64,000 nt of DNA from Gammaproteobacteria bacterium (GTDB lineage Bacteria; Pseudomonadota; Gammaproteobacteria; SURF-13). The notes under the pieces were generated by a model, which saw only the letters and a list, made by a program, of their open reading frames with translations, was not told the DNA's origin and made no database searches. Below, one piece after another: positions 1-64,000 of the stretch. Location of the stretch: positions 186,001-250,000 of the forward strand of contig JACPZD010000001.1 of assembly GCA_016195665.1 (NCBI GenBank). The letters run 5' to 3'. A program made the translations under genes and the position numbers. Positions within the stretch are counted from its first letter, which is position 1, and each line of letters begins with the position of its first letter.

Positions 1-924
1 GTCCACGGCGTAACGGTACTCGAGGTCCACGGCGGTGCGGATCAGCGCCGCGATTTCTTCGCGGAATTCGGGCGTCCACAAATGAGGATTTTCGAGTTTG
101 ATCTGGTTGATGACGTCAATGCCGAAATTCATGTGCATGCTTTCATCGCGCAGGATGTACTGGAACTGCTCGGAGGCGCCGACCATCTTGTTGCGCCGCC
201 CGAAGGAGAGCATCTGCACGAAGCCGACGTAGAAGAAGATGCCCTCGATGATGACGTAAAAGCCGATCAGGTTGCGCAACAGCCGCTGGTCGGCCTCGGC
301 GGCGCCGGTCTTGAAATTCTGGTCGGCGAGTTCCTGCGTGAAGGGCAGGCTGAAGGCGGCCTTATCATGCACGCTGGGGATCTCGCGGTACATGTTGAAG
401 ACCTCGGCCTCGTCCAGCCCCAGACTCTCCACGATGTACTGGTAGGCGTGGGTGTGCAGCGCCTCCTCGAAGGCCTGGCGCAGCAGATACTGACGGCACT
501 CCGGGTTGGTGATGTGGCGGTACACCGCCAGCACCAGGTTATTGGCGACCAGCGAATCGGCGGTGGAGAAAAAACCCATGTTGCGCTTGATGATGCGCCG
601 CTCATCCTCGGTGAGGCCGTTGGGCGTTTTCCACAGCGCAATGTCGGCCGACATGTTGATCTCTTGCGGCATCCAATGGTTGTTGCAGGCGGCCAGATAT
701 TTATCCCACGCCCAGGTGTATTTGAAGGGCACCAGTTGATTGAGGTCGGCGTGGCAGTTGATGATCATTTTATCGTCCACGCGGATGCGCGAGGCGCCCA
801 TCTCCAGGGCTGCCTCCGGCGCTGCGCCCGGAGACATGGCAACAGGCGCGGACTCAGCCATGACGGCATCCATACCGCGCAGCGCAGGTTGCAGGTTTGT
901 GTTCGGTTCATCCCATCTCAACAT
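1..924 (-). CDS. nrdB: Ribonucleotide reductase beta subunit, 3' end cut by window
   Basis: This encodes the class I ribonucleotide reductase radical subunit, which holds the di-metal cofactor and partners NrdA to make deoxyribonucleotides. The ATG at 924 follows a GGAGAAACAATC leader and 308 codons are present before the window edge. The stretch [12 protein letters not shown] carries the conserved Glu and His metal ligands, and [11 protein letters not shown] carries the second ligand set. The gene lies 95 bp downstream of nrdA on the same strand, so the two are probably cotranscribed. The family assignment is firm; the C-terminus is not in the window. Confidence 0.93.
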
Positions 925-1019
925 GATTGTTTCTCCTGAATTTTTGTTGGGTCCGGCACTTGCGTACCCTGACCCAACCTACATTACTTTTCTCTTGTAC
1001 CTTGTCACTTGTATCTGTT

Positions 1020-3923
1020 TTATTGACATGCCTCGCACGTCGGGTCGGTTATCGCACATACGCCGGGAAGCGGCGTGCTCACCGCATTAAGCGCGCCGTC
1101 GCTGATGGTGGACTTCTCGGCGTGGGTGGCGCCCATGGTGCGCAGGTAATAGGTGGTCTTGAGGCCGCGCAACCAGGCGAGCTTGTACGCCTCATCGAGC
1201 TTGCGGCCGGAGGGCTCGGCCATATATAAGTTCAGCGACTGCGCTTGGTCCAGCCACTTCTGGCGGCGGCTAGCGGCCTCAATCAGCCACTGCGGTTCGA
1301 TCTCGAAGGCGGTGGCGTAGAGCACCTTCAGGTCATCGGGAATGCGGCCGATGCGCTGCACGACGCCGTTGAAGTATTTGAGGTCGTGCACCATCACCTC
1401 GTCCCACAGGCCGCGCTCCTTGAGGTCGCGCACCAGATAGGGGTTGGTCACGGTGAACTCGCCCGACAGGTTCGATTTCACGAACAGGTTCTGATAAGTG
1501 GGCTCGATGCTTTGGGTCACGCCGCAGATATTGGAGATCGTGGCGGTCGGCGCGATCGCCAGGCAATTGGAGTTGCGCATGCCGACGGTCGTCACCCGTT
1601 TGCGCAGGGCTTCCCAATCGAGGCCCAGTTCGGCGCTCTGGCTGCGATCCACCTCCAGATAACCGTCGCGCTGTTCCTCGAGCAGGCGGATGCTGTCTAT
1701 CGGCAGGATGCCGCGGCTCCACAAGGAACCCTTGTAACTCTCGTAGCTGCCGCGTTCGGCGGCGAGCTCGGTGGAGGCGTGGATGGCGTAGTAGCTCACC
1801 GCCTCCATGGAGCGGTCGGCGAACTCGACGGCCTGTTGCGAGGCGTAAGGGGTTCGCAGCTTATAGAGGGCGTCGTGGAAACCCATGATGCCGAGCCCCA
1901 CCGGCCGGTGGCGCAGGTTGGAGCGGCGCGCCTGCGGTACGCTGTAATAATTGATGTCTATCACGTTATCCAACATGCGCATCGCAGTGTGCACGGTGCG
2001 GGCGAGTTTGTCGGTATCGAGCCCAACCTGTTCGCTCGCTCCTCCATCCCTGGAGTCGCGCGGGGTGACGTGGGCAACCAGATTGACCGAGCCCAGATTG
2101 CATACCGCGATCTCGGCGTCGGAGGTGTTGAGGGTGATCTCGGTGCAGAGGTTGGAGCTGTGCACCACGCCGGCGTGCTGCTGCGGGCTGCGCAGGTTGC
2201 AGGGGTCTTTGAAGGTCATCCAGGGGTGGCCGGTCTCGAACACCATGCCGAGCATCTTGCGCCACAGCGCCACAGCGCCGATGCGCTTAAAGACCTTGAG
2301 CTTGCCCTGTGCCGCCAATTCCTCGTAGCGCACATAGGCCTGCTCGAAGGCCTTGCCATAGAGGTCATGCAGGTCGGGCGCCTCGTCGGGCGAGAACAGC
2401 GTCCACTCGCCGTTTTCGTGCACGCGCTTCATGAATAAATCCGGCACCCAGTTGGCGGTGTTCATGTCGTGGGTGCGGCGGCGCTCATCGCCGGTGTTCT
2501 TGCGCAGTTCCAGGAATTCCTCGATGTCGAGGTGCCAGGTCTCGAGATAGGCGCACACCGCGCCCTTGCGCTTGCCGCCCTGGTTCACCGCCACGGCGGT
2601 GTCGTTGGCGACCTTCAGGAACGGCACCACGCCCTGCGATTTGCCGTTGGTGCCCTTGATGTGGGCGCCGAGCGCGCGCACCCGCGACCAGTCGTTACCC
2701 AGGCCGCCCGCGTACTTGGACAGCAGGGCGTTATCCTTGATCGCACTGTAGATGCCGTCCAGGTGATCGGGCACCGAGGTCAGGTAACAACTGGAGAGCT
2801 GCGGGCGCAGCGTACCGGCGTTGAACAGGGTCGGCGTCGAGGCCATAAAGTCGAAGCTGGACAGCAGATTGTAAAACTCTATGGCGCGCGCCTCGCGGTC
2901 CAGCTCATTGATGGCGAGGCCCATCGCCACGCGCATAAAAAAGGCCTGCGGCAACTCGAAGCGCACGCCCTCGGAGTGCAGGAAATAGCGGTCATACAGG
3001 GTCTGCAGGCCGAGATAGCCGAACTGCATGTCGCGCTCGGCGACCAGCGCCTGGCCCAGGCAGTCCAGATCGAACTGCTGCAGGCGCGGGTCGAGCAGTT
3101 CCAGCTCCACGCCGCGGCGGATGTAGTCCTGGAAATAACCGGCGTAGCGCTCGCCCATCTCGGCGTGAGTGGCGGCGCTGCTGCTCTGCGCCACAAAACT
3201 CAAGGCCTCGCGGCGCAGGTCGTCGAGCAACAGCCGCGCGGCGACATAGGTGTAGTTCGGCTCCTTTTCGATCAGGACGCGCGCGCTCATGACCAGGGCG
3301 CGCCCGACATCCGCTTCGGAGACGCCGTCGAACAGATTGCGCAGGGTATCGTCAATAATGGCCTGGGCCGAGACCTCCTGGAGCCCCTGGCAGGCCTCGC
3401 CGACCACCTGGCGCAGGCGCACCCGATCCAATGGCCGGGCGCCGCCGTCGGCCAGCGTGACGTGGAGGGTAGAGGGCGCCGCCGGCGCTTCCATCGCCTG
3501 CTTGCGTTCGCGCTCCTGGGCGCGCTGTTCACGGTACAGTACATAGGAACGCGCCACCTTGTGTTCGCCGGCGCGCATCAGGGCCAGTTCCACCTGATCC
3601 TGGATGTCCTCGATGTGCAGGGTCCCCCCGCCGGGCAGGCGGCGGGTGAGCGATTCGCTTACCAGCGCGGCCAGATGCTGCACGGTTTGGTGGATGCGCG
3701 CCGAGGCGGCCCCGCTACCCCCTTCGACGGCCAAAAAGGCCTTGGTCAGGGCAATAGCGATCTTGTTCGGGTCGAACGTGGTGGCCTTGCCGTTGCGGCG
3801 GATCACGCGAAACTGGCCGGGGGCGGTGGCGCTGAGTTCGGAGCCGGGAGGGTGGCCGTTATTAATGCCGGATTCAACAATCTCAGTGCGGGCCGAGGGC
3901 AACGAATGGATGTGGGTTTGCAT
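1020..3923 (-). CDS. nrdA: Ribonucleotide reductase alpha subunit
   Basis: This is the catalytic subunit of class I ribonucleotide reductase (967 aa), which reduces ribonucleoside diphosphates. I chose the ATG at 3923 because GGAGG stands 7 nt upstream. An ATP-cone allosteric domain begins near residue 39 (FRVIRRNGKATTFDPNKI). The catalytic core shows the cysteines in SSCYLTSVPDH and in AEIAVCNLGSVNL. The protein ends in DPTCEACQ, the usual mobile redox cysteine pair that receives electrons from thioredoxin or glutaredoxin. It precedes nrdB in the same direction. Two NrdR-like boxes lie 87-134 bp upstream of the start. Confidence 0.95.
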   Translation of the reverse strand: MQTHIHSLPSARTEIVESGINNGHPPGSELSATAPGQFRVIRRNGKATTFDPNKIAIALTKAFLAVEGGSGAASARIHQTVQHLAALVSESLTRRLPGGGTLHIEDIQDQVELALMRAGEHKVARSYVLYREQRAQERERKQAMEAPAAPSTLHVTLADGGARPLDRVRLRQVVGEACQGLQEVSAQAIIDDTLRNLFDGVSEADVGRALVMSARVLIEKEPNYTYVAARLLLDDLRREALSFVAQSSSAATHAEMGERYAGYFQDYIRRGVELELLDPRLQQFDLDCLGQALVAERDMQFGYLGLQTLYDRYFLHSEGVRFELPQAFFMRVAMGLAINELDREARAIEFYNLLSSFDFMASTPTLFNAGTLRPQLSSCYLTSVPDHLDGIYSAIKDNALLSKYAGGLGNDWSRVRALGAHIKGTNGKSQGVVPFLKVANDTAVAVNQGGKRKGAVCAYLETWHLDIEEFLELRKNTGDERRRTHDMNTANWVPDLFMKRVHENGEWTLFSPDEAPDLHDLYGKAFEQAYVRYEELAAQGKLKVFKRIGAVALWRKMLGMVFETGHPWMTFKDPCNLRSPQQHAGVVHSSNLCTEITLNTSDAEIAVCNLGSVNLVAHVTPRDSRDGGASEQVGLDTDKLARTVHTAMRMLDNVIDINYYSVPQARRSNLRHRPVGLGIMGFHDALYKLRTPYASQQAVEFADRSMEAVSYYAIHASTELAAERGSYESYKGSLWSRGILPIDSIRLLEEQRDGYLEVDRSQSAELGLDWEALRKRVTTVGMRNSNCLAIAPTATISNICGVTQSIEPTYQNLFVKSNLSGEFTVTNPYLVRDLKERGLWDEVMVHDLKYFNGVVQRIGRIPDDLKVLYATAFEIEPQWLIEAASRRQKWLDQAQSLNLYMAEPSGRKLDEAYKLAWLRGLKTTYYLRTMGATHAEKSTISDGALNAVSTPLPGVCAITDPTCEACQ

Positions 3924-4009
3924 AATTCCTCCGATGTTAGGCCAAATATTCAAGTTCAAGTACCGCTGACTGCGGTGGCCTGCTGAGGTAGCTGCGTCAG
4001 TCTGTACTA

Positions 4010-4057
4010 ACACTACAAAATGTGGTTGGCGACGTCAAGCATCACAATATGATGTAT
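4010..4057 (-). promoter_or_regulatory. Pair of NrdR-box-like sites upstream of nrdA
   Basis: Two 16-mers, ACACTACAAAATGTGG (4010-4025) and TCACAATATGATGTAT (4042-4057), each match the NrdR box consensus ACACWATATATWGTGT at about 12 of 16 positions by eye. Their starts are 32 bp apart, about three helical turns, which is the usual NrdR arrangement. They lie just upstream of nrdA and would let NrdR repress the nrd operon when dATP is plentiful. Binding is inferred. Confidence 0.55.
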
Positions 4058-4153
4058 GTAAGCTCAGGTTATTCCTATCGGGAGGAGTGTGTCAAGGGGG
4101 GTGTGGAAGATCCGGAAAGGGGGGCTTTGGGACCGCCTACGGCGACGAGCATT

Positions 4154-4420
4154 AGAGCATATCCATAAATAGCTCCCCTGTGTCCCTTGCGATGAAAAGG
4201 CTTCACCACGGAGGACGCGGAGGAGAAACAAACCCTTCTTGAGGGTATTCCTCTGCGTCCTCTGCGGTAAATTATTTATGGATAAGTTCTTAGAGCATAT
4301 CCATAGATAGCTCCCCTGTGTCCCTTGCGATGAAAAGGCTTCACCACGGAGGACGCGGAGGAGAAACAAACCCTTCTTGAGGGTATTCCTCTGCGTCCTC
4401 TGCGGTAAATTATTTATGGA
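4154..4420. repeat. Tandem pair of a ~137-bp dispersed intergenic repeat
   Basis: Copy 1 (4154-4290) and copy 2 (4292-4420) are head-to-tail and nearly identical; I see one substitution (ATAAATAG versus ATAGATAG) before copy 2 ends early. Each copy starts AGAGCATATCCATAAATAG and ends AATTATTTATGGATAAG, so the ends are roughly inverted. The interior has complementary GAGGACGCGGAGG and CCTCTGCGTCCTC tracts that could fold into a long hairpin. A third copy lies inverted at 49930-50061. The rest of 4058-4503, between nrdA and secA, holds no gene that I can recognise. Confidence 0.85.
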
Positions 4421-4503
4421 TTTGGAAAAGAAGGTAGTCCCGGAGGCTTGGCCACTTACGTGGCTACCCCGCGCCGCGCGTTTCGCCGCAGGCGACTCAA
4501 CCC

Positions 4504-7221
4504 CTACGCCAACTTCCCATGACACTGTTTATATTTCTTCCCCGAACCGCATGGACACGGCTCATTGCGGCCGACCTTGGGGTGTTCACGCACAAACGGG
4601 GCCGCCGGATGCTCGGGCGGCGCCGTAGCCTCGCCCCCTTCCGGCTGTTCGCTGAGTGTCGCCGCAGGGGCATGCGTGAATTGCAGCGCGGCGGTACGGC
4701 GGCGCTGTTCCTCGACGGCCTGCACGTCTTCCTCGGCGCGCACTTGCACCTTACAGACGATGCGCGCGACTTCCTGTTTGAAGCGGCTTAACATCTGCCC
4801 GAACAACTCAAAGGCCTCGCGCTTGAATTCCTGTTTGGGATTTTTCTGGGCATAGCCGCGCAAATGGATACCCTGGCGCAGATAGTCCATCGCGGCGAGG
4901 TGATCCTTCCAAAAGGCATCCAGTACTTGCAGCATCACGGCCTTCTCGAAGTGGCGCACCACCGCGGGTCCGGCCACCGCCTCTTTGGCCTTATAGGATT
5001 TCTTCAGTTCGTCGTGGATGCGTTTGCGCAGGGTCTCTTCGTGCAGTGATTCGTCGTCGTGCAGCCACTGCCGGAGCGGGAGCCTGAGACCCAGATCGCG
5101 CTCCAGCGCTTCCTCCAACCCCTGCACATCCCACTGCTCCTCGATGCTCTGCGGCGCGATGTGGCTGTCTATGATCCCGTTCAAGACATCGTCGCGGTTG
5201 GCCGCGACGATGTCGGAGACATCGTCCTTCGCCATCAGATCGTTACGCAATTCGTAAATGACCTTGCGCTGGTCGTTGGCCACGTCGTCGTATTCGAGAA
5301 GCTGCTTGCGCATGTCGAAGTTGCGCCCTTCCACCTTGCGCTGCGCATTTTCGATGGCCTTGTTGACCCACGGGTGTTCGATGGCCTCGCCCTCGTTCAT
5401 GCCGAGCTTCTGCATCAGCCCGGCGACGCGCTCCGAGGCGAAGATGCGCATCAGGTTGTCTTCCAGCGACAGGTAAAAACGGCTCGAGCCGGGATCGCCC
5501 TGGCGGCCGGAGCGGCCGCGCAACTGGTTGTCCACACGCCGCGATTCGTGCCGCTCGGTGCCGATGATGTGTAAGCCGCCGGCGGCGATCACTTCATCGT
5601 GACGCGCCTGCCACTCCGTGCGCAGCTCCGTCTTTTCCTTCTCACCGGTCTCCGGCGCAAGCGCGCCCAGCTCCGCCTGCAGGCTGCCGCCCAGCACGAT
5701 GTCGGTGCCGCGGCCGGCCATGTTGGTAGCGATGGTCACCGTGCCGGGCCGACCCGCCTGCGCCACGATTTCGGCCTCTTTCTCGTGGAACTTGGCGTTC
5801 AGCACCTGGTGCCTGATCTTTTCCTTGTCGAGCAGATTGGACAAATATTCCGAGGTCTCGATGGAGACCGTGCCCACCAGCACCGGCTGTCGGCGCGCCA
5901 GGCAATCCTTGACGTCCTGGATGATGGCGTTGAATTTTTCTCTGGCGGTGAGATAAACGAGATCGCTGTAGTCCTTGCGGATCATGGGCCGGTGGGTGGG
6001 AATCACCACCACTTCCAGATTGTAGATCTGCTGGAACTCGTAGGCCTCGGTGTCGGCGGTGCCGGTCATGCCGGAGAGCTTCCGATACAAACGGAAGTAA
6101 TTCTGGAAGGTGATCGAGGCGAGCGTCTGATTCTCGTTTTGGATCGCCACGCCCTCCTTGGCCTCGACGGCCTGGTGCAGGCCCTCCGACCAGCGCCGGC
6201 CCGGCATGGTGCGCCCGGTGAACTCGTCCACGATGATGATCTGATTATCCTTGACGATGTAATCCACATCGCGCTGGAACAGTGCATGGGCGCGCAGCGC
6301 CGCGTCGAGGTGATGCATCAGCCGGATGTTGGCGGGGTCGTAGAGGCTCTCGTGTTCGGTGAGGATGCCAGCCTCTACCAGCAATTGCTCCACGCGGCTG
6401 AGACCCTCTTCGGTCAGCAAGGCCTGCCGCGCCTTTTCGTCTACCGAGTAATCGCCGGGGCCGTCTTCGGCTTGCTGCTTGGTGAGACGCGGAATCAGGA
6501 CGTTGATCTTGGTGTACAGCTCGGAGCTTTCGTCGGTGGGGCCCGAGATGATGAGCGGCGTGCGCGCCTCGTCTATCAGGATGGAGTCCACCTCATCCAC
6601 GACGGCGAAGTTCAGTTTGCGCTGCATGCGCTGGACGGCCGTGAAGGCCATGTTGTCGCGCAGATAGTCGAAACCGAATTCGTTGTTGGTGCCGTAGGTA
6701 ATGTCGGCCGCGTAGGCCGCGCGCTTCTCATCGGTCTCCATGCCAGGCACCACCACGCCGGTGGTCATGCCCAGAAATTCATAAATCTGCCCCATCCACT
6801 TGGCGTCGCGTTTGGCGAGATAGTCATTCACCGTGACTACGTGCACCCCCGCGCCTGACAGGGCGTTGAGATAGGCCGCCAGGGTGGCGACCAGGGTCTT
6901 GCCCTCGCCGGTGCGCATCTCGGAGATCTTGCCCTGGTGCAACACCATGCCGCCTATCAACTGCACGTCGAAATGGCGCATGTCGAGCACCCGCTTCCCG
7001 GCCTCGCGCACCGCGGCAAAGGCCTCGGGCAGCAGATCGTCCAGGGTTTTCCCCTGCGCCAGGCGGTCGCGGAATTCGGAGGTCTTGGACCGCAGCTCCT
7101 GATCGGTGAGTGCGGCGAACTGCGGCTCCAGCGCGTTGATCTGCGCCACCGTCTTGACCATACGCTTCAACAGTCGCTCGTTGCGGTTGCCGAAGATCTT
7201 GGTTAAAAGTTTGCTCGCCAT
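4504..7221 (-). CDS. secA: Preprotein translocase ATPase SecA
   Basis: SecA drives protein export through SecYEG using ATP. The 905-aa length is typical. Nucleotide-binding domain 1 has the Walker A stretch [11 protein letters not shown] and the DEVD-type Walker [20 protein letters not shown]2 includes [11 protein letters not shown]. The C-terminus carries the zinc-binding motif [13 protein letters not shown], which binds SecB and phospholipid. It lies downstream of lpxC on the same strand, as in other gammaproteobacteria, but a plus-strand DUF721 gene sits between them. No secM-like arrest gene is seen. Confidence 0.97.
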
Positions 7222-7271
7222 AGCTCTGATTTAAGATTTAACGGAGGGAGATTAAGGGTAGTATGAGGACT

Positions 7272-7301
7272 TTGACAGGCTTTATAATCGGGGCATTATA
7301 G
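7272..7301 (+). promoter_or_regulatory. Candidate sigma-70 promoter for the DUF721 gene
   Basis: TTGACA (7272-7277), an 18-nt spacer and TTATAG (7296-7301) lie just upstream of the ATG at 7324. The -35 is perfect and the -10 is weak. It sits in the divergent region between secA (minus) and the DUF721 gene (plus). Confidence 0.4.
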
Positions 7302-7323
7302 CACTTTGCCAAGGCCTGGACTG

Positions 7324-7761
7324 ATGAGCGCGGCTAAATCACTGGAACAACTGCTGCATAGCGGCGAACTGGATAAATTACTCGCCCATGGCGCGCGGGT
7401 AGCCAAGGCGAATGAGGCGCTGTGCAACCGGCTCGAGGCCTCTTTGCGCGAGCACTGCCGGGTCGCCAATCTCAAGGGGGATACCGTCATCGTGATCGCC
7501 GATTCGCCGGTGTGGGCCGCCAAGCTGCGCTTTCAGACCGGCGCTATGCTGGAGATCTTGCGTGACCGGGGGTTCCCGGAGTTGCGTACACTGCGTATTA
7601 AGGTGAACCCGGTCAATGTGACCCGCGAGGCGGCTCCTCGTCACGGACCGCAACTGTCACAAAGCGCCGCCACAACCTTGCGGAGGGCGGCGGAAAGCAC
7701 GGAGGATGTTGAATTGCGGGCCGTGTTGGAGCGTTTGGCTGGGAGAAACAAGGCCGAATAA
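7324..7761 (+). CDS. DciA-like DUF721 protein
   Basis: This small protein (145 aa from the ATG at 7324) resembles the DUF721/DciA family. Known DciA proteins help load the replicative helicase DnaB in bacteria that lack DnaC. The recognisable part is residues 5-100, with the family-like stretch VIVIADSPVWAAKLRFQ. It is divergent from secA and convergent with lpxC; a DUF721 gene near secA and lpxC is common in gammaproteobacteria. The last codons and stop (GCCGAATAA) lie inside a REP palindrome, so the tail is repeat-derived. Confidence 0.75.
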   Translation: MSAAKSLEQLLHSGELDKLLAHGARVAKANEALCNRLEASLREHCRVANLKGDTVIVIADSPVWAAKLRFQTGAMLEILRDRGFPELRTLRIKVNPVNVTREAAPRHGPQLSQSAATTLRRAAESTEDVELRAVLERLAGRNKAE

Positions 7762-7773
7762 ATTCGGCCCTAC
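7752..7773 (-). repeat. GTAG-type REP palindrome
   Basis: On the minus strand the sequence reads GTAGGGCCGAATTTATTCGGCC: a GTAG tetranucleotide followed by a perfect palindrome. This is the form of REP elements mobilised by RAYT transposases. It overlaps the 3' ends of the convergent DUF721 and lpxC genes. Related copies are at 12751-12772 and 12783-12804. Confidence 0.75.
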
Positions 7774-8681
7774 GAACTGACGACCGGGTGCAGGTAGGAA
7801 ATCGGCGCGCGGCTCTCGTCTTCGAAGGTCACCACTTCCCATGCTTTCGCGTCGGCGGTGAGCGCTCGCAACAGGCGATTGTTCAAGGCGTGGCCGGACT
7901 TGTGGCCGCTGAAGGCGCCGATCAGGCTGTGGCCCAATAGGTAAAGGTCGCCGATCGCGTCAAGCACCTTGTGCTTGACGAATTCGTCCTCGTAACGCAG
8001 GCCATCCTCGTTGAGGATGCGGTAATCGTCCATGACGACGGCGTTGTCCATACTGCCGCCGAGGGCCAGGCGCTTTTCGCGCAGCATCTCCAGGTCGCGC
8101 ATAAAGCCGAAGGTGCGCGCGCGGCTCACCTCTTTGACAAACGAGGTGGTGGAGAAGTCCACGGTGGCCTCCTGGCTGTGGCCGCGGAACACCGGATGGT
8201 CGAAGTCTATGCTGAATGAGACCTTGAAACCCTCGAACGGCTCGAAGCGGGCCCACTTGTCGCCCTCTTCAACCTTGACGGAACGCTTGATACGGATAAA
8301 GCGCTTCGGCGCGTTTTGCTCTTCGATGCCCGCCGATTGGATCAGAAACACAAACGGTCCGGCGCTGCCGTCCATGATCGGCACCTCGGCGGCGCTGAGA
8401 TCCACGTAGGCGTTATCAATACCGAGACCTGCCAAGGCGGAGAGCAGGTGCTCCACCGTGGAGATGCGCACCTCGCCCTTCATGAGGGTGGTGGACATCG
8501 AGGTATCGCCCACGTTTTCGGGGCGGGCTGGAATTTCGACCGGGGGGGACAAGTCCGTGCGGCGGAAGACGATGCCTGTATTGGGCGCCGCCGGACGCAA
8601 AGTCAGATAGACCTTTTCACCGGTGTGGATGCCGACGCCTGCCGCCCGGATAACGTTTTTGAGTGTGCGTTGTTTTATCAT
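7770..8681 (-). CDS. lpxC: UDP-3-O-acyl-N-acetylglucosamine deacetylase LpxC
   Basis: LpxC is the zinc-dependent deacetylase that commits UDP-acyl-GlcNAc to lipid A synthesis. The product is 303 aa from the ATG at 8681 (MIKQRTLKN), the normal family length. The zinc ligands are visible as the His in [12 protein letters not shown] and the His/Asp set in [15 protein letters not shown], with the catalytic His in AFSGHKSGH. It lies between ftsZ and secA as in related bacteria. Upstream of it, 8682-8984 holds no other gene. Confidence 0.97.
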
Positions 8682-8984
8682 TAGCCGCCTTATGATAGTC
8701 GCCCACAGCGATGCAGGGCAATAACCGAGCAGCATGATAACACATAAATAAGCCTTTTGCCTAGCCAAGTAGTTGATATGACTGTAGATAGCTTCAACCG
8801 GGGCTCACCCCTATAGCTTGCCTTTGAGGACTAACCTTCTGCACCTACCCGAACAGCTTAGGTTTGACCAGGGATGTACAGCGGTGTATCTTTCCTGAAG
8901 TTGCGCTTGCGTAATCAACATAAGATATTGGTTTTTAAATTTAATTTGAAAGAATCGCTCGCTAACGTCGCAAAACAATACCCT

Positions 8985-9350
8985 ATGTCGGACCCTCGCG
9001 TATTCTTTGCCTCTGAGCGCACACTTCTCGCGTGGATTCGGTCCGGGCTTACGATCATTGCTCTAGGCTTCATAGTTGCGCGGTTCGGCCTTCTTCTTAC
9101 TCTCGCGCCGGCGGCGCATGTTCCGGCTGATGGGACCCAAGCGCATTGGGTATCTAGCGCGATCGGCATCGTCTTGGTAATTCTCGGCTCAATCTCGATC
9201 GCCACCGCCCTGCATAATCACAGAATCTATGTGCGGTCCCTGCCGCCTGGCGACATCCCTCGGTTGCCATTGCCGTGGCTCACCTCTTTTCTTGCTGCGG
9301 CCCTTGCCATCAGTGGGTTCCTATTAGCCGCTTACTTGGCTTTTGCATGA
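8985..9350 (+). CDS. DUF202 (YidH-like) membrane protein
   Basis: This small membrane protein (121 aa from the ATG at 8985, MSDPRVFFASERTLLAW) belongs to the DUF202/YidH family, whose function is unknown. The N-terminal FFASERTLLAWIRSGL motif is typical. Three hydrophobic segments follow, near residues 20-40, 60-80 and 100-120. The reading frame stays open upstream to 8874, but that part has atypical composition and no clear ribosome site. It lies on the opposite strand between lpxC and ftsZ. Confidence 0.75.
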   Translation: MSDPRVFFASERTLLAWIRSGLTIIALGFIVARFGLLLTLAPAAHVPADGTQAHWVSSAIGIVLVILGSISIATALHNHRIYVRSLPPGDIPRLPLPWLTSFLAAALAISGFLLAAYLAFA

Positions 9351-9472
9351 CCTGTTGCCCAAATGATACTGGATAAGGCAAGGGAATGACCTTAATCAGA
9401 TGAAGGAACCTATTAAATCGTTTAAAATGTAAGTTCAGTGCAGTGAACCGAACCTATACGAGGAATCCAGCA

Positions 9473-10219
9473 GTGCCGTACTCCGAACAACGCGTCACCT
9501 CCGTCCGTAAATGGTCGGATAAAACCTTCAGCCTGACCACGACCCGGCCGAGCGACTTCCAGTTTGAGAATGGGGAGTTCGTTACGATCGGCCTGCGGCC
9601 CGAGGGCAAGCTCATTTCACGCGCCTATTCGATTGTGTCAACCAACGACGCCGATTATCTGGAGTTCTTGAGCATTCACGTGCCGGAGGGTCCGCTGACC
9701 AGCCGCCTGGCGCAGGTGCGCGAAGGCGATACGGTCTGGGTCAACAGCAAGGCCACCGGCTCTCTCACGCTGAAGTACATACGGCCTGGACGCAACCTCT
9801 ATCTGATGGCGAGCGGCACCGGGCTGGCCCCGTTCATGTGCCTGATCCGCGACCCGGCGGTTTACGAGGCCTTCGAGCGGGTCATTCTGGTCCACACGGT
9901 GCGCACCGTTCCCGAGTTGGCCTACAGGGCCGAAATTGAGGCGCTGACCAATGAGCGCCTGCTTTATGTCCCGACCGTGACACGGGAACCCTTTCCGACA
10001 CCGCAGCGCGGCGCCGATCTGTTCCGCACCGGAGAACTGTTCACTAAACTCGGCCTGCCGCAGGCCGATCCGGAACATGACCGGGTGATGATTTGCGGTA
10101 ATCCCGACATGAACAAGGAAATGAGCACCTACCTTGAGCATCACGGCTGGACTCTAACCACACACCGCGGCGTTGGCAATTTCACCACGGAAAAGGCCTT
10201 TGTGGTTCGCAGCGAGTAA
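9473..10219 (+). CDS. fpr: Ferredoxin--NADP(+) reductase
   Basis: This FAD-dependent reductase moves electrons between NADPH and ferredoxin or flavodoxin, feeding iron-sulfur and oxidative-stress pathways. I prefer the GTG at 9473, preceded by GAGGA, giving 248 aa; an upstream GTG at 9443 is possible. RAYSIVS is the FAD-binding RxYS motif. GTGLAPFMCLIRD and CGNPDM are NADP-binding motifs, and the C-terminus TTEKAFV is typical of the bacterial subfamily. It is convergent with ftsZ and unrelated to division; the wedge position looks like an insertion. Confidence 0.88.
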   Translation: MPYSEQRVTSVRKWSDKTFSLTTTRPSDFQFENGEFVTIGLRPEGKLISRAYSIVSTNDADYLEFLSIHVPEGPLTSRLAQVREGDTVWVNSKATGSLTLKYIRPGRNLYLMASGTGLAPFMCLIRDPAVYEAFERVILVHTVRTVPELAYRAEIEALTNERLLYVPTVTREPFPTPQRGADLFRTGELFTKLGLPQADPEHDRVMICGNPDMNKEMSTYLEHHGWTLTTHRGVGNFTTEKAFVVRSE

Positions 10220-10248
10220 ATACACGGTTTTTTTACTCAGGATGGACC

Positions 10249-11391
10249 TCAATCCGCCTGACGCCGCAAAAAGGCCGGTACGTCGAGATAGTCGAGATTG
10301 GCATCCTGACCTACTGCATGGCGCTCGCCCGCGGCCTGGTTACGGATGACGGTGGGACGGTCTAACTGGCCGTAGTCCACCATGCCGCTGGTGTTGCGCT
10401 GCACTAACTTGATCGGGCGCTCGTCGAATTTCTCGCCGGCGCCGAGGCCGGTGGCGACCACGGTGACACGCAGTTCATCGTTCATCTCCGGGTCGAGCAC
10501 GGTGCCGACCACGATGGTGGCGTTTTCCGAGGCGAGGTCTTTGACGGTGTTGCCCACCTCGTCGAATTCGCCGATGGACATGTCCATGCCGGCGGTGATG
10601 TTGACGAGGATGCCGCGCGCCCCGGCGAGGCTGATGTTCTCAAGGAGCGGGCTGGCGATGGCGGCCTCGGCGGCCTTGCGCGCCCGGTCTTCACCGCGCG
10701 CCGCGCCGGAACCCATCATGGCCATGCCCATCTCGGACATCACGGTGCGCACGTCGGCGAAGTCCACGTTGATGAGCCCGGGCCGCGTGATGAGTTCGGC
10801 GATGCCCTGCACCGCGCCCAAAAGGACATTGTTGGCGGCCTTGAAGGCCTCGATCATGCTGATGTTTTTGCCGAGCACGGAGAGCAGCTTTTCGTTGGGG
10901 ATGGTGATGAGCGAGTCCACGTATTGACTCAGCTCCTTGATGCCGTTCTCGGCCGTCTGCAAGCGCCGGTTACCCTCGAAGGGGAACGGTTTGGTGACCA
11001 CCGCGACCACCAGGATGCCCAACTCGCGGGCGATCTGCGCGACGACCGGCGCGCCGCCGGTGCCGGTGCCGCCGCCCATGCCGGCTGTGATGAAGATCAT
11101 GTCGGCGCCCTCGATCACTTCGATGATGCGTTCACGATCCTCCATCGCCGCCTGACGGCCGACCTCGGGATTGGCCCCGGCGCCCAGGCCCTTGGTGATG
11201 GTGGCGCCCAACTGCAAGGCGGTGCGCGCCGAGGAGTTGCGCAATGCCTGCGCATCGGTGTTGGCGCAGATGAAATCCACGCCCTCGATGTTCGCCGTAA
11301 CCATGTGCTGTACGGCGTTGCCGCCACCGCCGCCGACGCCGATAACCTTGATGACGGCATTGGGTGTGTAGGTGTCTACTAGTTCAAACAT
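10249..11391 (-). CDS. ftsZ: Cell division GTPase FtsZ
   Basis: FtsZ is the tubulin-like GTPase that forms the division ring. The 380-aa product has the tubulin signature MGGGTGTGGAP near residue 105, the T7-loop region and a C-terminal conserved peptide (LDYLDVPAFLRRQAD) that contacts FtsA and ZipA. The ATG at 11391 follows an AGGAGA leader. A 103-bp gap separates it from ftsA; that gap holds GTGAGGG-type repeat sequence and could carry an extra promoter. Confidence 0.98.
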   Translation of the reverse strand: MFELVDTYTPNAVIKVIGVGGGGGNAVQHMVTANIEGVDFICANTDAQALRNSSARTALQLGATITKGLGAGANPEVGRQAAMEDRERIIEVIEGADMIFITAGMGGGTGTGGAPVVAQIARELGILVVAVVTKPFPFEGNRRLQTAENGIKELSQYVDSLITIPNEKLLSVLGKNISMIEAFKAANNVLLGAVQGIAELITRPGLINVDFADVRTVMSEMGMAMMGSGAARGEDRARKAAEAAIASPLLENISLAGARGILVNITAGMDMSIGEFDEVGNTVKDLASENATIVVGTVLDPEMNDELRVTVVATGLGAGEKFDERPIKLVQRNTSGMVDYGQLDRPTVIRNQAAGERHAVGQDANLDYLDVPAFLRRQAD

Positions 11392-11494
11392 GGCATTTCT
11401 CCTATGTGATTCGTCGTTAAATAATCTGCTGTCGGGATCTAGGGGGTGAGGGCTGAAGTGTTTTTCCCTGACCCCTAATCACTAAATCCTGTCT

Positions 11495-12730
11495 CTAAAA
11501 ATTCCCCTGAAACCAACTCCGCATCCGCGCCCACATTCCTTTCATTCCCAGCCCGCTCTTGGTCTCGCTCTTGCCGCTGTGTTTCTGCTGCTGACCGAAT
11601 AACAGCAAACCGACGCCGGTGGCGTGGATGGGGTTGCGCACCACGTCCACCAGGCCGACGACATATTGGGGAATACCGAGACGCACCGGCATATGAAAGA
11701 TTTCTTCGGCCAGCTCCACCGCGCCCTCGATCTTGGAACTGCCGCCGGTGAGCACGACGCCCGCGGCCATAAGATCTTCGAAGCCGCTGCGCCGCAATTC
11801 GGCCTGGATCAGGGTGAACAGTTCTTCCAAGCGGGGCTCGACGACCTCAGCCAGGGTCTGGCGCGCGAGCCTGCGCGAGGGACGATCCCCGACGCCCGGC
11901 ACTTCGATGGTCTCGTCGGCGAGCGCGAGTTGCGTCAGTGCGCAGGCGTATTTGATCTTGATCTCTTCGGCGAACTGGGTGGGCGTGCGCAGCGCGACGG
12001 CGATGTCATTGGTGACCTGGTCGCCGGCGATGGGGATGACGGCGGTGTGGCGGATGGCGCCCTCGCAGAATACGGCGATGTCGGTGGTGCCGCCGCCGAT
12101 ATCCACCAGGCATACGCCCAGCTCTTTTTCGTCGTCGGTAAGCACGGCGTAGCTGGATGCGAGCTGTTCGAGGATGACCTCGTCCACCTCCAGGCCGCAG
12201 CGGCGCACGCACTTGATGATGTTCTGCGCCGCGCTCACCGCGCCGGTGACGATGTGCACCTTGGCCTCCAGGCGCACGCCCGACATGCCGATCGGCTCGC
12301 GGATGCCTTCCTGGTTGTCTATGATGAATTCCTGCGGCAGCACGTGCAGGATCTTCTGATCGGCCGGGATGGCCACTGCGCGCGCCGCCTCCACCACGCG
12401 CTCCACGTCGGTCGCGCTGACTTCCCTGTCGCTGATCGCCACGATGCCGTGCGAATTGAGGCTGCGTATGTGGCTGCCGGCGATGCCCGCATAGACCGAA
12501 TGGATGCGGCAGCCGGCCATCAGCTCCGCCTCTTCCACTGCGCGCTGGATGGACTGCACGGTGGATTCGATGTTGACCACCACCCCCTTCTTGAGGCCGC
12601 GCGACGGGTGCGAGCCGATGCCGATGATCTCGATCTGGTTGCCGGGTGTGATTTCGCCGACGATGGCGACTACCTTGGAGGTGCCGATATCCAGGCCGAC
12701 AATCAGGTCTTTTTCAGTCTTCTTCGACAT
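11495..12730 (-). CDS. ftsA: Cell division protein FtsA
   Basis: FtsA is an actin-like ATPase that tethers FtsZ to the membrane and recruits later division proteins. The 411-aa product starts at 12730 (MSKKTEKDLIVGLDIGTSKV), with GAGAAAGAGGG just upstream. The phosphate-binding loops GLDIGTSK and VDIGGGTTDIAVF are clear. The last residues (MWARMRSWFQGNF) form the amphipathic membrane-targeting helix. Seventy-four bp with two REP palindromes separate it from ftsQ. Confidence 0.97.
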   Translation of the reverse strand: MSKKTEKDLIVGLDIGTSKVVAIVGEITPGNQIEIIGIGSHPSRGLKKGVVVNIESTVQSIQRAVEEAELMAGCRIHSVYAGIAGSHIRSLNSHGIVAISDREVSATDVERVVEAARAVAIPADQKILHVLPQEFIIDNQEGIREPIGMSGVRLEAKVHIVTGAVSAAQNIIKCVRRCGLEVDEVILEQLASSYAVLTDDEKELGVCLVDIGGGTTDIAVFCEGAIRHTAVIPIAGDQVTNDIAVALRTPTQFAEEIKIKYACALTQLALADETIEVPGVGDRPSRRLARQTLAEVVEPRLEELFTLIQAELRRSGFEDLMAAGVVLTGGSSKIEGAVELAEEIFHMPVRLGIPQYVVGLVDVVRNPIHATGVGLLLFGQQQKHSGKSETKSGLGMKGMWARMRSWFQGNF

Positions 12731-12750
12731 CCCTCTTTCTCCGTTACGTT

Positions 12751-12804
12751 GGCCGAATGAATTCGGTCTTACCCTTTCATTTGGTCGAATAAATTCGACC
12801 CTAC
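12751..12804 (-). repeat. Two GTAG-type REP palindromes between ftsQ and ftsA
   Basis: GGCCGAATGAATTCGGTCTTAC (12751-12772) and a close relative with GGTCGAATAAATTCGACC (to CTAC at 12804) lie in the same orientation, 10 bp apart. Both end in CTAC, the complement of the GTAG head of RAYT-type REPs. They fill the ftsQ-ftsA gap and abut the ftsQ stop codon. A RAYT gene is present at 61783-62745. Confidence 0.75.
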
Positions 12805-13905
12805 TTAATTCGTCACTACCTTTCGTTGCAGTGCAAAGCCGTTGCTGTAACGCATGTCCACCCGCGCGATCCCCGGCGGCTCGGCGGCCTGCAGCGCCGG
12901 GTAAATATTGATGAAGCGTTGCAGGCGCTCCTCGGCCTGCTCGCGGCCGAGCACGAGCTCCATGCCGCCGTCCATAGAAAGACGCCATGCGCGTCGCTCA
13001 TCCAGCTCCATGCGCGTGATGCGCAGCTTCAAGGGGGCGAGGATCTCATTCATGGCGCGGTACCGGCTGAGCACGGCGTCCTCCGTCCCCGCCGGCCCGC
13101 GCAGTTCCGGTAAACCGGGCGGGAAGCTGGAGGGGTCGGGTGTAAAGACATCGCCATTGGAATTAATTAGGCTCTGCTCGCCCCAGCGCGCGACGGCGGT
13201 CTGTTCGGTGACGGTGAGGCGCAGCGTATCCGGCCACACGCGCCGCACACCGACGCTGTGCACCCACGGAAGGCTCAGGGCGGCGCGCCGGATAGCGTCC
13301 ACATCCACACTAAGGAAGCCGCCCGTCGCCGCGTCCGCGACGGCCTGCTGCAGGGCCTGGGCGGTTACATGGGTAAAGCGACCCTCGACCTTGACTGCTC
13401 TAATCGGTAGCGTCGCGGGATCGCGCAGTGTGACGATCCCCCATGTCGCCCCGGCGAGCAGCGCCGCGGCCAACAGCCCCGTAAGTACCCGTCGTAGCAC
13501 CGGGCTGGACTCAGCCTGTGCCGGGATGCGCTGCGTGAGTAACGGAGAGTGCTCCGCCTCCCGTGACGTATTGGTACGTACTAATGTCGCGGGAGGCAGG
13601 ACGCCGGGAGCGACCGCCGCCTCTGAAGGACGATCCGGACGCCTGTTCGGCCATGGGTAATCCGGCGCGAGATGTTCGATCCCGTCGGCGGCGGTCGCTC
13701 CTGGACGTCCTTTCCCCGCGACACTTGGGCGTCCCTGCCCATCGTCGGCCTTATGAGGTACACCCCTGAACTCACGCACCGAACGCTGGATGGGTTCTTC
13801 GACGTCGCTCAGGACAGGTTCCACGTCGTTATTCGCAGAGCCTGCATCCAAACGAATGGGGGCATGTTCAATGTGACGGTGATCTCTGACGGCATTACGA
13901 GACAT
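12805..13905 (-). CDS. ftsQ: Cell division protein FtsQ with repeat-derived N-terminal extension
   Basis: FtsQ is a bitopic membrane protein that links early and late divisome proteins through FtsB and FtsL. From the ATG at 13905 (GAGGAAG upstream) the product is 366 aa, about 90 longer than usual. The extra length is a proline- and arginine-rich N-terminal cytoplasmic region of about 130 residues. Two copies of a GC-rich interspersed repeat (13573-13617 and 13693-13744) are translated within it. One membrane segment follows (LTGLLAAALLAGATWGIVTL), then the POTRA domain (IRAVKVEGRFTHVTAQAL). The real start could be further in; the fold after the membrane segment is secure. Confidence 0.9.
   Translation of the reverse strand: MSRNAVRDHRHIEHAPIRLDAGSANNDVEPVLSDVEEPIQRSVREFRGVPHKADDGQGRPSVAGKGRPGATAADGIEHLAPDYPWPNRRPDRPSEAAVAPGVLPPATLVRTNTSREAEHSPLLTQRIPAQAESSPVLRRVLTGLLAAALLAGATWGIVTLRDPATLPIRAVKVEGRFTHVTAQALQQAVADAATGGFLSVDVDAIRRAALSLPWVHSVGVRRVWPDTLRLTVTEQTAVARWGEQSLINSNGDVFTPDPSSFPPGLPELRGPAGTEDAVLSRYRAMNEILAPLKLRITRMELDERRAWRLSMDGGMELVLGREQAEERLQRFINIYPALQAAEPPGIARVDMRYSNGFALQRKVVTN
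13573..13744. repeat. Two GC-rich interspersed repeats inside ftsQ
   Basis: Segment 13693-13744 (begins GGTCGCTCCTGGACGTCC, ends CTGCCCATCG) is nearly the same as 23695-23747 in murE and is inverted relative to 18600-18650 in ftsW. A diverged, inverted relative lies at 13573-13617 (TAATGTCGCGGGAGGCAGGA). Each unit carries GTCGC and GCGAC in inverted form. Both are read through as FtsQ coding sequence. Confidence 0.7.
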
Positions 13906-13928
13906 AACGGTTCTTCCTCTGACGTATA

Positions 13929-13971
13929 GGGACATACTAATGTCGCGGGCGCAGGACGCGCAGGAGCGACC
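13929..13971. repeat. GC-rich interspersed repeat at the ddlB/ftsQ junction
   Basis: GACATACTAATGTCGCGGGC followed by GCAGGACGCGCAGGAGCGAC is a member of the same family as 13573-13617. It encodes the last residues of DdlB (SLLRVLRPRH), so the repeat has replaced or extended the native C-terminus and reaches into the intergenic gap. Confidence 0.65.
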
Positions 13972-14905
13972 TGCTCGATGTGCTGAGCGTAGCTTCCAAA
14001 ATGCGCCATGCCAGCGCCTCGAAACTGATCCCCGCGGCGCGCGCCGCCATCGGCACCAGGCTGTGGTCGGTCATGCCGGGCACGGTGTTGGCCTCTATCA
14101 GCCACGGCTTGCCGGCCGCGTCGCATAAAAAATCCACCCGCCCCCAGCCGCTGCACCCCAACACCTCGAACGCGCGCAGGGCGAGTTGCCGGAATGCCTG
14201 TTCCTGTTCAGCCGGTAAGCCGCAGGGACAAAAGTAACGAGTAGTGTCGGCATGGTATTTGGCGTCGTAATCGTAAATAGCGTGCGGCGTCTCCAGGCGG
14301 ATCAGCGGCAGCGCCTCGGCGCCGAGCAGGCTCGCCGTGTACTCGGGGCCTTCTATGCAACGCTCGGCGATCACGGTGTGGTCGTAACGGGCGGCGGCGC
14401 TCCGGGCGTCCGCCAATTGGGCGACTGCGGTGACCTTGGTGATGCCGATGCTGGAGCCCTCATTCGCCGGTTTCACGATAAGCGGCAGGCCCAGGGTCTT
14501 GACGGCGGCGTTGAGATCGCTGCGCGCATCGAGCACGACGAACCCCGGCGTCGGCAATCCCGCGCCGAGCCAGGCATATTTACAGCGCAGCTTGTCCATG
14601 GCCAACGCCGAGCCCAGCACGCCACTCCCGGTGTAGGGAATTCCCAGCATCTCCAGGGCGCCTTGCAGCGTGCCGTCTTCACCGCCACGCCCATGCAAAG
14701 CGATAAACGCCCGATCAAAATGTCCGTTTTGCAAAACATGCAGCACATCCTCACCGGCATCTATGGCGTGCGCATCCATACCCTGCGTGCGTAGTGCTTC
14801 ATGCACGCGGGCGCCGCTCTTGAGCGAAACCTCACGCTCGGCGGACAATCCGCCCATGAGCACCGCGACCTTGCCGAAATCGCGTGCATGTATCGCGTTG
14901 CTCAT
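13937..14905 (-). CDS. ddlB: D-alanine--D-alanine ligase
   Basis: Ddl makes the D-Ala-D-Ala dipeptide that MurF adds to the peptidoglycan precursor. The 322-aa ATP-grasp enzyme shows VAVLMGGLSAEREVSLKSG at the N-terminus, the ATP loop KPANEGSSIG and the metal-binding IEANTVPGMTDHSL. Its C-terminal tail of about 12 residues is encoded by an interspersed repeat. It lies 97 bp downstream of murB, the largest gap inside the core of this otherwise overlapping cluster. Confidence 0.96.
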   Translation of the reverse strand: MSNAIHARDFGKVAVLMGGLSAEREVSLKSGARVHEALRTQGMDAHAIDAGEDVLHVLQNGHFDRAFIALHGRGGEDGTLQGALEMLGIPYTGSGVLGSALAMDKLRCKYAWLGAGLPTPGFVVLDARSDLNAAVKTLGLPLIVKPANEGSSIGITKVTAVAQLADARSAAARYDHTVIAERCIEGPEYTASLLGAEALPLIRLETPHAIYDYDAKYHADTTRYFCPCGLPAEQEQAFRQLALRAFEVLGCSGWGRVDFLCDAAGKPWLIEANTVPGMTDHSLVPMAARAAGISFEALAWRILEATLSTSSRSLLRVLRPRH

Positions 14906-14941
14906 GCGCTACCCACGGGCGGCCGAAGGCCGCTCTGTCTT

Positions 14942-15046
14942 CCTTCTCCCACTTGCGGGAGAAGGTGGCCCGTAGGGCCGGATGAGGGAGAGACCGCCTG
15001 GTTCACGGGCCCACTCCGCGACCAGGAGATTCGGGCGGTCTCTCCC
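14942..15046. repeat. Hairpin-forming interspersed repeat at the murB-ddlB junction
   Basis: CCTTCTCCC (14942-14950) pairs with GGGAGAAGG (14957-14965), followed by GGCCCGTAGGGCCGGATGAG. A second inverted pair, GGGAGAGACCGCC (from 14987) and GGCGGTCTCTCCC (to 15046), flanks the murB stop codon. The form resembles interspersed repeats common in gammaproteobacteria. It supplies the last codons of murB and could act as an RNA hairpin between murB and ddlB. Confidence 0.65.
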
Positions 15047-16049
15047 CCACGATGCGCACCTCTGGGATAAGGCGCACGCCTCGCTGTTGCTCAACGGTGC
15101 CGGCAATCTTTGCGATCAGCGCCTCAATGTCCGCTGCGCTGGCGTTGCCGGTGTTGATGATGAAGTTGGCGTGTTTCTCGGAGACGCACGCCCCACCGAT
15201 GCAAAAACCCTTGAGCCCGCAGGCCTCAATCAGGCGCGCCGCATGATCACCGGGCGGATTGCGGAACACCGATCCGGCGCTGGGTTGATGGGTGGGCTGG
15301 GTGAGGTTGCGCTTCTCCAGCAATTCCTTGATGCGCGCTTCCGCCGTTTCGCGCTCGCCGGTTTGCAACTGCAACTCGGCGGCGACGAACCACTCTTCTG
15401 CGTGAGGCGTGAGGCGTGAGGCGCCTTCGGCAAGTGAGGCGTGAGGCGTGAGGCGTGAGGTGTTACCCCTCACTCCTAACTCCTCACCCGTCACTGTCCT
15501 TAAGACCACATGCCGGTAGCCGATCTCGAAATCCTGGGGGGTGCGCTTTCGGATCGCACCCTGCCGGTCCATGGTCTCGACCGCCTTTACGATCTGCCAA
15601 GTCTCGCCGCCGAAGGCGCCCGCGTTCATGGCGAGCGCCCCGCCCATCGTGCCGGGAACGCCGGCCAAAAATTCCGCGCCGCTTAAAGCCAGACGCGCGC
15701 TGTAGCGCGCGACCTTGGCGCAGGTGACACCCGCCTCGGCGCGCACCGTGTGCGGGCCGGTCTGTTCCAGGCGATTGAGCAGGCCGCTCACCGCGATCAC
15801 CGCGCCGCGCAGGCCGCCGTCGCGCACCAATAGATTGCTGCCCAGCCCCAGCCACGACACCAGCTCGGTCTCCGGCAGTTGCCTTAAAAACACGGCGAGA
15901 TCGTCCATATCGGCAGGCTGAAAAAAGTGTTGCGCAGGACCGCCCACACGCCAACTGGTGTGGCGTGCCATGGGCTCGTTCTCGCGTAAGGTCCCGCGCA
16001 ACACAAGCGTCGCCGTCTTCATTTCCGGATGTTCACGCAATGCATTCAT
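15003..16049 (-). CDS. murB: UDP-N-acetylenolpyruvoylglucosamine reductase MurB, with repeat insertion
   Basis: MurB reduces the enolpyruvyl group to make UDP-MurNAc. The ATG at 16049 overlaps the murC stop (ATGA). The FAD-binding part reads [13 protein letters not shown] and [37 protein letters not shown] marks a type II MurB. Between IGYRHVVLR and EEWFVAAEL, which should be nearly adjacent, an in-frame insertion of about 35 residues is encoded by GTGAGGC heptamers (15400-15498). The C-terminal residues ([12 protein letters not shown]) also come from repeat sequence. The 348-aa length is about 45 over type II norms. Confidence 0.93.
15400..15498. repeat. GTGAGGC/GTGAGGG heptamer array inside murB
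   Basis: Degenerate 7-nt units (GTGAGGC, then CTCACTCC and CTCACCC on the same strand) alternate with a CCTTCGGCAAG linker. The two halves are mutually complementary. The array is translated in frame as an insertion in MurB. Related arrays occur at 24834-24957 (murE), 25394-25478 (ftsI) and 28424-28545 (mraZ-rsmH gap). Confidence 0.8.
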
Positions 16050-17497
16050 GAGTTGTTGGTTTTTCTTCCCCCGCGTTTGCCGAAGGGAGTGATCGCCGCC
16101 AGTTGTTGCGGCAGCGCGGCCGCCACCGCGCCGATGTCGCCTGCGCCCAGGGTGAGCACTATGTCCCCGGCATGCAGCAGGCCGGGGATAACTTCTGGCA
16201 GGTCGGCCGCGCGTTCCACCAGCACCGGTTCGTTCTTGCCGCGCGCGCGGATGGCGCGGGCCAGGGCGCGGCCGTCGGCCCCTGCGATGGGCGTCTCGCC
16301 GGCGGGATAGACCTCGCACAGCACCAGCACATCCACCTCGGAGAGGATGCGGGCGAAGTCATCGAGCAGGTCGCGGGTGCGGGTGTAGCGGTGCGGCTGG
16401 AAGGCCACCACCAGGCGGCGTTCCGGCCAGCCGGCGCGGATCGCCTGCAGGGTCGCGGCGATCTCGCGCGGGTGATGGCCATAGTCGTCAATCAGCATGA
16501 CCTCGCCCGCCGCCGTGGCGATCTCGCCGTACACCTGAAAGCGCCGGCCGATGCCCTGAAAGTTAGCGAGACCTTTTTGAATCGCGGCGTCGGACACGCC
16601 GAGTTCCTGCGCGACGCTGATGGCGGCCAGGGCGTTCAATACATTGTGCTCACCCGGCATGTTCAGCGTGACGTGCAGATCATTCGCCGAAAGACGTCTC
16701 ACCGAGAAGTGTGTGCAGGCGCGGTCTTGCCGAATCTCGCTCGCGCGCACGTCGGCATCGTCACTGAAGCCGTAGGTCAACACCGGCCGCGACACCTGCG
16801 GCAATATCTCGCGGACCACCGGGTCGTCCAGGCACAGCACCGCGAGGCCGTAAAAGGGCAGGTGATGGAGAAATTCAACAAAGGTCTGGCGCAGTTTGTT
16901 GAAATCACCGCCATAGGTCTCCATGTGATCGGCGTCTATATTGGTGACCACCGCGACCATCGGCTGGAGGTACAGGAACGAGGCGTCGCTCTCGTCGGCC
17001 TCGGCCACCAGATACTGCCCCGCGCCCAAGCGCGCGTGTGTCCCCGCGCTGTTCAAGCGTCCGCCGATCACGAAGGTGGGGTCGAGCCCGCCCTCGGCGA
17101 GCAGGCTGGCAATGAGGCTCGTGGTGGTCGTCTTGCCGTGGGTGCCGGCGACCGCGATGCCGTAACGGAAGCGCATCAGCTCGGCCAGCATCTCGGCGCG
17201 CGGAATCACCGGGATACGACGGCTGCGCGCGGCACTCACCTCCGGATTGTCATCGCCGACGGCCGTGGAGACGACCACCACGTCCGCGTCGGCGACGTGA
17301 CGCGCGTCATGACCGATGGCGACGCGCGCGCCCTTTGCTGCGAGACGGCGGGTCACGGCGTTTTCATGGATGTCGGAGCCGGACACGGTGTAATCCAAAT
17401 TGATCAGCACCTCGGCGATGCCGCCCATGCCCGCGCCGCCGATGCCGACGAAGTGTATGTGTTGGGTGTGACCCATGCGCAAACGCCGCTCAGGCAT
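16046..17497 (-). CDS. murC: UDP-N-acetylmuramate--L-alanine ligase MurC
   Basis: MurC adds L-Ala to UDP-MurNAc, the first step of stem-peptide assembly. The ATG at 17497 has GGAGG 6 nt upstream, inside the end of murG, giving 483 aa and an 8-nt overlap. The N-terminal dinucleotide fold is [16 protein letters not shown], the ATP loop is [13 protein letters not shown], and the C-terminal ligase domain contains [10 protein letters not shown]. It ends in an ATGA overlap with murB. Confidence 0.97.
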
Positions 17498-18569
17498 GAT
17501 GTGCCTCCAGACACAGTTCCGCGACCCGCGCCGCGGCCTCGGGCCGGGCCAGACGTCGTGCGGCCTGAGCCATTTCCAGCAGGCGTTGCCGCGCGTTACA
17601 CAAGGTCTTGAGCAACTCGGCGAGTGAGGCGGGCGTGAGTTTATCCTGCGGGAGCAGACACGCCGCGCCGTGCTGTTCCAGATAACGCGCATTGGCGGTT
17701 TGATGATCGTCGGCGGCGAACGGATACGGCACTAATATAGATGCGAGCCCCGCGCAGGTGAGTTCGGCAATGGTCAGGGCGCCCGCCCGGCACACGACGA
17801 GATCCGCCCACGCGTAGGCCTCGGCCATGTCTTCGATGAAAGGGACGATGCGTGCCGTGATACCCGCTGCGGCATAGCGGCTTTGCGCATCCTCAATGTG
17901 CCCGGCACCCGCTTGATGCCAGATCTCGATGGCGCAGTGTTCGCGCAACTGTTGCAAGGCCAAGGGGAGTGTTTCATTCAGCACCCGCGCACCCAAGCTG
18001 CCGCCCAGCACCAGCAGCCGCAGCGCACCGCTACGTCCGCCAAGGCGCTGCTCGGGGTTAAGCACCTGCGTGATGGCGGCGCGCACCGGATTGCCGGTAT
18101 GAACAGGGTGGTATTTTTTCGCCAGGCTGCCGGGGAAGGCCTCCAGCACCTTGTCGGCCAGCGGGGCCAGCCAGCGGTTGGTGAGGCCCGCGACGGCGTT
18201 TTGTTCGTGGATGACGAGCGCCTTGTCCAGCAGCCAGGCGCTGAACCCGCCCGGCCCGGCGACGAAGCCGCCCATACCCAACACCACGCTGGGCTTGAGT
18301 TTTATCAACACGAAGAGATTTTGCAAAAAGGCGATGCCCAGTTTATAAGGAGCCAGCAACCAGCTCCACCAGCCCTTTCCGCGCAGCCCGCTGATGGAGA
18401 TAAAGGCGAGCGGAATGCCGGTGGGCGGAATCACCTTGGCCTCCAGCCCCGCGTGCGTACCAAGCCACAATACTTCGTGACCTTGTTTTTTTAATTCTTC
18501 CGCCACGGCCAGGGCGGGGAAGACGTGTCCGCCGGTGCCGCCCGCCATGATGAGTACGCGCATAGTCAT
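17490..18569 (-). CDS. murG: Lipid II synthase MurG (GlcNAc transferase)
   Basis: MurG transfers GlcNAc from UDP-GlcNAc to lipid I at the inner face of the membrane. The ATG at 18569 overlaps the ftsW stop as ATGA. The 359-aa GT28 enzyme shows [17 protein letters not shown] and, in the second Rossmann domain, [14 protein letters not shown] and [15 protein letters not shown]. Its size is normal and it seems unaffected by the repeat that alters the neighbouring end of ftsW. Confidence 0.97.
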
Positions 18570-19807
18570 AATGCGCGCGCCTCCTGCCGGAAAGTTTCCG
18601 ATGGGCAAGGACGCCCAAGTGTCGCGGGGACAGGACGTCCAGGAGCGACCGGCGCCCGTCTCGCGCGCAGCCGCGGCGGTTCGCGCAGTTCATAGTCTAT
18701 GCGCCACAACAATGCCAGCGCTATGCAGCTCACTACCAGACTGCTGCCGCCGTAACTCAACAGCGGCAGGGTGAGCCCCTTGGTGGGGAGCAGCCCCATG
18801 TTGACGCCGATGTTGATGAACGACTGCAGCGCAATCCACAAGCCCAAGCCATAGGCGAGATAGGCGGCGAAGCGATGCCCGGTGAGTTCGGCACGGCGCC
18901 CCAACGCAAAGGCGCGCCACACCAGCAGAGTAAACAGCAGTATCACGGCCATCGCCCCCGCCAGTCCCAGTTCCTCGGCCAGCACCGCGAACAGAAAATC
19001 GGTGTGCGCCTCGGGGAGATAAAACAATTTCTGGATGCTGGCGCCGAGACCGACACCCCACCATTCGCCGCGCCCGAAGGCGATCAGGGCCTGAGTGAGT
19101 TGAAAGCCGCTGTTGAACGGGTCGGCCCAGGGATTCAAAAAGGCGGTCAGGCGTTCCATACGATAGGGCGCGGCGAACGCCAGCACGCCGAGCGCGGCGC
19201 CGGCCATGGCGACAAGCACCCCAAACAGCCACAACCGCACACCGCCAAGAAACATGAGGCCGAGTGCGGTTGCGGTAATCACCACGGCGGCGCCGAAGTC
19301 GGGCTCCATCAACAGCACCACGGCGATAAACGCGATCAGCCCCATCGGGGCGAGGAAGCCGGTAATGGTGGTGCGCACCAGATTGCCGTGCCGCACCAAA
19401 TAACCGGCGAGATACACCACCACGATGAGCTTGACCAGCTCCGAAGGCTGGAATTTGACCGGCCCGAGCGCGAGCCAACGGTGGCTGCCGTTTACTTCTT
19501 TCCCGATGCCCGGGATGAGCACCAGGAACAGCAATACAAGTCCCGCCAGCAACAACACCGGTCCCAGCCTTTCCCAATACACCAGGCGAATGGAGGAAAC
19601 GCCGAGAGCGATCATCAATCCCACGCCGAGATAGGCGGCCTGACGCAACAGATAATAAAAGGGCTGGCCCAACTGCCGGTCGGCCGCCGTGATGGTGGTG
19701 GACATCACCATCACCAGCCCCAACCCCAGCAATAGGACGGCCACACTGAGTAGCGTGTAGTCGGGCCTGGGGAGCTGGTCGTTGGAAATGGCCGCGCGGG
19801 CACGCAT
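18566..19807 (-). CDS. ftsW: Septal peptidoglycan polymerase FtsW
   Basis: FtsW is the SEDS-family glycosyltransferase that works with FtsI to build septal peptidoglycan. I take the ATG at 19807 (413 aa); a GTG at 19816 in the same frame is possible. About ten membrane helices are visible. Conserved loops include GSHRWLALGPVKFQPSELVK and LLPTKGLTLPLLSYGGSSL. The last about 25 residues (APVAPGRPVPATLGRPCPS and on) are encoded by the interspersed repeat at 18600-18650, so the cytoplasmic tail is not native. Confidence 0.96.
   Translation of the reverse strand: MRARAAISNDQLPRPDYTLLSVAVLLLGLGLVMVMSTTITAADRQLGQPFYYLLRQAAYLGVGLMIALGVSSIRLVYWERLGPVLLLAGLVLLFLVLIPGIGKEVNGSHRWLALGPVKFQPSELVKLIVVVYLAGYLVRHGNLVRTTITGFLAPMGLIAFIAVVLLMEPDFGAAVVITATALGLMFLGGVRLWLFGVLVAMAGAALGVLAFAAPYRMERLTAFLNPWADPFNSGFQLTQALIAFGRGEWWGVGLGASIQKLFYLPEAHTDFLFAVLAEELGLAGAMAVILLFTLLVWRAFALGRRAELTGHRFAAYLAYGLGLWIALQSFINIGVNMGLLPTKGLTLPLLSYGGSSLVVSCIALALLWRIDYELREPPRLRARRAPVAPGRPVPATLGRPCPSETFRQEARAL
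18600..18650. repeat. GC-rich interspersed repeat at the 3' end of ftsW
   Basis: GATGGGCAAGGACGCCCAAG, then GTGTCGCGGGGACAGG and GTCCAGGAGCGACC, is the reverse complement of the unit at 23695-23747. It is coding for the FtsW C-terminal tail and ends about 30 bp before the ftsW stop. Confidence 0.75.
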
Positions 19808-19808
19808 A

Positions 19809-21236
19809 CTAATCACGTCTCCCGGATTTCAGATAACCCGCTACTTCGTCCATGAATATTTGCCCGCGTCCGGCGTAGCCGCTGTACATATCAAAACTGG
19901 CGCAGGCCGGTGACAGCAGTACGGCGTCACCCGGCTGGGCGAGGCGCGCGGCCTGCCTCACCGCGTCTTTCATGCCGGTGGCGCGACTGATGAACGCGCA
20001 GTCCTTGAGCGCAGATTCGATGAGAGATGCATCGCGGCCGATCAGCACCACGGCGCGGGCGTGCGCATACACCGGCGCGCGCAGTACGGTAAAGTCTGCG
20101 TCCTTGCCCTCGCCGCCGGCGATCAGCACGATGCGGCCATCGCCGAGTGTTGCGGCCAAACCTTGCAGGGCCGCGGTGGTCGCACCCACATTAGTGCCCT
20201 TGGAGTCGTTCACCCAACGCACGCCGTTTTGTTCCGCTACCCACTGACTGCGATGCGGCAGACCGGGAAATTCGCGCAGCGTATCGAGCATCGCGGCGAG
20301 CGGTATATCCATAGCGTGGCCCAGGGCGAGGGCGGCCAGGGCGTTAGCAATATTGTAGCTGCCCTGGATACGCACCTCGCGCACTGCGATGAGATGACGC
20401 GCGCCGTGACTGAGCCAGGCTTCGCCACCACGCTCAGTGAGTCCGAAGTCCTCTCCGTGCGGCGCACCCAGCGTAAAACCCAGTTGCCGCCGTCCCGGCT
20501 CAACCATCGCGCTCACCTGCGGGTCGTCGCGGTTGATGACCATCACACCGTGTCCGCGGTAGACGCGCTGCTTGGCGCGCGCGTATTCCGAAAGATCGCC
20601 GTAGCGATCCATGTGGTCGGGGCTGATGTTGAGCACCACGCCGGCCGCGGCATCGAGACTGCGGGTGGTTTCGAGCTGGAAGCTGGAGAGCTCCAGCACA
20701 TAGAGATCGGGCTCTATGTCGTTGAGCAAATCCAGCGCGGGCGTACCGAGGTTGCCGCCCACCCGCACATCGAGACCGGCGCGCGCCGCCATCGCGCCGA
20801 CCAGCGTGGTGACGGTGCTCTTGCCGTTGGCGCCGGTGATGGCGATGACCGGCGCGCGCGCGTAGCGCGCGAACAGCTCGATGTCACCGATCACCGGCGT
20901 GCCGCGCGCCACGGCGGCGGCGACCGCCGGTTCGCGCAGCCACACGCCGGGGCTGATCAGGATCTGTTCGGCGCGCTGCAGGGCCTCGCTGTTGAAACCG
21001 CCCAGTGAGACCGGCACCTCGGGCAATTCCTGCTGCAACTCGTGCAGACCCGGCGGTTGCAAACGGCTGTCGGTGACCAGCACCGGCACCCCGCGCCGCG
21101 CCAGGAAGCGTGCGCTGGAGAGCCCGGTCTTGCCGAGGCCCACAATCACTGTGCGGCCTTCACCCGGAGTGGCGCGACTCCCTGCCTCCAGCGGGAGAGT
21201 GCTTGCAGGCGTAGTTTTGTGCGCCATTCCTATCAT
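19809..21236 (-). CDS. murD: UDP-N-acetylmuramoylalanine--D-glutamate ligase MurD
   Basis: MurD adds D-Glu to UDP-MurNAc-L-Ala. The ATG at 21236 overlaps the mraY stop as ATGA, giving 475 aa. The N-terminal fold shows [20 protein letters not shown], the ATP loop is [15 protein letters not shown], and the C-terminal domain has [17 protein letters not shown] and [19 protein letters not shown]. Length and motifs are standard; it sits between mraY and ftsW in the canonical order. Confidence 0.97.
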
Positions 21237-22318
21237 CTCAGCTTCAATGTCGCCAAACCCGTCAACACCAACACCACGGTGATGATCCAAAAGCGCACGA
21301 TCACGCGCGGCTCGGGCCAGCCCTTGAGTTCGAAGTGATGATGCAGCGGCGCCATGCGGAAGATGCGTTTACCGGTGAGCTTGAACGAGGCGACTTGCAG
21401 AATGACCGACAAGGTCTCAATCACAAACACCCCGCCCATGATGAACAGCACCAGTTCCTGGCGCACGATGACGGCGAGCAGACCCAGCGCCGCGCCCAGG
21501 CCAAGCGCCCCGATGTCGCCCATGAAGACCTGCGCGGGATAGGTGTTGAACCACAGAAAGCCCAATCCAGCCCCGACCATCGCACCGCAAAACACCACCA
21601 GTTCGCCCGCACCAGGGATGTAAGGAATGCCGAGATACTTGGAGAAGATTACATGGCCGCTCGAATAGGCGAAGATCCCGAGCGCCGCCGCTACCATCAC
21701 CGTGGGGAGGATGGCGAGCCCGTCCAGGCCGTCGGTGAGATTTACCGCGTTGCTCGTCCCCACAATCACGAAATAGCTGAACAGCACAAAACCCACCGCC
21801 CCCAGCGGCAGCGCGACGTGCTTGAAGAACGGCACGATCAGTTCGGTCTCTGCGGGTAGTTGCGCGGTGGCATAAAGAAAGATCGCCGCGGCGAGACCCG
21901 CAACCGACTGCCAAAGATACTTGGAGCGCGCGGACAAACCCTTGGAGCGCTTGTGCACCAGCTTGAGATAGTCATCCACGCCGCCGATCAGACCGAACAC
22001 CACCGTGATGACCAGCACCAGCCAGACGTGACGGTTATCGAGATTGGCCCACAATAACGTGCTGATGACGATGGAGATCAGAATCAGCGCGCCGCCCATG
22101 GTCGGGGTACCGCTCTTGCTGAGATGACTCTGCGGGCCGTCGTCGCGTACCTGCTGCCCGATCTGGTGCAGACTCAAACGCCGGATCACGGCCGGTCCCA
22201 GCAAGAGCGAGATCGCCAGCGCGGTGAGTGTGCCGAGGATGGCGCGCAGCGTGATGTAACTGAAGACATTGAAGAATGAGTGGCTCTTCGCCAGATATTG
22301 AAAGAGGTAGACGAGCAT
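21233..22318 (-). CDS. mraY: Phospho-MurNAc-pentapeptide translocase MraY
   Basis: MraY attaches the muramyl pentapeptide to undecaprenyl phosphate, making lipid I. It is an integral membrane enzyme of 361 aa with about ten helices. Signatures are [13 protein letters not shown], the catalytic Asp pair in [21 protein letters not shown] and the [15 protein letters not shown] loop near the C-terminus. Its ATG overlaps the murF stop by one base (TGATG). Confidence 0.97.
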
Positions 22319-23682
22319 CAGGCAGTGGCTCCCGCGAAGCGGCCGAGAGCGGCAACGACTTCTTCCATGTGCGCACTGCGCGAACCCTTGACCAATATCG
22401 TCACTCCGCCGTTCTCGCGCTCAAGCCTCCCGGTCAATGCGGCAATCAATGCGGCGTGGTTCGCAAAATGTTCGGACCCGGCCCCGAATGTTCGCGCCGC
22501 GTGACGGCTCAACTCGCCGGTCGCGTACAGCGCCTCCACGCCCGCGGCGCGCGCCCACTCTCCGGCCTGTTCATGCAGCGCGGCGGCGTCTTCGCCGAGT
22601 TCGCCCATATCGCCCAGCACCAGCCACTTGCGTGTAGCGCACGCAGCCAGCACGTCCAGCGCCGCCTGCAAAGACGCCGGGTTGGCGTTATAGGTGTCGT
22701 CTATCAGTTCCGCGCCTTTGATCCCCGTCGTCCGTTCGAGACGCCCGTGCACCGGCCGCATCGCCTCCAGTCCCTTTTTGATGTCGGACAACGCGGCCCC
22801 TGCCGCCAAGGCCGCGGCAGCGGCGGCCAGCGCGTTCATCACGTTGTGCCGGCCGGGCAGCGACAGCCTCACTTCCGTCGCACCTTCAGGCATCGAGAGT
22901 TGCAGCGCACTGCCGCTGCTCTCCTGTCGCCACTCGGCGCGGACATCGGCCGACGCCTGCAAACCGAAGGTAATCATCCGATGTGCGTCCGCCAACTCGC
23001 GCCACAGCGGCGCATAAACATCATCGCTGTTGATGACCGCAATACCGTCCATGCTCAAACCTTGATAGATCTCGCCCTTGGCGCGCGCTACGCCCTCGAT
23101 GCTGCCGAAACCCTCCAGGTGCGCGGGCCCCGCGTTGGTGATGAGCGCCACGGTAGGGCGGGCGATGCGGGTGAGATAGCTGATCTCGCCGGGGTGATTG
23201 GCGCCCATCTCAATCACCGCGTGGCGGTGTGTGCGCTCCAGGCGCAGCAGGGTCAGCGGCATGCCGATGTCGTTGTTGAGATTGCCTTGCGTCACCAGCA
23301 GCGGACCGCGCTGGCCCAGTATCGCCGCGATCATTTCCTTGACCGTGGTCTTGCCGTTGCTGCCCGTGACCGCCACCAGCGGCATCGTGTGACGCGCCCG
23401 CCAAGCGGCCGCCAACTGGCCCAAACCGGTGCGGGTATCCTGCACGCGCAAGCTCGGCAGCGCCGTCTCGACGGCGCGATCCACCAGCGCCGCCGCCGCG
23501 CCGCGCTGCATGGCCTGATCTAAAAAGGCGTGGCCGTCGAAGTGCGGGCCGTGCAGCGCGACGAATAAATTATCCCGCTCCAAGGCGCGGCTGTCGGTGC
23601 TCACCCCGGCGAACCCCGCATCCCGGCCCACGTGTTTGGCTTCCAATACCCTTGCGGCCTCGGAGAGATGCATGCGGATCAT
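22318..23682 (-). CDS. murF: UDP-MurNAc-tripeptide--D-Ala-D-Ala ligase MurF
   Basis: MurF completes the UDP-MurNAc pentapeptide using the dipeptide from Ddl. The product is 454 aa, with [17 protein letters not shown] in the UDP-binding domain, the ATP loop [15 protein letters not shown] and the central motif [15 protein letters not shown]. The ATG at 23682 overlaps the murE stop as ATGA. No repeat has entered this gene. Confidence 0.97.
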
Positions 23683-25375
23683 CTCTCCCTCGCGGGTCGC
23701 TCTTGGGCGTCCTGCCCCCGCGACACTTGGGCGTCCCTGCCCATCGCGAGTAGTTTGGCCGCCTGCTCGCGGTCGCTGAACGGTATCTTCTCGGCGCCGA
23801 TCAGTTGATAATCTTCATGACCCTTTCCTGCGACCAGGATGATGTCGGCGGGTCCGGCGTGACGGATGGCGAAGGCCAGTGCTTCGGCCCGGTCGCGGCG
23901 CACATACACCGCATAGGGATTAACCATGCCCGCCAGGATCTCGGCCACGATGCCGACCGGATCTTCATGACGCGGATTGTCATCGGTAACCACCACAAAA
24001 TCGGCATAGCGTTCCGCGATCGCGCCCATCAAGGGGCGTTTGCCGCGGTCACGCCCGCCGCCGCAGCCGAACACGCACCACACGCGCCTGCCCGTGCTAT
24101 GCTCGCGCACCGCCGCGAGGGCCTGTTGCAACGCGTCAGGGCTGTGGGCATAGTCCACTATCACCGTTGGCTGACCGGGCCGGCCCGCGATGAGCTCCAT
24201 CCGCCCCGGCACCGGGCTTACACGGGAGAGGCGTTGCAGCGCGTCAGCGAGCGGCACACCCATCGTCAACAAGACCGACAGCGCCGCGAGCAGGTTGCTC
24301 GCATTGAAGCGGCCCCGCAGCGCACTCTCGAGGCGGCCGGCGCCCCACGGACTTTCGACATCCAGCGACAGTCCCTGACTGTGCAGGCGGAGATTCAGCC
24401 CGCGCACCTGCGCGATACCCGCAACGTCATACGCCGATAGACCAAACGCCAACGGCTCGACTCCCTTGGGAAGAGTGCTTAGCAACTCGCGGCCGAAGTC
24501 ATCGTCACAGTTGATCACGGCGTGACGCAGACCCGGCATCTGAAACAGCCGGCGCTTCGCCGCGCCATAGGCCGTCATATCGGGGTGATAGTCCAGATGG
24601 TCGCGGCTCAAATTAGTGAACACGGCGATATCGAATTCCACACCGTTCACCCGCCCCTGCTCGAGCCCGTGCGAGGAGACCTCCATCACCACATTCGGCG
24701 CGCCGCGTTCGTGCAATTGCGCAAGCAGGGCCTGCAACGTAACCGCATCAGGAGTGGTATGGCTACCACTCTCCAAGCGACCATACAGCCCGCTCCCCAA
24801 GGTGCCGATGAGGCCGCACAGGCCTTCGGCCGGTGAGGGGTGAGGGGTGAGGGGTGAGGGGCCTTCGGCCGGTGAGGGGTGAGGGGTTCACGCCTCACTG
24901 TCACTCCTGACTCCTCACGCCTCACTGTCACTCCTGACTCCTCACGCCTCACAGTATCTGAAAGCGCCTGCGCCAGAAAATGCGTGACCGAGGTCTTGCC
25001 GTTGGTGCCGGTGACGCCGATGACGGTGAGGTTATGACTGGGGTGGCCGTAAAAGCGCGCGGCGATGTGCCCGATTTTTTGACCGAGGGCGACGATGTCA
25101 TACACCGGCACTGCGTGGTGCGCGGTTGGAGTCGCTGCATTCGATTCCACCGCCACCGCCACTGCGCCTGCGCGCGCGGCATCCTCGATAAATTCCGCGC
25201 CGTGCCGGGCGCCGCCCTGCTGGGCGAGGAACAGATCACCCGGCCGGGTGCGGCGGCTGTCGAGCGACAAGCCGAGTATCTCGCGCTCGTCGGTGGGGCT
25301 CACTGGGGCATAGCCTTCGAGCAGCGTGCTCAGCCGGAGGCCTGTGCCGTACTCGGTGCGTGAGGCGGCCATCAT
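23679..25375 (-). CDS. murE: UDP-MurNAc-dipeptide--meso-DAP ligase MurE, frame broken by a heptamer array
   Basis: MurE adds meso-diaminopimelate to the stem peptide. The ATG at 25375 overlaps the ftsI stop. The first frame encodes the N-terminal domain and the ATP loop GVTGTNGKTSVTHFLA, then runs into repeat-encoded residues (TVRREESGV twice, PLTPHRPKA) and stops at 24686. The rest (IGTLGSGLYGRLESG onward, with DDNPRHEDP, the meso-DAP specificity motif) lies in another frame, open from 24887 to 23679. One more 7-nt unit would rejoin the frames. The C-terminus ([14 protein letters not shown]) comes from another repeat. Either the true copy number differs or a slippage switch exists; a dead murE is unlikely. 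Confidence 0.9.
23695..23747. repeat. GC-rich interspersed repeat at the 3' end of murE
   Basis: GGGTCGCTCTTGGGCGTCC, CTGCCCCCGCGACACTTG and GGCGTCCCTGCCCATCGCG make up the best-conserved member of this family, matching 13693-13744. It encodes the C-terminal tail of MurE just before the murF overlap. Confidence 0.75.
24834..24957. repeat. Heptamer and 27-mer repeat array inside murE
   Basis: TGAGGGG is repeated four times at 24834-24861 and twice at 24873-24886, separated by CCTTCGGCCGG. Two 27-nt units beginning CACGCCTCACTGTCACTCCT follow from 24889 to 24942, plus a partial third. The 27-mer is in frame, whereas each heptamer gained or lost shifts the frame by one. The array stands exactly between the two MurE frame segments. 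Confidence 0.9.
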
Positions 25376-27168
25376 TCGTGCTTACCCATATCCGGGCCTT
25401 CGGCTGGTGAGGGGTGAGGAGTGAGGGGTGAGGAGCTGTTACGCCTCACGCCTAACTCCTCACGCCTCACCGTATTTGATTGAGCGATCTGTAAAGAAGG
25501 GAGATCGTCCGGGCTGACATCGAGCAGCCGCAGGGCGCCGGTCATGACCTTGGCGAACACCGGCGCCGCCACCAGGCCGCCGTAATACTCATCGCCCTGG
25601 GGTTCGTTGATGATCACCGCCATGACCAGCCGCGGCCGCGTGGCCGGGGCCATGCCCGCGAACAGCGACAGGTAACGATTGGCGTCGTAGCCTTCCGCTC
25701 CGATCTTGTGCACCGTGCCGGTCTTGCCTGCCACCCGGTAGCCGGGGATGCGCGCCTGGGTGCCGGTGCCGCCGTCGGCGACTACCCGCTCCATCATCGC
25801 GCGCACCGCGGTTGCGGTCCCGGGTTGCATCACCCGCTTGCCGGGCAGAGGGTTGTCCACACGCAGCAGCGATACCGGCCGCAGCTCGCCGTCGTTGGCC
25901 AATGCGGTATAGGCCTGCGCCAGTTGCAAGGCGGTCACCGACAGGCCGTAGCCGAACGAAAGCGTGGCGCGCTCGATCTCCCCCCATTTCCGCGGCGAGC
26001 TGAGCCGGCCGCTCGCCTCGCCGGGGAAACCGCTGCCGCTGAGCGTCCCCAGACCCACACTCGAGAACATCCGCCACAGCCGCTCCGGGGGGATCGTGAG
26101 AGCGATCTTGCTCGCACCGACGTTGCTGGACTTTTGGATCACGGTGCTGACATCAATCCGGCCGTAGTCGTGCATGTCGCGGATCAGTTTGTGGCCGACC
26201 CTGAAGGCGCCTGGCGCGGTGTCTATCGGGGTATCGGGCCGGTACTGCCCTGTCTCCAGCGCCGCGGCGATGGTGAACGGCTTGATGGTCGAGCCGGGCT
26301 CGAACACATCGGTCAGCGCACGGTTGCGTAGCCGCGCGCCCTGCGTCTCGCCGGGACTGTTGGGGTTGTAGGCGGGCACGTTGACCATGGCGAGCACCTC
26401 GCCGGTCTGCACATCGAGAATCACCGCCGAACCCGATAGCGCGTGATGCTCCAGCACGGCGGATTTGAGTTCCCGGTAAGCGAGATACTGGATGCGCCGG
26501 TCCAGACTCAGTTGTATGTCGCGGCCGGGCTGGGGCGCGCTCAGTTGTTCAACGTCCTGCACGATGCGCCCGAGGCGATCCCGCATGACGCGCTTGCTGC
26601 CGGGCGTACCGCGCAGCCAGGCGTCATAGGCGAGTTCCAGGCCCTCCTGGCCGTTATCCTCGACGCCGGTAAAGCCCACCACGTGAGCCGTCACTTCGCC
26701 GGACGGATAATAGCGCCGGTACTCGCGCTGCAAGGCCACACCCGGCAGCTTCAAGGCCATGACCTGCCCGGCGAGGCCGGGCGTGACGCGGCGTTTGAGA
26801 TAGACAAACTCGCGTTCCATGCGGGCATCCAGAAATTGCGCCAACTCTTTTACAGAGAAATCCAGCAGCTTGGCGAGCCGCGGCCACTCGGCGCGCGCAC
26901 CGGCCAACTCCTGCGGGTTGACCCACACCGAATCCACCGGGGTGCTGATGGCGAGCGGTTCGCCGTTGCGGTCGCTGATCACCCCGCGGTGTACCGGCAG
27001 GCTGACCACACGCAGGTGCCGCGCCTCGCCCTGCACCTGTAGAAATGCCTTATTGAAGACTTGTATATCCACGACGCGCCACATCAACAGCAGCGCAGCG
27101 CCGCCGAGCAGGCAAAGCACCCAAACGCGGCGGCCGGTGTAGACGTGTGTGGGCTTGGGGCGGCTCAT
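25372..27168 (-). CDS. ftsI: Septal peptidoglycan transpeptidase FtsI (PBP3)
   Basis: FtsI crosslinks septal peptidoglycan in the periplasm together with FtsW. The 598-aa product has one N-terminal membrane anchor (VWVLCLLGGAALLLMW), a pedestal domain (HRGVISDRNGEPLA) and the transpeptidase motifs SxxK in EPGSTIKPF, SxN in KSSNVG and KTG in AGKTGTVHK. The last about 30 residues (TVRREELGVRRNSSS to GKHE) are encoded by a heptamer array, giving a foreign tail. The ATG overlaps the ftsL stop (ATGA). Confidence 0.97.
   Translation of the reverse strand: MSRPKPTHVYTGRRVWVLCLLGGAALLLMWRVVDIQVFNKAFLQVQGEARHLRVVSLPVHRGVISDRNGEPLAISTPVDSVWVNPQELAGARAEWPRLAKLLDFSVKELAQFLDARMEREFVYLKRRVTPGLAGQVMALKLPGVALQREYRRYYPSGEVTAHVVGFTGVEDNGQEGLELAYDAWLRGTPGSKRVMRDRLGRIVQDVEQLSAPQPGRDIQLSLDRRIQYLAYRELKSAVLEHHALSGSAVILDVQTGEVLAMVNVPAYNPNSPGETQGARLRNRALTDVFEPGSTIKPFTIAAALETGQYRPDTPIDTAPGAFRVGHKLIRDMHDYGRIDVSTVIQKSSNVGASKIALTIPPERLWRMFSSVGLGTLSGSGFPGEASGRLSSPRKWGEIERATLSFGYGLSVTALQLAQAYTALANDGELRPVSLLRVDNPLPGKRVMQPGTATAVRAMMERVVADGGTGTQARIPGYRVAGKTGTVHKIGAEGYDANRYLSLFAGMAPATRPRLVMAVIINEPQGDEYYGGLVAAPVFAKVMTGALRLLDVSPDDLPSLQIAQSNTVRREELGVRRNSSSPLTPHPSPAEGPDMGKHE
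25394..25478. repeat. Heptamer array in the 3' end of ftsI
   Basis: GGCCTTCGGCTGGTGAGGGG is followed by GTGAGGAGTGAGGGGTGAGG and the complementary CGCCTCACGCCTAACTCC. The layout (linker, GTGAGGG units, then inverted units) is the same as in murE and murB, so these are copies of one element. Confidence 0.8.
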
Positions 27169-27488
27169 GGCTCGCGGCTTCCGTGTGGAATAGCCCCTTC
27201 GGACGGGCTTGAGACAGGCCTGATGATGACGACCGCCTTGGGGTCAGGCGGCCGCATCCCCAGCCGGCCACGGGCCTCGGCATCCACCCGCGCATGCGTC
27301 GCCTGCGTGCTCTGCTCGAGTTGCAACTGGCCCCACTCCACATTCATCGCGTCGCGTTCGGCCTGCAAGGCCTGTAATTCGATAAACAATTTACGATTCT
27401 CATGTTTGGCATACACCACGCCGAGCGCCGAGGCCAGCGTCGCCAGCACCACCAGCGCCAAGCCTGTGTGAGCGGCGCGCAGCTTCAC
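27165..27488 (-). CDS. ftsL: Cell division protein FtsL
   Basis: FtsL is a small bitopic protein that forms the FtsQBL complex activating FtsWI. The product is 107 aa from a GTG at 27488 that overlaps the rsmH stop (GTGA). A single N-terminal membrane segment (GLALVVLATLASALGVVYA) precedes a leucine-zipper-like coiled coil (LFIELQALQAERDAMNVEW). Sequence conservation is low in this family; the assignment rests on topology and position between rsmH and ftsI. Confidence 0.92.
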   Translation of the reverse strand: MKLRAAHTGLALVVLATLASALGVVYAKHENRKLFIELQALQAERDAMNVEWGQLQLEQSTQATHARVDAEARGRLGMRPPDPKAVVIIRPVSSPSEGAIPHGSREP

Positions 27489-28414
27489 GGCAGCCTCTCG
27501 GCGATACGCAGCACGGCGCTGCGCGCGCGCGGATTGGCCTGCACTTCGGCCGACGAGGCGTGGATCGCCTTGCCGATGACGCGCAGCTTCGGGTGGAAGC
27601 GCGCCTGAGTAACGGGAAGGCCGGGAGGAAATTCACCTCCGCGCGCCTCTTTACGCATGAAGCGTTTGACGATCCTGTCCTCCAGCGAGTGAAAGCTGAT
27701 CACCGCGAGCCGCCCGCCGGGGGCTAACGCCTCCACACACTGCGGTAGACAGGCCTCCAGGTCGTCGAGTTCCTGATTGATAAAGATGCGAATCGCCTGG
27801 AAGCTGCGGGTAGCGGGATCTTTGTCCTTCTCCCACGCGGGATGGGCGGCGTGCACGATCTCGGCAAGCTGCTTCGTGGTGCGGATCGGACTTGCCGCGC
27901 GCGCCTGGACAATAGCGCGGGCGATACGTTTTGCATAACGCTCTTCGCCGTAGCCGCGCAACACCTGTACGATCTCTCGTTCCGGGGCCACGCCCAGCCA
28001 GTCGGCGGCGCTCCGTCCCGACTCCGGATCCATGCGCATGTCGAGCGGGCCGTCGTGACTGAAACTAAAACCGCGCTCAGGGTCATCCAGTTGCGGCGAC
28101 GACACGCCCAAATCCAGCAGCACGCCGCTCACCTTCCTCAACCAACCTCGCCTTTCCACCTGCTGTTTGAGCATAGCGAAGCTACCCCGCTCAATCATGA
28201 ATCGTTTATCCGATAAAAACTGCTCCTGTGCCGCCGCAATCGCCTGCGGGTCCTTATCCAGAGCCAGCAGACACCCCTCACTTCCCAGCTTCGCCAAGAT
28301 AGCCAGCGCGTGGCCGCCGCGCCCGAAGGTGCCGTCCACATACAGGCCGCCGGGCTGGATGGCGAGTCCGGCCACCACCTCTTCAACCAGTACCGGACGG
28401 TGTTGCGTTGTCAT
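27485..28414 (-). CDS. rsmH: 16S rRNA m4C1402 methyltransferase RsmH (MraW)
   Basis: RsmH methylates N4 of C1402 in 16S rRNA using S-adenosylmethionine. I take the ATG at 28414 (MTTQHRPVLVEEV), giving 309 aa; the longer frame upstream is only heptamer repeat. SAM-binding YVDGTFGRGGHALAIL, LDLGVSSPQLDDPERGFSF and the C-terminal ISFHSLEDRIVKRF are all present. No good ribosome site lies in front of the ATG, because the repeat array directly precedes it. Confidence 0.96.
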   Translation of the reverse strand: MTTQHRPVLVEEVVAGLAIQPGGLYVDGTFGRGGHALAILAKLGSEGCLLALDKDPQAIAAAQEQFLSDKRFMIERGSFAMLKQQVERRGWLRKVSGVLLDLGVSSPQLDDPERGFSFSHDGPLDMRMDPESGRSAADWLGVAPEREIVQVLRGYGEERYAKRIARAIVQARAASPIRTTKQLAEIVHAAHPAWEKDKDPATRSFQAIRIFINQELDDLEACLPQCVEALAPGGRLAVISFHSLEDRIVKRFMRKEARGGEFPPGLPVTQARFHPKLRVIGKAIHASSAEVQANPRARSAVLRIAERLP

Positions 28415-28423
28415 CGCTGTAAG

Positions 28424-28545
28424 CGTGAGAAGTAAGGAGTGAGGCGTAAGGCGTAAAGCAGATTTCTCCTCACCCCTCACCCCTCACGCCTCACGCCTCA
28501 CTTTTCACCCTTACCCCTCACCCCTTACTCCTCACGCTTCGCTAG
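28424..28545. repeat. Heptamer array between mraZ and rsmH
   Basis: GTGAGAAGTAAGGAGTGAGG at the left, then a run of CTCACCCCTCACCCCTCACG units. The sequence is partly self-complementary. It fills most of the 140-bp gap between mraZ and rsmH and so forms the rsmH leader. Confidence 0.8.
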
Positions 28546-28554
28546 TCCCTGCAT

Positions 28555-29013
28555 CTACAGCGACAACTTCTTCATCGCCTCGGACAACCCTTGGTACTCG
28601 CCGACATCCTCCGCAAGCCAACCATCGCGGCGCGCGTTCCACGTCTCTTCGTCCCAGACCTCGAATTTCTTGCCCTGGCCGATCAACACGACCTGCTTGT
28701 CAATGCGGGCAAATTCACGCAAGGGTGGCGGCGGCAGCAGGCGGCCCTGGCCGTCCAGATCGCATTCGGTGGCGTGACCGATGAGCAGGCGTTGGATGCG
28801 GCGCGAGGCCTTATCGAGACCGGGCAGGGCGTCCAATACACGCTCGATCTCTTCCCATACCGGCAGGGGATAGAGCCACAGGCAGCGTTCCTCCGGATCT
28901 ATGGTGAGGATCAACTGACCGTTACACTGGGTTTGCAGACGCTCGCGATAACGGGTCGGCATGGTCATCCGTCCCTTCGCGTCCAGATTGAGTGTGTTGA
29001 CCCCTCGAAACAC
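28555..29013 (-). CDS. mraZ: Transcriptional regulator MraZ
   Basis: MraZ is the AbrB-fold regulator that represses its own dcw operon. The 152-aa product starts with a GTG at 29013 (FRGVNTLNLDAKGRMTMP) and contains the two tandem MraZ repeats, the second including ATECDLDGQGRLLPPPPLR. The operator and promoter stand directly upstream. It is the first gene of the dcw cluster. Confidence 0.96.
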   Translation of the reverse strand: MFRGVNTLNLDAKGRMTMPTRYRERLQTQCNGQLILTIDPEERCLWLYPLPVWEEIERVLDALPGLDKASRRIQRLLIGHATECDLDGQGRLLPPPPLREFARIDKQVVLIGQGKKFEVWDEETWNARRDGWLAEDVGEYQGLSEAMKKLSL

Positions 29014-29034
29014 AGCGCATTCCCCAGCCCGTTA

Positions 29035-29070
29035 TCCCACTGATTCCCACTACACACCACATTTTCCCAC
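29035..29070 (-). promoter_or_regulatory. MraZ operator, four GTGGGA boxes at 10-bp period
   Basis: On the minus strand GTGGGA occurs at 29065-29070, 29045-29050 and 29035-29040, with an imperfect GTGGTG at 29055-29060. All four are in 10-bp register. Known MraZ operators are direct GTGGG-type repeats spaced one helical turn. The boxes run from the -10 element into the leader, consistent with autorepression. Confidence 0.85.
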
Positions 29071-29098
29071 TATAGGGACGAAAAGTCCTGCTTGTCAA
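29069..29098 (-). promoter_or_regulatory. Sigma-70 promoter of the dcw cluster
   Basis: On the minus strand TTGACA (29093-29098), an 18-nt spacer and TATAGT (29069-29074) make a near-consensus promoter. It lies about 55 bp upstream of mraZ and overlaps the first MraZ box. Transcription should begin near 29062. Confidence 0.8.
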
Positions 29099-29191
29099 GG
29101 AAAAAGCTGGAGCTAGGCGCTAGGGATGAGTGGCTGGGAGCTTGGGTGAAGGGTTGGGCACCAAGGTCAAACGATTTCGCCCCCCGTTGCC

Positions 29192-29281
29192 GATGCCTGG
29201 GCCGCCGAAAATGCGACGGTGACAATAAACACTAAGAACAATTACTCTGACGGCACCGCGGCGTACCATGTCAGCGAATAA
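29192..29281 (+). other. Possible plus-strand coding fragment in a decayed region
   Basis: A 29-codon plus-strand frame (DAWAAENATVTINTKNNYS and on) ends in TAA at 29281. It has protein-like composition but no start. I do not recognise it. It suggests a gene remnant at the edge of the accessory island. Between here and the mraZ promoter nothing else is seen. Confidence 0.25.
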
Positions 29282-29284
29282 CAG

Positions 29285-29490
29285 ATTGCTTGACGTTCAT
29301 GCCGGGCATTTCCTCACGGGTATAACCCAGCATGCGGCAAAATAATATCGTTGGCCTCGACCACTTTGCCGTCCGTATCGAGGATGTGGATGCCGTCGCT
29401 GGCGGTGAGGAGCAACAGCTGACGGCTGGCGCGTTTAAGGGATTCTTTGCCGCGCTCCGAAGCCGTGTGGCCTCCACCAGCCGCTTCCAC
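29285..29490 (-). pseudogene. PAS-domain sensor gene remnant
   Basis: Two minus-strand frames joined by a frameshift give a PAS-like domain: LLLLTASDGIHILDTDGKVV ending in EAND, then FCRMLGYTREEMPGMN in the other frame. These match the usual PAS pattern of a sensor kinase or diguanylate cyclase. No start or output domain is present. The rest of 29490-29648 shows no gene. It is a decayed signalling gene beside the two-component pair. Confidence 0.6.
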
Positions 29491-29648
29491 GCTTGATGTT
29501 GAATGTCCTCAAGATGTATGTAGCGGCTTGTTTCGCAATCCGGTTTAGGAGTGGATTGGTCAATTAAATCGTGCTCTTGGCCGAGGCAGCAAGGTTTAAA
29601 ACAGTGGCGGGGATTTCGTTTCCTTGGAGGGCATAGGCGTGGTTAAAG

Positions 29649-31022
29649 TCAAAGCCCATATTTTTTAAGCTTATAGTGCAAGGTACGCACCGAGATGCCG
29701 AGGGCGCCGGCGGCCTCTGTCTTATTTCCGCCCGTCGCTTCCATGGCGGCCTTGATGCGCTGGATTTCCAGGGTCGCAATCTCATTGCGGAAGCTGAGGG
29801 CGGCTTTATCCGAACTTGGCGCTGAACCGGTCGGCATCGCGGCGCGAGAACGGAATATCTCCGGGCTGGTGCCCAGGCCTTTGACGGTCAGCAACGGCCC
29901 CGCCGCTACCGCCACGGCCCGGTGTATCACCCATTTGAGCTCGCGGATATTGCCCGGCCAATTGTAACGTTGCAATGCGGACAGCGCCTCCGCTTCGATC
30001 TCCGTAATTTGCTTTAGATAGGCTCGATTCGCTTCGTCAATAAATAGCCGTACCAATAAAGGCAGGTCCTGTATTCGCTCCCGCAACGGCGGCAGTTCAA
30101 ACGATATGCCGTTGATGCGGAAAAAAAGATCGGCGCGGAAGCCGTTGGCGGGATTGCTCAGGTCTTTGTGCGTTGCCCCAATGAGGCGGAAACTGATGCG
30201 CCGCTCCCTTGCGTCTCCCACGCGAAAGTAGGCGCCGGATTCCAATAGGCGCAATAGCTTGGCTTGGACATTGTCCGATAATTCGGCGATTTCATCGAGG
30301 AACAGGGTGCCGCCCGCCGCCTTTTCGATCAAACCCTCCTTGTTCGCGACGGCGCCCGAGAAGGATCCTTTGACGTGGCCGAACAGCTCGCTCTCAACCA
30401 AGTCCTGCGGCAAGGCAGCGCAATTAATGGCCACCAGTTCGCCGTTTTGTTCGGACATGGTGTGTATCCATTGCGCCAAGCGTTCTTTCCCCGTTCCCGT
30501 TTCTCCCGTGATGAGAACGGGGATGTTCAAGGGGGCGATCAAAGGCACGTGCTCCATAATATACTTCATGGCGCCCAGCGGCGAGGCATTAAAAACGGCC
30601 GCGGCCTGCGAGCCGATTTGGCGTTGCAATGACCTTACCTGCTGATGCAATTGACGGTTTTCCAGCAAAACGTTCAGCTCTTGCTTTAGCTTGGGGATAT
30701 TGACCGGTTTGGTGAAGTAATCGGCCGCGCCCTGCTTGAGCGCGGCAATCGCGTTTTCCACCGTTGCGTGCGCGGTTAGCATCACGATGATCGTATTAGG
30801 CTGGAGAACCTTGAACTCGTGCACATAGTCAACCCCGTTGCCTTCCGGCAGACGCACATCCAGCAAAAGCACCGCGACGGTCTGTTCGGCCAGTATCTGT
30901 CGCGCGGCAACCAAGGAATTGGCAATGGTAACGTCGAACATGTCGTCCAACGCTATCGCCAGCGATTCGGCGAAGTTGTCTTCATCGTCGACGATGAGTG
31001 CGCGGAAGTTGGGTTGAATCAT
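29649..31022 (-). CDS. NtrC-family sigma-54-dependent response regulator
   Basis: This protein (457 aa from the ATG at 31022, overlapping the kinase stop as ATGA) has a receiver domain with the phosphoacceptor Asp in VLLLDVRLPEGNG, an AAA+ domain (Walker A GETGTGKE, Walker B GGTLFLDEIAEL) and a Fis-type helix-turn-helix (GGNKTEAAGALGISVRTLHY). The sigma-54 contact loop reads GSFSGA instead of GAFTGA. It probably activates the sigma-54 promoter at 32394 when phosphorylated by the adjacent kinase. The specific signal is unknown. Confidence 0.92.
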   Translation of the reverse strand: MIQPNFRALIVDDEDNFAESLAIALDDMFDVTIANSLVAARQILAEQTVAVLLLDVRLPEGNGVDYVHEFKVLQPNTIIVMLTAHATVENAIAALKQGAADYFTKPVNIPKLKQELNVLLENRQLHQQVRSLQRQIGSQAAAVFNASPLGAMKYIMEHVPLIAPLNIPVLITGETGTGKERLAQWIHTMSEQNGELVAINCAALPQDLVESELFGHVKGSFSGAVANKEGLIEKAAGGTLFLDEIAELSDNVQAKLLRLLESGAYFRVGDARERRISFRLIGATHKDLSNPANGFRADLFFRINGISFELPPLRERIQDLPLLVRLFIDEANRAYLKQITEIEAEALSALQRYNWPGNIRELKWVIHRAVAVAAGPLLTVKGLGTSPEIFRSRAAMPTGSAPSSDKAALSFRNEIATLEIQRIKAAMEATGGNKTEAAGALGISVRTLHYKLKKYGL

Positions 31023-32200
31023 CGGTTGATCTTTACGGAATGGGCCGGCAGCCATATACGGAAATTCGCGCCTTTGTCCGGACGGTGCAATTCCAACTCG
31101 CCGCCGTGCGCGCGTACTATCTTATCAGCAAGATATAAGCCCAGTCCCGCCCCTTTTGATCGTGTGGTGACGAACGGCGACAACAATGACTTCAAATCGA
31201 GGTCGGTAGGGAATCCTTTTCCGTCATCCCGATACTCGATTAAGGCTCGTTCCTCTCCCTCGGAGTTATGCAAAGTCACATGCACTTCACTGGCCCCCGC
31301 CTCGGCGCTGTTACTGAGTAGGTTGGCGAATAATAGATCAAAATAAAATTTATCGCCGTAGCATTTTATGTCATCGGCGATGACGGTGAGTGCGTGGCGT
31401 TGCGTATTTTCATTGATTAAAGCCCTTAAATCCACCCATGACGAATAATCAATCTTTAGGTCTTTGCCGTATATTAACAAGTTATCCATGAGGCGCTGCA
31501 TGCGCTCAAGTTCTTGATAAGAGATTTGGATAAAGCGCTCAACGAAATGACGGTCGCCTATCCGCGTCGGCAGGCTCTGCACCAGATTGGATATGGTGGC
31601 CACCGGCGTACGCAGTTCATGTGACAATGTCGCCGTCATGTGGCCGAGCAGGGCGAAGGCCTCTTGTTCGTGCAGCGCCGTGGTAAGGCGCCGACGTTCC
31701 TCATCATGGAGTAGGCGCTCCAGCCGGGTCTGCTCGCTTTTTGTCACATACGCCAACAGGGCAAGAAATATCAGGAACGAAGCCAGCACTCCGTCCACGA
31801 TTTCACGCATATCCACGACCGTGGTTTCCTTGTTCACGTAGTTGGGATTGATGAAGAGTTGCAATTTGCCGCTTTCCATTTTAATTGACCAAAGCGGTGC
31901 GTCTTGGAGTTCCGTCAGCTTGGCGGAAGCCGGGGGCACGGCGATCACTTCCTCCGGCAGGACTTGCTCGACATAGCGGCTGACGAATTGCGCGACTTTC
32001 TCAGGGGCGGCGTCTCTATGGGTGGCGCGATACACGTCTGCGGTTCGTTGGATCTGGGTGCGGATGGTTTCGCGAATTTCATTTTTTTCCTGCATGTTAT
32101 CGATGCCGCTCTCAATCAGCACTACGATGATCCCAAGCACCAGGGAGATAACAAAGGAGATGGTGATTTTTGTGATATGTGAGAATAATTTCCGAGGCAT
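31019..32200 (-). CDS. Membrane sensor histidine kinase
   Basis: This 393-aa kinase has two membrane segments (near residues 10-30 and 135-155) around a periplasmic sensor region of about 100 residues. Then come a dimerisation domain with the phospho-His in LSHELRTPVATI and an ATPase domain with NLLSNSAEAGAS, DDGKGFP and GAGLGLYLADKIV. It shares a 4-nt overlap with the response regulator and is divergent from the speD operon, so the pair is the likely local regulator. I do not recognise the sensor domain. Confidence 0.92.
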   Translation of the reverse strand: MPRKLFSHITKITISFVISLVLGIIVVLIESGIDNMQEKNEIRETIRTQIQRTADVYRATHRDAAPEKVAQFVSRYVEQVLPEEVIAVPPASAKLTELQDAPLWSIKMESGKLQLFINPNYVNKETTVVDMREIVDGVLASFLIFLALLAYVTKSEQTRLERLLHDEERRRLTTALHEQEAFALLGHMTATLSHELRTPVATISNLVQSLPTRIGDRHFVERFIQISYQELERMQRLMDNLLIYGKDLKIDYSSWVDLRALINENTQRHALTVIADDIKCYGDKFYFDLLFANLLSNSAEAGASEVHVTLHNSEGEERALIEYRDDGKGFPTDLDLKSLLSPFVTTRSKGAGLGLYLADKIVRAHGGELELHRPDKGANFRIWLPAHSVKINR

Positions 32201-32304
32201 TTGAATTTCGCAGCTTATACGTTGCGCTTAACCCTACCCAAGAGACCTTGGTGCTCAGAAATCGTTCCTTGCCGGCCTCGAATGGGAAGCGCCCCGTCTA
32301 ACAC

Positions 32305-32333
32305 CGCGCAATTACGTATACAAGTTTTGCGCG
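32305..32333. promoter_or_regulatory. Inverted repeat, candidate activator site
   Basis: CGCGCAA (32305-32311) and TTGCGCG (32327-32333) form a perfect 7-bp inverted repeat with a 15-bp spacer. Its centre lies about 100 bp upstream of the predicted sigma-54 start, the usual place for an NtrC-type enhancer. It sits between the divergent kinase gene and speD. Binding is inferred. Confidence 0.45.
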
Positions 32334-32393
32334 CCTTGGACCATGCATTTCGACTAAAAACAATAAAGTAATAAACAACAATAACATACATTT

Positions 32394-32409
32394 TGGCCCG
32401 CTTCCTGCA
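32394..32409 (+). promoter_or_regulatory. Sigma-54 promoter for the speD operon
   Basis: TGGCCCG-CTTC-CTGCA matches the sigma-54 consensus TGGCACG-N4-TTGCA, with the essential GG and GC in correct spacing and two mismatches. The start would be near 32420, 51 bp before the speD ATG. A sigma-54 activator is encoded divergently next door. Confidence 0.8.
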
Positions 32410-32470
32410 AACTGTAAGCAATCGCTGGCAAAGTTGCCGGCTATACGCATCTTATTGGAGGAGCCAGGGC

Positions 32471-32953
32471 ATGTATCAAATTGCACAGGCGAACATTAAG
32501 GCGCCGGTCCTAGGCAATCAACTCATTGTCGATTTTTACGATTGTGATTGCGCTTATTTCGACGATTTGGACTGGATAGAGAACGTCATGATTGAGGCCG
32601 CGCATTACGCGCGCGCCTCCATCGTTGACGTCGTGTTCCATAAATTCAATCCCATCGGGATATCCGGGGTGGTGGTTATCGCCGAGTCGCATCTTGCCAT
32701 CCACACCTGGCCGGAACATCGCTATGCGGCAATCGATGTCTTTACTTGCGGCGATACGTTGGACAGTGAAGCGGCGGTTGCCTATCTCGCCACGCAATTC
32801 CGCTGTCGTAAGCGCAGTGTGACAAAGGTGGGTCGCGGAGAATCCGGCGAATTGGCGGGGGGTTTTCCGGGTGACAAAGCCAGCATCTCTACACATGAGC
32901 GATTGGTTGCCGTTGAAACAATCGCCTCCGAGAGAACATCAAGCGAGGATTGA
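32471..32953 (+). CDS. speD: Pyruvoyl S-adenosylmethionine decarboxylase-like protein (SpeD)
   Basis: The 160-aa product follows an excellent GGAGGAG site. The self-cleavage motif GISGVVVIAESHLAIHTWPE holds the Glu-Ser pair whose Ser becomes the pyruvoyl cofactor, and DVFTCG follows. This is the short bacterial (Bacillus/Thermotoga-like) class; the last about 40 residues after RCRKRSVTKV are a variable tail. The expected reaction makes decarboxylated AdoMet, the aminopropyl donor for the next gene. Some family members have switched to Arg or Orn decarboxylation, but the adjacent aminopropyltransferases favour AdoMet. It is the first gene of the sigma-54 operon. Confidence 0.9.
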   Translation: MYQIAQANIKAPVLGNQLIVDFYDCDCAYFDDLDWIENVMIEAAHYARASIVDVVFHKFNPIGISGVVVIAESHLAIHTWPEHRYAAIDVFTCGDTLDSEAAVAYLATQFRCRKRSVTKVGRGESGELAGGFPGDKASISTHERLVAVETIASERTSSED

Positions 32954-32956
32954 CGC

Positions 32957-34018
32957 ATGTCATTATCTTTATCTATGCCGCGTAATCTTGTTGGGGACAC
33001 GAGTCGGAACGAGTCGAGCATCAAGCGCATAACGCTGTTTTCGGGAAAGGAAAAAGTGAATCTTTATGAGGTTCCTGATGCGCTGGATCTCCATGTCTAT
33101 AAAGTAAAGCGGCTGGTGTACCAGCGCCAGACAGCTTATCAGCACATCACTATTGCGGATACTTATAACTACGGAAGAGTTCTGATGCTGGATGGCGCCG
33201 TGCAAAGCGCTCAAAGCGACGAGGCCCTGTACCATGAGTTGCTGGTGCAACCGGCGATGCTGCGCCATCCCGATCCCAAGGACGTGCTTATCATCGGCGG
33301 AGGCGAGGGGGCATCATTGCGCGAAGTGCTTGCCCATCGCAGCGTCCGCACCGCTACCATGGTGGATATCGACGGCGAGGTGGTGGAGTCGTGCCGTAAA
33401 TACCTGCCTACATGGCATTGCGGGGCGTTCGACGACGCGCGGGCGCGTGTTTTTTACGCGGACGGACGCAAATTTATAGAGGAACATGATGGTAAATACG
33501 ACGTTGTCATCATCGATGTTGTAGATATGCTGGATAATGGTCCGGCACAAGCTTTGTATACGCAACAATTCTACAAATTCTTGCGCCGTCGTTTGCACCC
33601 GGGTTTCATCGTGGCGATCCAAGGGCTGGAATTCACTTTCAGCGACTCGCGGGAACATGCCGCGTTGGTGCGCACCTTGCGCACGGTATTTCCTTATGTG
33701 CACAGTTACAGTGCGACGATTCCGTCGTTTTTATCCAGTTGGGGGTTCGTCGTCGCCTGTGACGACTATCCGCCGAATAGCTGGCGGGCCAATGAGATCG
33801 ACTCGGCTATTTCCCGGAAATTAGCTCCGGACCGGCTTGTTCACCTGGACGGCGCCTATCTGGAGAAGACTTTTACCCATTGCCGGTTGACGCGCCAACT
33901 GTTGGCGATGCCCGGTCCTATTTTAGAGGATGAGATAAAACTCGAGTTTAATGTTAAGCAAGATATTACGGATGAAATGGCTGGCGCCACTAAGGCTCAG
34001 TTTAAACCTTTGCGCTGA
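32957..34018 (+). CDS. Aminopropyltransferase, spermidine/thermospermine synthase family
   Basis: This 353-aa enzyme starts 3 bp after speD and should use its decarboxylated AdoMet. It has the N-terminal strand region YQHITIADTYNYGRVLMLDG, substrate residues QSDEALYHELLVQPAM, the nucleotide loop IIGGGEGASLREVL and VDIDGEVVE. The catalytic region reads YDVVIIDVVDMLDNGPAQ, followed by LYTQQFY. DVVDM replaces the usual DSTDP of spermidine synthase, and the GP...LYT pattern is more like thermospermine-type enzymes. It carries about 25 extra residues at each end. The amine acceptor cannot be told from sequence. Confidence 0.88.
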   Translation: MSLSLSMPRNLVGDTSRNESSIKRITLFSGKEKVNLYEVPDALDLHVYKVKRLVYQRQTAYQHITIADTYNYGRVLMLDGAVQSAQSDEALYHELLVQPAMLRHPDPKDVLIIGGGEGASLREVLAHRSVRTATMVDIDGEVVESCRKYLPTWHCGAFDDARARVFYADGRKFIEEHDGKYDVVIIDVVDMLDNGPAQALYTQQFYKFLRRRLHPGFIVAIQGLEFTFSDSREHAALVRTLRTVFPYVHSYSATIPSFLSSWGFVVACDDYPPNSWRANEIDSAISRKLAPDRLVHLDGAYLEKTFTHCRLTRQLLAMPGPILEDEIKLEFNVKQDITDEMAGATKAQFKPLR

Positions 34019-34117
34019 CGGGGTCGGCGGCGGGATTTTCTGCGGTAATTGAAATTCAACGCAAGTCGTAACGCGAGAGATGTGCCGCCGGCCGTTTGGG
34101 TGGAGGCGGGTATAGAT

Positions 34118-34279
34118 ATGATGAAGAGCATGTTGTTTTTTCTTTTTTCAGCAGCTTCCAGCGATAGTGACAACATGAGTTGTCTCCGGGAGGAAATAAA
34201 CGGTTTGTGCCGACGCCGCGGACCCGCAGACGTCAAGTCTTCGCGCGAGCCATTCGGGAAAGAAGGTTATCGTCCGTGA
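34118..34279 (+). CDS. Small ORF coupled to the downstream acyltransferase
   Basis: A 53-codon frame starts MMKSMLFFLFSAASSDSDNM and stops in a GTGA overlap with the next gene (TGA 34277-34279, GTG 34276-34278). GGAGG lies 11 nt upstream of the first ATG. The N-terminus has a short hydrophobic run and the C-terminus is basic and polar. It resembles nothing I know. The stop-start overlap suggests it is translated, either as a real small protein or as a leader that couples ribosomes to the acyltransferase. Confidence 0.4.
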   Translation: MMKSMLFFLFSAASSDSDNMSCLREEINGLCRRRGPADVKSSREPFGKEGYRP

Positions 34280-34866
34280 AAAGATCCACGAGCAAAAAAG
34301 GTGGCATGGCGCTTTCCGGGGCTGAGAAGCTTATGGTCAGAGGCGCTCCAAAGACGGGTAAATCTTTGGACTTTACGCCTTTGCAGAAGAAGGATTTCCC
34401 GGTCTTTTATCGGCAGTTCTTGCAGTTGCGCCCGGAGCCGATTTTTATCGACATCTACGAGCCGACGCCGTTTCCGAGCTTGGCCAAGTTCAAGACCTAT
34501 TTTGCAGTCGACAAGAGACCCCTGTGGGTGTTGGGTCCGCCGGAGTCCCCGGTCGCTTATTTCGCCCTGCATGATTTTCAAGCCGAGCACGATTTGGCGA
34601 ATGTGGAGTTCGTTTTCTTTGCGGGATATCCCGCCCCTGGTTCCAAGGAAGCACGCGCCTTCTGGAAATTCTTTCGCAAATGCCTCGCGGATTACGGCCT
34701 GACCCGTATCCAGAGTTTCGTCCTTCCCTCCAGCGCGGACAAGATCCGTTTGATCGAATCCTTAGGATTTCGTAAGGAAGGCGTACTGCGCGAGCATTTT
34801 TTCCATGACGGCAAGTTGCACGATATCGTTGCCTACGCCTGGATGGCGGAGGAACGTCATGCCTAA
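34276..34866 (+). CDS. GNAT-family acyltransferase 1
   Basis: A GTG at 34276 with AGAAGG 9 nt upstream gives 196 aa; an ATG at 34306 is an alternative. The C-terminal half fits the GNAT fold: YFALHDFQAEHDLANVEFVF (strand 4), then LTRIQSFVLPSSADKIRLIE with SLGFRKEGVLREHFFHDGK, which looks like RimJ/RimL-type N-acetyltransferases. The CoA-binding loop is not typical, so the donor could be acetyl-CoA, a longer acyl-CoA or acyl-ACP. Clustered with polyamine and ACP genes, it may acylate an amine. It overlaps GNAT 2 by 8 nt. Confidence 0.75.
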   Translation: MKRSTSKKGGMALSGAEKLMVRGAPKTGKSLDFTPLQKKDFPVFYRQFLQLRPEPIFIDIYEPTPFPSLAKFKTYFAVDKRPLWVLGPPESPVAYFALHDFQAEHDLANVEFVFFAGYPAPGSKEARAFWKFFRKCLADYGLTRIQSFVLPSSADKIRLIESLGFRKEGVLREHFFHDGKLHDIVAYAWMAEERHA

Positions 34867-35416
34867 GCTTGGCCTGGAAAAGATCATCGTGCGGCGTATC
34901 GTTCCTGCCGATCGCCCTATCCTGCGCCGCTGGCTGAAGGATCCCGGCGTGCGGGCGGCCATCGAGGATGAGACCATCGTGCTGTCGAAGATGGAGGAAA
35001 CCCTGGCGTTATTCGAGTCCAGTGATCCCTTTAGCGACAGCAACCTGGGCCTCATCGTCGAGGTGGCGGGGCGGCCGATCGCCCTGATCCACTTCGTGTG
35101 GATCAACTGGGTCAGCCGCAACGCGGAGGTGATCGTGTTCGTGGGGCCAGAGGATTTGCGGCGCTCGCTTGCCGCCGCCGTGGTCGTGGAAAAGATTGGC
35201 CATGCCGCCTTCCGGGTGCTGAATCTGCACAAGGTCTACGCCTTCGTTTATGGGGCCAACGAAGCGGCGCTTTCGGTATTCCGCAAGTTGACGGAAGAGG
35301 AGGCGTGCCTGCGTTCATACGTCAAATCCTCCGAAGGCTATACGGATTTTCATTTTTTCGGCTTGTTGGCATCGGAATATTTTGCAGCCATGAAAAAGCT
35401 GAAAGGACGGGATTGA
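34859..35416 (+). CDS. GNAT-family acyltransferase 2
   Basis: The ATG at 34859 (GGAGGAAC just upstream) gives 185 aa. It begins KIIVRRIVPADRPILRRWL, typical of RimJ/RimL-type GNAT proteins, and later reads LNLHKVYAFVYGANEAALSV with FRKLTEEE, the acyl-CoA-site helix region. It overlaps both neighbours (8 nt with GNAT 1, 1 nt with the ABC exporter), so it belongs to the same translational unit. It is clearly different from GNAT 1 in sequence, so the two probably act on different positions or substrates. Confidence 0.78.
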   Translation: MPKLGLEKIIVRRIVPADRPILRRWLKDPGVRAAIEDETIVLSKMEETLALFESSDPFSDSNLGLIVEVAGRPIALIHFVWINWVSRNAEVIVFVGPEDLRRSLAAAVVVEKIGHAAFRVLNLHKVYAFVYGANEAALSVFRKLTEEEACLRSYVKSSEGYTDFHFFGLLASEYFAAMKKLKGRD

Positions 35417-37236
35417 TGCGCGGCGACGGCCGTCCGCGGTTGCGTCCGCTTTTACACATCGCCAAGGAATTCTACCTGACTCCGCGGGTCATGGCGTTTT
35501 CAATGGCGCTCATCCTGCTGATGGTCGCGGCCGACGTCGCCCTGCCGTGGATGGCGAAGATCGCGATCGATTTGATTACCGAGGGCCGCAACTCCGCGGC
35601 AGTGAATGCCGTTTTCCGGGAAGTGGTATGGATGGGCGGCATGATTCTCGGCGTGGCGATCGCTCAGTATCTGACCAGCGCCCTGCTGACCCGCTTCTAC
35701 ACTCGCGTCGTCTATCGCGGCACGGCGCGACTGCGGGAACAACTCTACACCCGCATGCAGGCCCAGTCGCTGAACTTCCTGGCCGAGCGGCAAATCGGCG
35801 AGATGTTGACGCATCTGATCACCGATATCCAAAACCTTCAGGATTCGACTCTCGACTTAATATCGGAAGTGCCCTTCGACGTATGCATCTTGCTTGGACT
35901 CACGATAGCGATGTTCATTCTCAATCCGACCTTAGCGCTGATTGTACTGCTGTTCCTGGTGGCATCGGTGCTGTTCGTTTATCGGATCGGGCGCCGCGGT
36001 TGGAAGGCACAGTCCGGCGCGATGCAGGGTACGGCGGATATGACGGCGCGAATGCAGGAAGGATTCGCCGCCGCCCGGACCATTGCCACTTTCGACGCCG
36101 CTCGGGGAGAGCAGCAACGCGTCCAAGAGGCCTCGCAGCGCTATGCCTTTCATATGGAAAATACCGGCAAGGTGCGCGCGGTGATTACGCCCTTTCTGAG
36201 TTTCGCGGAATACGCGGGCGTTATTACGGTCTTGGTTGTCGGCGGTTGGGAGATGCTGCACGGTTCCCTGACGGTGGGCGGCCTCGTGGCGTTTATGGCG
36301 TATATGCAGTTGTCGGCAGATCCGGTATCGCGCTTTTCCCGCGTGATTCTGCGCCTGCAGAATGCCAGCGTTTCGGCCGCGCGTCTTCATGATCTTCTCG
36401 CGGAGACGCACGATGCGCAAGACAAGCCCGATGCGCTGGTGCCCACCGATCTCACGGGGGCGGTGGCGGTCGCGAATGTCCACTTTCGCTATCCCACCTC
36501 CGCCCAGCCGGCATTGAGCGGGCTCGACTTCACAGTGGCGGCCGGGGAAAAGATCGCCGTCGTCGGCCGAAACGCCTCCGGCAAGAGTACCTTTCTCGAT
36601 TTGCTCTTGCGGATTCAAGAGCCGGAGCAAGGCCGCATCTCGGTTGACGGCATCGATGTCCGCGACATCCGCTTGGCCACGTGGCGCTCTTTCATCGGCG
36701 TCGTGCCGCAAGACATCCTGCTCTTGAATCGCAGTGTGGCCGAGAACATCGCGTTGGGCTCTGCCTTTCCCCCGGAACGTATCCGCGAGGCGGCCGCCGC
36801 GGCGGGCCTCAGGGAGTTCATCAACGGTCTGCCGCGGGGATACGAGACGGTGGTGGGGGAGAGGGGCGTGTTTCTGTCCGGCGGTGAACGGCAGCGCATC
36901 GCCGTCGCGAGACTGTTCCTGCGTGCAGCCCGAGTTATCCTTTTGGACGAGCCAACCTCTGCCCTGGACGTCGCTTATGAAAGCGATCTTTTGCCCGCGC
37001 TGCGGCGTTTGTGCGCGGGTCGAACCACGTTCATCGTATCGCATCGCCTCACCGTGCTGACCGAGGTGGACAAGGTCTTGCTGCTGGATGCCGGCCGGCA
37101 ATTGGCTTTCGACAGTCCGGCCCATGTGTGGCGCGATTTCCCGGCCTACCGCGATTTATTTCCCGCGTCGTGGGGGACGCCGCACCATGAGCCTCATGGA
37201 GGGAACAATGTTTTATCTTTATCATCGCCCCTCTAG
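35416..37236 (+). CDS. ABC exporter, fused membrane and ATPase domains
   Basis: This 606-aa half-transporter starts in a TGATG overlap with GNAT 2. It has six membrane segments between residues about 25 and 310 (e.g. FSMALILLMVAADVALPWM) and an ATPase domain with Walker A VVGRNASGKSTF, signature LSGGERQRIAVARL, Walker B VILLDEPTSALD and the switch His in FIVSHRLTVL. It is of the MsbA/bacteriocin or lipid-exporter type and should work as a homodimer in the inner membrane. In context it would flip or export the cluster product or an acylated intermediate. Confidence 0.93.
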   Translation: MRGDGRPRLRPLLHIAKEFYLTPRVMAFSMALILLMVAADVALPWMAKIAIDLITEGRNSAAVNAVFREVVWMGGMILGVAIAQYLTSALLTRFYTRVVYRGTARLREQLYTRMQAQSLNFLAERQIGEMLTHLITDIQNLQDSTLDLISEVPFDVCILLGLTIAMFILNPTLALIVLLFLVASVLFVYRIGRRGWKAQSGAMQGTADMTARMQEGFAAARTIATFDAARGEQQRVQEASQRYAFHMENTGKVRAVITPFLSFAEYAGVITVLVVGGWEMLHGSLTVGGLVAFMAYMQLSADPVSRFSRVILRLQNASVSAARLHDLLAETHDAQDKPDALVPTDLTGAVAVANVHFRYPTSAQPALSGLDFTVAAGEKIAVVGRNASGKSTFLDLLLRIQEPEQGRISVDGIDVRDIRLATWRSFIGVVPQDILLLNRSVAENIALGSAFPPERIREAAAAAGLREFINGLPRGYETVVGERGVFLSGGERQRIAVARLFLRAARVILLDEPTSALDVAYESDLLPALRRLCAGRTTFIVSHRLTVLTEVDKVLLLDAGRQLAFDSPAHVWRDFPAYRDLFPASWGTPHHEPHGGNNVLSLSSPL

Positions 37237-37273
37237 GAGCGTTATTTCTTTGAACGATACTGCGGAGGGATAA
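37208..37273 (+). CDS. 21-residue small ORF with ribosome site
   Basis: ATG at 37208 is preceded by GGAGGG with a 4-nt gap and encodes MFYLYHRPSRSVISLNDTAE plus Gly, then TAA. It overlaps the end of the ABC exporter in another frame and stops 2 bp before the ATG of the next gene. It may be a tiny peptide, perhaps a substrate or leader, or only a coupling device for the downstream gene. There is no homology evidence. Confidence 0.35.
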   Translation: MFYLYHRPSRSVISLNDTAEG

Positions 37274-37275
37274 TT

Positions 37276-38145
37276 ATGACGAAGAAGGCGAAGGTTGCGA
37301 CCAGCAAGGGCAGGAAAGCTCTTTCCCCAAAGGGGCTTTGGAATAAGAAGAGCCGTTTTCAGACTATTGAGCTCGTTGAGGAACGCGGAGGCCTCCTGCT
37401 GAAGTTGAACGGTTGGCCCCAGGTTCACTCCAAAGAGGAAGCAAAGTACCACGAGAACGTGGCCACCATGCCGATGATGTTGGCCCAGAAGGTGGATCGC
37501 TGCGTCATACTCGGGGGTGGCGACGGGCTTGCGGCGCGGAACATCCTGCGCTTTCGCGACGTCAAGAAACTCACCCAGGTGGAACTCGATCCAGGGGTGA
37601 TCAAGCTTTGTTCCGAGCAACCGGACTTTGTCCGCATGAACGAGGATGTTTTCCATAATCCGCGTTTGGAGTTGATCGTCGGCGACGCCATCGAATGGTT
37701 TCTGAAAGCCGAGGGCCCCTTCGATGTCATCATCAACGACATCGAAGTGATGTTTACCAAGCAGCCGCAAAAGATGACATTGGAACGCCACTTCCAATTG
37801 TTCGAGGCCATGGCGGACAAGCTCGCACCCGGCGGGGTGGCGGTGGTCACCGTCCCCGATGACTTCGATGACAGCATCCTGCAAGGATTTTTCGAGATCT
37901 ATGGGGATTACCTGCCCTACGAGACACGGCAGGCGTTCATGAAATCCAAAAATGTGTTCGCGCGCGCGCGGGTTTTGCTGGCGACCTTATTTCCCTACGT
38001 AATGCAATGGACGATACGCTTCCCCGTTTTGGGCCCGCACACTACTTTCTATCTGAGCCATCGTCCGATGACCCGCCTGCGCCGGTCGCCCAATCCGCCG
38101 GCGAAGTACATCAAGGACGACATGATTACACGGGTTCTGAAATGA
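37276..38145 (+). CDS. Divergent spermidine-synthase-like protein
   Basis: This 289-aa protein has the spermidine synthase/methyltransferase fold: SKEEAKYHENVATMPMML, the loop CVILGGGDGLAARNILRF and the acidic VELDPGVIKL. At the catalytic position it reads FDVIINDIEVMFTKQP, so the usual second Asp and the Pro are missing. The C-terminal third (YVMQWTIRFPVLGPHTTFYL onward) and the lysine-rich N-terminus are also unusual. It may bind decarboxylated or normal AdoMet and act on a nonstandard acceptor. A GGAGGG site precedes the ATG. Confidence 0.75.
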   Translation: MTKKAKVATSKGRKALSPKGLWNKKSRFQTIELVEERGGLLLKLNGWPQVHSKEEAKYHENVATMPMMLAQKVDRCVILGGGDGLAARNILRFRDVKKLTQVELDPGVIKLCSEQPDFVRMNEDVFHNPRLELIVGDAIEWFLKAEGPFDVIINDIEVMFTKQPQKMTLERHFQLFEAMADKLAPGGVAVVTVPDDFDDSILQGFFEIYGDYLPYETRQAFMKSKNVFARARVLLATLFPYVMQWTIRFPVLGPHTTFYLSHRPMTRLRRSPNPPAKYIKDDMITRVLK

Positions 38146-38193
38146 GAGATTTTAATCGCCGTCCGGCGGAACGGTTAACACGGTGAGCCGACT

Positions 38194-39414
38194 ATGCGCG
38201 TAGTCGTCACTGGAATGGGGATCGTATCGCCGATCGGCATCGGGACGGACAATTTCTGGAAAGCCGCTATTGCCGGCGTCAGCGGGATTCGCCGTATCGA
38301 GAGTTTCGATGCCTCGCAACAGCGTTCGCAGATTGCTGGTCAAGTCGCCGGCTTCGATCCCGCCGCGCATCTCTCGGCGAAATGTATCGAACAAACCGAT
38401 CGCTTCGCCCAATTGGCGTTGGTGGCCGCGAATCAGGCGGTCAACGATGCGGGCGGACTCGGCGTTTATGCGCCGCATCGTTTGGCCGTGAGCCTCGGCT
38501 CGGGAATGGGCGGCTATGGCACCTTTGAATCCTCTGCCGCGCGTTATTTTCAGAATAAATCCCATCCGCCGCTTACCGTACCCAAGGCCATGTCGAATGC
38601 CGCAAGCGCTTGGATTGCGATCGAGCATCAATGTAAGGGACCCAATCTGACATTCAGCACGGCTTGTTCGTCCGGCGGGCATGGGATCGGCACGGGTCTA
38701 CAGCTCTTGCGGACGGGACAGGCGGACGCGGTTATTGCGGGCGGCGCTGAAGCATGCGTACTGCCGCTGACCATGGCGGGGTTTAACGCCTTGCATGCTT
38801 TATCGATCGCTTATAATGATGATCCGGCGCGAGCGTCACGGCCTTTTTCCAAAGGACGCGACGGTTTTGTCATGGCGGAAGGCGCCGGCATATTGGTATT
38901 GGAAAGGGAAGAGGAGGCGAAGCGTAGGGGCGCGCCCATCTATGCAGTGCTCGCTGGCTACGGTAGCTCATGCGATGCTACCCATGTTGTAGCTCCCGAC
39001 CTGGAAGGGCAAACGGCGGCGATGCGGGCGGCTGTCGCCGACGCCGCGCTAGAGAGAGACGCTATCGACTATATAAATGCTCACGCAACATCCACGCCGC
39101 TGGGGGATGTTATCGAAACACGCGCCATTAAGCATTTTTTCGGATCGCACGCGCAGGACATCGCCATCAGCGCCACTAAATCTCTGATTGGGCACACCAT
39201 CGGCGCCGCGGCGGCCATAGGCAGCATCGCCACGATCATGACCCTGCGTAGCGGTATGATTCACCCGACCATCAATTTTGAGGAAGCTGATGCCGAATGC
39301 GATCTCGATTACACGCCTAATAAGGCGCGTGAATGCAAGGTACGGGTTGGCCTAAGTAATGCCTTCGGTTTCGGCGGCAATAACGTAAGCCTGCTTTTTA
39401 CGACCATAGAGTAA
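38194..39414 (+). CDS. Beta-ketoacyl-ACP synthase (FabF-like)
   Basis: This 406-aa condensing enzyme has an intact Cys-His-His site with the structural Lys: Cys in TFSTACSSGGHG, first His in NAHATSTPLGD (Ala in place of the usual Gly) and Lys/His in SATKSLIGHTIGAAA. GFGGNN closes the C-terminus. It should extend an acyl chain on the acyl carrier protein encoded 19 bp downstream. It stands alone, away from any fab cluster, within the sigma-54 operon, which suggests a dedicated secondary role rather than bulk fatty acid synthesis. Confidence 0.93.
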   Translation: MRVVVTGMGIVSPIGIGTDNFWKAAIAGVSGIRRIESFDASQQRSQIAGQVAGFDPAAHLSAKCIEQTDRFAQLALVAANQAVNDAGGLGVYAPHRLAVSLGSGMGGYGTFESSAARYFQNKSHPPLTVPKAMSNAASAWIAIEHQCKGPNLTFSTACSSGGHGIGTGLQLLRTGQADAVIAGGAEACVLPLTMAGFNALHALSIAYNDDPARASRPFSKGRDGFVMAEGAGILVLEREEEAKRRGAPIYAVLAGYGSSCDATHVVAPDLEGQTAAMRAAVADAALERDAIDYINAHATSTPLGDVIETRAIKHFFGSHAQDIAISATKSLIGHTIGAAAAIGSIATIMTLRSGMIHPTINFEEADAECDLDYTPNKARECKVRVGLSNAFGFGGNNVSLLFTTIE

Positions 39415-39433
39415 ACATGAGAAGGTATAAACG

Positions 39434-39688
39434 ATGGAGACAGCGGATATCGAATCGAAAGTTATAGCTTTTATCACCGAGAAAGTTCATCTGGAGAAGC
39501 CTGTCGAAATTAAAGCGACAACGACCTTTAAAGATCTCAGCCTGGATTCGTTGGATGTGGTCCAGCTTTTATTCGAAGCAGAAGATGCCTTCGGAATTTC
39601 TTTCGATATGGAGAAAGCCACCGACATCACCTGCATAGGCGACATCGCAGCCTATATCGCCAAGCACCAGGCGCGTGCCGCGACGTAA
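39434..39688 (+). CDS. Acyl carrier protein
   Basis: This 84-aa carrier has the phosphopantetheine site LSLDSLDVVQLLFEAEDAF, with Ser in DSLD. The four-helix ACP pattern is clear and the protein is acidic. It directly follows the condensing enzyme, so the two should form a dedicated acyl-building pair. It is distinct in sequence from a typical AcpP (KVHLEKPVEIKATTTFKDL before the site). No 4'-phosphopantetheinyl transferase, ketoreductase or dehydratase gene is in the cluster, so these would come from general metabolism. Confidence 0.93.
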   Translation: METADIESKVIAFITEKVHLEKPVEIKATTTFKDLSLDSLDVVQLLFEAEDAFGISFDMEKATDITCIGDIAAYIAKHQARAAT

Positions 39689-39858
39689 GGTATTGTGTTT
39701 ATATGGGTGGATGCCGACGTTTCGCCCGCCGCATGAAAGAAGATTTCCTACCGATGGGTGTCGTAAAATAATGTGATCATTCGTAGACTCTCCTCAGCTG
39801 GCTGGTTTGGTCGCAGTCGCCCATTTAACCGAAGCGCCGATGACCGCACCCTTTGCGG

Positions 39859-39932
39859 GACGGTACCGTCGGGTAACTATAAGTATACGCATTGCTACAA
39901 AGGTCCAAGGCGTGATGTGTTTTCATCACGCC
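39859..39932. promoter_or_regulatory. Palindrome and hairpin upstream of the efflux genes
   Basis: GACGGTACCGTC (39859-39870) is a perfect 12-bp palindrome. GGCGTGATG (39909-39917) and CATCACGCC (39924-39932) make a perfect 9-bp hairpin with a TGTTTT loop and no following T-run. Both lie in the 292-bp gap between the ACP gene and the efflux genes. They could be an operator and an RNA structure giving the efflux genes separate control. Nothing else is seen in the gap. Confidence 0.35.
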
Positions 39933-39980
39933 GATCGATTCCATCGCTTGAGAGTGATGGTCGACGGCATGATATTTTCA

Positions 39981-41381
39981 ATGCGTAAATTAATACTACA
40001 TTGCAGGCGTGCTCCGCTGATTTGTATATCCGCCATCCTTCTATTGGCAGGTTGCGCGGGTGTTTCTCCGCCGCCGCTGCCGGTGGGCGGCGCGCCCGCA
40101 GCTTGGCGTAACGCAGGGTCTATGGCTGCACCAGGGCCGGCCCCTGACTTTAAGCATTGGTGGAGGGTGTTCGGTGATGCGAAAATCGACCTCCTGGTCA
40201 AGCGCGCGATTGAGAATAATCTAGACTTGCGTCAAGCCATAGCGCGGTTCAGGGCCGCCCGTGCCCTGACGGGGCGATCGCAAGCGGAATTACTCCCAAG
40301 TCTCAGCGTACGTACTTATTCCCTGCCGGACCCCAGCGGCACAACCAGCTATTTTCAATCCGGTTTCGACGCCGAGTGGGAACTCGGCCTGTTTGGGCGC
40401 AGAGACGGCACGCTTCGAATGGCCGATGCGGACGTCGGTATTGCCGCGGCCTCTGTTCAGGCGGCGCAGGTGTCGGTGGTGGCGGAGGTAGTGCGCAGTT
40501 ATATGGAGTTACGCGCGGCGCAGGAGCGTGAAACGCTGCTCGCGAGGCTTGTTGAAGTAGAAACACGACATTTGGCGTTAATACGTTCGCGGTTTCGCCT
40601 TAATCTCGCTTCGGAGGCCGAGGTTGGCCAGGCCGAAGCAAGGCTTGCTCAGGCCGAAGCGGCACTTGCGGAGCCGCATGCGGCGGCAGCCCGCAGCGCC
40701 CAACAGATAGCACTGCTGTTAGGGGAGAACCATCCGGATGCCGGGTTGCTCGCGGTTGTGCCGCGGCCTACTTTAGGTACCTTGCGTATCGGCGTCGTGC
40801 CGGCTGAGATGTTGCGTACCCGGCCCGATATTCGGAAAATCGAACAGGAGGTGCTCAAGGCCGCCGCTGAATTGGGGGTGGCGCGCGCCGATCTCTATCC
40901 GCGTTTAGTCTTGGCCGGCGGATTGACGTTCTCCACACGTCTCGGCGGCAATTCTCTGGGCACGACCCATGGAGTTATTTCCGCTGGACCGATCATCGAC
41001 ATTCCTCTGTTCGATTGGGGTATGCGCCGGGCCGTGGTCAATGCGCGTGATGCCGCGCTTTCGGCGACGCTGCTGGCCTACCGTCAGGCCGTGCTGGAAG
41101 GAGTGGCCGAGGTGGAAACGGTTTTGGCGGCGCTGGAACATTTGCGTGAGCAGGTGGAAAGCATGGACAAGGCGGTCGCCTCCCTGGAGCGCAGCGCCCG
41201 GGCCACTCAGGTGCTTGCCCGCAACGGACTGGCCGATGGCTTTCCCTGCGTTGCAGCGGACAAGGCGCTGTTGGATGCGCGCCTTGAACGCGCCCAGGCC
41301 GAAGAAGCGCGATCATTGGCATTCATCGCTCTTTACAAGGCATTGGGTGGAGCGCCGCCGCTGGGGGTTCAGGACGACTGA
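39981..41381 (+). CDS. Outer-membrane efflux lipoprotein (NodT/OprM type)
   Basis: This is a TolC-like outer-membrane channel of 466 aa from the ATG at 39981. The signal peptide ends in a lipobox (ISAILLLAGCAG), so the mature protein is a lipoprotein. Two OEP repeats follow, with WWRVFGDAKIDLLVKRAIE in the first and RTRPDIRKIEQEVLKAAAEL in the second, and long coiled-coil helices. It starts a transport set and overlaps the permease gene by one base (TGATG). It would carry the product across the outer membrane. Confidence 0.92.
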   Translation: MRKLILHCRRAPLICISAILLLAGCAGVSPPPLPVGGAPAAWRNAGSMAAPGPAPDFKHWWRVFGDAKIDLLVKRAIENNLDLRQAIARFRAARALTGRSQAELLPSLSVRTYSLPDPSGTTSYFQSGFDAEWELGLFGRRDGTLRMADADVGIAAASVQAAQVSVVAEVVRSYMELRAAQERETLLARLVEVETRHLALIRSRFRLNLASEAEVGQAEARLAQAEAALAEPHAAAARSAQQIALLLGENHPDAGLLAVVPRPTLGTLRIGVVPAEMLRTRPDIRKIEQEVLKAAAELGVARADLYPRLVLAGGLTFSTRLGGNSLGTTHGVISAGPIIDIPLFDWGMRRAVVNARDAALSATLLAYRQAVLEGVAEVETVLAALEHLREQVESMDKAVASLERSARATQVLARNGLADGFPCVAADKALLDARLERAQAEEARSLAFIALYKALGGAPPLGVQDD

Positions 41382-42520
41382 TGGTGGCCTTGGCCCGCAA
41401 GACGCTGGTGTATGAGTGGCGGCGATTTCTGCCGGCCATGTTGGCGGTGGCATTCTCCGGCTTGCTGCTGTTGATGCAATTCGCACTGGTCTTGGGTATC
41501 TTCGGTAGCGCCAGTGTCTATATTCGCAAATCTGCCGGCGACCTGTGGGTCGGCTATCCGGGAACCCAAACTATCGATCTTGGGCGTCCGATTCCATCCG
41601 ACACAGAGATGAAGCTCTTGATGGATCCCGCTGCGGAACGGGTCGAGCCGTTTCAATGGCTGAGCGGAGACTGGCGCGGACCTAAGGACCGGGGCGGAAT
41701 TTCGGTGCTTATCTCCGGCATCAATCCGCATTCTGACGGATTGATGTTCGCCGACGTGATGACGCCGGAATCGCGGCAACGCTTGCTTGAACCGGACAGT
41801 GTGATTGTCGATATCACCGATCTGCCCAAGCTCAATTTGGGTGTAGGGGGAAGGGCGACAATCAACGGCCATCGCGTGCGCATTGTCGGTGTTGCCTCCG
41901 GCCTGCGCGCGCTAGGCGGAATCAATGTGGTGACTTCACTTACCACAGCCCGACATCTCAACAGCGATGCGCAGGAGCCCGATTGGGTTGCTTATTACCT
42001 TGTCAAGTTACGCGATCCCGCTGCGGCAGAGATGGTAAAATCGCGGCTGATGCCGCGTGATACGGGCACGCCCCGGCAGTATGCCGTATGGACCGGCGGG
42101 GAGTTCGCTCGCCGCACGGTATTCTACTGGATGTTCGAAACCGGCGCCGGCCTGGGTGTAGTGTTTCTGGCCGTGATAGTATTTTTGGCGGGAGTAGTCA
42201 TTACCAGTCAGACGCTCATGGCGGCGGTCGCCGGGACGCTGCGCGAGTATGCCACCTTGCAAGCGCTAGGGGTTAGTTTCCACGCCTTGCGTAAGGTGGT
42301 GTTGGAGCAGGCCGCATGGATAGGGGCGTGCGGGTTATCGATCAGCGTAGTGGTGGGCGGTCTGGTGTTGTTGCTGGCGCATCGCCTGGACGTGCCGATG
42401 CAACTCGGTCCTGTGACCGCCGCCGCATGTGGCGCCTTGCTCATGAGCATTGCCATGTTTTCAGGCGTCATGGCGATGCGCACGCTGCGCCGCGCCGATC
42501 CGTCAATCTTGCTGAGATAA
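41381..42520 (+). CDS. FtsX/MacB-type ABC permease
   Basis: This 379-aa permease has an N-terminal membrane helix (MLAVAFSGLLLLMQFALVLG), a large periplasmic domain and three C-terminal helices from about residue 255, the FtsX arrangement. It lacks a fused ATPase; the separate ATPase is encoded 6 bp downstream. Mechanotransmission permeases of this type drive MacAB-like efflux or lipoprotein transport. With the adjacent adaptor and channel it should form a tripartite pump. Confidence 0.9.
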   Translation: MVALARKTLVYEWRRFLPAMLAVAFSGLLLLMQFALVLGIFGSASVYIRKSAGDLWVGYPGTQTIDLGRPIPSDTEMKLLMDPAAERVEPFQWLSGDWRGPKDRGGISVLISGINPHSDGLMFADVMTPESRQRLLEPDSVIVDITDLPKLNLGVGGRATINGHRVRIVGVASGLRALGGINVVTSLTTARHLNSDAQEPDWVAYYLVKLRDPAAAEMVKSRLMPRDTGTPRQYAVWTGGEFARRTVFYWMFETGAGLGVVFLAVIVFLAGVVITSQTLMAAVAGTLREYATLQALGVSFHALRKVVLEQAAWIGACGLSISVVVGGLVLLLAHRLDVPMQLGPVTAAACGALLMSIAMFSGVMAMRTLRRADPSILLR

Positions 42521-42526
42521 TACACC

Positions 42527-43243
42527 GTGCCCGCCGCACTACTTCAGGCCAGAGATTTAAATAAATCCTTCCTTTCCGGCCGTATTCGCACCCCCGTGTT
42601 GCGCGACTTGTCGCTCGCCATCGAGCCCGGTGAGCTTACCTTGGTCTCGGGGCCTTCAGGTTGCGGGAAAAGCACCTTGCTAGCCATTCTAAGCGGTTTA
42701 TTGCGGCCGGATTCGGGCCGCGTCGAGGCGTTGGGCGAGGACCTGTGGCAGTTAAGAAACAATGGTCTCGAGCTTTTTCGTTTACAGCATACCGGCTTCG
42801 TATTTCAGGGGTTTAATTTATTTCCGGCGCTGACTGCGCTAGAGCAGGTGGCTTTGCCGCTGAGTTATCTCGGTATGTCCCCGGCGCGCGCCGGCGCGCG
42901 CGCCCTCGTGGCGTTGGAAGAGGTCGGACTTGCCGGCCGTGTGAACTTTCGACCGGCGGAACTCTCCGGGGGTGAGAAGCAACGGGTAGCGATTGCACGT
43001 GCGCTTGCCAAGGAACCGAGCCTTCTGTTTGCAGATGAACCGACCAGTGCCCTGGATGCGGCTAACGGCGCCATGGTCATCGATATTTTGCACCGTATTG
43101 CACACACTCACGCGGCCACCGTGTTGTGCGTCAGTCACGACCCAAGGTTGATCTCTCATGCTGATCGCGTGTTAACGATGGAGGACGGCAAAATTTTAAC
43201 CGACTTACGACCAAGCACGGCTTTTCAGGAAGCGTTGCCATGA
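42527..43243 (+). CDS. ABC transporter ATPase (MacB/LolD type)
   Basis: This 238-aa ATPase starts with a GTG at 42527. Walker A is SGPSGCGKSTLL, the signature is LSGGEKQRVAIARAL, Walker B is LLFADEPTSALD and the switch His is in VLCVSHDPRL. It belongs to the MacB/LolD/FtsE subgroup that pairs with FtsX-type permeases. It overlaps the adaptor gene as ATGA. Confidence 0.94.
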   Translation: MPAALLQARDLNKSFLSGRIRTPVLRDLSLAIEPGELTLVSGPSGCGKSTLLAILSGLLRPDSGRVEALGEDLWQLRNNGLELFRLQHTGFVFQGFNLFPALTALEQVALPLSYLGMSPARAGARALVALEEVGLAGRVNFRPAELSGGEKQRVAIARALAKEPSLLFADEPTSALDAANGAMVIDILHRIAHTHAATVLCVSHDPRLISHADRVLTMEDGKILTDLRPSTAFQEALP

Positions 43244-44139
43244 GCATGGGTATTGTGCGCTGCATTCTGTTTTGCATTCCATTGGGGATAGGCCTCACGG
43301 GATGTTCTTCCGATAACCAAGAGCAGACCGGGGCTAATGTGCCGCCTGTTCCGTATGCCGCCATGGCGAATGGGTGGGTGGACGTGGAAGGTGGATTGGT
43401 GCACATCGGGGCATTGCGCGACGGCGTGGTTCAGGAGGTGCGTGTGCAAGAGGGTGACGCGGTGAGCCGTGATCAAGTGCTGGCCATGCTGGACCCGCGT
43501 CAGGCTCGGATCAACGTGGCTCTGGTCGAGGCGGAATTGAAGCGACTAGCAGCGCAGGCACGTTTGCTCGAAGCCAAGTTATCCAAGGCGGAGCGCCATG
43601 CTGCGCGCATTGCGGCCGCCGTGGCGGAAAATGCCGCCAGCGTTGAATCAGAAGACGAAGCGCGGAGCGGGGTGGCAGAACTCAAAGCCGAGATTGCCGC
43701 AGCCGATGCCGCAACCGAAGCGGCCCGTCAACGCTTGCTGCAGGCGCGCTATGAGCTCGAATTGAACACTATTCGCGCGCCTTTCTCCGGGCTCATCGTC
43801 CGGCGTACGGTACAGGTCGGGCAGAGCCTCTCGATGCAGAATCCCAACGATCTCTTTCAGCTCCTGCCGGACCGCCCGCGCATTGTCCGGGCTGCGCTCA
43901 ACGAGGATTTCGTTGATCGAGTGCATCCCGGTATGAGCGCCGAAGTGGTGCCAGACAGCCAGGGCGATAAAATCTATAGCGCGCGAGTATTGCGCATCAG
44001 CGAAGTATTCGGTCCGAGCCGGCCAGTCGGTAATCCGGATACGCGCGCCGGTATGCGCGATGTTGAGAGTGTGTTGGAACTCCCGCCGGGTACGGCGCTA
44101 CGTATTGGCCAGCACGTACTGGTGCGCTTCAAGCCCTGA
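43240..44139 (+). CDS. Periplasmic adaptor lipoprotein (HlyD/MacA type)
   Basis: This 299-aa membrane-fusion protein has a lipobox signal (IPLGIGLTGCSS), a biotinyl-lipoyl-like half motif (GVVQEVRVQEGDAVSRDQVL), a coiled-coil hairpin (VEAELKRLAAQARLLEAKL) and the second half (IRAPFSGLIVRRTVQVGQSL). It would bridge the permease and the outer-membrane lipoprotein. It is the last gene of the cluster; an inverted repeat follows 65 bp downstream. Confidence 0.92.
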   Translation: MSMGIVRCILFCIPLGIGLTGCSSDNQEQTGANVPPVPYAAMANGWVDVEGGLVHIGALRDGVVQEVRVQEGDAVSRDQVLAMLDPRQARINVALVEAELKRLAAQARLLEAKLSKAERHAARIAAAVAENAASVESEDEARSGVAELKAEIAAADAATEAARQRLLQARYELELNTIRAPFSGLIVRRTVQVGQSLSMQNPNDLFQLLPDRPRIVRAALNEDFVDRVHPGMSAEVVPDSQGDKIYSARVLRISEVFGPSRPVGNPDTRAGMRDVESVLELPPGTALRIGQHVLVRFKP

Positions 44140-44203
44140 ACGGTAATTATACAAGTGTTTCCGCGATCGGAAGTTATTATATAGTTAGGGTGCAGTGAGG
44201 TGC

Positions 44204-44233
44204 GAGCCGCATCGGTCGCGAGCGATGCGGCTC
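44204..44233 (+). terminator. Hairpin after the efflux genes, possible terminator
   Basis: GAGCCGCATC (44204-44213) pairs perfectly with GATGCGGCTC (44224-44233), followed by ACTTTAAATATCTCTTT rather than a clean T-run. It is the only strong hairpin downstream of the adaptor gene. It could equally be a repeat. Confidence 0.4.
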
Positions 44234-44574
44234 ACTTTAAATATCTCTTTACCTCGGTCCAACCGTGGCACCACGCCGTCAGAGAAATTCGGAACTTTTG
44301 GATTGGTACTTAATGGCTGCCGATTACGTTGTTGCTCGCGAAAATTGTTGCTGTGCTGGAATGAGCGCGCATCCCTGCGGTGGAACTGCTGCAGCATGCG
44401 CTGGTGATCTTGCTGCCCGTCGACCATTACCAGCCTTACCGTAAGCGTGTCATCTTCATCCTGTTGATCCGCACCAACTTGTCCATCGTCCTTCACCCAG
44501 GCACCCGTCGCAGACTTATGGGAGATCAATCGCTGGATGGTCGCCACCGAGACAAAGCATAAATTCTCGGTTGG

Positions 44575-44748
44575 CCAAGCGCAGCGAATTGCATACCTTC
44601 GCCGTACTGCCCAAACGCCGGATCGTGGAACGTTCCTTTGCCAACCCGAAAAGTGCCGCAGGCTGTGGTGGAATGGCGAGCGGAAGTTAAACACCGGTCT
44701 GCAATTTACGGCTTTAGCGTTTCCGGTGCTGTTGTTGCGGAGATCTTG
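44575..44748 (+). pseudogene. IS5-type transposase C-terminal remnant
   Basis: Two plus-strand frames joined by a frameshift read LPKRRIVERSFANP and then EKCRRLWWNGERKLNTGLQF with LLLRRS at the end. This is the typical C-terminus of IS5-family DDE transposases. No upstream part is recognisable; 44234-44574 holds no other gene that I can identify. It marks the right edge of the accessory island. Confidence 0.7.
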
Positions 44749-44792
44749 AACAGGTTCTAATCTCCAACCCCTAGCCCCGTAGTAAAGATAAG

Positions 44793-45126
44793 GAGTCGGC
44801 CGATAAGCCGGGTTCTGTCGAGGACAGTCATTCATCTGGGATACACGTCACCGTGCACCTCGAGCAACCTACCCGGAAACGGTGCGGGCCGCACCATCGT
44901 TTCCCTATTTGGTCTTGCTCCGGGCGGGGTTTTCCCTGCCACGGGTGTTACCACCCGCGCGGTGCGCTCTTACCGCACCATTTCACCCTTACCAGCAAGC
45001 TGGCGGTATATTTTCTGTGGCACTTTCCGTAGACTCGCGCCTCCCAGGCGTTACCTGGCGCCCTGCCCTGTGGAGCCCGGACTTTCCTCCCCGCGCCTAA
45101 GCGCGAAGCGACTGTCTGGCCGACTC
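44793..45126 (-). ncRNA. rnpB: RNase P RNA, type A
   Basis: On the minus strand the RNA begins GAGTCGGCCAGACAGTCGC and ends near GACAGAACCCGGCTTATCGG followed by CCGACTC. The 5' and 3' ends pair (GAGTCGGCC with GGCCGACTC, helix P1). The CR I and CR V regions (GGAGGAAAGTCCGGGCTCC and CAGAACCCGGCTTA) are present. Length about 334 nt fits. It is the catalytic RNA for tRNA 5' processing. Confidence 0.95.
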
Positions 45127-45136
45127 CCGAATCAAA

Positions 45137-45490
45137 TTATAACCGATTTGGTGCGGACAGCGGGGCCAAGTCTGTCTCATTGTCCGCCTGGGAGAGCGGA
45201 CGGTTGATGGGCAGGTGCGCGTAGTTTGTCGCGATGCGATAGCGGTGCGTATCCGCATAGGCAAAGATACGGCCCTGCAGCATCTTATCCGGCGAGAATT
45301 CAACACCCGGCGCCACGTTGGATGGCGCAAACGCGGCCTGCTCGACACCTGCACATAGGCCGTCCATGCCGCCTCTTTTCCATCCTCGATATGGTTAAAC
45401 AGATCGCGCGTGGCATAGTCCGGGTCCTCGCCAGCCATGCGGGTGGCCTCGGCGTCGGTCCAGTTTTCGATACCCGCTTCGGCTTTGAAA
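45137..45490 (-). pseudogene. Monofunctional catalase remnant, internal part
   Basis: Two out-of-frame pieces of a heme catalase are visible. The first reads KYHFKAEAGIENWTDAEAT followed by [20 protein letters not shown] and ends AWTAYVQ. The second reads [20 protein letters not shown] then [18 protein letters not shown]. In real catalases about 30 residues separate them, so there is both a deletion and a frame change. The stretch ends 11 bp from the 5' end of rnpB. It cannot make a working enzyme. Confidence 0.85.
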
Positions 45491-45534
45491 TGATACTTAC
45501 CCTAAAACCAGTGCGGCACAAGTTGTTTGAAAAA

Positions 45535-45675
45535 TCAGGCTCGCCTGAAAAGTTGATCGTCCTCGTTCGCTGCTGCACCTTCCAGCCCCAAGCCCATACT
45601 GGCTAAGGCAAAAGCAAAAGCTTGCCATATCAGCAGTGAATGATGCGACAGATTCATATAGGTTAATGCGTTCAT
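45535..45675 (-). CDS. Unrecognised 46-aa ORF with strong ribosome site
   Basis: An ATG at 45675 follows AAAGGAGAACGAC and encodes MNALTYMNLSHHSLLIWQAF, then an Ala/Leu/Gly-rich stretch and an acidic end. It lies between the katG terminator and the catalase remnant on the minus strand. It may be the start of a gene whose remainder has been lost. I cannot assign a function. Confidence 0.35.
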   Translation of the reverse strand: MNALTYMNLSHHSLLIWQAFAFALASMGLGLEGAAANEDDQLFRRA

Positions 45676-45686
45676 GTCGTTCTCCT

Positions 45687-45726
45687 TTAAAAAAACGGCT
45701 CTGCCCGCTTTATGACAGAGCCGTTT
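45687..45726 (-). terminator. Rho-independent terminator downstream of katG
   Basis: On the minus strand AAACGGCTCTG pairs perfectly with CAGAGCCGTTT (11 bp) across a 12-nt loop and runs straight into seven T residues. It lies about 150 bp after the katG stop and beyond the catalase tail fragment. Confidence 0.85.
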
Positions 45727-45738
45727 GATACAGACTGA

Positions 45739-45858
45739 TTAAACTATTTCCTTCAGCAAAATGCCCAAGCCAGTCGCAATACCCAAACCCTATTCCGGAT
45801 CGGCCCTGTAGAAGTGCGCGATCTGGCGTTCCTGGATGAACCGTGGCACGTCCTTCAT
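45739..45858 (-). pseudogene. Catalase C-terminal tail fragment
   Basis: A minus-strand frame reads MKDVPRFIQERQIAHFYRAD-PE, then TAG, then GLGIATGLGILLKEIV and TAA. Heme catalases end with ERQI-HFY-ADPEYG-GL, so the TAG replaces a Tyr codon. The fragment starts 19 bp after the katG stop. It precedes the internal catalase piece, so the parts are out of their natural order and probably come from more than one event. Confidence 0.75.
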
Positions 45859-45877
45859 CAAGGCCTCTCCTCCGAGA

Positions 45878-48115
<2,238 letters not shown>

Positions 48116-48242
48116 TTATGCAACCCTCTTAAGTATGCAGAGTAGAGGGGCCGAAGAGAAAAATCTAATTGATTTTTAGAGCGTGAATGATAGTTTATAG
48201 CTATCATACGGCGGGCGGCGAGCCAGGGAAGATGGAACGCCG

Positions 48243-48356
48243 CGGCTCGCAGGCTGTTGAGAAACAGCCTGCGAGCAAAGCAAAACCCGCGTTTTTTGTT
48301 TTGTGAGTTGAAAAAGGCCATGGATGGCCTTTTTCAACATCCTGCTAGGAGCCCGC
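48243..48356. repeat. Multi-hairpin MITE-like element 1
   Basis: Three inverted structures lie back to back: a 14-bp stem GCTCGCAGGCTGTT (48245-48258 with 48263-48276), an A/T-rich GCAAAAC..GTTTTTTG hairpin, and a perfect 15-bp stem GTTGAAAAAGGCCAT (48307-48321 with 48324-48338). The ends are imperfect inverted repeats, GGCTCGCAGGCTGTTGA and GGCTCCTAGCAGGATGTTGA. It has no coding capacity. The neighbouring 48059-48242 shows only the katG leader. Confidence 0.7.
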
Positions 48357-48510
48357 GATCGCCGCGTTAAGCGAGGCGTAGAATCATTGTAGCCGCAGGA
48401 CAGTCGCGGCGAAAGGGAATAACCGTCGCACTTTTCGTGCGCCAAGGCTGACAGCAGGATGTCCCGGGCAGCGATTTCTCGAAAAATGCGACGCAATTCC
48501 GTTTTGGTAA

Positions 48511-48668
48511 TTAGGGAACCTCTGATTAAATCAGAGGTTCCAGCGGTGCAGGGACGCACCGCCATTTTTCAAACACGGAAGTGTTTGAAAAATGGAGAAA
48601 AGCAAAAACCACGTTTTTGCTTTTCGTGCTCTGAGAAGTCCAGGATGGACTTATTCAGAGCTTCCTTA
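48511..48668. repeat. Multi-hairpin MITE-like element 2
   Basis: Five hairpins follow one another with almost no spacer: GGAACCTCTGATT (48515-48541), GCGGTGC (48543-48562), CATTTTTCAAACAC with a GGAA loop (48563-48594), GAAAAGCAAAAAC (48597-48625) and GCTCTGA/AGTCC (48628-48661). The ends TAGGGAACCTCTGATTAA and TAAGGAAGCTCTGAATAA are imperfect terminal inverted repeats. The A/T-rich central hairpin resembles that of element 1. The remainder of 48357-48855 shows no gene I can recognise. Confidence 0.75.
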
Positions 48669-48855
48669 GGACAAAACGTAACCAGCACGAGTTTGGTGAA
48701 GCGTTTAAATGAGGTTCTCTTTTCGGTGGTTGTAACGGTACTCGTTTCCTTAAGGCGCCTGTGAAAATGATATTTTGAAACACTTCGGTAGTGGTACAGA
48801 CTATGTTTCGCATCACTCTAAAACCCTTCAACGCCATTTCAATGTCCTACTGAGG

Positions 48856-49896
48856 TCAATAAAGCCTGAAGCTCCATGATGACGCCTCGAGGTTCGCGGG
48901 GCTGAAGGGCGCGGCGATTTCCAGGGTGACCGGTATCGAAACGTTACTAGGCATGCCCTGCGCGATATCGCTGCCGGACGACAGATACTCCGCGGGATGA
49001 AAGCGGCGCTGGGCGAATTGTCGTCCGCCGAGATCCGAGAGGGTAAGTTGCAGGTCCGGGTAGGGTTGAGTAAAGCCCGCCTTATTTACCAGACTCAGAC
49101 GCACCACCAGCACTTCCCGAAGAGACGTGTGCGGAACGATTTCACTCCGTTGAATCTCGATCTTCGCAAGATCGCGTAACGGCGGAACCTCACAGGGAGC
49201 GACGGCCTTGACCACCTCGCAGTAGCTTTCCAACCAGGGATGCAGCACCGCGTTCTGGGACAGCTCCGCACGCATGTAGTAAATGTATTGCGCGGCCAGC
49301 ACCGCGATCAGCACCAGAATCGCCACGCTCCAGCTTAAAGTGCCAAGCCCGCTGTGACGTTGCGCCTTTATAGTGCGCGCTCTCTCGGCGGCATGAGCGA
49401 TTTCCTCCGCCACACCGGCCGGCGGCTCGACGATGGAAAACGGTGTGCCGCTGGATTCAAAAGACACGCCTGGCGAAGTCACCTCATACACATCAATCTG
49501 TTTAAATTCTGTGATCTCGGAAAGCAGCGGGGCCTCATCCTCCGGGATGACCGTCAAGGGTTCCGGTGCTGGCGGGGTCTCCGTGGCGGGCGACGCGGCG
49601 GGCCCTTCGGCGGAGCCCAGGGCGGGCTCCAACTCGCTGACCAGTTTATCCACCAGACCGAGCAGTTCCTCGGTGGAGTGCAGTTCATCCGCCGCAACAT
49701 CCGCCGGCTCAACCTCGGGCGCGGGAAGTTCCACCGTCTCGAAGACCGTGGGAATCTCGGGTAATTTTTCGGAGAGATAACGCAGTGCGTTGAAAATCTG
49801 ACCGCACCGCCCGCAACGCACCTTGCCCTGGGCCGTCTTGAGATCGGCGACCTGAATGCGGAACAGCGTGTCACAGTGCGGGCATTGGGTGTACAT
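48856..49896 (-). CDS. Zinc-ribbon DUF3426 membrane protein
   Basis: This 346-aa protein starts with an MJ0042-type zinc ribbon (CPHCDTLFRIQ with CGRCGQIFNA), followed by an acidic proline-rich linker, one membrane segment (SVAILVLIAVLAAQYIYYM) and a C-terminal DUF3426 domain. The function is unknown. In gammaproteobacteria and betaproteobacteria this gene is usually just downstream of prmA, as here. The topology suggests a cytoplasmic sensor ribbon and a periplasmic domain. Confidence 0.88.
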   Translation of the reverse strand: MYTQCPHCDTLFRIQVADLKTAQGKVRCGRCGQIFNALRYLSEKLPEIPTVFETVELPAPEVEPADVAADELHSTEELLGLVDKLVSELEPALGSAEGPAASPATETPPAPEPLTVIPEDEAPLLSEITEFKQIDVYEVTSPGVSFESSGTPFSIVEPPAGVAEEIAHAAERARTIKAQRHSGLGTLSWSVAILVLIAVLAAQYIYYMRAELSQNAVLHPWLESYCEVVKAVAPCEVPPLRDLAKIEIQRSEIVPHTSLREVLVVRLSLVNKAGFTQPYPDLQLTLSDLGGRQFAQRRFHPAEYLSSGSDIAQGMPSNVSIPVTLEIAAPFSPANLEASSWSFRLY

Positions 49897-49929
49897 GGAT
49901 TTAGGGGCTAGGGGCTAGTTCTGTAGCTT

Positions 49930-50061
49930 AGAACTTATCCATAAATAATTTACCGCAGAGGGCGCAGAGGAATCAAGAAGGATTTGTTTCTCCTCCGCGT
50001 CCTCCGCGGTGAAGCTTTTTCACCGCAAGGGACACAGGGGAACTATTTATGGATATGCTCT
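49930..50061. repeat. Third copy of the ~135-bp dispersed repeat, inverted
   Basis: Reading the minus strand, it starts AGAGCATATCCATAAATAG, contains GGAGGACGCGGAGGAGAAAC and ends TTATTTATGGATAAGTTCT, matching the pair at 4154-4420 with scattered changes. Its end overlaps the prmA stop codon (TAAGAGCAT). It fills the prmA to DUF3426 gap. Confidence 0.85.
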
Positions 50062-50939
50062 TAATCCGATTTTCTGATTCCTTCCAGGCACACCCAACCT
50101 TCACGTTCGCGCCAGATGCGCACTTCAAACCAGGGGCGATAGGCCTGAACCAGATGCTCAGCCTGTTCAAAGAGTATACCCGACAACACGATCCTTCCAC
50201 TTGGTTTTAGCAAGCCTGCGAAACGCGCGGCCAGGTCGCCGAGCACGTTCGCCAGGATGTTGGCGAGGATCAGGTCGGTCTGCACAGCGGGCAATTGTTC
50301 CGGCGCCATCGTTAAGATAGTCGCGCCCAGTCCGTTTTTCGCCGCGTTGGCGCGGGTAGCGGTGAGCGCCTGCGGATCGTGATCCACCGCCCACACCGTT
50401 ATTGCCCCCAGCTTCGCCGCGGCAAGCGCCAGAATGCCCGAACCGCAACCGTAGTCCAACACATCCAGGCCATGCACATCGTGCGCGTCCAGCCACTCCA
50501 GACACAGCGCCGTAGTCGGATGCGTACCAGTGCCGAAGGCGAGGCCCGGATCGAGAATAATATTTGCGGCGTCCGGCTCGGGCGGCTCATGCCAACTCGG
50601 ACAAACCCACAAACGTTCGCCGAATTTGAGCGGCTTAAATTGATCCAGACACTCCCGCTGCCAGTCCCTATCCTCTACTTGGGTGACGGTGTATCTCAAC
50701 GGCGCGTGAGCAGGAAATGTTGAGCGCAGCACATCAAGCACAGATTCTATATTCGCGTCGGCCTCGAACAAGGCCACGACATCGGTCCTCTCCCACAACG
50801 GCGTACTACCAAGCGGCGGCTCATAGAGCGGCTGGTCCGCGGCATCTTGCAGCGTTACGGCAAGCGCGCCCAGTTCTGATAACAGTTCGGAGAAGTGTGC
50901 GGCCCCGGTGGCATTGCGGCGGAAAGTGATTTGCAACAT
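50061..50939 (-). CDS. prmA: Ribosomal protein L11 methyltransferase PrmA
   Basis: PrmA methylates ribosomal protein L11 with AdoMet. The ATG at 50939 gives 292 aa; an in-frame TTG at 50951 is possible. The N-terminal substrate domain precedes the motif DPGLAFGTGTHPTTALCLEW and the AdoMet loop VLDYGCGSGILALAAAKLG; ANILANVL is the catalytic NxxA-type motif. It follows accC, 32 bp downstream, in the usual order. Confidence 0.96.
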   Translation of the reverse strand: MLQITFRRNATGAAHFSELLSELGALAVTLQDAADQPLYEPPLGSTPLWERTDVVALFEADANIESVLDVLRSTFPAHAPLRYTVTQVEDRDWQRECLDQFKPLKFGERLWVCPSWHEPPEPDAANIILDPGLAFGTGTHPTTALCLEWLDAHDVHGLDVLDYGCGSGILALAAAKLGAITVWAVDHDPQALTATRANAAKNGLGATILTMAPEQLPAVQTDLILANILANVLGDLAARFAGLLKPSGRIVLSGILFEQAEHLVQAYRPWFEVRIWREREGWVCLEGIRKSD

Positions 50940-50970
50940 AGGCAGAGACAAGTTTTGAATTTCTTGGGGG

Positions 50971-52311
<1,341 letters not shown>

Positions 52312-52337
52312 GATCGAAACTCAACGCGCCGCGATCA

Positions 52338-52793
52338 TCATTCGATAATAAACAAGGGCTGACCATATTCCACCGGCCTGCCGTTCTCGACCAGAATCGC
52401 GGTGATCACGCCGGCCTTGTCCGCCTCGATCTGGTTGAGGATCTTCATGGCCTCGATGACGCACAATGTCGCGCCGACCTCCACCTGTTGGCCGGTCTCG
52501 ACGAAGGGCTTGCTGCCCGGCGCGGGGGAGGAATAATAAGTTCCCACCATGGGCGCGGTGACCGTGTGGCCGCGCGGCGCGGCTTCGGCAGGCACGTTGG
52601 TTTTGCCTAATTCACCCGCCGCTGAAACGGGAGCGCCGCCGCCGGGTGCGATGTGAGTATGTGTAACGACCGGCGAGCCGCTCTGCCCATAGCGGCTAAT
52701 GCGCACCGCCTCTTCACCCTCGCGGATCTCGATCTCGGCGATGCCGGACTCTTCGAGCAGCTGGATCAGCTTTTTGACTTTGCGGATATCCAT
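52338..52793 (-). CDS. accB: Biotin carboxyl carrier protein AccB
   Basis: AccB carries the biotin of acetyl-CoA carboxylase. The 151-aa product starts at 52793 ([20 protein letters not shown]). A flexible Ala/Pro-rich linker leads to the biotinyl domain, with the biotinylated Lys in [18 protein letters not shown]. Start and stop signals of aroQ and accB are adjacent. Confidence 0.98.
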
Positions 52794-52794
52794 G

Positions 52795-53250
52795 TCAGCC
52801 TGCCTTGCCTTTCGCGGAAAGCTGCTGCAGCGCGGCCTGTAAGGCCAATTCGTACCCCACCGCCCCCAGCCCGCTGATGACGCCGGCGGCAATGTCGGAA
52901 AAATAGGAATGCTGCCGGAATGCTTCGCGCGCGTAGATATTGGAAAGATGCACTTCGATAAAGGGGATACGCACCGCGCTCAAGGCGTCGCGTAACGCGA
53001 CACTGGTATGGGTAAACGCAGCGGGATTAAATATGATAATGTTCACGGCTTCGTGGGCAGCCGCCTGAATGCGCTCCACCAGCTCATGCTCGGCATTGCT
53101 TTGAAAGCACACCAATTTATGCCCCGCGGCCCCGGCTATCTGCACCAGCCGGGCATTGATGGCGGCCAATTGGGTATCGCCATAAAGCTCCGGTTCGCGG
53201 CTACCCAGCAGGTTGAGATTGGGCCCGTGCAGTACTAATAGATTTGCCAT
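52795..53250 (-). CDS. aroQ: Type II 3-dehydroquinate dehydratase AroQ
   Basis: AroQ dehydrates 3-dehydroquinate in the shikimate pathway. The 151-aa product starts at 53250 ([20 protein letters not shown]), which carries the catalytic Arg and Tyr loop (ELYG after it). [16 protein letters not shown] and [17 protein letters not shown], with the catalytic His, are conserved. The aroQ-accB-accC order is common in gammaproteobacteria. Confidence 0.97.
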
Positions 53251-53389
53251 GATATTATTGCTTAATGAATACTCTCTGGACATTGTGCATACTGCAATAA
53301 CGTTTGTCCAGCTTTTGGTTAAATGCCGGAAATTCGACGTAGATCGCTACAGTTTCTGTTAATTTGTCTCAAAACATAGGAATCAGAGT

Positions 53390-55546
53390 GTGAACAAACT
53401 CAACAATTGGCTTGCTGCAGGGCTGACGTTATTCCTTCTATTATTCACCCCCTCTCCGCAGTTGCTGGCCGCAGAAATCAGCCTCCAGCCCAAACTTGCG
53501 AAAACCACCGAGCGGCTGATTGTTAAGCTGCGCGATCCGGCAGCCGCGGGACAAGTCCACGGATTGAGCAGCGACCGATTGCACGGCCTCAGCGTCAAGG
53601 CCGGTGTGACTTTGTCATATCAGCGTGCCATGGCTGGGAACCTGCAGTTGCTTAAACTGCCGCGCCGCATGAACCTGGCCGAGGCGCAAACCGTCACGCG
53701 GCGACTGCAGGCCGATCCAGGCGTGGTATATGCCGAGCCCGATCAAATCAAGTTTCCAAGACTCGTTCCCAATGACACGGGATACTCCAACCAGTGGCAT
53801 TACAAGGCGCCTACTGACGAGACCGGCGGGACAAACCTCCCGGGAGCCTGGGACATCACGACCGGCTCACCCGGCCTCACGGTCGCGGTAATAGATTCAG
53901 GTATCCTGCCCCATGCCGACCTCGCCGGCCGCACGACGTCCGGCTATGACTTCGTTTCCGAAGATGCCCCCGGCGTGTTTCTCAGCGCCAATGATGGTAA
54001 CGGCCGCGATCCAGACCCCACCGACCCCGGCGATTGGATCAGTTCGGAGGAATCTCTCGGAACCGCGGCGGGGGGGTTCTTCAGCGGATGTAGTGTCAGC
54101 GACAGCGATTGGCATGGCACCCACGTGGCGGGCACGATCGCCGCTGCAACCAACAACGGCGCCGGGGTCGCGGGCGTAAACTGGGGATCGAAGGTGCTGC
54201 CGGTGCGGGTACTTGGCAAGTGCGGAGGCTATGATTCGGACATCCTCGACGCCATGCGCTGGGCCGCGGGTCTTTCCGTACCCGGCGTTCCCAGCAATCC
54301 GAATCCCGCCAGGGTACTCAATATGAGCCTGGGCGGCGGATCAAGCGGATGTAGCGCGGCTTACCAAGACGCTATTAATCAGGTCAATGCGGCGGGGGCG
54401 GTGGTGGTGGCGGCGGCGGGTAATGGCAATACGGTATCCAATTCCAGCCCCGACAGTTGCAACGGCGTGATTAACGTCGCAGCGACCAATCGCTTCGGCG
54501 GCAAGGCCTCCTACAGTAACTTCGGCGATAAAGTGGCCCTCAGCGCGCCGGGCGGCGAGGCCTTTTCTAACTTTGATCCCAACGGTATTTTGTCCACCTA
54601 CAACACCGGCACCACGACGCCTGCGGCGGACACGTACGCATACCTGCAGGGCACCAGCTTTGCGGCGCCGCACGTCGCGGGCATCGCCTCGCTGATGTTG
54701 TCGGCTAATCCTAATCTGAATCCAGCTCAGGTGCGTTCCATCCTGCAATCCACCGCACGTATCTTCCCTCCAGGTTCGACCTGTAACACCAACCTGTGCG
54801 GCGCCGGCATCGTCAACGCCGCGGCGGCGGTGGCGCAAGCGCGCGACCTGGCCTCCCCCGGCCCCCAGACCGGCTGGTGGTGGAACCCAGCCCAGAGCGG
54901 CCGCGGCTTCACCATCGAAGTGAGCGGCAACAACATGTTCATGGCGGGCTATCTGTACGCCGACGACGGCCGCGCCACCTGGCTGGTCTCCACCGGGCCG
55001 ATGACTAGCTCCAACCTGTACAGCGGCAAATTGCTCTCCTTCGGCGGCGGGCAGACCTTGAGCGGGACTTTTAAGTCCAACACTCTCACAAACGGCGACG
55101 TAGGCAATATCACCTTGCAATTTATTGACGCCACCCACGGCACGCTCACCTGGCCGGGCGGCGCCATCCCCATCGAACGCTTTATATTCAGTTCAGGCAC
55201 ACCCACCTTTCAGCCCGAGACCGGCTGGTGGTGGAACGAAGCCGAAAGCGGCCGCGGTTTCGCCATCGAGATTCAAGGCAATACGTTGTTCATGGCCGGT
55301 TACATGTACGACGACAGCGGCAATCCGGTTTGGTATGTCACAGAGGGCGCGATGGCTACACCCACCCTTTATCAGAACGCTTGGCTGCAATTCGCCAACG
55401 GCCAGACTCTGACGGGGCCATTTAAGCAAAACCAGCTCATCAACGGCAACGCGGGCGGTATCACTCTACAGTTCAACAGCTCAACGACCGCCACGCTGAC
55501 CTTGCCGGGCGGCCGGCGGATTCCGCTGACACGGTTCAGGTTTTAG
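53390..55546 (+). CDS. Secreted S8 subtilisin-like serine protease with C-terminal repeats
   Basis: This 718-aa protein begins with a GTG at 53390 and a signal peptide (LAAGLTLFLLLFTPSPQLLA). An inhibitor-like propeptide spans about 40-120. The S8 catalytic triad is intact: Asp in VAVIDSGIL, His in DWHGTHVAGTI and Ser in QGTSFAAPHVAGIASL. After the protease domain two repeats of about 105 residues follow, each starting TGWWWN..(Q/E)SGRGF and ending in a WPGG or LPGGRRIPLTRF stretch. The repeats resemble no domain I can name. It is monocistronic and probably extracellular. Confidence 0.9.
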   Translation: MNKLNNWLAAGLTLFLLLFTPSPQLLAAEISLQPKLAKTTERLIVKLRDPAAAGQVHGLSSDRLHGLSVKAGVTLSYQRAMAGNLQLLKLPRRMNLAEAQTVTRRLQADPGVVYAEPDQIKFPRLVPNDTGYSNQWHYKAPTDETGGTNLPGAWDITTGSPGLTVAVIDSGILPHADLAGRTTSGYDFVSEDAPGVFLSANDGNGRDPDPTDPGDWISSEESLGTAAGGFFSGCSVSDSDWHGTHVAGTIAAATNNGAGVAGVNWGSKVLPVRVLGKCGGYDSDILDAMRWAAGLSVPGVPSNPNPARVLNMSLGGGSSGCSAAYQDAINQVNAAGAVVVAAAGNGNTVSNSSPDSCNGVINVAATNRFGGKASYSNFGDKVALSAPGGEAFSNFDPNGILSTYNTGTTTPAADTYAYLQGTSFAAPHVAGIASLMLSANPNLNPAQVRSILQSTARIFPPGSTCNTNLCGAGIVNAAAAVAQARDLASPGPQTGWWWNPAQSGRGFTIEVSGNNMFMAGYLYADDGRATWLVSTGPMTSSNLYSGKLLSFGGGQTLSGTFKSNTLTNGDVGNITLQFIDATHGTLTWPGGAIPIERFIFSSGTPTFQPETGWWWNEAESGRGFAIEIQGNTLFMAGYMYDDSGNPVWYVTEGAMATPTLYQNAWLQFANGQTLTGPFKQNQLINGNAGGITLQFNSSTTATLTLPGGRRIPLTRFRF

Positions 55547-55562
55547 CTTCCGTCATAACCGC

Positions 55563-55705
55563 TACACCGCGGAGGACGCGGAGGGAAAACTATTTTGATC
55601 TTATTTCTCTGCGTGTCTTTGGCGGTTTGTGTATTTTCCTTTGCGTTCCTCTGCGCCCTCTGCGGTGAAAAGGTTTCATCACCGAGGAGACGGAGGGAAT
55701 TTTGA
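55563..55705. repeat. CGGAGGACGCGGAGG-type intergenic repeat
   Basis: CACCGCGGAGGACGCGGAGG near the left end and CTCTGCGCCCTCTGCGGTGA further right are complementary, with a second ACCGAGGAGACGGAGGG unit at the end. It shares the core of the 4154-4420 repeats but not their termini. It fills the protease to SMR gap. Confidence 0.65.
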
Positions 55706-55758
55706 GTAGAATACAAAACTTGATCCTCCGTCTCAGCGCCCACGCATAGGAGATAACA

Positions 55759-56085
55759 ATGTCAGCATGGCTTTACCTCGCCGCCGCCATTCTTTTTGAG
55801 GTGGCTGGCACCTTCTCGATGAGGATCTCCGAGGGGTTTACTAAACTCGCACCATCCACACTGGTGTTTGTCTTCTATACGGTCTCGTTCATCGCCATGG
55901 CCTTCGCCATCAAGCGGATAGACCTCAGCGTGTCGTATGCGATCTGGTCGGCGACCGGCACGGCGCTGATTGCGACAATCGGCATCGTCTACTTCGAAGA
56001 ACCGCTGACGGCGCTAAAAATCTTCTCCTTGCTCCTGATTATTTTAGGCGTGATTGGGTTAAACTTGGGCCCCACAGAACACTAA
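55759..56085 (+). CDS. Small multidrug resistance (SMR) family transporter
   Basis: This 108-aa protein has four membrane helices. The essential Glu lies in the first helix (AAAILFEVAGTFSMRISEG), and the family motif YAIWSATGTALIATIG is in the third. SMR proteins export cationic compounds (EmrE) or guanidinium (Gdx) in exchange for protons; some transport polyamines. Subgroup cannot be settled by eye. A GGAGA site precedes the ATG. It lies 26 bp before the cyclophilin gene. Confidence 0.92.
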   Translation: MSAWLYLAAAILFEVAGTFSMRISEGFTKLAPSTLVFVFYTVSFIAMAFAIKRIDLSVSYAIWSATGTALIATIGIVYFEEPLTALKIFSLLLIILGVIGLNLGPTEH

Positions 56086-56111
56086 GCAGCTATTTAAGGA
56101 AGGAGTGACAG

Positions 56112-56594
56112 ATGACTCACCGCAGCGCCGTAATCGAAACCAACAAAGGCACGATACGTTTTGAATTGCTGGAAACGGACGCCCCAAAAACCACCGAGAA
56201 TTTCATCACACTCGCCGGGCGCGGTTATTACGACGGCGTGGGTTTCCACCGTGTCATAAAAGGCTTCATGATCCAGGGCGGCGACCCGACGGGCACGGGC
56301 CGCGGCGGCGAATCGGCGTGGGGCGGGCGCTTCAACGACGAGATCGTCCCCCAATCGGAGTTGTACAAACAGGGCTACAAGGCTGGCACGGTGGCGATGG
56401 CCAACGCCGGGCCGAACACCAACGGTTCACAATTTTTCATCATGCACGTGGATTATCCCCTCCCGCACCAGTACGTCATCTTCGGTCGTGTCACTGAAGG
56501 TCAAGAGGTGGTCAACGCCATCGCCAATGTCGCGCGGGACCGCAACGACAAGCCCGTTGAACCGGTGGTGATGGAAAAGGTAACGATAGAATAG
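56112..56594 (+). CDS. ppiB: Cyclophilin-type peptidyl-prolyl isomerase
   Basis: This 160-aa cytoplasmic cyclophilin catalyses proline isomerisation during folding. It has no signal peptide, and the conserved FHRVIKGFMIQGGDPTGTG and GSQFFIMHVDYPLPHQYVIFG are present. GAGTGACAG stands before the ATG. It is convergent with the truncated deacetylase gene, with a repeat between them. Confidence 0.95.
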   Translation: MTHRSAVIETNKGTIRFELLETDAPKTTENFITLAGRGYYDGVGFHRVIKGFMIQGGDPTGTGRGGESAWGGRFNDEIVPQSELYKQGYKAGTVAMANAGPNTNGSQFFIMHVDYPLPHQYVIFGRVTEGQEVVNAIANVARDRNDKPVEPVVMEKVTIE

Positions 56595-56608
56595 AAGTCA
56601 AAACCCTA

Positions 56609-56674
56609 TCACCGCAGAGGACGCGGAGGAATCCGACCAAACGGGTTTGTCTCTCTCTGCGTCCTCCGCGGTGA
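56609..56674. repeat. Palindromic GAGGACGCGGAGG repeat at the deacetylase 3' end
   Basis: TCACCGCAGAGGACGCGGAG (56609 onward) pairs with CTGCGTCCTCCGCGGTGA (to 56674), leaving a loop of about 25 nt. It shares the core of the other CGGAGGACG repeats. The deacetylase stop codon is 6 bp away. Confidence 0.7.
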
Positions 56675-56679
56675 AGATT

Positions 56680-57411
56680 TTACCGGTCTGAGCACGCCAG
56701 CATAGCTTCCACCACCGCCGGCCAGGCGGCGCGGAAATCCCGGTCATCGGCGCCGGGCCGCATCGGGATGTTGAGTTTGGCGCCCGCTGCCGCGCCGCGT
56801 CCGTGTTCGTGGGCCGCCCCGGTGCCCGGATAGAGATACCTCCCGTCCTCGTGCAGATCGGCAAAGAACATCTCGGGATCGTCTTCAAAGGCGTAGTACA
56901 CGCCGTCGCCGTGATGGGCGTCTATGTCCACATAGGCGACACGCCTTATACCGTGCACCACCCGCAGGGTCTCGATCACCACGCCGCAATCGTTGAACAC
57001 GCAGAAACCCGCCGCGCCGTCGCGGCGCGCGTGGTGCAGCCCGGCAATGGGCACGAAGGCGCGCCGGCACTCGCCGCTTAGCACCCGCTCCATCGCGGCC
57101 AGCGACGTGCCCACCACATAGGCCGCCGCCTCGTAGACGCCGGGAAAGGCCGGGGTGTCGCCATAGTCGAGAAAGCCCTCGCCGCTCTCCGATTGCGCCT
57201 TCACCCGCTCCACGTACTCGTGGCCGTGAAAGCGCTCGATCTGCTCCTGCGTCGCCAGCGCCGGCGCACAGGTCTGCACCCGTTTATCGAGTCCGAGCCG
57301 CACCGCCTCATCCCAAAACGCCTGCATGCGATCGGACCCAAACGGGTGGCCGTGACCGAAACCGTAGCGGGCCAGTTCATCGCCTACAAAGACGCAGACC
57401 GGACTATTCAT
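56680..57411 (-). CDS. Histone deacetylase family protein, C-terminally truncated
   Basis: This 243-aa protein belongs to the AcuC/HDAC family of zinc-dependent deacetylases, which in bacteria act on acetylated polyamines, acetoin-pathway enzymes or other amides. The N-terminal part is good: AGLHHARRDGAAGFCVFNDC (His pair) and VDIDAHHGDG (zinc ligands). Family members run about 300-370 aa. The second zinc-ligand Asp region (GADSLxxDPL) and the catalytic Tyr in GGGGY are missing. The frame ends (VVEAMLACSDR) 6 bp from a palindromic repeat, so repeat-linked deletion is likely. It is probably inactive. Confidence 0.8.
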   Translation of the reverse strand: MNSPVCVFVGDELARYGFGHGHPFGSDRMQAFWDEAVRLGLDKRVQTCAPALATQEQIERFHGHEYVERVKAQSESGEGFLDYGDTPAFPGVYEAAAYVVGTSLAAMERVLSGECRRAFVPIAGLHHARRDGAAGFCVFNDCGVVIETLRVVHGIRRVAYVDIDAHHGDGVYYAFEDDPEMFFADLHEDGRYLYPGTGAAHEHGRGAAAGAKLNIPMRPGADDRDFRAAWPAVVEAMLACSDR

Positions 57412-57441
57412 GCCTGTTAATGAAAATTAATGAAATAGTTG

Positions 57442-57469
57442 TTGACAGCGCTGCCTCATTTTGTACTAT
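57442..57469 (+). promoter_or_regulatory. Candidate sigma-70 promoter for the DUF2156 gene
   Basis: TTGACA (57442-57447), a 16-nt spacer and TACTAT (57464-57469) lie about 80 bp upstream of the ATG at 57550. This is a good match in an otherwise noncoding gap. Confidence 0.6.
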
Positions 57470-57549
57470 TAGCGCACTCAATGTACACGAGTGCCGCCCG
57501 CGGCAAAACCGCGGGGATCATTAACCCAACATCAAGGAGTCACTGGACG

Positions 57550-58653
57550 ATGCTGAATCAACTTGACGAACCTCCCGGTAGTCGCCCGCGCGATACCCGT
57601 TTGCGATGGAGTGAACCGAATTCCACGCCTGACAATGTGCTCACCCTCCATGTCAACACGGCCTTCCCCAACCGTTACCTCGCCATCGAAGGCCACAAGC
57701 TGTATCCCTTCACCACCGATATCAAACCGTTGTTCGAGACCTATCAGCGGCGCAGCCAAGTCCCGCTCTCCGATTACACCTTCGCCAACAACATCATCTG
57801 GCTGTCGCAGAAGAGCGGCTTTTATCAGATCATCGAAGACTGTTTTTGCCTGTTTTGCCTGACCGGCGACGGGCTCACCATGCCGCTGCCGCCTCTCGGC
57901 GCGCCCGAGCGTCAATACGCCGCGCTCGCCGCCTGCTTCGAGATCATGGACGGCTACAACGCCACACCCTATCTCGGTAAGGTCGAATTCGTATACCGTG
58001 ATTTTCTTCAGGTCATGCCGCTCCACCTCGAGGAAGACACCGTATTCCCGACCGTGAGCGGCGGCGCCTGGCTGGTGGAACGCAGCCTGCCCGATTACAT
58101 CTATTCGACCTCCGACCTGATTGGGCTCAAGGGCAACGCCTACAAGACCAAGCGCAGCGAGATCAATCAGTTCCGGCGTATCCACCCCGATCACCACATG
58201 GAGACCCTGGGCCCGCAGCACTGGGACGGCATCCGCGATCTGGTCAACACCTGGCTGCAGAATCGCCTGAAGTACCTGCCCCCGACGGACATCGCCAATT
58301 TTCTCTGCACCGCCGAACTGGAACGCACCGCCATCAACCGCGCGCTGGAGCATTACGACCCACTGCAACTGGAGGGCCTGTGCCTGTTCATCGGCGACCG
58401 GCTGGAGGGCTTCACCTTCGCCGAGCGCATCACGCCGGATGTGGCGAGTGTGCTGGTGGAAAAAACCAACTTCATGATCCCCGGCGCCGCGCAGTATCTG
58501 TTCCGCGAACTGGCCAAGACCTACACCGACTGCACCTACATCAACGTGGGCGACGATCTCGGTCTGGAAAACCTGCGCAAGGTCAAGATGAGCTACCGGC
58601 CCGCCTTGTTCGGCGAGAAGTTCACCTTAACCCGCCACTGTGCTCCACGCTGA
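57550..58653 (+). CDS. DUF2156 (LPG synthase C-terminal-like) acyltransferase
   Basis: This 367-aa cytoplasmic protein starts at 57550, with AAGGAG 10 nt upstream. It has the tandem GNAT-like fold of DUF2156, the domain that in MprF transfers lysyl groups to phosphatidylglycerol (features NIIWLSQKSGFYQIIEDCFC and INVGDDLGLENLRKVKMSYR). No membrane helices are seen, so it is a free-standing version with unknown acceptor. Its stop overlaps the GNAT gene by 14 nt, suggesting joint function. Confidence 0.8.
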   Translation: MLNQLDEPPGSRPRDTRLRWSEPNSTPDNVLTLHVNTAFPNRYLAIEGHKLYPFTTDIKPLFETYQRRSQVPLSDYTFANNIIWLSQKSGFYQIIEDCFCLFCLTGDGLTMPLPPLGAPERQYAALAACFEIMDGYNATPYLGKVEFVYRDFLQVMPLHLEEDTVFPTVSGGAWLVERSLPDYIYSTSDLIGLKGNAYKTKRSEINQFRRIHPDHHMETLGPQHWDGIRDLVNTWLQNRLKYLPPTDIANFLCTAELERTAINRALEHYDPLQLEGLCLFIGDRLEGFTFAERITPDVASVLVEKTNFMIPGAAQYLFRELAKTYTDCTYINVGDDLGLENLRKVKMSYRPALFGEKFTLTRHCAPR

Positions 58654-59212
58654 CAGCCTCGCATTTCAGACGGCGGTTGAGATTAATCATTCGGATGGCG
58701 GGATACGTCCCGCCCGGCTGGATGATCTGCCCTCGCTGCTGGAACTGGAACGGCGCTTCCCCACCGACCGGCTGTCGCGGCGCAGCCTGCGGCGGCTGAT
58801 CCTACAGACTCAGACCGGTCTGTTTGTCTATGAAGAGAACGGCGTGGTGATAGGTGACATCGTGGTGCTGTACCGGCGCAATTCCACGCGCGCGCGCTTG
58901 TACTCGCTCATTGTGCATCCAGCCTGCCAAGGCCGCGGCATTGCCACGGCCTTGTTGAGCGTTGCCGAGCGTGCGGCCACTCAACGCGGCTGCGATGTCC
59001 TGTCGCTTGAGGTGCGGGCAGACAATGGCGCAGCGTTGCACCTCTACCAAAAGATGGGCTACACCGTGATCGCACGGGTGGAAAATTATTACGACGATCA
59101 GTCTCCCGCATTGCGCCTGGAGAAAGAAGTAGGTCGCTCCTGCGCTTTCTTCGCTTCGCTTCCCGCTGCGCTCGAAAGGCCAGGGTGTACGTCCTGTACA
59201 CCCGTTCGGTAG
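58640..59212 (+). CDS. RimI-like GNAT N-acetyltransferase with repeat-derived tail
   Basis: This protein (190 aa from a GTG at 58640) has a clear acetyl-CoA site: RLYSLIVHPACQGRGIATAL (Q-x-x-G-x-A pattern) and LEVRADNGAALHLYQKMGY. The GNAT domain ends near residue 165 (DQSPALRLEKEV). The last about 25 residues (GRSCAFFASLPAALERPGCT and on) come from a Cys/Pro-rich interspersed repeat. It overlaps the DUF2156 gene and may modify the same substrate or a ribosomal protein N-terminus. Confidence 0.85.
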   Translation: MLHADSLAFQTAVEINHSDGGIRPARLDDLPSLLELERRFPTDRLSRRSLRRLILQTQTGLFVYEENGVVIGDIVVLYRRNSTRARLYSLIVHPACQGRGIATALLSVAERAATQRGCDVLSLEVRADNGAALHLYQKMGYTVIARVENYYDDQSPALRLEKEVGRSCAFFASLPAALERPGCTSCTPVR

Positions 59213-59330
59213 CCTTGCTGCCTCACCCATGCGCCCGCGACATTCGCAGAACCCTTCGCTGCGCTCTTCCCTGTGCAGCAGTCGCTCCTGCGCATCCGTG
59301 CGCCCGCGACATTCGCACGTCCCTGTGCAG
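59128..59330. repeat. Interspersed GTCGCTCCTGCGC repeat cluster
   Basis: GTAGGTCGCTCCTGCGC (59129), a GGTGTACGTCCTGTACACC hairpin (59182-59200) and CAGTCGCTCCTGCGCATCCG with CGCCCGCGACATTCGCACG (to about 59320) appear. The GTCGC ... CGCGACA layout resembles the dcw repeats. It supplies the tail of the GNAT protein and fills the gap to ettA. Confidence 0.55.
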
Positions 59331-59405
59331 CACAAGTAGTAAGAAATAAGGGGCGAATATCCAGTATTATATTCGCCTTGTCACTTGCCAGCTGTAACTG
59401 TCTCT

Positions 59406-61079
<1,674 letters not shown>

Positions 61080-61184
61080 AGCGCTCGAGGTAGTTTCGGC
61101 CTGCAACATCAAGATACAAGATGTGACTCCCTATTTCGTGTCGGCTAGAGCGCGAGTGACGCCAGGTTGGGCTGATGTGTACGA

Positions 61185-61397
61185 TTACAGAAGCTTACGA
61201 AACTGCTCGACTGTAAGTCCAGCGTCACGAACGATACCGCCAAGCGTGAAGGCGTTAACTGGGTTATGCCGAGGGATAGTGAGGATACGCGTACCGTTCG
61301 ACATGACGATATGCTTGCTTTGACGCACAACGCCGAAACCGGCCTTTTCGAGGGCGCGCACAACATCAAGATGATTGATGCCAGGGATTTTTGGCAA
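61185..61397 (-). CDS. hicA: HicA-family mRNA interferase toxin
   Basis: This 70-aa protein from a TTG start has the dsRBD-like HicA fold: LDVVRALEKAGFGVVRQSKH with the catalytic His, then NPVNAFTLGGIVRDAGLTVE. HicA toxins cleave mRNA and are blocked by HicB. It follows hicB with a 3-bp gap on the same strand, so it is the second gene of the pair. Confidence 0.88.
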   Translation of the reverse strand: MPKIPGINHLDVVRALEKAGFGVVRQSKHIVMSNGTRILTIPRHNPVNAFTLGGIVRDAGLTVEQFRKLL

Positions 61398-61400
61398 GGG

Positions 61401-61598
61401 TTAGACTGTCACCTCAACTTCACGAACTCTCTCACCGCGAAGCTGTTCCTCGACGACAGCAAGATACTCGCTGATGGCATCCTTGATGTTTTCGATGGCC
61501 TCGGCCTCGGTAGCCCCCTGCGACCAGCAACCCGGCAAGCCGGGCACAGAGACGGAAAATCCCTCATCGGATTCGTGTAGAGCGATGCGATAGCGCAT
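61401..61598 (-). CDS. hicB: HicB-family antitoxin
   Basis: This 65-aa protein (MRYRIALHESDEGFSVSVPG) has the partial RNase-H-like HicB fold, with VPGLPGCWSQGATEAEAIEN typical of the family. It lacks a C-terminal DNA-binding domain, so it is a short HicB. AGGAGG precedes the ATG. It forms a toxin-antitoxin operon with the next gene. Confidence 0.9.
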   Translation of the reverse strand: MRYRIALHESDEGFSVSVPGLPGCWSQGATEAEAIENIKDAISEYLAVVEEQLRGERVREVEVTV

Positions 61599-61682
61599 AG
61601 TTCCTCCTGCGAAAGTCTCAGTATAGCACTGCGCCTCTCATAGCCCAACAGCGCGAGCGCGTACGCAAGATAGCTTCAAGAT

Positions 61683-61756
61683 AGCAAGATAGGGTCAGGC
61701 CTTTACTTTACAAGATAGCACAAGATAGCACAAGATAGGGTCAGGCCTTTACTTTA
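61683..61756. repeat. Short direct repeats upstream of the RAYT gene
   Basis: AGATAGGGTCAGGCCTTTAC occurs twice (about 61688 and 61733) around repeated CAAGATAGCA units. A related GTAAAGACCCTTTACTT lies at the end of the transposase gene (about 62713). Such GGCCTTTACTT sequences at both ends may be the element recognised by the transposase. Confidence 0.65.
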
Positions 61757-61782
61757 TATTATCCCTTGTATAATATTTCCTC

Positions 61783-62745
61783 ATGACCCGCCCGCTCCGC
61801 CTCGAATTTCACGGCGCCGTTTATCACCTCACCGCCCGGGGTGACCAGCGCGAGGACATCTTCTTCGACGACGCCGACCGGCTGATCTTCCTTGACCTCC
61901 TGGCGAAGGAAGTACACCAGCAGCACTGGCGGCTCTACGCCTATTGCCTCATGAGTAACCACTACCATCTACTCATTGAGACTCCCGAGGGCAACCTGGT
62001 GAACGGCATGCGCCGACTCAATGGCGTCTACACCCAAGCCTTTAATCGGCGCCACGGCCGAGTTGGCCATGTCCTGCAGGGCCGCTACAAGAGCATCCTC
62101 GTGGACAAGGACGCTTATCTTCTGGAACTGGCCCGCTACATTGTACTCAACCCGGTGCGGGCCGGCATGGCTCAACGCGTCGAGGACTGGCCCTGGAGCA
62201 GTTACGCCATCACTGCGAGTAAGCGTGAATCGCCGGGCTGGCTTGATGCCGAGTGGATCGTAAAACAATTCGGCACCGACCCCAGCGCCGCGCGACAAGC
62301 CTATCGCCGCTTTGTGCGTGATGGCGTGGACGGCGCCTCGCCATGGGGAGCCCTACGCGGCCAAGTCTATCTAGGGGAAGACAAGTTTCTCGCGCGTATG
62401 GAAAGGCTCGCGGTGGAACAAGACAAGCAAGGTATCCCGGCAAGCCACCGCCAGCCGACGCGCCCCGACGCGGAGGCGGTGTTGACAGCGGTGGCAAAGG
62501 GGTTTGGCGTCACACCGGAGCAGGCGCAAAATCGCAGCCATCAGCCGGCATTTCAAGCTTGGGTTTATTTTCTACGCCGTGCGGCGAATCTAAGTCTGCG
62601 CGAGGCAGCGGATAAAGCGGGCATTTCGCCCGGCCGCATTTCGCAGATTCAGCGGACGATTGAGGCAGCGGAACCTGAACCGGTGCTGGCTGGATTGAAG
62701 CGCAGATATAAGGTAAAGACCCTTTACTTCCCTTCCTTGGGGTAG
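61783..62745 (+). CDS. REP-associated tyrosine transposase (RAYT)
   Basis: This 320-aa protein is a Y1/HuH single-strand DNA transposase. It begins RPLRLEFHGAVYHLTARGDQ and has the HuH motif in CLMSNHYHLLIETPEGNL, with the catalytic Tyr region AFNRRHGRVGHVLQGRYKSI. The C-terminal third adds a helix-turn-helix (LREAADKAGISPGRISQIQR), as in long RAYTs. RAYTs mobilise REP palindromes; GTAG-type REPs occur at 7752 and 12751-12804. Nearby direct repeats may mark its own borders. Confidence 0.93.
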   Translation: MTRPLRLEFHGAVYHLTARGDQREDIFFDDADRLIFLDLLAKEVHQQHWRLYAYCLMSNHYHLLIETPEGNLVNGMRRLNGVYTQAFNRRHGRVGHVLQGRYKSILVDKDAYLLELARYIVLNPVRAGMAQRVEDWPWSSYAITASKRESPGWLDAEWIVKQFGTDPSAARQAYRRFVRDGVDGASPWGALRGQVYLGEDKFLARMERLAVEQDKQGIPASHRQPTRPDAEAVLTAVAKGFGVTPEQAQNRSHQPAFQAWVYFLRRAANLSLREAADKAGISPGRISQIQRTIEAAEPEPVLAGLKRRYKVKTLYFPSLG

Positions 62746-62812
62746 TATCCCCTTATCTGGGTGTCCGGAAAACCGGGGGTATCTCACTCCCATTATTCTC
62801 TCCTTGTGACTC

Positions 62813-63322
62813 TTAACGTGAAACTAACCGGCGTGCGGCGCCGTCGTCGCGCGTCCGGTTGAGTGACTTGCTTAGCGCCTCTAATTCCGCTTTCAGGTTT
62901 TGTGCAACTGTTTCTGCTTCTCTCGAAAAAGACTCAATGTCCTCTATGCTGAATCGGCGTTGCCGATTTGTATATTTGTAAATTTCAGTAACGAAATCAC
63001 TTTTTTCGAAATCAACGTAAATTTGCCAAGGATTATGTACGATCGCATTGCGTTGGTCCGATAATTTCTCAGCTCTTGAGATAAGCACCTTTGCTTTTTC
63101 TATTGGGCTTGCTTCAGTGCCAAACTTCTCTACGAGCTTGGCAAGAATTTTGAGTCGAGGTTTGAAGTTTTGGTCACCTACAAGGTATAGGATGTCTTCA
63201 CTCGACAGGCGTTTGATGTATTCGTAGGTTAACCATTCAATCTTTGCGAAAGCCCATATAGCCTCACCGAGCTTTCGCGCAAGATCCTCACCGAGCTGTT
63301 CGAGAAAGTGCTTTTCTTCCAT
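62813..63322 (-). CDS. HEPN-like hypothetical protein
   Basis: This 169-aa, mostly helical, charged protein contains SDQRNAIVHNPW, an R-x4-H pattern in a helix context (AEKLSDQRNAIVH) as in HEPN ribonuclease and nucleotide-binding proteins. An N-terminal helix (AIWAFAKIEWLTYEYIKRLS) and a C-terminal coiled coil are seen. No partner nucleotidyltransferase is adjacent. It may be a solitary defence or stress factor, or a HEPN without activity. Its base composition is A/T-richer than its neighbours. Confidence 0.55.
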   Translation of the reverse strand: MEEKHFLEQLGEDLARKLGEAIWAFAKIEWLTYEYIKRLSSEDILYLVGDQNFKPRLKILAKLVEKFGTEASPIEKAKVLISRAEKLSDQRNAIVHNPWQIYVDFEKSDFVTEIYKYTNRQRRFSIEDIESFSREAETVAQNLKAELEALSKSLNRTRDDGAARRLVSR

Positions 63323-63625
63323 TGTGTCGTCGACGTGATATTGGTAGCGCTAACTTAATATATGGACTCCCCCATTTTGCAAGGATGTCTGGTTTTTGGT
63401 TCGAGATTCTGACTGCAGTAATATATCCAGCCTGTTGTTGAGCTTGTCTGCTCTGGCCCTGATGACATTCGCGCACGGGTGCCTCATTAGTAGAGCGGCC
63501 TGTGTTGCGGCCATTCTAGTTGTCAGGTTTGGCCCGCGCGAGGTTCAGCCTCGTTCCATCACTCCATCCATCCACGCAATCGGCGGTGGGGTATCCTCCG
63601 TAAACTGTTTGTGAAAAAGTCCGGC

Positions 63626-63690
63626 TTATGCGGCCAGCCGGTAGTCTGTTTCTCTGGCCAGCGTCGCCCAGATGATGCGGGCATTCTTTT
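63626..63690 (-). pseudogene. IS110-type transposase C-terminal remnant
   Basis: A minus-strand frame reads KNARIIWATLARETDYRLAA and stop. This is close to the end of IS110-family transposases (ARIIWALLA). Only about 20 codons remain. The rest of 63323-63811 shows no gene. Confidence 0.5.
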
Positions 63691-63811
63691 ACGCCTATAC
63701 GGCTAGATCATTAATTTAATTAAGTGTAAATCAATAGACTATATTGCCTTATCAATATGCTCTTCGGGAATGTACGCTCCCCCTCATCTCTGATCAAGGC
63801 TGGCGCCGGGC

Positions 63812-63837
63812 AAAAAAACGGGCGCTTGCGCGCCCGT
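63812..63837 (-). terminator. Rho-independent terminator after amtB
   Basis: On the minus strand ACGGGCGC pairs with GCGCCCGT around a four-base loop, followed by seven T residues. It lies 33 bp beyond the amtB stop. Confidence 0.88.
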
Positions 63838-63869
63838 AAATTCACCCTAATGGAGTTGGGAGTAACCGG

Positions 63870-64000
63870 TTATAAGTTATAACCGCGTTCGTTGTGTTGC
63901 GAGAGATCCAGGCCTTCGGTCTCCTGTTCTTCGTTGACCCGCAGGCCCATCACGGCGTCCAAGACCTTGAGGATGATGAAACTCACCACCCCGCACCAGA
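63870..64000 (-). CDS. amtB: Ammonium transporter AmtB, C-terminal end only
   Basis: The last 42 codons read VVSFIILKVLDAVMGLRVNE and then EQETEGLDLSQHNERGYNL. This matches the final helix and cytoplasmic tail of AmtB ammonium channels, the part that binds GlnK. The 5' part lies outside the window. A terminator follows. Confidence 0.88.
   Translation of the reverse strand, partial: WCGVVSFIILKVLDAVMGLRVNEEQETEGLDLSQHNERGYNL

Follow-up and report, generated by a model that had tools for sequence, protein, structure and literature searches.

The window analysed here, a stretch of 64 kb of DNA, carries between positions 29649 and 44139 a kinase/NtrC-type regulator pair on the minus strand that diverges from twelve co-directional genes on the plus strand (Table 1), and every gene named in an earlier note on this DNA, as well as the divergent layout it described, was found there. 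The twelve genes code, in order, for SpeD, an aminopropyltransferase (SpeE1), two GNAT-fold proteins (GNAT1 and GNAT2), an ABC exporter, a second aminopropyltransferase-like protein (SpeE2), a ketoacyl-ACP synthase (KS), an acyl carrier protein (ACP), a NodT-type outer-membrane lipoprotein, a FtsX/MacB permease, a LolD/DevA-like ATPase and a HlyD-type lipoprotein. Starts were refined for SpeD (ATG at 32471, 160 aa), GNAT2 (34859) and the ABC exporter (35416). The start-stop linkage claimed for the row holds for most genes, which are joined by overlaps or short gaps, but two larger gaps (284 nt between SpeE1 and GNAT1, 289 nt between ACP and NodT) divide it into three blocks and leave room for separate transcripts, so that a single transcript is not established. 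Within the compact central block GNAT1, GNAT2 and the ABC exporter overlap end to start and are followed by SpeE2, KS and ACP after 39, 48 and 19 nt, respectively.

Table 1. Features of the locus, in window coordinates, with the matches on which each assignment is based.
Feature	Position	Strand	Basis
Inserted block, ~15.7 kb, holding all 14 genes	29104..44787	.	blastn with sibling DNA
NtrC-type response regulator (receiver, sigma-54 interaction domain, Fis-type HTH)	29649..31055	-	Pfam PF00072, PF00158, PF02954
Sensor histidine kinase	31019..32200	-	Pfam HisKA, HATPase_c
Sigma-54 -24/-12-like site TGGCCCGCTTCCTGCA, upstream of SpeD	32394..32409	+	10/12 consensus positions
SpeD, class 1b S-adenosylmethionine decarboxylase, 160 aa	32471..32953	+	TIGR03330 141.6 bits, cut-off 75.65
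SpeE1, thermospermine-synthase-type aminopropyltransferase, 353 aa	32957..34018	+	Pfam 150.8 bits
GNAT1, divergent GNAT-fold acyltransferase	34306..34866	+	Pfam (below cut-off) and structure matches, all weak
GNAT2, GNAT-fold acyltransferase	34859..35416	+	Pfam Acetyltransf_3; 8fv0 E 2.8e-12
ABC exporter (membrane domain + ATPase), MsbA-like superfamily	35416..37236	+	Pfam ABC_membrane, ABC_tran
SpeE2, aminopropyltransferase-like, catalytic aspartate lost	37276..38145	+	Pfam 75.8 bits; alignments
KS, ketoacyl-ACP synthase, sister to Nitrosomonadaceae clade	38194..39414	+	TIGR03150 501.9 bits, cut-off 493.75
ACP, acyl carrier protein, DSL motif	39434..39688	+	Pfam PF00550; 2lol E 2.6e-9
NodT/TolC-type outer-membrane efflux lipoprotein	39981..41381	+	TIGR01845 245.6 bits, cut-off 210.05; PF02321
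FtsX/MacB-type permease, DevC-like	41381..42520	+	PF02687, PF12704; TIGR01185 83.8 bits, below cut-off 290.35
LolD/DevA-like ABC ATPase	42527..43243	+	PF00005; TIGR02982 215 bits, below cut-off 295.8
HlyD/MacA-type periplasmic adaptor, lipobox (by eye)	43240..44139	+	TIGR01730 85.6 bits, cut-off 94.9
RNase P RNA gene (rnpB), right border of insertion	44788..45127	-	RF00010 351 bits

All fourteen genes lie within a block, seemingly an acquired island, that is inserted between mraZ and rnpB and missing from the same spot in relatives: in the four siblings that could be tested, blastn placed the upstream region of mraZ only 76-127 bp from rnpB. GC3 varies among the island genes from 0.57 to 0.75. 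Comparison of the island ends gave as best repeat a word of 15 nt containing a single mismatch (E 0.14), and the whole island found no match among plasmids by megablast. Among the genomes searched, the full gene set was seen in its own genome only.

Control of the row by sigma-54, as proposed in the earlier note, is plausible, with moderate support from the regulator domain and the site upstream of SpeD. The sigma-54 interaction domain of the NtrC-type regulator scores 186 bits in Pfam, and the site, scored against the -24/-12 consensus, is one of two such sites in the 64 kb, the chance of finding one in the 271-bp divergent gap being ~0.015. Against this, the GAFTGA loop of the regulator reads GSFSGA, and plain consensus counts showed no excess across the whole window. 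No Rfam leader was detected around speD up to E 0.5.

SpeD retains the pyruvoyl-forming E-S-H residues together with the His and Cys residues (motif comparison), and in length and residues it fits class 1b. SpeE1 shows the motifs VLIIGGGEGA and MVDID and keeps the catalytic Asp190, and its best solved relatives are 3anx/1uir (Thermus), 7xif and the thermospermine synthase 6bq2. The pattern hhhhGGGEGA combined with an Asp in motif 3 is the thermospermine-synthase signature, a GGGEGA-type motif alone not excluding spermidine synthases (PMC11107197). In published sizes, order and motifs the pair resembles SpeD2-SpeE2 (PA4773-PA4774), the thermospermine pair described in Pseudomonas aeruginosa, which would make thermospermine synthesis its predicted activity. 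In both species a 160-aa class 1b SpeD lies directly upstream of an aminopropyltransferase of ~350 aa, the genome also holds a separate longer SpeD and a separate SpeE, and the pair adjoins a two-component system. That system is PmrAB in P. aeruginosa, whereas the island regulator is not PmrAB but of the NtrC type with a sigma-54 domain, and in the island the pair is succeeded by GNATs, KS, ACP and two exporters. PA4773-PA4775 are reported to be necessary for surface spermidine (PMC3572637).

Housekeeping spermidine synthesis was rejected as an explanation, in agreement with the earlier note, because the same genome encodes elsewhere an additional SpeD, which is longer, and a SpeE with a better score (G000:C24:108883-109269, G000:C22:39520-40062), and because the block is absent from the same place in the testable siblings. 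Four of the five siblings carry a single SpeD, always the longer one, and the fifth, whose genome is 76% complete, has none, so that the island SpeD-SpeE set appears to be extra. A similar SpeD-SpeE pair occurs on two rhizobial plasmids without the remaining island genes.

The second aminopropyltransferase relative is unusual. SpeE2 has Val158 where 37 of the 38 aligned rows have the catalytic Asp, retains the nucleoside-site residues in the alignment, and scores 86.6 bits against the spermidine synthase model TIGR00417, below its cut-off of 249.55. Its closest sequence relatives are the membrane-fused SpeE proteins of the PRK03612 type, with which it has the GGGDGL motif in common; in contrast to them, it has no N-terminal membrane region and has lost, besides the catalytic Asp, further residues on the acceptor side. 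No SpeE2 ortholog was found in 185, 369 and 398 genomes (overlapping draws, each including its own genome), in plasmids, or, using peptide patterns that reach close relatives only, in a scan of 84,980 species and in viral contigs; the searches returned only generic or membrane-fused SpeE at ~25-40% identity. Flanks were read in 18 genomes drawn from the 69 with SpeE2-like matches (its own genome among the 69): no KS or ACP lay beside the SpeE2-like gene at E 1e-5, while in several of them SpeD and SpeE were neighbours. Modelling gave poor structures for SpeE2 and GNAT1 (mean pLDDT 48.8 and 48.2), which were left out of the analysis.

GNAT2 finds its best solved relatives, distant ones, among diamine and spermidine acetyltransferases. 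It scores 39 bits against SpeG NF011709 (cut-off 218), and the acetyl-CoA loop GKG is aligned to RRS, which makes its activity unsure.

The KS passes the FabF score of TIGR03150, yet branches apart from the other rows of this class. In a tree of 54 rows it belongs to a 26-row clade with 100/100 support as sister to the other 25, and the closest row outside the clade, L108, sits on a long branch. The tree excludes the own-genome copy (L053), L071, duplicates, rows with fewer than 330 aligned residues and those loci in which the ORF filter had dropped the KS frame. The family was otherwise seen in Nitrosomonadaceae (Nitrosomonas, Nitrosospira, Nitrosovibrio), where the KS is 66-72% identical and, as in the island, has ACP directly downstream, whereas nothing matching SpeD, SpeE, the two GNATs, OEP, FtsX or HlyD turned up in the fetched flanks of these pairs. 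In 8/8 Nitrosospira/Nitrosovibrio loci the pair adjoins a phosphosphingolipid-like cluster that includes a weakly GNAT-like protein, a possible precedent, by analogy, for KS-ACP beside an N-acyltransferase. Plasmids yielded only FabF-like KS at under 60% identity, and 41 genomes of the Nitrosomonas family no FtsX relative at 1e-20, in a search run without a positive control. No match to AMO (ammonia oxidation) was obtained in its own genome, the control genomes being equally empty.

Both exporters resemble known systems without reaching their curated scores. The ABC exporter gives 343.2 bits against the MsbA lipid A exporter model TIGR02203 (cut-off 602), and a search of 228 other genomes with a threshold of E 1e-90 found no relative. 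The downstream set combines, like DevBCA-TolC and MacAB-TolC, an adaptor, an FtsX-type permease, an ATPase and an outer-membrane channel, but its proteins score below the Dev cut-offs (DevA 215 against 295.8, DevC 83.8 against 290.35, DevB 39.6 against 129 bits).

As judged from sequence, the island is put together from separable modules that lie next to an NtrC-type regulator and a plausible sigma-54 site, since SpeD-SpeE1 and KS-ACP are both found elsewhere unaccompanied by the other genes and SpeE2 has no ortholog in the sets searched. Its parts are mostly known; their combination was found in no other genome searched, and no description of the cluster or of the KS-ACP family was found in print (open-access literature and few subscription journals). 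The earlier interpretation of an undescribed, non-housekeeping locus is supported in part: it holds for the full set within these searches and falls for SpeD-SpeE1, and the separability that it had named as counting against itself is present in part. Starting from what can be read directly, namely the gene content, the insertion, the extra polyamine genes, the thermospermine-synthase motifs, the lost aspartate of SpeE2 and the KS-ACP clade, we infer, with a probability of about 0.4, an acquired and regulated polyamine-export island in which one pathway would make, modify and export a thermospermine-type polyamine. SpeD would supply decarboxylated SAM and SpeE1 would add aminopropyl groups to a triamine, most likely converting spermidine to thermospermine; one or both GNAT-fold proteins might N-acylate the polyamine, and we further infer that the acyl groups might be supplied by the dedicated KS-ACP pair. 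SpeE2, binding dcAdoMet or a related nucleoside, would serve another acceptor. Through the MsbA-like exporter and the OEP/FtsX/ATPase/HlyD set the product would reach the periplasm, the outer membrane or the medium, and the kinase/NtrC pair would control the island. The insertion relative to all four testable siblings, the extra SpeD/SpeE set, the SpeE1 signature and SpeD class, the solved relatives of GNAT2 and the Nitrosospira/Nitrosovibrio loci argue for this reading, as does the reported link of a similar pair in P. aeruginosa with surface polyamine (PMC3572637). Against it stand the occurrence of the full set in one genome, which precludes a co-occurrence test, the modules found apart, the gaps of ~285 nt, the RRS loop of GNAT2, the weak matches of GNAT1, and the exporter proteins below the named-family cut-offs given here, the generic NodT model excepted. 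It is unlikely, in our estimate, that the product is an N-acylated thermospermine-type polyamine lipid with a KS-ACP-made chain and an acceptor-changed SpeE2, which would represent a new class of envelope molecule. If the modules do act together, thermospermine synthesis would be tied to fatty-acyl chemistry and envelope export in a testable system. The locus also draws attention to a KS-ACP family found in ammonia oxidisers and to a relative of the aminopropyltransferases whose acceptor site is rebuilt.

The modules might instead be unrelated cargo (a thermospermine pair, a GNAT/ABC unit, KS-ACP and an efflux pump) sharing an insertion site and no common pathway, a possibility of some weight given that two of them occur elsewhere alone, that the row falls into three blocks, and that GC3 is unequal among the genes; what speaks for a common function is that the aminopropyltransferase-like gene and KS-ACP share the compact block and that all twelve genes point away from one regulator pair. 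It is rather improbable that thermospermine, either free or acetylated, or norspermidine made from it goes to the cell surface and that KS-ACP, as part of one and the same stress response, remodels membrane lipids, no acyl-polyamine being formed. The fit to the P. aeruginosa pair, the reported link of PA4773-PA4775 to surface spermidine and the lipid-type cluster beside KS-ACP in Nitrosospira would all suit that account, which leaves the unusual SpeE2 between the ABC exporter and KS unexplained.

A signal or small antibiotic built from acyl-ACP and SAM, in which SpeE2 would move an aminopropyl group to a non-amine acceptor, appears very improbable. Acyl-homoserine lactones and microcin C use parts of SAM, and SpeE2, with its nucleoside site kept and its catalytic Asp lost, would suit such a role. 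Microcin C, in which a phosphate is aminopropylated (PMC10491745), offers a precedent; Pfam and NCBIfam scans of GNAT1 and GNAT2 returned no LuxI-type family, however, and SpeE1 resembles an ordinary polyamine enzyme.

The island, a block of about 15.7 kb, splits by insertion the rnpB-mraZ arrangement of four siblings. In same-family siblings the RNase P RNA gene adjoins mraZ, the mraZ upstream region lying 76-127 bp from rnpB in all four spanning contigs (L140, L141, L142 and L167; a fifth sibling's contig stops at mraZ), and in the window the two are parted by roughly 29104-44787, containing exactly the 14 genes. At E 1e-5 the sibling fragments gave no match to any island protein, and the G+C content of the insert is 56.6%, against 62.7% at 1-29000 and 58.1% beyond 48546. 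Family scans found no integrase among the 14 genes, nor was a convincing flanking repeat found at the island ends. The catalase-peroxidase KatG, encoded to the right of rnpB, had no match in sibling loci L141 and L142, both of which span the place, and is therefore perhaps a second acquisition.

Family scans of the window bore out the gene list previously proposed for 29649-44139. By spacing, the plus-strand genes fall into three compact blocks separated by 284 and 289 nt. The first consists of speD and speE1, 3 nt apart. In the second, GNAT1, GNAT2 and ABC overlap, and speE2, KS and ACP follow after 39, 48 and 19 nt. The third, NodT-FtsX-ATPase-HlyD, shows overlaps and a single 6-nt gap. A sigma-54-like site upstream of speD matches 10 of 12 positions (chance ~0.015 in that gap); consensus counts across the whole window showed no excess over chance, so that position alone speaks for this site. 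The sigma-54 contact loop of the regulator reads GSFSGA, in place of the usual GAFTGA.

Coordinates of the island, its surroundings and the repeat carriers
Feature	Location	Strand	Remark
Degenerate or broken PAS-like remnant	29104-29648	minus	left island edge; by eye
Histidine kinase and NtrC-type regulator	29649-32200	minus	two genes
Sigma-54-like site	32394-32409		upstream of speD
Twelve genes	32471-44139	plus	facing the kinase/regulator pair
rnpB (RNase P RNA gene)	44788-45127	minus	directly right of island
KatG	45878-48100	minus	between rnpB and DUF3426 gene
IS200-like (Y1) transposase	61783-62745	plus	C-terminal HTH matches
Repeat carrier, own genome	L144:986-2317	minus	by eye a phosphofructokinase
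Repeat carrier, own genome	L145:9896-11455	minus	by eye TrpE
Repeat carrier, sibling	L142:9827-10687	plus	

Within the polyamine part, the SpeD-SpeE1 core belongs to a known kind. The island SpeD has 160 aa with class 1b residues, and the genome codes elsewhere for a second, longer SpeD (contig C24) and a second, better-scoring SpeE (contig C22; 181.6 vs 152.4 bits). SpeE1 (353 aa) has as its top solved structures a Thermus aminopropyltransferase (230 bits), 7xif and a thermospermine synthase, and carries the motifs VLIIGGGEGA and VDID, which passages of PMC11107197 assign to most thermospermine synthases and which are compatible also with a spermidine/aminopropylagmatine synthase. The same passages describe a Pseudomonas aeruginosa thermospermine pair, SpeD2 (160 aa) and its own SpeE2 (349 aa), beside a separate SpeD and SpeE; SpeD size and the separate second genes are common to the island's genome. 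A Phyllobacterium and a Rhizobium plasmid carry SpeE1 relatives (56% and 51% identity) downstream of a SpeD-like stretch, which in the Rhizobium plasmid is a 158-aa frame and in the Phyllobacterium one no single clear frame; the 14-kb flanks of these relatives held no match to the GNATs, KS, ACP, OEP, FtsX or HlyD, and the ATPase, kinase and receiver matches there are generic. SpeE1 matches at E 1e-45 or better occur in 8 of 331 class genomes, own genome counted; the five of the new places that were examined had neither KS nor ACP nearby, with ATPase matches at one and an NtrC match at one.

SpeE2 is an unusual protein, whose closest relatives are membrane-fused SpeE proteins. It keeps Gln29, Tyr58-His59-Glu60, GGGDG, Asp137 and Asp155, which by comparison with spermidine synthase structures are nucleoside-side residues. 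The catalytic aspartate is present in 37 of the 38 rows of an aminopropyltransferase alignment that includes the window's own two proteins, SpeE2 having Val158 at that position, where a few nearby inserted residues could shift the exact column. The ten residues after Asp155 hold no Asp and one Glu, and Gln, Leu and Trp positions are also changed. Searches of genomes and plasmids, and peptide-pattern scans of the species collection and of viral contigs, found no SpeE2 ortholog. GNAT2 is a distant relative of diamine and spermidine N-acetyltransferases (E 2.8e-12) with RRS aligned where the acetyl-CoA loop has GKG, and GNAT1 gave weak matches only (best E 0.0017); either could use acyl-ACP instead of acetyl-CoA, or be otherwise altered.

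The KS-ACP part has its own separate history. The class search returned one KS relative (69% identity) with ACP beside it and, within 31 kb, no other island gene save weak kinase/receiver matches. Scanning the species collection with a two-sequence pattern brought up 48 KS loci, 26 at 66-72% identity and the remaining 22 at 46% or less. Twenty-three of the close loci carry the label Nitrosomonas, Nitrosospira or Nitrosovibrio, and three that of Proteobacteria only, two of these sitting within the Nitrosomonas branch of the tree; ACP directly follows KS in 24, the other two being cut off. In that tree the clade (100/100) stands on a long stem apart from other class rows, with the window KS as sister to its 25 other rows; the clade's KS-ACP pair recurs across Nitrosomonas and Nitrosospira (L073-L097). 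Flanks of the 26 loci (up to 10 kb, less where contigs end) held no match to SpeD, SpeE, GNAT, OEP, FtsX or HlyD, one having ATPase matches and one a weak kinase match. Searched with SpeE2, the genomes of 25 of the 26 loci gave weak matches in 5 (best E 8.4e-18) and none at E 1e-5 in 20. The locus is undescribed only in part: its gene set is unusual and not that of housekeeping, as the earlier note held, but its polyamine core is familiar and two modules exist separately elsewhere. We favour, tentatively (probability about 0.4), a single pathway comprising all modules, because the GNATs and an exporter lie in the same compact block as KS-ACP and SpeE2; a patchwork island is only somewhat less probable.

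In all eight Nitrosospira/Nitrosovibrio loci among the 48, KS-ACP adjoins a lipid-type cluster (a GNAT-like protein, its match weak at 18.5 bits against a cut-off of 20.7; a MobA-like NTP transferase; two LptF/LptG permeases; a DAG-kinase-type protein), absent from the flanks of the Nitrosomonas loci. By gene composition alone it resembles the phosphosphingolipid cluster described, in parts of PMC11324152 and PMC9386255, for Caulobacter and Nitrosomonas eutropha. This neighbourhood suggests that the KS-ACP family may provide the acyl chains with which an N-acyltransferase modifies an amine; under the single-pathway reading, the island pair would play this part and the amine would be a polyamine. 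The island GNATs and the Nitrosospira GNAT-like protein are unrelated at sequence level. Export of free polyamine, with lipid remodelling separate, is a less probable rival than the patchwork. Passages of PMC3572637 have outer-surface spermidine needing PA4773-PA4775, and those of PMC11107197 judge this evidence to be marginal where spermidine is concerned, and stronger in the case of norspermidine. The ABC exporter belongs to the MsbA-like superfamily and reached no curated cut-off among the 25 listed of 184 families; the OEP-FtsX-ATPase-HlyD set looks like MacAB/DevBCA exporters, with scores below the Dev cut-offs.

The window, in which an IS200-like transposase gene lies towards the right end, contains no copy of a repeat of about 50 bp found inside two genes of its own genome and one sibling gene. 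Read in frame as SVAGGR(T/M)PGATA, this repeat recalls the in-frame palindromic elements of Rickettsia.

Follow-up and report, generated by a model that had tools for sequence, protein, structure and literature searches.

Gene Content and Organization of the Locus

The 64,000-nucleotide stretch of DNA analyzed here (hereafter the window) carries a plus-strand gene array in the order speD, speE1, gnat1, gnat2, abc, speE2, KS and ACP, which is followed by genes for an outer-membrane channel and a MacB-type pump. The features of the locus are:

29649..31055, minus strand: NtrC-type response regulator with receiver, sigma-54 activator and Fis HTH domains (Pfam PF00072, PF00158, PF02954), divergent from the operon
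31019..32200, minus strand: sensor histidine kinase, partner of the regulator (Pfam PF00512, PF02518)
32471..32953, plus strand: SpeD, class 1b S-adenosylmethionine decarboxylase (TIGR03330 equivalog), predicted to supply decarboxylated AdoMet (dcAdoMet)
32957..34018, plus strand: SpeE1, thermospermine-synthase-like aminopropyltransferase, 353 aa, intact DxxD and GGGEG (PF01564)
34276..34866, plus strand: GNAT1, N-acyltransferase-like, start at GTG 34276 or ATG 34306, assigned by identity to syntenic GNATs
34859..35416, plus strand: GNAT2, RimL/SpeG-like N-acetyltransferase (PF13302), with syntenic relatives in loci L072 and L082
35416..37236, plus strand: MsbA-type ABC exporter, fused membrane and ATPase domains (PF00664 and PF00005)
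37276..38145, plus strand: SpeE2, divergent aminopropyltransferase homolog, 289 aa (PF01564)
38194..39414, plus strand: FabF-type beta-ketoacyl-ACP synthase, KS (TIGR03150)
39434..39688, plus strand: acyl carrier protein, ACP, with a DSLD phosphopantetheine site (PF00550)
39807..44139, plus strand: NodT-type outer-membrane channel, MacB-like permease, ATPase and HlyD-type adaptor

From speD to ACP, neighboring genes overlap or lie at most 49 bp apart, except for the 258 bp between speE1 and gnat1. Both aminopropyltransferase reading frames (32957-34018 and 37276-38145) are open, and their products match PF01564 above the gathering score (150.8 bits for SpeE1 and 75.8 bits for SpeE2, threshold 22.9). 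Four such matches occur in the 2.38 Mb genome; of the other two, one is a spermidine-synthase-like gene on contig C22, and one is a domain within a long open frame in another part of contig C1. The initial annotation described two aminopropyltransferase homologs in one operon. They do share a strand and a tight array, but they are not adjacent, as two GNAT genes and the ABC exporter gene lie between them.

Control of the operon by the neighboring two-component system is an assumption. A pattern scan for sigma-54 promoters returned nothing above chance, with fewer matches than expected by chance, and promoter and terminator scans of the locus gave no excess over shuffled sequences. The channel and MacB-like pump genes (39807-44139) possibly form the outer part of the export route of the SpeE1 operon.

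SpeD and SpeE1 Form a Probable Thermospermine-Type Pair

SpeD scores 141.6 bits against TIGR03330 (cut-off 75.65), and its translation carries the motifs ESHLAIHTWPE and FTCG; ATG 32471 was preferred as its start to an upstream TTG at 32393. In SpeE1, the catalytic region reads YDVVIIDVVDMLDNGPAQALYT. Its DVVDM had been taken for an altered active site, a reading that we reject because both Asp residues of the DxxD motif (D187 and D190) are present and only the Pro is exchanged, as is usual for this clade. Alignment with the nearest relatives places Y92-E94 (YHE), Q222, Y251 and W262 in SpeE1 as well, and the nucleotide loop, IIGGGEGAS, fits with its Glu the motif hhhhGGG(D/E)G(G/A) of thermospermine synthases (Li et al., 2024).

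The nearest relatives came from a contig scan of 85,000 species with the SpeE1 alignment. They represent three lineages, are 62-53% identical to SpeE1 and have D[VI]VD[MNL]LDNGPAQxLYT in common. At 62% identity, the protein of Neoroseomonas marina has DVVDN; a betaproteobacterial MAG (58%) has DVVDL and a Melainabacteria MAG (53%) has DIVDM, and in all three LDNGPAQxLYT comes next. In the tree, SpeE1 groups with its homologs at loci L069, L070, L071 and L090, and next with that at L082. Its best PDB match is the Thermus triamine/agmatine aminopropyltransferase (3anx/1uir, E about 1e-67), which shares GGGEG with SpeE1, as do bacterial thermospermine synthases (Li et al., 2024). Unlike these enzymes, SpeE1 has Met for Pro after the second Asp and carries N- and C-terminal extensions. 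It scores below the cut-off of the curated speE equivalog TIGR00417 (215.8 vs. 249.55).

Since YHE, GGGEG, both Asp and the Gln, Tyr and Trp are all there, SpeE1 is probably an ordinary, active enzyme of the thermospermine-type clade. GGGEG is usual in thermospermine synthases, and spermidine and aminopropylagmatine synthases share the clade (PMC11107197). The motif is thus no proof of a thermospermine product. The earlier suggestion of an unusual polyamine as the SpeE1 product is reasonable given the thermospermine-synthase-like GGGEG, but the active site of the enzyme is intact and not altered.

The nearest characterized parallel to the window operon is PA4773-PA4774 (speD2-speE2) of Pseudomonas aeruginosa, which lies beside pmrAB. 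As in the window, a class 1b speD is followed by a speE of the thermospermine-synthase type, with a two-component system as neighbor. Thermospermine synthase activity has been demonstrated for PA4774 (PMC11107197), and PA4773-PA4774 are required for the polyamine at the cell surface, which protects the outer membrane (PMC3572637). By analogy, the product of the window operon might serve a similar role at the cell surface. The window also has two GNATs, an ABC exporter, a second aminopropyltransferase, KS and ACP, none of which is described for the Pseudomonas locus. The regulators differ too: PmrA is an OmpR-type regulator and that of the window is NtrC-type.

A Five-Gene Module Recurs in Unrelated Genomes

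The order speE1-gnat1-gnat2-abc, on one strand and with speD adjacent to speE1, is found in the window and at two further loci from unrelated MAGs. In a Planctomycetota MAG (L072) speD is divergent, and in another MAG (L082) all five genes are co-directional. Gene by gene, identity to the window is 34-50% for these two loci and identity between the two is 44-66%; a response regulator lies near the module in both. This recurrent order is the strongest evidence that the module genes act together.

The ABC exporter is 50% identical to its counterpart in L072 and 48% to that in L082. For GNAT1, identity to the syntenic GNATs is 39% (L072) and 36% (L082); the protein itself has no Pfam match and a poor predicted model (pLDDT 44.8), and its L072 counterpart has a sub-threshold GNAT match. 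GNAT2 has spermidine N1-acetyltransferase (SpeG) as its best NCBIfam match, a weak one below the cut-off. A GNAT2 profile search found no further module in 266 genomes of the class and 114 genomes around the Planctomycetota MAG, and our literature search found no description of a speD-speE-GNAT-GNAT-ABC module. The module is made of known parts and appears to be undescribed; it represents a candidate pathway to make, cap and export a polyamine.

The genes for SpeE2, KS and ACP are absent from both syntenic loci, and their link to the module therefore rests on one genome. This absence would suit a locus composed of two unlinked neighboring operons, namely a polyamine module (speD to abc) and a fatty-acyl set (SpeE2, KS, ACP and efflux). 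However, all genes lie on one strand, the gaps between abc, SpeE2, KS and ACP are 40, 49 and 20 bp, terminator-like sites are not above chance, and an aminopropyltransferase homolog requires the dcAdoMet that SpeD would make. We regard two separate operons as unlikely.

SpeE2 Is a Divergent Aminopropyltransferase Homolog

SpeE2 fails the curated speE cut-offs (TIGR00417, 86.6 vs. 249.55; NF002956, 129.7 vs. 472). Closest to it, at about 25-28% identity, is the soluble domain of PRK03612-type polyamine aminopropyltransferases, which are also its best NCBIfam match (129.7 bits, far under the cut-off) and its neighbors in the tree, where SpeE2 sits on a very long branch. Unlike these enzymes, SpeE2 has no N-terminal membrane part and lacks the second Asp and the acceptor-pocket Gln and Tyr. 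The superfamily is thus known and SpeE2 is a divergent member of it.

No SpeE2 ortholog was found in about 750 genomes or in pattern scans of 85,000 species. Genome samples of the order, class and phylum yielded ordinary aminopropyltransferases only (best E about 1e-25), as did plasmids and phages and the genomes of L072 and L082, and single-protein scans of viral and genome contigs gave no match. A Microvirga plasmid match with 93% coverage was rejected as an ortholog, being an ordinary SpeE (DSTDP, YHE) beside speD.

The AlphaFold2 model of SpeE2, built on an alignment of the window and fetched loci, reaches a pLDDT of 83.5 and a pTM of 0.84. Its best Foldseek matches are all spermidine synthases or close kin. 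VIA-align superimposes it on aminopropyltransferases with Z about 28 over 246 residues at 2.4 A, compared to a Z of 16.5 for the first methyltransferase listed, guanidinoacetate methyltransferase. The model thus predicts a full aminopropyltransferase fold including the N-terminal hairpin domain. The C-terminal third, previously noted as unusual, keeps this predicted fold rather than adopting a new one, although the helical stretch or lid between strands 5 and 6 (residues about 199-236) is indeed longer. The gatekeeping loop (residues 161-164) is poorly predicted.

SpeE2 Has Lost Acceptor-Side Residues of the Active Site

In the human enzyme, the aminopropyl group is held by Asp104 (Asp98 in yeast, matched by alignment position). 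Asp173 takes the proton from the acceptor amine, Asp176 fixes the distal end of the diamine, and the attacking amine is placed by Tyr79 and Tyr241 (PMC10146546, PMC12812037). SpeE2 has the nucleotide loop GGGDGLAAR and a catalytic region that reads FDVIINDIEVMF. Aligned with its homologs, it retains the dcAdoMet-site residues Q29, Q49, Y58, D83, E103 and D137, where D83 and Y58 correspond to Asp104 and Tyr79, and Q29, E103 and D137 make up the adenosine/ribose contacts. The catalytic base D155 (equivalent to Asp173) is present in a column that is Asp in 132 of the 135 homologs. The counterparts of three acceptor residues are lost: Asp176 is replaced by V158 (among the 135 homologs the column is Asp in 109, Glu in 20 and Val in one, SpeE2 itself), Tyr241 by W245, and the conserved acceptor-pocket Gln after strand 5 by T192, a column that is placed otherwise in the larger 135-homolog alignment. 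Thus, the loss is confined to the acceptor half.

These alignments bear out the initial annotation in that GGGDG is kept and the second Asp is lost at the catalytic position. The alignment of the DxxD loop is uncertain, with a five-residue gap in one version, but no placement gives an Asp at the second position. An Asp retained in a shifted position is thus not found, although E157, one residue before V158, could stand in for the lost acid in the manner of Asp577 in the C-terminal domain of METTL13 (METTL13-C).

With E157 as a substitute, SpeE2 would be an ordinary di- or polyamine aminopropyltransferase. Glu replaces Asp in 20 of the 135 homologs at the next column, and the shifted acid of METTL13-C is able to reach the same place. 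However, the acceptor-pocket Gln and Tyr are gone too and the pattern of PDP and KLYT is missing from the gatekeeping loop, so we give this possibility little credence.

METTL13-C raises a further option. It has an aminopropyltransferase fold and resembles spermidine synthase most, both by sequence and by structure, with Asp575 equivalent to D173 and Asp577 near the place of D176 (PMC6109062). D155-I-E157 of SpeE2 has the same D-x-acid spacing as Asp575-Val576-Asp577 (motif Post II), and methyl transfer onto a polyamine amine or a protein amine is therefore a real alternative; a profile of SpeE2 and its relatives does reach METTL13 (5wcj, E 1.9e-5). Yet in contrast to METTL13-C, which methylates a protein N terminus, SpeE2 has a GGGDG of the dcAdoMet type, including D83, which holds the aminopropyl amine. 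As YHE and the N-terminal hairpin domain are kept as well, the donor site matches that of dcAdoMet users, and speD lies within the same operon. A methyltransferase on the aminopropyltransferase fold is rather improbable.

As the searches found no SpeE2 ortholog, V158, T192 and W245 could be conserved residues or marks of a decaying gene. SpeE2 might be catalytically dead, acting as partner or regulator of SpeE1 or undergoing decay, and its very long branch, the unique loss of near-invariant acceptor residues and the failure to find orthologs would be expected in that case. The frame is open, however, with a normal GC3 of 0.73, the fold is confidently predicted and all donor-site residues are kept, and drift is unlikely to spare half an active site. 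We consider a dead SpeE2 somewhat unlikely.

A Possible Pathway and the Role of KS and ACP

With the donor site and base kept and the acceptor anchor lost, the pattern points to transfer onto an acceptor other than a standard diamine, in line with the nonstandard acceptor proposed in the initial annotation. Our tentative reading, to which we assign a probability of roughly 45%, is that the locus is a two-component-flanked polyamine operon for an exported, N-acylated polyamine of the thermospermine type, in which SpeE2 aminopropylates a nonstandard acceptor. SpeD would make dcAdoMet, SpeE1 would convert spermidine or putrescine into a thermospermine-type polyamine, one or both GNATs would cap its amines with acyl groups, and the product would presumably leave the cytoplasm through the MsbA-type exporter. 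The genes for SpeE2, KS and ACP would be additions to the five-gene module in this genome. SpeE2 most likely would still bind dcAdoMet and use D155 as base, and its acceptor may be something that lacks a second amine where that of a diamine would sit.

KS scores 501.9 bits against TIGR03150 (cut-off 493.75), and its translation contains the Cys-His-His residues in the motifs TACSS, HAT and GHT. Like the ACP gene, it is an extra copy, 46% identical to the other FabF of the genome, which lies side by side with the other ACP-sized gene on contig C29. Membership in specialized KS families was considered and is unsupported; KS looks like a plain FabF.

A thioester-bound acyl chain had been put forward as the acceptor of SpeE2. 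The FabF-type KS and the ACP directly downstream are circumstantial evidence in its favor, and an ACP-bound acceptor is conceivable in that it fits the neighboring genes. In its most specific form, SpeE2 would aminopropylate an amine or other nucleophile on a KS-built acyl chain held by ACP, so that KS and ACP would act on the same product and a polyamine-lipid hybrid would be exported; we regard this as a long shot. If true, it would be a new joining of dcAdoMet chemistry to carrier-protein biosynthesis. To our knowledge, aminopropyltransferases are known almost only as makers of free polyamines. Our literature searches for aminopropyltransferases with ACP or ketosynthase, or for acyl-polyamine clusters, found no match. 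SpeE2 beside KS and ACP offers a cheap test for a move of aminopropyltransferases into lipid-like or natural-product chemistry.

The N-terminal tail of SpeE2 is basic (+10 in residues 1-28) and the ACP is acidic (-8). As such tails and acidic ACPs are common, this is a weak pointer to a carrier-bound acceptor.

Relatives of SpeE1 in other genomes

The closest relatives of the aminopropyltransferase SpeE1 share the motif DxVD[NLM]LDNGPAQxLYT and are located at:

L069:9884-10981, SpeE1 relative
L070:9902-10978, SpeE1 relative
L090:9956-10948, SpeE1 relative

L070 (a betaproteobacterial MAG) is a further locus with two aminopropyltransferases. The second gene (L070:6724-7869; 39% identity to SpeE1) overlaps speD, and the SpeE1 relative lies 2 kb downstream of it. 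In L070 and L090, the gene immediately following the SpeE1 relative encodes a protein of ~270-280 aa containing ANDRL[ST]EYS and lacking a Pfam match, which is possibly RMD1/DUF155-like. A two-component pair is found near the relative in L069.

Genomic context

GC content is 0.48-0.53 in speD to gnat1 (window 32471-34866) and in the ACP gene (39434-39688) compared to 0.59-0.66 in neighbouring genes, which fits horizontal acquisition. Other genes in the window include:

57439-58653, protein with phosphatidylglycerol lysyltransferase C-terminal domain (PF09924)
61783-62745, IS200-like (Y1) transposase with helix-turn-helix at the C-terminal end

The PF09924 gene, ~13 kb downstream, might be another cationic surface-modification gene. 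Elsewhere in the same genome, a fourth PF01564 domain (L004, contig C1 327483-327854) resides within a 916-codon open frame with an apparently membrane N-terminus. The protein, a predicted fusion of a transporter and a spermidine-synthase-like part, lacks the usual DxxD motif.
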